From Elusimicrobiaceae bacterium (lineage in GTDB: Bacteria; Elusimicrobiota; Elusimicrobia; Elusimicrobiales; Elusimicrobiaceae), in contig JAGCKY010000046.1 of NCBI GenBank assembly GCA_017647245.1, forward strand, positions 1 to 17,622: DNA of 17,622 bases, written 5' to 3'. The position numbers and the translations under genes are program-made. The notes under the pieces were generated by a model. That model did not search any database. It was given only the letters and a program-made list of their open reading frames with translations, and was not told where the DNA came from. Position 1 is the stretch's first letter; every line of letters starts with the position of its first letter. Shown here one piece after another: positions 1-17,622 of the stretch.

Positions 1-71
1 CGGCGCAAGGCTAATGTGCCGACCAGCTGGTCATTATAAAATACTTGTAAAGATTTGACGGGATTAATCAT
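1..71 (-). CDS. HipA-like toxin, N-terminus only (cut by window edge)
   Basis: Reading leftward from an ATG at 71, the frame stays open to the window edge and gives 23 residues, beginning MINPVKSLQVFYND and continuing QLVGTLAL. The pattern of a short strand, an N/D-x-Q-L-V-G-x-L turn and a second strand is typical of the small N-terminal domain of HipA-family serine/threonine kinases (known from the family; only this domain is visible). HipA toxins phosphorylate translation factors such as aminoacyl-tRNA synthetases and are held inactive by HipB. The ATG overlaps the stop region of the upstream HTH gene (TAA at 66-64 lies inside the new gene), so the two are translationally coupled as in hipBA operons. 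The kinase core lies outside the window, so activity cannot be judged. Confidence 0.72.
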   Translation of the reverse strand, partial: MINPVKSLQVFYNDQLVGTLALR

Positions 72-411
72 GTTTGCGCCCTCTCTTGCGTGTAATGGAT
101 CGTTGCGAGGCAATCACATCCTCAATGTGCTGATAATTGACCGTGCTAAATAAAGTTTTAAATTCGGCAGTAGCATTGAGCGCGACCGCGAGTTTCAAAA
201 GGGATTTAAGCGAAATTTCCGCTTGATTTTCAAAACGCTGTAAGGAGCCCAAGCTGACACCTGACTTTTTGGCTAAAGCCGCTTGAGTCAAATTAAGTTC
301 CAAGCGTCTAGCGCGCACGCGGCTGGCAATACCTTTTGCGAGGTCTTTTGGATTGAAATCCGCTATTAAATTAGAAATTAATATATTATTTGTTAAATTA
401 TTATTAGTCAT
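64..411 (-). CDS. HipB-like XRE-family antitoxin/repressor
   Basis: A protein of about 115 residues with a Cro/C1-type helix-turn-helix. In the longest-frame numbering the domain spans residues 31-84, with LTQAALAKKSGVSLGSLQRF as the two DNA-contacting helices. The C-terminus is basic (RKRGRK). HipB-type antitoxins bind DNA as dimers, repress their own operon and neutralise HipA, and the following frame begins like HipA. Two in-frame ATGs exist, at 420 and 411. I prefer 411 because the ATG at 420 falls inside the predicted -10 box and neither has a Shine-Dalgarno, so the message may be leaderless. The N-terminal 20 residues are Asn/Ile-rich and low complexity, perhaps an unstructured tail. 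Autoregulation is suggested by the palindrome at 411-438. A plain XRE regulator is the alternative, but the gene pair makes an antitoxin more likely. Confidence 0.85.
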   Translation of the reverse strand: MTNNNLTNNILISNLIADFNPKDLAKGIASRVRARRLELNLTQAALAKKSGVSLGSLQRFENQAEISLKSLLKLAVALNATAEFKTLFSTVNYQHIEDVIASQRSITRKRGRKHD

Positions 412-438
412 ATAATACATAATATATTATGTATTATA
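411..438. promoter_or_regulatory. Perfect 28-bp palindrome, probable HipB operator
   Basis: The sequence is an exact inverted repeat with half-site TATAATACATAATA and no spacer. It covers the -10 box and most of the spacer of the predicted hipB promoter and touches the start codon. Binding by a dimeric HTH repressor here would block transcription. It is pure A/T except for one C/G pair, so some of the symmetry could arise from base composition, but 14 exact paired positions are unlikely by chance. Confidence 0.6.
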
Positions 439-447
439 AAAAGTCAA
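419..447 (-). promoter_or_regulatory. hipB promoter, minus strand
   Basis: On the minus strand TTGACT (447-442) and TATTAT (424-419) are separated by exactly 17 bp. The expected transcript start is near 412, next to the ATG at 411. Overlap with the 28-bp palindrome supports an autoregulated promoter. Confidence 0.5.
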
Positions 448-773
448 GCAAAATCTACGCATAAACTACGCAAAATATGCGTAGTTTAGAGAGGAAAAAT
501 GTGAAAATCTACGATAAATGCAAACAAAACTTATGTAGATTTCAACATTTTGTATTGGTAAAATTATTTGTTTTTGCGTCTAGTTTCGGCCGTGAGTTGC
601 TTTACGGATTTGTCAAAATCAGAAATAATTTTTTGGGTTTTATTAAATTTGTCGTATATTGCCAAAATATGCTTTATGAACTTGTAAGCAATAATTACAA
701 ATTGGCCTGGTTTTTATTCTCATTCAATTTGATAAACTAGCAGTTTGTGTATTATTGTAGCCCAAAATGCCAC
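421..773. other. Gene-poor interval with two weak overlapping frames
   Basis: No confident gene is present. On the plus strand a frame from GTG at 501 to a stop at 740 (79 codons) has a good ribosome site, AGAGAGG, 6 nt upstream, but its product is hydrophobic and Lys/Phe/Asn-rich and matches nothing I know. On the minus strand codons 713-564 are open for 49 residues and read more like real protein: the C-terminal part contains YDKFNKTQKIISDFDKSVKQ and ends in a charged tail, yet it has no ATG. A frameshift-related stretch sits just upstream. One plausible reading is the decayed tail of a lost gene on the minus strand, with the plus-strand frame as its mirror. Confidence 0.3.
462..488. promoter_or_regulatory. 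11-bp inverted repeat with 5-nt loop
   Basis: TAAACTACGCA (462-472) and TGCGTAGTTTA (478-488) are exact complements around AAATA. It lies just upstream of the hipB -35 box. A partial further copy, TCTACGCA at 454-461, sits alongside, so this could be a second operator or an upstream control site. There is no U-run after the stem on either strand, so it is not a good intrinsic terminator. Confidence 0.4.
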
Positions 774-802
774 TTGACGGGATAGGGTTTTTGTTATATA
801 CT
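774..802 (+). promoter_or_regulatory. Strong sigma70-type promoter for the structured RNA
   Basis: TTGACG (774-779) and TATACT (797-802) are separated by exactly 17 bp, each 5 of 6 to consensus. The predicted start, at about 809, coincides with the first base of the three-way-junction RNA. No open reading frame with a ribosome site follows, so the promoter appears to serve the RNA. Confidence 0.65.
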
Positions 803-808
803 ATTATT

Positions 809-869
809 GCACCGTGACAGAGTCTATTTGCTCTGGTTTAGGCTATGCCTAACACGGTGTCTTTTATTT
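809..869 (+). ncRNA. Small structured RNA (three-way junction) next to DUF3800 gene
   Basis: The outer helix pairs CACCGTG (810-816) with CACGGTG (853-859), extendable by a G-U pair (809/860). Inside it are two perfect hairpins: CAGAG (818-822) with CTCTG (831-835) around an 8-nt loop, and TTAGGC (838-843) with GCCTAA (847-852) around TAT. All 18 Watson-Crick pairs are seen in the sequence. The closing helix is followed at once by TCTTTTATTT, usable as an intrinsic terminator. With the promoter just upstream, this gives a discrete transcript of about 60 nt. Its end overlaps the stop codon of the convergent DUF3800 gene. Comparative work has described several structured RNA classes (DUF3800 motifs) beside DUF3800 genes; that this is one of them is inference, since I cannot compare it with those models. 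A plain bidirectional terminator is the main alternative, but the two internal hairpins are more than a terminator needs. Confidence 0.6.
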
Positions 870-1616
870 GTGTGGAATAAATACAATACCCCATCCTTCC
901 GCTTTTCCTTCAGGGTTTCGCCTTATGATATTTCTGATATATCTATAAAATGTATCATCATTTTTAACCCTTTTTCTGCAAACGGAACCTGCGACTAAAT
1001 CTACCAGCTGAATACCCATACTTTTATCAGATGGGGCAAAAAACACAGTACCGATTATGTTGTTAAAATCAGAAGCATGTTGTATTTCTTTGTTTAGTAT
1101 ACGATGATGAGTTTCCCGAAGATGGTTGTTATCGCGGGCATTTCTGCTATCGCATATTATCATGCCGAGTTCTTGTCTATTAGTATATTTTTCTTTATCC
1201 TGTAGACAATATTGAAAACGTTCCAACAAACTTTTGTAACAGGTTTCATAAATATCAGTTGGATTATGAATCGTTGGCATATTGTACGCTTGTTCAAGAT
1301 CACATATCACTGATATGCTTTTTAAGTAGGATTTGCTGCCAATCATTTCCAATAAATTGAACCTTAAATTGCTTTTTTCTTCGTCAGATAAATGAGATAT
1401 AGAGGTGTGCACTCCTGTTTTATGAGGAGAAAAGAAACGCCATTTGATTTCTCCTTGGATTTTGTAGCGGGTTAGTATAGAATTAAAAGTTGTATTTAAT
1501 TCTTTCCAATGTTCTGTTGGTATAATTAATCCGCTTAAAACAAAGAATTTCTTGTCAGCTTGGATTTTTTCCTTAGGTAGAGGAGTATTAGATTCATCTA
1601 TAAATAATATATTCAT
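864..1616 (-). CDS. DUF3800 domain protein
   Basis: A 250-residue protein that fits the DUF3800 family over its whole length. Family landmarks are the N-terminal strand ending in Asp-Glu (FIDES, D7-E8), an EIKW motif near residue 56, an acidic residue after a hydrophobic strand (MIICDSRNARDN, D156), and the C-terminal IQLVDLVAGSV with Q203 and D206. The spaced acidic residues resemble a metal-dependent nuclease core, but the family's biochemical role is not settled. DUF3800 genes are frequent in defence islands and beside mobile elements, and some lie next to conserved structured RNAs; here one sits immediately 3' and convergent. The start ATG at 1616 has AGGGGA 11 nt upstream and a promoter at 1699-1670. 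No signal peptide or membrane segment is seen, so the protein is probably cytoplasmic. Confidence 0.92.
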   Translation of the reverse strand: MNILFIDESNTPLPKEKIQADKKFFVLSGLIIPTEHWKELNTTFNSILTRYKIQGEIKWRFFSPHKTGVHTSISHLSDEEKSNLRFNLLEMIGSKSYLKSISVICDLEQAYNMPTIHNPTDIYETCYKSLLERFQYCLQDKEKYTNRQELGMIICDSRNARDNNHLRETHHRILNKEIQHASDFNNIIGTVFFAPSDKSMGIQLVDLVAGSVCRKRVKNDDTFYRYIRNIIRRNPEGKAEGWGIVFIPHK

Positions 1617-1669
1617 ACTGTTTTTATTCCCCTAGTTCATAGTTTGTTTCTTTGCTTCATTGTAGCAAA

Positions 1670-1699
1670 TATATAGCTATTTCTCAGAAGTTTGCAAGC
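1670..1699 (-). promoter_or_regulatory. DUF3800 promoter, minus strand
   Basis: TTGCAA (1699-1694) and TATATT (1675-1670) are spaced by 18 bp, with a predicted start near 1663 and a leader of about 47 nt. A small inverted repeat, TTTGCT (1653-1658) with AGCAAA (1666-1671), overlaps the start point and could be an operator. There is moderate sequence support only. Confidence 0.4.
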
Positions 1700-1905
1700 C
1701 GCTTACTAACATAATTAACTAAATGGAAAGAGGGCGAAAATATAAAAAATAATAGCGTAAATAAAGGAAATAAATAGGGTTAAAACAGGCAAAGTAGTAA
1801 AACACAACGTAAAACCCAGCCTAGAAAAATATTTACAAAAAATTTACATGCAGGCTCAAAAAGGCTCAAAAAATAGCAAAAATAGGTCTATTTTACTTAA
1901 AAAAT

Positions 1906-1931
1906 AAAACCAGCAACTTGGCTGGTTTTTT
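1906..1931. terminator. Intrinsic terminator, functional in either direction
   Basis: AAAACCAGC (1906-1914) pairs with GCTGGTTTT (1921-1929) around a 6-nt loop, with a run of six T on the plus strand (1926-1931). On the minus strand the stem is followed by TTTTATTTTTT, so it can stop leftward transcription too. No gene is known to end here on the plus strand; leftward transcription through the tRNA remnant would stop here. Confidence 0.75.
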
Positions 1932-1981
1932 CGTCGATAAAAATATAAATTTTTTAATTTCTTCCGTAGGCGAAGTAGGCA

Positions 1982-2018
1982 ATGTCAAGGGAACGCGCTA
2001 CCCCTGCGCCAACTGGGC
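1982..2018 (-). pseudogene. 5' half of a tRNA-Val(GAC), broken after the anticodon loop
   Basis: On the minus strand the order is as in a tRNA: acceptor strand GCCCAGT, T8, G9, a D-arm GCGC-AGGGGTA-GCGC with perfect 4-bp stem and the conserved GG, base 26 G, anticodon-stem strand TTCCC, and loop TTGACAT (T33, anticodon GAC, A37). The match stops there: the next bases are TGCCT, not GGGAA, and no T-arm or complementary acceptor strand (ACTGGGC) follows. The break lies exactly at the anticodon-loop boundary, a known crossover site for tyrosine integrases. I infer a displaced half left by an insertion or deletion. It is not a working tRNA. Confidence 0.55.
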
Positions 2019-2162
2019 TTAAATCTAATTAATTTTTTCCAATTTCTCGTCTAAGAAATGGAACGGCAGTTTGCTGTTTTTGGTTGATTTTTTGTAAGGG
2101 TAAAAATAAAAATTTACAAAAAATTTACAAGCAACTTCTAAAAAACCGCTCTTCCATTATCT

Positions 2163-2191
2163 ATTATAGCATAATTAGCGTCCAAGCCCAA
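2163..2191 (-). promoter_or_regulatory. Leftward promoter with extended -10
   Basis: On the minus strand TGCTATAAT (consensus -10 at 2168-2163 with an upstream TG) lies 17 bp from a weak -35, TTGGGC (2191-2186). It points at the tRNA half about 140 nt downstream and may be what remains of the tRNA promoter. The resulting transcript would end at the terminator at 1906-1929, after about 250 nt. Confidence 0.45.
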
Positions 2192-2237
2192 ATTTTGTTC
2201 CGTATAGGAGGGGTTTTTCATCTTTCCGGCCGTGGCA

Positions 2238-2267
2238 TTGGCAATGCGCTATTTGGTAAAATATATA
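2238..2267 (+). promoter_or_regulatory. Possible promoter of the polysaccharide operon
   Basis: TTGGCA (2238-2243) is followed after 18 bp by TATATA (2262-2267). The -10 is weak. It is the best rightward candidate I see before the first gene and would give a leader of about 55 nt. No leader structure or attenuator is evident. Confidence 0.3.
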
Positions 2268-2327
2268 AGAAGTTTTAGGAAATTACAACTACCCCCAATA
2301 AGAGTGTAAATTGCAGTTTATCTGTTT

Positions 2328-3146
2328 ATGGAATGGAAGTTTTCTGTTTTGATGTCTGTCTATGCCAAGGACCGACCCGCATGGGTGGCACAGGCATGGG
2401 AGAGCGTCTTATTTAACCGCGTCTCACCGGATGAAATTATCACGGTGATAGACGGCCCGGTGCCGGCTGACTTACAGGCCGTTTTGGACGAATTTTCTGC
2501 TAAATATCCGCAAATAAAACTTTTTCCATTAGCTAAAAACGGTGGGTTAGGACCTGCCTTGGCATATGGCTTGCAGCAATGCACGCACGAACTGGTCGCG
2601 CGTATGGACGCGGACGATATTTCATTGCCGGACCGCTTTGAAAAACAATTGGCGTATTTTGCCGCACATCCCGATACGGCGGTTTTAGGCGGGCAAATCC
2701 AGGAAATTGACGGCGACAGTTTGCAACCGGTCGCCATTCGCGCAGTACCGCAGACCGATAAGAAAATCAAACACTTTCTCAAGAGCCGATCCCCATTTAA
2801 TCACATGGCGGTGATGTATAAAAAATCCAAAGTATTGGAAGCGGGCAGTTACGGCAATTATTATTTTATGCAGGATTATTTCCTATGGGCACACATGGCG
2901 GCCAAGGGATTTGAAATGGCCAATTTGCCCGATATCTTGGTGAATGCGCGCGTCAATGATGCCCTGTACAAACGCCGCGGCGGCTGGAAATACTTTAAAC
3001 GGAGTTGGAGTATTTCTTCTAAACTATTGGAACTGGGGTTGATTTCGTATCCGCGGCATTTATTTAATTTGGCAGTGCGTTTTTGTGCACAGGTATTAAT
3101 ACCCGATTCGGTGCGAGGGTATTTTTACAAGAAGGTATTAAGATAA
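2328..3146 (+). CDS. GT2 family glycosyltransferase (AmsE-like)
   Basis: A 272-residue inverting glycosyltransferase with a GT-A fold. It starts with the family's first strand, FSVLMSVYAKDRP (5-17), has the nucleotide-binding segment IITVIDGP (37-44) and the metal-binding acidic motif MDADD (93-97), and has an acceptor-side region SPFNHM followed by QDYFLW (182-187), where a catalytic base usually sits. It should transfer a sugar from a nucleotide donor to the growing undecaprenyl-linked repeat unit on the cytoplasmic face; the sugar cannot be told from sequence. It is the first gene of the eleven-gene operon. The ATG at 2328 has no clear ribosome site, but an earlier start would add nothing conserved. 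Two bases separate it from the next gene. Confidence 0.9.
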   Translation: MEWKFSVLMSVYAKDRPAWVAQAWESVLFNRVSPDEIITVIDGPVPADLQAVLDEFSAKYPQIKLFPLAKNGGLGPALAYGLQQCTHELVARMDADDISLPDRFEKQLAYFAAHPDTAVLGGQIQEIDGDSLQPVAIRAVPQTDKKIKHFLKSRSPFNHMAVMYKKSKVLEAGSYGNYYFMQDYFLWAHMAAKGFEMANLPDILVNARVNDALYKRRGGWKYFKRSWSISSKLLELGLISYPRHLFNLAVRFCAQVLIPDSVRGYFYKKVLR

Positions 3147-3148
3147 AT

Positions 3149-4036
3149 ATGAATATACTTAAAAAAGTTTATGCGTGTTGGTTGTGGGCGCTGGTTAAAT
3201 TGTTTGGGATTGATGTTGCCAAAAATTTTGACTCACAACTGCGGTTTAAGCGCAAATTAGATCTCAAAAATCCGCAAACCTTGGCCGATAAAGTTTCGTT
3301 TTTGGTGCTACATTGTTGCACGGAATTGATGTCTAACTGTGCAGATAAATGGGCGGTGCGGGAATATGTGGCCGCGAAAGGATTAGCCGAAATTTTAATT
3401 CCGGTGGTGGGCGGCCCATGGAGTCGGGTGAGTGATATTGATTTTGAGGCATTGCCGGAGCAATTTATTCTCAAGGCTACGCATGCTTGTAAGATGAATT
3501 ATATCGTGCCGGATAAACAAAAATTAGATATCACGCATTGCAAACAAACTTTACAAACATGGCTTAATACGACCTACGGAACCTACTCGCTGGAACCACA
3601 TTACAAAAACATTCCACCTCGTATTTATGCAGAACAGTTATTAAATGTTCCTGCTGGATTAATGGACTATAAAATCCATTGTTTGAACGGTGTACCGCAA
3701 TTTATTTTAGTATGCAGTGACCGTAAATCAGGTGCGGGGCGAATGCAAGTCACATTGGATTTATTTGATACACAGTGGAAATCACTCAATCGTTTTGTGC
3801 AGGGGAGTGGCTTGGAAATAAGAGGCAGAGGGGAAATTCCGGTGCCGCAAAATCTAAATAAAATGTTGAAAATTGCGAGCCAACTTTCTGTTGATTTTCC
3901 GTTTGTGCGGGTAGATTTGTACGAGGTAAACGGCAATATTTACTTTGGGGAACTGACCTTTTCCCCTGCGTGCGGGGTATTTCCGTATTTTACGGATGAA
4001 TTTATAACCCAAATGGGAGAAAAATTGAAAATCTGA
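3149..4036 (+). CDS. TupA-like ATP-grasp protein, copy 1
   Basis: A 295-residue protein resembling the TupA-like ATP-grasp family, named after a Bacillus teichuronopeptide synthesis protein. Visible landmarks are LKNPQT (39-44), ADKWAVREYVA (65-75), DIDFEALPEQFILKATH with the candidate ATP lysine K109, AEQLL with E162, DYKIHCLNG (173-181), and the C-terminal metal-site pattern RVDLYEVNGNIYFGELTF with D256 and E268. ATP-grasp enzymes activate a carboxylate as acyl phosphate and join it to an amine, so an amino acid or peptide decoration of the polymer is likely. The ATG at 3149 was chosen because it follows the previous stop by two bases and GAAGG lies upstream; the frame extends back to 3083 within the GT2 gene. 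The loop after K109 reads HACKMN rather than the glycine-bearing HDSGG of copy 2. Confidence 0.86.
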   Translation: MNILKKVYACWLWALVKLFGIDVAKNFDSQLRFKRKLDLKNPQTLADKVSFLVLHCCTELMSNCADKWAVREYVAAKGLAEILIPVVGGPWSRVSDIDFEALPEQFILKATHACKMNYIVPDKQKLDITHCKQTLQTWLNTTYGTYSLEPHYKNIPPRIYAEQLLNVPAGLMDYKIHCLNGVPQFILVCSDRKSGAGRMQVTLDLFDTQWKSLNRFVQGSGLEIRGRGEIPVPQNLNKMLKIASQLSVDFPFVRVDLYEVNGNIYFGELTFSPACGVFPYFTDEFITQMGEKLKI

Positions 4037-4037
4037 T

Positions 4038-5126
4038 ATGAAAATACTTTTTCTGGGTGATTTCTTTTTTGATTATGATATCCTTCCTGAAGATTTTCAG
4101 GCCTTGTGCCGGGTTATCAAGCAAAATAATTACCGCGTTATTTTGAATTTAGAGACTACTTTTGGCGACAAGGGCACTCCAATCAGCAAACGGGGGCCTC
4201 ATTTGCAAAGCAGTCCACTCTTGATAAAAGCGCTTAAAGAATTGAATGTTTTGGCGGTGTGTTTGGCAAATAATCATGCCATGGACTTGGGAGCTGAATC
4301 TTTAGAATATTTATGTAAGCAATTGGATAAGGCTGGTATTTTATATGTTGGGGCGGGCGCCAATTTGAAGGAGGCTATAAGACCGCTTCCATTGCCTAAT
4401 ACGAATGTTTTACTACAAAATTTTGCTTGGAATATAGAAGAAGCTGTGTATGCGACTTCCGCGAGTGCAGGCGTGGGCCCTTTAAATCATAATTTAGTTT
4501 TACACCAAACCGCAGCGTTAAAAAAACAATATCCAAATAGTTTTATCATTAACATTTATCATTGGGGCTTTGAATACAATCTGTTGCCTATGCCGTTAGA
4601 TATACGGTTGGCGCGTAATTCAGTTAAAGCTGGGGCAGAGTTGATTATCGGACACCACCCGCACGTAATACAAGCCAGAGAAACGTATCAAGGAAAATCT
4701 ATTTTTTATTCATTGGGTAATTTCTATTTCGGTTCTCGGCGTATTAATTATAATTTGAAGTTTAAAAAATATCCTGTTACGAATGCCTGTGATTTTGGAT
4801 GTGGTATAGTATTTGACACAGATACAAAGAATTGCGAAGAAATCATATCGATTGTTTATAACCGAGAGACGAATCAATCTGTATTTCAGAAAATTAATTT
4901 GGCGCTTTTGCCCGATATTACTGGTATAAATTGTGATACAAAAGTTTATAGGGAACAAGTGAAAGCTAGCGCAGAGAATTTTAATCCTATCTTAACAAAC
5001 AATCGTTGGTATAATGCGTGTGCCTTGATTTGGTTGCATATTAAATATTTCATAGCCGGCAGACTTAGGTTTATGAAAAATACCAAATTAGGCAAAAAGA
5101 TTTTTGAGTGGGGAAAGCGAAAATGA
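4038..5126 (+). CDS. CapA-like metallophosphatase
   Basis: A 362-residue protein of the CapA/PgsA (bacterial capsule synthesis, calcineurin-like phosphoesterase) family. Metal-site signatures run in order: FLGD (5-8), NLETTF (37-42), ANNHAMD (77-83), HWGFEY (175-180), GHHPHV (205-210) and SLGNFYFG (225-232). Known members support poly-gamma-glutamate capsule synthesis or export; others are widespread and uncharacterised. Most CapA proteins have an N-terminal membrane anchor, but this one begins directly at the first catalytic strand with no anchor or signal peptide, so it should be cytoplasmic unless it joins a membrane complex. It starts one base after the preceding stop, and its stop overlaps the next ATG (ATGA). 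A role with the two ATP-grasps in making or trimming a peptide substituent is inferred. It looks more AT-rich than its neighbours. Confidence 0.88.
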   Translation: MKILFLGDFFFDYDILPEDFQALCRVIKQNNYRVILNLETTFGDKGTPISKRGPHLQSSPLLIKALKELNVLAVCLANNHAMDLGAESLEYLCKQLDKAGILYVGAGANLKEAIRPLPLPNTNVLLQNFAWNIEEAVYATSASAGVGPLNHNLVLHQTAALKKQYPNSFIINIYHWGFEYNLLPMPLDIRLARNSVKAGAELIIGHHPHVIQARETYQGKSIFYSLGNFYFGSRRINYNLKFKKYPVTNACDFGCGIVFDTDTKNCEEIISIVYNRETNQSVFQKINLALLPDITGINCDTKVYREQVKASAENFNPILTNNRWYNACALIWLHIKYFIAGRLRFMKNTKLGKKIFEWGKRK

Positions 5127-6220
5127 ATATATTGTTCCTCTCTAATCTGTCGGGCAATCTGTGGACTGGACCTAATAATAGTGTCCCGGCGCAAATAGCG
5201 GCTCAAAAAGAGCAGGATAATATTTTTTGGTTTAATTTACGTTGTAAGGTTCCAGCTACTTGGACGGAACGTAAGTTACCGTTTTTAACTTCTAAAGAAA
5301 TTTCATCTGCTCGGTTGGCTAATTTGCCCGCCCCCTTTAATCATCCTGATATTGTGGTAGTAGAAGAAGTATATCCGCATCATTTTAGCCGTATGATTGC
5401 AGATGTGCAAAGAGCAAACATTCCCTATATCATTATCCCGCGTAGCCAATTAACCCGACAAGCCCAACGCCGCAAACCGCTCAAAAAATGGCTGGGGAAT
5501 TTAATTTATCACAAGCAATTAGTGCGTCGGGCAGCGGCTATTCAGTATCTTACTAAACAAGAGCAGGCCGACTCCGGAACAAAGTGGAATAAAAATTCGT
5601 TTGTGTTACCAAACGGCATTAATTTGCCGGACTTGCCCTCTAAAAATTTTTCATCTGACAAGATACGGGCGGTCTATATCGGTCGTTTGGAAAAATACCA
5701 AAAAGGATTGGATATTTTGCTGGAAGCTTGCCGCCAAATACAAGACAAATTACGTGCGGCGCGTTTTACGCTTACGCTATATGGGCCGGATCATTCCGAT
5801 TCTATGGCGAGTTTATTGCCATTGGTCAAGAAATATCAATTGGAAGATGTGTTATTTTTTAAACCGGCGGCATTTGGCAAGGAAAAAGAGTCCGTATTAC
5901 GTCATGCTGACGTGTTTGTGATGACTTCGCGTTTTGAAGGGCATCCTATGGGACTGATTGAAGCACTGGCGTACGGGTTACCTTGTCTGGTGACTACAGG
6001 CACAAATATGCGCGAGGAAATTGAAAAATATAATGCCGGGTGGACCGCAGATACTACGGTGCAAAGCATTGCCTCGGCGCTTGAGAAAATGCTGGCAGAG
6101 CGGGCGCAATTTGCAGAAAAAAGCGCCAACGCCCGCCGTTTGGCCGAGCAATATGACTGGGCAGAAATTGCTAAACAAAGCCACCAAATTTACGAGGAAA
6201 TTATCAGAGGAAATAAATGA
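5123..6220 (+). CDS. GT4 family glycosyltransferase
   Basis: A 365-residue retaining glycosyltransferase with a GT-B fold. The C-terminal donor domain shows AVYIGRLEKYQKGLDILLEA (183-202) with the usual R and K contacts to the nucleotide phosphates, HADVFVMTSRFEGHPMGLIE, and the EX7E pair E272/E280, then ALAYGLPCLVT. The N-terminal acceptor domain is divergent (MNILFLSNLSGNLWTG), with a glycine/proline loop near residues 11-18. It would add one sugar to the lipid-linked repeat unit. The start at 5123 overlaps the CapA stop as ATGA and has GGGGAAAG at a good distance; the longer frame from 5108 would begin inside that ribosome site. The donor sugar is unknown. Confidence 0.9.
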   Translation: MNILFLSNLSGNLWTGPNNSVPAQIAAQKEQDNIFWFNLRCKVPATWTERKLPFLTSKEISSARLANLPAPFNHPDIVVVEEVYPHHFSRMIADVQRANIPYIIIPRSQLTRQAQRRKPLKKWLGNLIYHKQLVRRAAAIQYLTKQEQADSGTKWNKNSFVLPNGINLPDLPSKNFSSDKIRAVYIGRLEKYQKGLDILLEACRQIQDKLRAARFTLTLYGPDHSDSMASLLPLVKKYQLEDVLFFKPAAFGKEKESVLRHADVFVMTSRFEGHPMGLIEALAYGLPCLVTTGTNMREEIEKYNAGWTADTTVQSIASALEKMLAERAQFAEKSANARRLAEQYDWAEIAKQSHQIYEEIIRGNK

Positions 6221-6867
6221 AAGCGTTCTTAAGTAAATTAAAATCAAAATTTCTTCGCTTTATAACGTATTGTTTAGCTCCGATACGTCGCCGGGAGCTG
6301 ACCAACCGGGATTTCACTATCATCTCCAATAATTGCTGGGGCGGCTTTGTATACCAGCGTTTTAATTTACCGTACCGTTCGCCGTTTGTGGGGTTGTTTT
6401 TACCCGCGCCGTGTTTCATTAAACTGCTGGAAGATTTTGAAAATAATATGCAAAAAGAGTTGCGTTTTATCACCGTGAAAGAATCGCCTTATTACGCCAA
6501 AATCAATACTTCCGGGCGCGTTTATCCTATTGGGGTATTGGGGGAAGATATTGAAATTCACTTTTTGCATGCCAAAACGCCCGAGCAGGCGACGGCGGAT
6601 TGGAACCGGCGCAAACAGCGTATCAACCCGCAGAATCTGCTTGTGAAATTTGCGGAAATGGATTGTTGCGCGCCGGAGTTGATTGAGCGTTTTGACAAGT
6701 TGCCTTATAAACATAAAATTTGTTTTACGGTGCACGACTATCCGACGTGCAAAAGTGTAATGAAATTAGCTAGCCCCAAATATGGGACAGATAAAGTGAA
6801 AAATGATTTTAATTTCGTACCTAAAAATCTAGTGACTCTGTTGAATAGCTGTAAGGAGCAAAAATGA
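6217..6867 (+). CDS. DUF1919 polysaccharide-locus protein
   Basis: A 216-residue protein that looks like the DUF1919 family, found almost only in exopolysaccharide and capsule clusters. The key N-terminal signature is FTIISNNCWGGFVYQRFN (33-50), followed by LPYRSPFVGLFLP and a phenylalanine-rich FIKLLEDF helix; the second half has IGVLGEDIEIHFLH and a conserved W/R/K stretch (TADWNRRKQRIN). No catalytic function has been proven; a transferase role, perhaps glycosyl- or acyl-transfer, is commonly guessed. The first 23 residues are basic with a short hydrophobic run (FLRFITYCLAPI), which could give peripheral membrane contact. It is coupled by ATGA overlaps on both sides, so it is an integral member of the operon. 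Confidence 0.85.
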   Translation: MKAFLSKLKSKFLRFITYCLAPIRRRELTNRDFTIISNNCWGGFVYQRFNLPYRSPFVGLFLPAPCFIKLLEDFENNMQKELRFITVKESPYYAKINTSGRVYPIGVLGEDIEIHFLHAKTPEQATADWNRRKQRINPQNLLVKFAEMDCCAPELIERFDKLPYKHKICFTVHDYPTCKSVMKLASPKYGTDKVKNDFNFVPKNLVTLLNSCKEQK

Positions 6868-7721
6868 AAAGTTGGTTTAAGAAATTTTTACGTGTTTTGC
6901 CGGATGAGTGGTATATCCAATTGCAATACTTTCATCATTTTCACCGTTTTGCGAATTTGAAAAATCCGCAAACTTTTAATGAAAAATTACAGTGGCTTAA
7001 ATTGCACGACCGCAATCCGCTCTATACCACGCTGGTGGATAAGTATGCCGTGAAAAAATGGGTAGCGGATAAAATCGGCGAACAATATATTATTCCGACG
7101 TTGGCCGTGTGGCAAAAAGCAGAAGATATTGATTTTGATAAACTGCCCAATCAATTTGTGCTTAAAGTCAATCACGATTCGGGCGGACTGGTAATTTGCC
7201 ATGATAAATCAAAACTGGATAAACAAGAGGCGGTGGCTAAACTGGCACGCGCTTTAAAAAACAACGGGTACTGGTATGGGCGCGAGTGGCCTTATAAAAA
7301 TGTAAAGCCGTGTATTATCGCTGAAAAGTATATGGAAGATAATGCACACCATTTAAATGATTACAAATTTTTCTGTTTCAATGGGAAAGCCAAATTTATT
7401 TTGTTTGGAAGCAACCGTTTTGAAAAGGGTGGATTGAAGGTTACTTTTTACGATACAAATTGGCAAAAACTTCCATTTGCGCGGGCGTATCATTCAGTAG
7501 ATAACCCGGCGGAAAAACCCTCTCAATTGCCGGCCATGTGCCAATTGGCAGAACAATTGGCCCGGCAAATGCCTTTTGCGCGTATTGATTTTTATGTTAT
7601 TGGGGAACAAATTTATTTTGGAGAAATTACGTTGTATCCCGCTTCGGGCATGGAAGGATTTAATCCGGCGCAATGGGACAAAAAAATCGGCGATTTAGTA
7701 GAGTTGCCTGAGGATAAATAA
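6864..7721 (+). CDS. TupA-like ATP-grasp protein, copy 2
   Basis: A 285-residue ATP-grasp paralogous to the gene at 3149. Shared blocks are LKNPQTFNEKLQWLKL (32-47), VDKYAVKKWVADKIG (58-72), DIDFDKLPNQFVLKVNHDSGG with K101 and a proper glycine loop, IAEKYM with E154, NDYKFFCFNG, and RIDFYVIGEQIYFGEITLYP with D242 and E254. This copy keeps all expected ATP and metal residues and is probably the canonical enzyme. It should ligate an amine, perhaps an amino acid or amino sugar, to a carboxyl group of the repeat unit. The ATG overlaps the DUF1919 stop and has AAGGAG upstream. Two distinct copies in one operon suggest two successive ligations or two acceptors. Confidence 0.9.
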   Translation: MKSWFKKFLRVLPDEWYIQLQYFHHFHRFANLKNPQTFNEKLQWLKLHDRNPLYTTLVDKYAVKKWVADKIGEQYIIPTLAVWQKAEDIDFDKLPNQFVLKVNHDSGGLVICHDKSKLDKQEAVAKLARALKNNGYWYGREWPYKNVKPCIIAEKYMEDNAHHLNDYKFFCFNGKAKFILFGSNRFEKGGLKVTFYDTNWQKLPFARAYHSVDNPAEKPSQLPAMCQLAEQLARQMPFARIDFYVIGEQIYFGEITLYPASGMEGFNPAQWDKKIGDLVELPEDK

Positions 7722-8863
7722 TGACAAAACCAATTCACGTGCTATATGTAATGAGCGATTTGTTGGAAGGCCGCGGCGGCATCCAAAGCGTAGTGATGGC
7801 TATTTACCAACATATCAAACGGGATAATGTACAAATAGATTTTGTCATTCACCAAGATGAAAATCCTTCCTTTGTGCCAACCGTTCAAAAATTAGGTAGC
7901 AAAGTATATCAAGCCCCTCAATGCAAAGAAATAGGTCTACTAGCATATGCGCGGTGGTGGAATCGGTTTTTTAAGGAACATCCGGAATATAAAATTGTTC
8001 ATGGGCACATGAAAGCATATATGTCGCTTTATTTATGGATTGCTAAGTTGCACGGCCGTACGACGATTGCGCATAGCCATATTGCCTACCCTCAATTACG
8101 ATTCTTTAAAAAATATGCTGAAAAATTAATGTTACTACCGCTCCGTTGGATGGTGGATTATCATTTTGCGTGTTCTGTTCAAGCAGGGGAATATCTGTAT
8201 GGAAAAAATACTGTTAAAAAACCTACTTTTCATTTTATTCCCAACGCACGCGACACAAAAGTATTTGTTTTTGATGCAGAAAAACGCCAAACAATGCGTC
8301 AAAAATTAAATCTTACGGATAAATTTGTTGTGGGCCATGTGGGACGATTTGACAAACAAAAAAATCATGTATTTTTAGTTCAGATTTTTAAAGAGATTTA
8401 CAAGCATAATCCGCAAGCGCGCTTATTGTTATTCGGAACAGGAAGACTCAAAGCTAAAATTGAACAACAAGTGGCTGAACTGGGACTCGCGGAAGTGGTT
8501 ATGTTTATGGGTGTTGTGCCTAATCCGCAAGATTATTATCAAGCAATGGATGTGTTTCTATTTCCGTCCTTATATGAGGGATTGGGTATGGTGTTAACGG
8601 AGGCACAAATTGCAGGGTTACCGTGTGTGTTTTCAGCTAATTTACCACGGGAAATAGAAATTGTACCTGAGCTTTGCCACCGCGTAAGTTTGACACAATC
8701 TGCTGAAGAATGGGCAAATGTAACTTTAGCACAAGCCGGAGTAGAACGTATTTCTCACGCTAAAGAAGCCGCCGAAAAAGGCTTTGAAATAACCGAAACA
8801 GCCAAGAAATTGGAAGCATTTTATATTAACCCAAACAATGAATGGATAGAGAAAAAAGTATGA
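7721..8863 (+). CDS. GT4 family glycosyltransferase (EpsF-like)
   Basis: A 380-residue GT-B enzyme. The N-terminus has the classic acceptor-domain glycine loop GRGGIQSVV (17-25) and AHSH (117-120). The donor half has VVGHVGRFDKQKNH (203-216; R209, K214), LLLFGTGRLK, and the EX7E motif in EGLGMVLTE (E286/E294) followed by IAGLPCV. It resembles Gram-positive EpsF-type exopolysaccharide glycosyltransferases. It starts by a TAATG overlap with the ATP-grasp gene, with GAGGAT as ribosome site, and ends overlapping the polymerase start as ATGA. Together with the GT2 and the other GT4 it makes three glycosyltransferases, implying about four sugars per repeat including the one set by the initiating enzyme. 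Confidence 0.92.
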   Translation: MTKPIHVLYVMSDLLEGRGGIQSVVMAIYQHIKRDNVQIDFVIHQDENPSFVPTVQKLGSKVYQAPQCKEIGLLAYARWWNRFFKEHPEYKIVHGHMKAYMSLYLWIAKLHGRTTIAHSHIAYPQLRFFKKYAEKLMLLPLRWMVDYHFACSVQAGEYLYGKNTVKKPTFHFIPNARDTKVFVFDAEKRQTMRQKLNLTDKFVVGHVGRFDKQKNHVFLVQIFKEIYKHNPQARLLLFGTGRLKAKIEQQVAELGLAEVVMFMGVVPNPQDYYQAMDVFLFPSLYEGLGMVLTEAQIAGLPCVFSANLPREIEIVPELCHRVSLTQSAEEWANVTLAQAGVERISHAKEAAEKGFEITETAKKLEAFYINPNNEWIEKKV

Positions 8864-10080
8864 AGAAGTTATTACAATATCTTTCAATTGAAAATTTATG
8901 TATTTGGAGTTACGCTATTTTCGGCCTAGACACGGCTCTGCTGGCATTTGCAAATCCTTTCTATTCTCAGATATATTGGTTGTTTGTAAAAGCCACGGGG
9001 GTGTTTTGCATCCCCTTAGGGCTAGCTATGTTGGCAAAACAAAAAAAGATTACGCAGCAAAATTTGATCTTGTTTTTCATTCCTGCCTTTTACTTTTTGA
9101 TTACTTTGCTACATACGTATGGCGGATTTCACGGACACGGAACAATCCCTTTTATGATATTGGGTTGTTTTACATTGTTTAACGATGAATTAAAATTAAA
9201 AATATTCAAATTATTCTTTGCGTTTGTTTTAATACAATGTGTGTTTTCATTAATTTTGTGGTTTGCGTACCAATGGGGAATTAACCTTGGGTTTTCTGAA
9301 GTAAATTATTATTCCAAGAATCAACTAGGCGTACGTTACGTTAAGTGGGGAATATTCGCTATTTTCAAGGGGGGAACCAACTTGCGCCTTTGCGGCATTT
9401 TTAATGAGCCGGGCGCTCTGGGCACGTTGTGTGCGTTCTTATTTATAGTCACGTATAGCGTATCTAAATTGTGGCAAAAAATTCTCTTGTTAATAACGGG
9501 GATGTGTGCCTATTCTTTGGCCTTTTACATCTTAATTTTTATGTTTGTGGCTTGTTATGCTGTCAAAAAAAGTATTTTAAATCTCGCCTGGCTAATTGTA
9601 TTGCCTATCTTATTTTTACAAATACCTAATATAGATTTTGGCAACGATAAGGTTAACAGATTTACCCAACGTTTTGAAATATCGGAAGAAAAAGGGTTGG
9701 AAGGAAATAACCGCTCGTCAGAGTTATATGATTATGAATTTTCTAAATTGGCTCAAAACGCGCAAATTATCTATGGTTACGGGGTTGGTTACCCTGTAGT
9801 TACGTTTGATGCACACGGTACGTCTTCGTATAAGCGCTATATCGTAGATTTGGGTATCATTGGATTTGCTATTTTTGCGGCACTTTGGGCGTGGGGGGGC
9901 TTTTCGCAAACAAAAGGCAACAAAAACTGCATAATACTACTGCTTTTATTTTTCTTATCGGTATATCAACGCCCGCGCGCGTTAACAAATCTCTACGGGT
10001 ATATTTTGCTGTTTGGCGGTATGCTTTATATACAATCCAAAGCCTTGGAAAAACCTTCTCTGCAGGATAATTCAAAATGA
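8860..10080 (+). CDS. Wzy-like O-antigen/polysaccharide polymerase
   Basis: A 406-residue integral membrane protein with about ten hydrophobic segments, for example around residues 18-32, 38-58, 69-85, 95-105, 115-138, 188-203, 207-232 and 245-262, with others near the C-terminus. A polar stretch of about 70 residues (262-330, rich in N, R, E and Y) separates the last segments and would be the large periplasmic loop. The motif RLCGIFNEPGALG (176-188) matches the R-x-x-G-x-x-x-E-P-G pattern of many Wzy-type polymerases. It should join repeat units on the outer face of the cytoplasmic membrane after Wzx flipping. The ATG at 8860, overlapping the previous stop, is preferred to the one at 8842, which lies inside the GT4 gene. 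Wzy proteins are poorly conserved, so context carries weight here. Confidence 0.83.
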   Translation: MKKLLQYLSIENLCIWSYAIFGLDTALLAFANPFYSQIYWLFVKATGVFCIPLGLAMLAKQKKITQQNLILFFIPAFYFLITLLHTYGGFHGHGTIPFMILGCFTLFNDELKLKIFKLFFAFVLIQCVFSLILWFAYQWGINLGFSEVNYYSKNQLGVRYVKWGIFAIFKGGTNLRLCGIFNEPGALGTLCAFLFIVTYSVSKLWQKILLLITGMCAYSLAFYILIFMFVACYAVKKSILNLAWLIVLPILFLQIPNIDFGNDKVNRFTQRFEISEEKGLEGNNRSSELYDYEFSKLAQNAQIIYGYGVGYPVVTFDAHGTSSYKRYIVDLGIIGFAIFAALWAWGGFSQTKGNKNCIILLLLFFLSVYQRPRALTNLYGYILLFGGMLYIQSKALEKPSLQDNSK

Positions 10081-11186
10081 AAAAAATCGGAATATTAACC
10101 TTTCATAATGCCAATAACTATGGAGCCGTACTGCAGGCATACGCTCTCAAATCTACCCTGACCCGATTGGGCAGTACAGCGCATGTGTTGAATTACTACT
10201 GTCCTAAACTGCAACGGGAATATAAAGGTATCCCTGTGTTTAAAAAGAGTTTTGCGGAAATTATAAAATATCCGTTTAAATTATTGTTTTTTCCGATACT
10301 AAGAAAGCAGATCGCGCGCCGCTTTAAAAGCTTTCGCGAGCAGTATTTGCTGGATACGAAACCGCTGCTTCCAAGCATTATTGGCGATAATACGCAGTCT
10401 TACGATGCTTTCGTTTGCGGAAGCGACCAAGTGTTCAACCCGCGTATTACCCATTTTGATTCTAATTATTTTCTGGCATTTAGTCCAAATAAGTCAAAAA
10501 ACTATTCCTATGCGGCCAGCTTCGGACTTGCATTAGAATACTTGCGTCCCGAAGAAAGGGCTTTTTTTGCCAAGCAACTTGCTCACTTTAATCAAATTTC
10601 CGTCAGAGAAATGCAGGGGGCACAAATTGTGGAAGATATTTTGGCAAGCAAGGCCCAGGTGCACATAGATCCCACGTTACTTTTGACAAAGGAAGATTGG
10701 AAAAAGCTGGCCGTTCTCCCTAAAACTAAAAATTATGTTCTTTTGTATTTGATGTATGAAGACCCGAATTTAATTAGCTTGGCGCAACAGTTGGCGCGTC
10801 AAAAAGGGTGCGAACTATTATTTATTTCTCACTCCATGTATTTTAGAAAAACAGTACCCGCGCCTTATATCAAACCCACACCGCAAGAGTGGCTGGGCCT
10901 ATTCCTAAACGCCCAATATGTATTTACAAATTCTTTTCATGGACTTGCTTTCTCTATTAATTTTAATAGGCCTTTTTTCGTAGGACGGCTGCCTAATAAA
11001 AGAGGGGCTATTAATTCGCGGTTTGATAATCTGTTAGAAATTACGGGCCTGCAAAACCGTTTGTATACGCGCTTTACGGCGACTCACAACTTTGATGAAC
11101 CTATTGAGTGGCAAAGAGTCAATAACATATTAACTCAAGAGCGCGAAAAATCTTTTTCTTATTTAAGGACTATTACGCAAGGATGA
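10077..11186 (+). CDS. Polysaccharide pyruvyltransferase family protein
   Basis: A 369-residue member of the polysaccharide pyruvyltransferase family (GT-B-like fold, CsaB/WcaK relatives). Signatures: GILTFHNANNYGAVLQAYAL (5-24), the GSDQVFNP box (115-122), YSYAASFG (143-150), ISVRE (174-178), HIDPTLLL (196-203), and the C-terminal FTNSFHGLAFSINF with NSFHG at 285-289. Proven members transfer pyruvate from phosphoenolpyruvate to form a ketal on a sugar, adding negative charge. This subgroup is often linked to FrhB-like iron-sulfur proteins, as here with the gene at 12700, and its true donor may differ. It overlaps both neighbours by ATGA. Confidence 0.9.
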   Translation: MKKIGILTFHNANNYGAVLQAYALKSTLTRLGSTAHVLNYYCPKLQREYKGIPVFKKSFAEIIKYPFKLLFFPILRKQIARRFKSFREQYLLDTKPLLPSIIGDNTQSYDAFVCGSDQVFNPRITHFDSNYFLAFSPNKSKNYSYAASFGLALEYLRPEERAFFAKQLAHFNQISVREMQGAQIVEDILASKAQVHIDPTLLLTKEDWKKLAVLPKTKNYVLLYLMYEDPNLISLAQQLARQKGCELLFISHSMYFRKTVPAPYIKPTPQEWLGLFLNAQYVFTNSFHGLAFSINFNRPFFVGRLPNKRGAINSRFDNLLEITGLQNRLYTRFTATHNFDEPIEWQRVNNILTQEREKSFSYLRTITQG

Positions 11187-12712
11187 AAGGACGCACGGAA
11201 TTATTTGTTCACAACTCTTTTATGATGGCCTTCCAACAAGTTACCGGAATGGTCACGGCGTTTATTATTCCGCGCGTATTGTTGTCGGTTTATGGTTCTG
11301 AAATCAATGGGTTTGTTGTTTCGGTCACGCAGTTTATTTCTTATTTTGTATTGGTAGAAGCCGGTATTTCCGGTGCGAGTATCTATGCGCTCTACAAACC
11401 CCTTGCCAATAAAGATATCCCCGCTATTAACGGTATTTTGTCTGCGGCAAAAAAGTTTTATCAAACTTCCGGCTATATCTTTTTGGCATTAGTGTGTTTG
11501 TTGGCGTTACTGTATCCGGTATTTGCCAAAACGCTTCATTTGGCATTTTGGCAAATTTCACTGGTCGTTTTTGCGTTAGGGGCTAAAGGGGTTTTTGATT
11601 TCTTTACGCTTTCCAAATACCGCGTTTTACTTACGGCAAGCCAAAAGAGTTATATTATTTCTTCGGCTCAAATTGTTTATTTGGGGTTAAACACGCTCAT
11701 TGTATGGGGACTTGCCAAGTTGGGCTTTAGCATTGTAACGGTGGAAGTGGCGGTGGTGTTTTCCGTTTTTACCCGCTCTTGGATTTTATACTATTACACT
11801 AAAAAACATTTTCCGTTTGTTGATTATACGGTTACTCCGGATAAAGAATCTATCAAGGACCGCTGGAATGTCTTATACTTACAACTACTGCGAGGAGCCC
11901 AAAGTGCCATTCCCGTTATGTTGGCCACGATGTTAACATCATTGCTGGAGGTAAGCGTGTACAGCATTTATAACCTTGTACTGGCGGGGGTGGGGGGAAT
12001 TTTAAGCATTTTTATTTCCGGGCTTGCGGCTTCTTTTGGGGACGTGATTGCGCGCAAGCAACATAGAATCTTAAAAGAAGCGACACAACAATTTGAACAA
12101 ACTTATTATATATTTCTTACAGTTGTTTACGGGGTTTGTCTGCTGATGATTTTATCTTTTGTCAAAATATATACTACCGATATTAATGATGTGAATTATA
12201 TTTTGCCTTGGTTGGGATTTTTGTTTGTGCTAAGAGGGCTGTTAGACCACCTGAAAACTCCGCAGGGAATGTTGGTTCTTTCTGCCGGAATGTATCGCCA
12301 GACGCGCTGGCAGACCACCACGCAAGCACTTATTGCGGTGATTGGCGGAGTTATTGGCGGATATTTTTGGGGATTGTACGGCATTATAGGCGGGGGCATT
12401 TTGTCGCACTTGTACCGTGATATCGATTTGTTATTCTTTATTCCTAAACATGTTACCAAATTAAGTTATGTTCGTTCGTTACGGCACATGTTGTTGGTAC
12501 TAGGGAACTTTGGCTTAATAACATTTATTTGGTATTTTTATCCTTTTCAAATTGATACGGTGTTTCAATGGCTGGTCTATGCGGTCTGTAGTACGATAGC
12601 AGTTATCATTTGGACTGTTTTGACAAATTATGCCGTAGATCCTAAAAATATGACTCAAATTTATTACCGTATTTATAAACTAATTGCGCGGAGAATCAAA
12701 TGCTTACACTAA
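11183..12712 (+). CDS. Wzx-like polysaccharide flippase
   Basis: A 509-residue integral membrane protein with 12-14 predicted hydrophobic helices, typical in length and spacing for the MOP/PST exporter superfamily. The start FMMAFQQVTGMVTAFIIPRV followed by YGSEINGFVVSVTQFISYF closely follows the first two helices of such flippases (basic residue after helix 1, polar G-x-N-G loop). It should move the undecaprenyl-diphosphate-linked repeat unit across the cytoplasmic membrane before polymerisation by the Wzy gene two positions upstream. The ribosome site AAGG directly abuts the ATG, but the overlap with the previous stop allows coupled restart. Its last 13 bases overlap the next gene. Confidence 0.9.
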   Translation: MKGRTELFVHNSFMMAFQQVTGMVTAFIIPRVLLSVYGSEINGFVVSVTQFISYFVLVEAGISGASIYALYKPLANKDIPAINGILSAAKKFYQTSGYIFLALVCLLALLYPVFAKTLHLAFWQISLVVFALGAKGVFDFFTLSKYRVLLTASQKSYIISSAQIVYLGLNTLIVWGLAKLGFSIVTVEVAVVFSVFTRSWILYYYTKKHFPFVDYTVTPDKESIKDRWNVLYLQLLRGAQSAIPVMLATMLTSLLEVSVYSIYNLVLAGVGGILSIFISGLAASFGDVIARKQHRILKEATQQFEQTYYIFLTVVYGVCLLMILSFVKIYTTDINDVNYILPWLGFLFVLRGLLDHLKTPQGMLVLSAGMYRQTRWQTTTQALIAVIGGVIGGYFWGLYGIIGGGILSHLYRDIDLLFFIPKHVTKLSYVRSLRHMLLVLGNFGLITFIWYFYPFQIDTVFQWLVYAVCSTIAVIIWTVLTNYAVDPKNMTQIYYRIYKLIARRIKCLH

Positions 12713-13920
12713 CTGATAAAACAAAATGTTGCGGATGCGGGGCTTGTGCGAATAGTTGCCCCAAAAATTGCATCGCTATGGTGGCTGATGAAGAAGGGTT
12801 TTTATATCCGCAGGTAGATAAATCGGCGTGCGTAAATTGCGGGCTCTGTGAAAAAGTTTGCCCGATACTGAACAAACCGCAAACTTTCCCGGTGCTGGAA
12901 ACGTATGCCGCAAAACACAAAAACGCGGAAGTGAAATTAAAAAGTTCCTCGGGCGGAATGTTTACCGCGCTGGCAGAAGTGATTCTAAAAGAAGGCGGCG
13001 TTGTCTTTGGCGCCGGGTTTGATAAAGAGTGGAACGTGGTGCATACTTATGCAGAAAATTTAACGGATTTAGACAAATTGCGCCGCTCTAAATACGTGCA
13101 AAGCGATACCGAAAACACGTATCAGCAAGCCAAACAATTTTTGGAACAAGGCCGCAAGGTATTATTTACCGGTACGCCGTGCCAAATTGCGGGCTTGCGT
13201 AATTATTTAGGCAAGGAATATGAAAATCTTTTGACGGCGCAGCTTATCTGTCACGGAACGCCTTCTCCGGGGGTTTGGAGCGCTTTTTTGAAAGAAAATT
13301 TCAATAAAAATGACATAAAAAATATCAATTTTAGAGATAAGCATTTTGGTTGGAGTGCCAATTATCTGAGTTTTTTATTTTCCGATGGACTCTTGTGCGC
13401 TCATGGAATGAGAAGAACCTTGGCCGAAAAACTTTTTGAAAGAGTACCCGGCAAAAGAAAAATTGGCTACATCTATAGAAATGTATTTTTGAGAGCTTTT
13501 TTAGCCGAATTAATCAGTCGCCGGAGTTGTTTTGTTTGTGCTTTTCGGGGAAAAGAAAATCAATTTGCTGATTTTACGATGGGCGATTTGTGGGGAAAAT
13601 GGCCTGAAATTATTACTTCACAAGACAAAAGAGAAGGTATGTCTGTGCTGACGGCAAATACAGCTAAAGCCAAACATCTGTTAAATTCTCTGTCTCTTGT
13701 CACGCAACCTATTGATTTTGACCGCGTGGCGCGAATCAATTTTCCATTACTTTCTTCGCCGGTTGCTCACCCTAAACGGGCAGAGTTTTTCGCCCGGTAC
13801 CGAACGGAAAACGTAAGCAAGTTAATACGGGAGTTACTGGATATTAAACCTTGGTGGCTAGCAATCATAAACAAGGGCTACAACAAAGTGTTGACTTTGT
13901 TAAAGATAAAGCGTCCGTAA
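12700..13920 (+). CDS. FrhB/FdhB-type iron-sulfur oxidoreductase
   Basis: A 406-residue protein with two N-terminal [4Fe-4S] ferredoxin motifs, C10-x2-C13-x2-C16-x3-C20-P and C44-x2-C47-x2-C50-x3-C54-P. The coenzyme F420 hydrogenase/dehydrogenase beta-subunit domains follow: SSSGGMFTALAE, LFTGTPCQIAGLRNYLG, LICHGTPSPGVW, and a further cysteine pair in RRSCFVCAFRG before ADFTMGDLWG. In methanogens the family oxidises F420, using flavin; in polysaccharide loci it presumably reduces or oxidises a sugar or its substituent with a flavin, but no reaction is proven. It is the last gene of the operon, overlapping the flippase by 13 bp, with GGAG 6 nt before its ATG. Frequent pairing with pyruvyltransferase-family genes suggests they act on the same moiety. 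Confidence 0.9.
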   Translation: MLTLTDKTKCCGCGACANSCPKNCIAMVADEEGFLYPQVDKSACVNCGLCEKVCPILNKPQTFPVLETYAAKHKNAEVKLKSSSGGMFTALAEVILKEGGVVFGAGFDKEWNVVHTYAENLTDLDKLRRSKYVQSDTENTYQQAKQFLEQGRKVLFTGTPCQIAGLRNYLGKEYENLLTAQLICHGTPSPGVWSAFLKENFNKNDIKNINFRDKHFGWSANYLSFLFSDGLLCAHGMRRTLAEKLFERVPGKRKIGYIYRNVFLRAFLAELISRRSCFVCAFRGKENQFADFTMGDLWGKWPEIITSQDKREGMSVLTANTAKAKHLLNSLSLVTQPIDFDRVARINFPLLSSPVAHPKRAEFFARYRTENVSKLIRELLDIKPWWLAIINKGYNKVLTLLKIKRP

Positions 13921-13963
13921 TATAACAGCTAATTCTATTTTGAAAGCCGGTGTGCTTAAAAAG

Positions 13964-14989
13964 TTATCTTTTGGCTTTGCTTTTGAGCACCCATACGCTG
14001 TAGGCAGGCATTTGCGCGGTTTTCTTGCCGCGGAATAATAGTTTATATTTCCATTTTAAAAATGCCTTTGGCGTGTCCACTGCGCTATCCGAGCGATTAA
14101 TTAAAATAGTGTATAAATACTTTCCATACAGGCGGGTTTGTGCGGCCATCGGTGCGGAAACGGCTACCGGATTTTCGGTCAAAATACCTTCTTCTAATAC
14201 CGGGCGTAATTGGGCAAGCTCTTTGGATACGGCTTCCATACGTGCCCAATACTCGGGCTTGGATTGGGGCAGGGGTTTTCCTTCGGTGGTAAATACAAAA
14301 TAAAACAGCCCGGTCGCTCCGTTCACTATACCGTCATAAGACATAAAGCGAATTTCTTCCTGCGTAGGAAAACGACCGATACGGTCATTGTCCGGGCGGT
14401 TTTGTTTATATTCTTTCCAATCAAAAAGCTGTACCACACCCCATAGCGGATGTTGCCCCGCGTTCATAGCAATTTGTCCTTCTTTAGCCCAACGTACATT
14501 ATCGCCAAAAGAAGTGAGCGCTAAATGCGGCACGGGATACCAGTCCATCATTAAACCGTCTGCCAAGTCATAGTAAGGGGTGGCGGTTTTTCCTTGTCCA
14601 ATCACAAAAGTGGTTGGGTGATTTGGAAAAGCGGCGCGTGCTTTTTCGTGTGCTTCGTTTACGCGGGTGCGGGACCATTTGTGCACGTCGGGTTCGTCCA
14701 CCAAATACCACGCAAGTATCGGCCAATCCTGCGCGGCTTCTTGCGTGTCGGAACCAATAATTTTATTGGGATAAAACACGACTTGCATATCATTTTCTTT
14801 TGCGGCTTGCGCCAAAGGAATTAATTTATCGGCCGTGCCCCGGTATGTTTGAAAACAAGTAAATCCGGCGGCTTTTAACATAGGAACATCTGACGGATTA
14901 TCCACTCCGTACATACACAACGGAAACGAAGCCGCCGTCGCGTTCAAAGCAAAATACAAAAGGAGTAAAGACGCAATGTGTTTTTTCAT
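13964..14989 (-). CDS. Secreted glycoside-hydrolase-like TIM-barrel protein
   Basis: A 341-residue protein with a clear signal peptide: KKH, hydrophobic core IASLLLLYFAL, and likely cleavage after NATAA near residue 20. The mature part begins FPLCMYGVDNPSDVPMLKAAG and has alternating strands and helices of a TIM barrel, with the clan-A-like motif ILAWYLVDEPDVHKW (91-105), where E99 is a candidate acid/base. The second catalytic glutamate is not obvious; E245-like positions in FTTEGK are possible. Related proteins of unknown specificity occur beside polysaccharide genes. A small C-terminal beta domain (residues 280-341) probably follows. The ATG is 3 nt after the stop of the initiating transferase, with AGGAT as ribosome site, so it belongs to that operon. 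It may trim or release the polymer, or be a catalytically dead binder. Confidence 0.7.
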   Translation of the reverse strand: MKKHIASLLLLYFALNATAASFPLCMYGVDNPSDVPMLKAAGFTCFQTYRGTADKLIPLAQAAKENDMQVVFYPNKIIGSDTQEAAQDWPILAWYLVDEPDVHKWSRTRVNEAHEKARAAFPNHPTTFVIGQGKTATPYYDLADGLMMDWYPVPHLALTSFGDNVRWAKEGQIAMNAGQHPLWGVVQLFDWKEYKQNRPDNDRIGRFPTQEEIRFMSYDGIVNGATGLFYFVFTTEGKPLPQSKPEYWARMEAVSKELAQLRPVLEEGILTENPVAVSAPMAAQTRLYGKYLYTILINRSDSAVDTPKAFLKWKYKLLFRGKKTAQMPAYSVWVLKSKAKR

Positions 14990-14992
14990 AAA

Positions 14993-16330
14993 TTATCCTA
15001 TTTTGGAATCTTTAATGAACATTCGCAGACCCGTCTTAATCATAATATCTAAATCCAGCCCGATGGTGCGGTTTTTGATATACCATACGTCATAAGAAAA
15101 ACGGGTAAACGCGGCGTCAAAGGCCTGTTTTTCTTCTAAAGTGCTTTGCCCGTTTTTAGTCTTATAATTAGGGGGCGCTTTAAAATTAAGCTGTGCCCAA
15201 CCGGTAATACCCGGTTTGACAATGGTGCGAATGGTGTGGTGCGGAATAGAATGATTTAAAATTGCCCATTCGCCTATCCACAAAGGCCGCGGCCCGACAA
15301 AAGAAATATCACCGCGTAGTACGTTGATAATTTGCGGAATTTCATCCAAACGGAAGCGGCGCAGAAACGGACCGGTCTTGGTAAGTCGTTCTTGCTCGGA
15401 TTCTTGCGTTTTGGAAAGAATGGTGCGGAATTTATAAATGTTAAATTCTTTGCCCAGCAAGCCCACGCGTTTTTGTTTGAAAATGGGTTTTTCTCCGTCT
15501 ATAACACGCACTAAAAGCCAAAGGAAACAACCTAACGGCGCAAGTATGGGAAGTAGGCAAAGTGCTAATGTTAAATCAAAAGTACGTTTGAGCATACCAT
15601 ACATAGAATTTTCGTGTCGGTTACCGATACCGCGCAGTAACCAAGAGCTGTCTTCTATGCTTTCGCGCGACACCCGGCGCAAGATTTGTTCATAGGCGTT
15701 AAAATCCGTATCCACGACCGCACCTTTGGCAATAAATTGCGAAGAAATGACATCCCATGCTTGCGGCTGTTCACGGAAAAGTTTGCTACCGATGATTACC
15801 ATATCTAAATTGCGTAACGAGTAGCGTTTGCCCGCCACCGGAGCCGTTTCGTATCCGCGCGCGTTAAATCCGCGGGAGTTTTTGACTTCTTTGACGAGTT
15901 CTGTTAACGTGGGACTATCCCCGAAAAAAAGCAGGTTGGTTTTAGCCACATCTAATTTGAAGTAATTGCGTCTAAATAAGTAAACGTATGCAAAATAAAT
16001 CAGCAAAATGGCAATCAAGATGCGGCGCGGGGTGGGGATATGTAACGGTAGTGCCGAAACAAAGTAGATCACACTGGCAGATCCGGCTAATGTAATTAAA
16101 AAGGCAATTGCCAAACGGCGGTAGGCGATGACTTGTTTGCGTAGTAGTTTAACGTCGTAAAATGAAAACAGCCACAAGACGAAACTGGCAAACAGGAAAA
16201 CGGGAACAAAGGTCCACAATTGGTGGTGGAAGCTGTCCCATACTTTGTTACCGTGCCGCATATAGACGGTTAGCCAAGTAATGGCAAAAAATGCCAATGT
16301 ATCCAGTATAAAAAATAATTTTCCAGTCAT
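14993..16330 (-). CDS. Polytopic initiating phosphoglycosyltransferase (WbaP/WcaJ type)
   Basis: A 445-residue membrane enzyme. The N-terminal half has about four to five hydrophobic segments (residues 5-22, 38-57, 72-92, 103-115), followed by a Rossmann-like soluble section (about 125-230; NLLFFGDSPT, NLDMVIIGSKLF). The C-terminal bacterial sugar transferase domain starts at LKRTFDLTLALCLLPILAP (248-266) with the re-entrant helix, then FNIYKFRT, LRRFRLDEIPQIINVLRG with the catalytic D-E pair, DISFVGPRPL, and KPGITGWAQLNF. It transfers a hexose-1-phosphate or similar from a UDP-sugar to undecaprenyl phosphate, the first step of the repeat unit built by the neighbouring plus-strand genes. It lies 31 bp after the epimerase gene. 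No strong ribosome site is seen; GAAGAAT lies about 20 nt upstream. Confidence 0.93.
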   Translation of the reverse strand: MTGKLFFILDTLAFFAITWLTVYMRHGNKVWDSFHHQLWTFVPVFLFASFVLWLFSFYDVKLLRKQVIAYRRLAIAFLITLAGSASVIYFVSALPLHIPTPRRILIAILLIYFAYVYLFRRNYFKLDVAKTNLLFFGDSPTLTELVKEVKNSRGFNARGYETAPVAGKRYSLRNLDMVIIGSKLFREQPQAWDVISSQFIAKGAVVDTDFNAYEQILRRVSRESIEDSSWLLRGIGNRHENSMYGMLKRTFDLTLALCLLPILAPLGCFLWLLVRVIDGEKPIFKQKRVGLLGKEFNIYKFRTILSKTQESEQERLTKTGPFLRRFRLDEIPQIINVLRGDISFVGPRPLWIGEWAILNHSIPHHTIRTIVKPGITGWAQLNFKAPPNYKTKNGQSTLEEKQAFDAAFTRFSYDVWYIKNRTIGLDLDIMIKTGLRMFIKDSKIG

Positions 16331-16361
16331 AATGTTTGTACTTTTTTTTTATTCTTCTTAC

Positions 16362-17297
16362 TTATTTGCGTGTCTTTTCCGCCCACATTTGTGCTAAACC
16401 TTGCTCCAAAGTAGTGTGTGGGACAAAACCTAAAGCACATATTTTACTGATATCTGCAGAAGATTCGTGTACATCGCCCGGGCGTTTTGGACGAGAAACC
16501 CGTTCTAATTTGCGACCGGACACTTTTTCTATGGTATCTGCCAATTCTAATAAAGTGTACGTGCGGCCGCTGGCCACATTGTAAATTTCCCCCGGCACAC
16601 CCTTTTGCGCCACTAGCAAATTGGCTTGTACTACGTCGCTGACGTGCACAAAATCACGGCTCTGCAAACCGTCCCAGTCAATTCCAAGCGGTTTGTTTTC
16701 GGCGGCCAATTGCATAAATTTAGCAATAACAGCCGCGTAGGCAGAGTTGGGATTTTGTCTGGTGCCAAACACATTGAAATAGCGTAACGCAATCGTTTCC
16801 AGTCCGTATGCTTTTGTATACAATTGGCACAGTTCGGCCCCGGCCTGCTTGCTCCACGCATAGGGAGATTGGCAATCGGTGGGGGTAATTTCTTTATAAG
16901 GTAAATCGGGGCGGTTTCCGTACACGGCGGAAGAAGAAGCAAAAACGACGCGTTTTACCCCGCACGAACGAGCGGCTTCCAATACGTTTTGCGTGCCGTT
17001 GACATTAATTTCGGTAGTTTTTTGGGGATTTTCCATAGATTCTGCTACAGAGACCAACGCCGCATGATGCAGGACGTAATCTGCACCTTTCATGGCCCTC
17101 AAAACATCGGAAAAATTACGAATATCACCTTCAATAAAACAGATTTTATCTTGTATAGACGCTAAATTCTGCAAATTACCGCCAGATAAATTGTCCAATA
17201 CAGTTACTTGTTGCTTTTGGGCCACCAGTGTGTGTGTCAGGTGGGAACCTATAAACCCCGCGCCCCCGGTGATTAACCAATGAAACTGTTTTTGCAT
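16362..17297 (-). CDS. NAD-dependent nucleotide-sugar 4-epimerase (GalE/WbpP-like SDR)
   Basis: From the chosen start this is a 311-residue extended short-chain dehydrogenase. It shows the NAD motif GGAGFIG (11-17), an acidic residue ending strand 2 (VLDN), GDIRN, HHAA (77-80), SSSAVYG (121-127), the catalytic Y146-x3-K150 in SPYAWSK, and the substrate strand LRYFNVFGTRQNPNSAYAAV (171-190), then SRDFVHVSDV. The RQNPN-SAYAAVI segment is typical of WbpP/TviC-type UDP-GlcNAc(A) 4-epimerases and GalE relatives, so it probably makes a UDP-galacto-configured precursor. The start at 17297 was chosen over ATGs at 17360, 17327 and 17309 because GGATA sits just before it, the first NAD strand follows at once, and the -10 box lies at 17334-17329. 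It is the first gene of the minus-strand operon. Confidence 0.9.
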   Translation of the reverse strand: MQKQFHWLITGGAGFIGSHLTHTLVAQKQQVTVLDNLSGGNLQNLASIQDKICFIEGDIRNFSDVLRAMKGADYVLHHAALVSVAESMENPQKTTEINVNGTQNVLEAARSCGVKRVVFASSSAVYGNRPDLPYKEITPTDCQSPYAWSKQAGAELCQLYTKAYGLETIALRYFNVFGTRQNPNSAYAAVIAKFMQLAAENKPLGIDWDGLQSRDFVHVSDVVQANLLVAQKGVPGEIYNVASGRTYTLLELADTIEKVSGRKLERVSRPKRPGDVHESSADISKICALGFVPHTTLEQGLAQMWAEKTRK

Positions 17298-17328
17298 GTA
17301 AATATCCATGTATGAAGAATTTACATAC

Positions 17329-17358
17329 ATTATACCTTTTTTGTATACTATCTGTAAC
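17329..17358 (-). promoter_or_regulatory. Promoter of the epimerase operon, minus strand
   Basis: A perfect TATAAT (17334-17329) lies 18 bp from GTTACA (17358-17353, 4 of 6 to consensus). The expected start is near 17322, giving a leader of about 25 nt to the chosen ATG. The -35 box lies inside the inverted repeat at 17343-17370. Confidence 0.55.
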
Positions 17359-17370
17359 ACAGTAGTATAC
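17343..17370. promoter_or_regulatory. Inverted repeat over the epimerase -35 box
   Basis: GTATACTA (17343-17350) is the exact complement of TAGTATAC (17363-17370), and CTGT (17352-17355) of ACAG (17359-17362), giving 12 paired positions with one unpaired T around AAC. Its placement over a promoter in a divergent intergenic region suggests a dimeric repressor or activator site. Confidence 0.5.
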
Positions 17371-17386
17371 TGGTTGCGGGGGTTTT

Positions 17387-17416
17387 TGAAAGAAGCTATA
17401 TGTAAGGTTTCTTTCA
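17387..17416. promoter_or_regulatory. Second inverted repeat, 8-bp arms
   Basis: TGAAAGAA (17387-17394) and TTCTTTCA (17409-17416) are exact complements with a 14-nt gap. Six T follow four bases later on the plus strand, so it could be a weak terminator for rightward transcription, but it lies just upstream of the next gene's -35 box and may instead be an operator. Confidence 0.3.
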
Positions 17417-17426
17417 GAAATTTTTT

Positions 17427-17456
17427 CTGTCACAATGCAACACAATAAAGTATAAT
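17427..17456 (+). promoter_or_regulatory. Promoter of the rightward partial gene
   Basis: A perfect TATAAT (17451-17456) lies 18 bp after CTGTCA (17427-17432, 4 of 6 to consensus). It would start transcription near 17463 and leave a leader of nearly 40 nt that carries AGGAGA 10 nt before the ATG at 17501. Confidence 0.55.
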
Positions 17457-17500
17457 ATATGTGTTCAGTAAAAGTTTTTGTACCAGGAGACTAGAATAAA

Positions 17501-17622
17501 ATGAACAAAACAATGATTGGGGTATTAGTTGCTGTAGCGATTGCTGTCGTGGGTGTCGCAATGCTCGTGCAAGGCAATGCATCTAAGCCTGCGTATGCCA
17601 ATACACAAACAGTTAACGAAGC
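17501..17622 (+). CDS. Secreted or membrane-anchored protein, N-terminus only
   Basis: The first 40 codons before the window edge. The product starts MNKTMIG, then has a hydrophobic helix VLVAVAIAVVGVAMLV (8-23), then QGNASKPAYANTQTVNEA. This is either a signal peptide, with a plausible cleavage after AYA near residue 33, or an N-terminal membrane anchor with the rest outside. There is no lipobox cysteine. It has a strong ribosome site and its own promoter, divergent from the epimerase operon. The function cannot be told from this part. Confidence 0.8.
   Translation, partial: MNKTMIGVLVAVAIAVVGVAMLVQGNASKPAYANTQTVNE

Follow-up and report, generated by a model that had tools for sequence, protein, structure and literature searches.

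The DNA described here raises the question of whether a DUF3800 gene and a small structured RNA lying convergently at its 3′ end belong together, as the preliminary description of the locus had proposed, and what such an RNA would do for, or to, its protein partner. The window, i.e. the whole analysed stretch of 17,622 nucleotides, is part of an Elusimicrobiaceae genome of 1.1 Mb (78% complete). At the left contig end, positions 1-436 carry an XRE-type regulator gene and resemble four genomes of the genus at 78-79% identity, which shows that the contig is not of foreign origin. An AT-rich segment at 421-2320 (33% GC, vs 42% to the right of it) contains the DUF3800 gene (864-1616, - strand) together with the convergent promoter and RNA (774-866, + strand). 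The region 2328-17360 is a cluster of surface-polysaccharide type, in which glycosyltransferase, TupA-like ATP-grasp, PGA_cap and epimerase genes were identified by Pfam and the others by eye. No other genome among 149 of the order had a close relative of the DUF3800 protein, and among 340 of the phylum a single other genome (G321) had one; the remaining matches (three further genomes of the order, 15 of the phylum) were weak, with at most 35.8 bits, and were judged to belong to other subfamilies. As the close relative is confined to that one other genome of the phylum, the DUF3800-RNA unit of the window was probably gained by transfer.

The DUF3800 gene encodes a protein of 250 amino acids with its stop codon at 864-866, and matches PF12686 over residues 3-215 with an E-value of 1.1e-19 and 72 bits, the curated cut-off being 21. 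The protein is predicted to be a nuclease folding like RNase HII, which provided the best fold matches at 14% identity; ToxN was absent among the fold matches listed, and a profile search of PDB sequences gave no relative (best E-value 0.77). The sequence IDESNTPL of the window protein corresponds to IDESGTPP of the consensus. According to a structure alignment (A6) of 67 proteins, Asp7 and Glu8 of this IDES motif (codons at 1593-1598, - strand) are at least 90% conserved, Asp156 (1149-1151, - strand), at the end of the strand formed by residues 151-156, is invariant, and Asp206 (999-1001, - strand), within the helix of residues 200-218, is again at least 90% conserved. Asp7-Glu8 we take to be the counterpart of the DE active site of RNase HII, an assignment which also leans on the fold match. 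The PADLOC profile PDC-M04A was matched with 49.1 bits and an E-value of 1.1e-13.

On the opposite strand, a sigma70-type promoter consists of the -35 hexamer TTGACG (774-779, + strand) and the -10 hexamer TATACT (797-802, + strand), which together match the consensus in 10 of 12 positions and have the 17-bp spacing initially reported. Six nucleotides further on begins the small RNA (809-866, + strand), modelled as a 52-nt structure and a 6-nt tail. The closing helix P1 pairs 809-816 with 853-860 and encloses the hairpins P2 (818-835, pairing 818-823 with 830-835) and P3 (838-852, pairing 838-843 with 847-852). The three-way junction first described was therefore recovered, with helices of 8, 6 and 6 bp when G-U pairs are counted instead of 7, 5 and 6 bp, and the stop codon of the DUF3800 gene at 864-866 does fall within the tail of the RNA. 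The predicted fold (-24.1 kcal/mol, z-score -3.66) was equalled by one of 200 shuffled sequences, and taken by itself appears only moderately beyond chance. One copy of the RNA was found in the genome, which is 78% complete.

The search for protein homologues found 24, of which 21 were aligned, and the loci taken for comparison numbered 85 (73 from genomes and 12 from viral contigs). The closest relatives of the window protein, P0002-P0008 from metagenomes, are 52-80% identical. A covariance model built from the window RNA alone (R1) gave matches at E ≤0.02 in 49 of the 85 loci, all of them antisense to the DUF3800 gene and at its 3′ end. A second model (R2), which was trained on 50 of 81 rows and scores on those by construction, detected the RNA in the window and in 80 of the 85 homologue loci, in all 80 antisense to the gene, and at E ≤0.01 had no match elsewhere in 545 kb. 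The distance between the stop codon and the end of the modelled RNA was at most 10 nt in 68 of the 81 copies, the window included. In three loci missed by R2 (L075, L087 and L117) the same junction was obtained by folding, at the same place, for L087 only after trimming to 47 nt, as a longer piece folds best otherwise. The two other loci lacking an R2 match, L105 and L106, encode distant DUF3800 proteins (E-values 6e-6 and 2e-5). The RNA was thus recognised in each of the 83 subfamily loci, in 80 by R2 and in three by folding. The hosts belong to Pseudomonadota, Melainabacteria, Cyanobacteriota, Planctomycetota, Actinomycetota, Deinococcota, Acidobacteriota, Myxococcota and Elusimicrobiota, and phages are also represented.

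R1 over 150 genomes (E ≤0.1) matched only the window, and R2 with stricter filters over 334 phylum genomes matched the window, G321 and G060, the last of which belongs to the same genus as the window; a G138 match at 23.9 bits was judged to be chance. The G321 locus (L124), the sole strong R2 match in a scan of 42 sources, is letter for letter a part of L045, i.e. one locus; 24 of these sources hold other DUF3800 genes from the phylum, and R2 had no match in any of them. A BLASTN search with the RNA region against 199 genomes, its own included, gave matches in 118 at E ≤1, the best beyond the window at 0.0017. The matching pieces span a few dozen bases at most, and the top two lie within the promoter part; five genomes of one genus share 21 bases of P3-P1 with one difference.

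The promoter is conserved as well. Over 77 distinct upstream regions the best -35/-10 pair at near-fixed distance, in the position seen in the window, scored on average 8.79 of 12. Shuffling, repeated 200 times, gave a mean of 6.05 and a maximum of 6.42, and random positions gave 5.36. Being conserved at fixed spacing, the promoter implies that the structure begins where transcription should start.

Pairing was assessed on the 76 distinct sequences of the 81 rows, in an alignment which was fitted to the model, so that the counts of pairing and covariation lean towards the model. In this alignment 95.0% of cells were paired (P1 95.6%, P2 91.4%, P3 97.3%) and 17 of the 20 base pairs had double-sided changes (6/8, 5/6 and 6/6, respectively). 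The covariation score was 0.539, against 0.211 for shuffles (sd 0.009; 0/500 as high) and at most 0.101 for slid partners. RNAalifold, predicting independently on the same alignment, returned the same three helices with 16 pairs, 14 of which had double-sided changes. Compensatory changes in homologues beside other DUF3800 genes were the observation on which the preliminary description had staked its proposal in advance, and the outcome is the opposite of a refutation. G-U cells (131) far exceeded A-C cells (13, ten of them at the outermost pair), which identifies the strand antisense to the DUF3800 gene as the one that folds. Because the RNA is conserved at the same place and on the same strand in 80 of 85 loci, and covaries in every helix, its reality does not depend on the fold alone; the RNA and its tie to DUF3800 are established computationally.

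That the conserved structure is a single-stranded DNA element, such as the hairpin end of a mobile cassette, and no RNA at all, is hardly credible. The compactness of the cassette amid differing surroundings would suit such an element, and G-T pairs are tolerated in DNA hairpins too; a promoter at fixed spacing ahead of the structure, however, would be pointless for a DNA hairpin. An integron attC site, brought to mind by the word GCCTAAC, was also considered and dropped, as covariation and promoter fit an RNA and the closing helix of the window RNA is presumably not an attC core.

The U-rich end of the window RNA, also pointed out in the preliminary description, is not general in the family. 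Six or more T within eight bases past the closing helix were present in 21 of the 81 copies, 16 of these in loci of less than 45% GC, and a built-in terminator is therefore no conserved feature. By eye, L039 and L109 have hairpins between the RNA and the DUF3800 stop codon, in L039 with a long T-run, which are perhaps two-way terminators; their gaps from RNA to stop (38 and 33 nt) are the widest except for that of L107.

A guide function, in which the RNA would pair with nucleic acid and direct the nuclease to it, like the guides of TnpB or Cas systems, had been one of the initial suggestions and agrees with an RNase H-type fold and with a position at the 3′ end of a nuclease gene, where omega RNAs also sit. 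We consider it very improbable, since no variable guide segment was seen and the longest unpaired stretch within the modelled window RNA is 6 nt. In addition, 81 of 81 copies run antisense to the gene, and in most of them the stop codon lies so close that a 3′ extension would mostly match its own gene.

The same closeness, together with the stop-codon overlap in the window and the U-runs of a minority of copies, could instead point to action on DUF3800 only in cis, as an antisense RNA or a convergent terminator at the 3′ end of the gene. This we likewise regard as very improbable: antisense action needs no three covarying helices, copies of the RNA exist apart from any DUF3800 gene (see below), and in more distant relatives a junction RNA is situated upstream of the gene and on its strand. 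In Pseudomonas phage Marin (L152), the DUF3800 protein of which is 29% identical to that of L108, a DUF3800-VI RNA (RF02915, 45.2 bits) lies just upstream on the same strand, in the order promoter-like site (10/12), junction RNA, GC-rich hairpin and DUF3800 start. In the E. coli plasmids pSE11-4 (L149) and pETEC_5 (L150), both small mobilizable plasmids, a similar junction fold is followed by a T-run hairpin and then by DUF3800, with weaker promoter-like sites (8/12 and 9/12) and no Rfam match to a DUF3800 RNA. R2 finds none of these three RNAs; their likeness to the window RNA is one of layout. That a junction RNA can occur on either side and either strand favours a trans-acting RNA in its own right over an antisense or 3′-UTR role. 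Given these upstream, same-strand RNAs in two distant DUF3800 groups, convergent overlap, which had been thought to tie the expression of gene and RNA together, is not essential.

Weinberg et al. 2017 reportedly described DUF3800 RNA motifs I-XI, and in outline this kind of RNA was thus known before. An Rfam scan of the window at E ≤5 gave six matches, all below gathering scores and none at the RNA, whereas the gathering score of RF02915 (35 bits) was reached by three of 50 scanned relatives, L059 being just below. Judged by eye against the consensus structure of the model and the Marin member, RF02915 and the window RNA have the same layout (an 8-bp closing helix, 1 nt, a hairpin, 2 nt and a second hairpin, closed directly), and both adjoin DUF3800 genes. 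They differ in that the window RNA is unmatched by RF02915 at E ≤5, and in arrangement, the Marin member being upstream on the same strand and the RNA of the window subfamily downstream, convergent and under its own promoter. Rfam types RF02915 as Cis-reg, against which the separate promoter and the stand-alone copies argue for a trans-acting RNA. The suggestion of a new RNA class accordingly stands for the window RNA as far as Rfam matches go, and is weakened by those relatives that do reach RF02915; their small number makes the RNA a large unmodelled extension, or a sister, of the described class. A further Rfam type, DUF3800-VIII, was found at L105:1934-1999 (55 bits), upstream of its DUF3800 gene on the same strand, and the RNA apparently varies from one DUF3800 subfamily to another.

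The association between gene and RNA is also visible in how the two move. When 21 author-chosen pairs of loci were compared, the gene with its RNA was the sole shared DNA in eight. The shared stretch was 859 bp in L040/L043, 859 bp in L046/L050, 881 bp in L094/L095 and 888 bp in L114/L047, in all of which it reaches through the RNA promoter; in L038/L049, L108/L109, L064/L103 and L109/L110 the match stops at about the RNA. Two phage contigs (L112/L113) have 935 bp in common at 93% identity, plus two short pieces and little else, L111/L112 gave no match, and the other 11 pairs have more DNA in common. The cassette is compact, about 0.85 kb, and consists of a DUF3800 gene and a convergent RNA of ~55-60 nt with its own promoter. 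In the class III loci L090, L092 and L093 (RNA classes are given below) the DUF3800 gene is followed, at a distance of a few hundred bases, by a tRNA gene that is perhaps an integration site.

Gene and RNA have diversified jointly. In seven of the chosen pairs the RNA was 90-100% identical and the gene DNA 72-83% identical. The protein appears to be under purifying selection, measurable in the three of these seven pairs in which dS was computable (dN/dS 0.04-0.09, with dS about 1.5 and near saturation). The RNAs fall by their P2 region into four sequence classes (GACUGC-like, GAGUGC, GAGCCUGA and GGGAUGC-like), those of L075, L087 and L117 being assigned by eye. A quick protein tree was made of the window and the 73 loci in which the protein is intact, leaving out L105; on it these classes required three changes, which is the minimum; the mean for shuffles was 29.7, and 0/200 were as low. 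The window groups with class I, its exact placement being unsure because of its long branch (1.83). RNA and DUF3800 are shown by these data to be one co-inherited unit with joint transfer and joint diversification, and the initial proposal that they form one unit is borne out.

What the RNA does is indicated mainly by the cases in which it occurs without an intact protein. Stand-alone copies were sought by pattern scans of viral contigs, using patterns from known members, followed by the covariance model; such RNA-first scans are not an even sample, and the number of copies collected is no measure of their frequency. At a threshold of 33 bits, 15 virus records carry the RNA: six have an intact adjoining DUF3800 gene, one (L193) has only a 39-codon remnant, and eight have none. 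In these eight (L160, L164, L165, L171, L176, L192, L194 and L210) PF12686 had no match anywhere in the whole record, and their RNAs retain the structure (stand-alone copies scored 33.6-64.1 bits). L160, L192 and L194 are fragments of 5-11 kb, and as IMG/VR records may have lost the gene; L192 and L194 are moreover near-identical around the RNA. The firmer cases are consequently L164 (12 kb), L165 (37 kb), L210 (47 kb), L176 (56 kb) and L171 (57 kb). Phage genes were identified in L164 (major capsid) and L165 (terminase small subunit). Promoter scores were 9-11 of 12 in L165, L171, L192 and L194, and at chance level in L164 (7/12) and L176 (6/12), the latter having a perfect -10. Weaker candidates, such as L184 (22.6 bits) and L183 (18.2 bits), were treated as chance. 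The pattern of the window's own P2 had no match in the viral contigs, and a G060-like P2 pattern had four, none with a junction RNA.

A stand-alone copy is also present in a host relative. G060 (93% complete) carries the RNA at 49 bits, with the same layout, a different closing helix and a promoter of 11/12, and PF12686 had no match in that genome. At L205:1501-1837, in a genome of the window's genus, the stand-alone RNA is followed by a small same-strand gene that by eye is ribbon-helix-helix antitoxin-like. Several viral copies have a convergent neighbour of another kind: in L164 (6940-7851) the RNA overlaps by 2 nt the stop of a gene of the PD-(D/E)XK nuclease family (PF12784), which is the usual position beside DUF3800; in L165 there is a 5-nt gap to the stop of the terminase small subunit gene; in L176 the RNA overlaps by 2 nt the stop of a 70-codon frame with no family match; and in L160 the gap is 21 nt. 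With another convergent stop within 5 nt in L164, L165 and L176, the RNA may have other partners.

Broken proteins give the same picture among the 85 loci. In six (L076, L086, L097, L098, L102 and L103) the protein is split by a frameshift or stop, and in all of them the RNA is kept; two of the six are from MAGs, and some splits may be sequencing errors. L101 and L107 have a partial protein only and retain the RNA, which in L107 is weak (28.8 bits).

The RNA thus occurs without an intact protein, no protein of the subfamily was seen without the RNA, and this one-way pattern, although indirect, is the main reason for ranking first, among the functions considered, an antitoxin that restrains a nuclease toxin or defence effector in a type III-like manner. 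We infer such a role with slightly better than even confidence; of the three options offered at the outset (antitoxin, guide-like partner or nuclease substrate) it is the best supported. The small RNA, produced in excess and rapidly turned over, would bind the DUF3800 nuclease and hold it inactive. If transcription were stopped or hijacked, for example by a phage, the RNA would be lost and the nuclease freed, which would then cut RNA or RNA-containing nucleic acid and halt growth and phage production. The phages and the one sister genome with a stand-alone RNA would carry it as a neutralising copy.

The main competitor, possible but doubtful, is that protein and RNA make up a ribonucleoprotein nuclease which senses phage infection and requires the RNA as cofactor or activator, in the manner of other defence enzymes that depend on RNA, the stand-alone phage RNAs being decoys or relics. 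Such a partnership would equally explain why no protein of the subfamily was seen without the RNA, and why the two diversify jointly. DUF3800 proteins, with an RNase H fold, are moreover named as accessories of some CRISPR systems (PMC10910872 and PMC12669027). On the other hand, the stand-alone copies keep their structure and several keep the promoter, and a working copy of a cofactor would not protect a phage; nor would an essential cofactor account for an RNA retained where the protein is broken.

Taken one step further, an antitoxin role suggests a widespread toxin-antitoxin family in which a single junction RNA restrains an RNase HII-fold nuclease, the RNA alone in phages and in a host relative serving as counter-defence or immunity in a trans-phylum arms race; for this broader picture the chances are somewhat below even. 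If the RNA is indeed an antitoxin, an RNase HII-fold toxin and a new shape of antitoxin RNA would join the RNA-protein toxin-antitoxin systems, along with a family of RNA-only phage counter-measures. The question is now directly testable, with a defined RNA, promoter and start, one partner protein, and a predicted fold and active site, and the loci with a broken protein and the stand-alone phage RNAs provide natural material. No tested function for DUF3800-associated RNAs was found in the accessible parts of the literature naming DUF3800, and no literature was found on the junction RNA with toxin-antitoxin and defence. Measured against the literature found, it is new that the RNA lies convergent with the gene behind a conserved promoter, that the two are linked one to one and have diversified together, and that copies stand alone in phages and a host; some of this Weinberg et al. 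may contain.

Compared with known systems, PDC-M04A of PADLOC corresponds by its profile match and offers a candidate defence name only, its entry mentioning no RNA. RNase HII motifs read DEAGRG, in which GRG is the substrate motif after the catalytic DE. The window protein resembles RNase HII in its predicted fold and in the DE-like IDES motif, and differs from RNase HII and RNase H2 in its low identity, in having an IDESGTP-like motif and no GRG after the DE, and in the partner RNA that adjoins its gene. From the type III toxin-antitoxin systems (ToxIN, CptIN, AbiQ) it is apparently set apart by the RNase HII-like predicted fold, type III toxins being endoribonucleases of the ToxN/AbiQ fold and ToxN being absent among the fold matches listed; by the single RNA copy with no tandem repeats, in a genome that is incomplete; by the structure that the alignment supports, a three-way junction, the antitoxins of type III systems being pseudoknots; and by convergent transcription of RNA and gene in the window in place of one operon. 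Nevertheless, as in type III systems a small structured RNA is genetically tied to a predicted nuclease, and copies of the RNA are borne by phages, for which ToxIN sets a precedent with phage RNA mimics of its antitoxin (PMC3475682). The type III operon order as outlined in PMC5086642, i.e. promoter, RNA, hairpin or terminator, and toxin, recurs in the relatives from phage Marin and the two E. coli plasmids.
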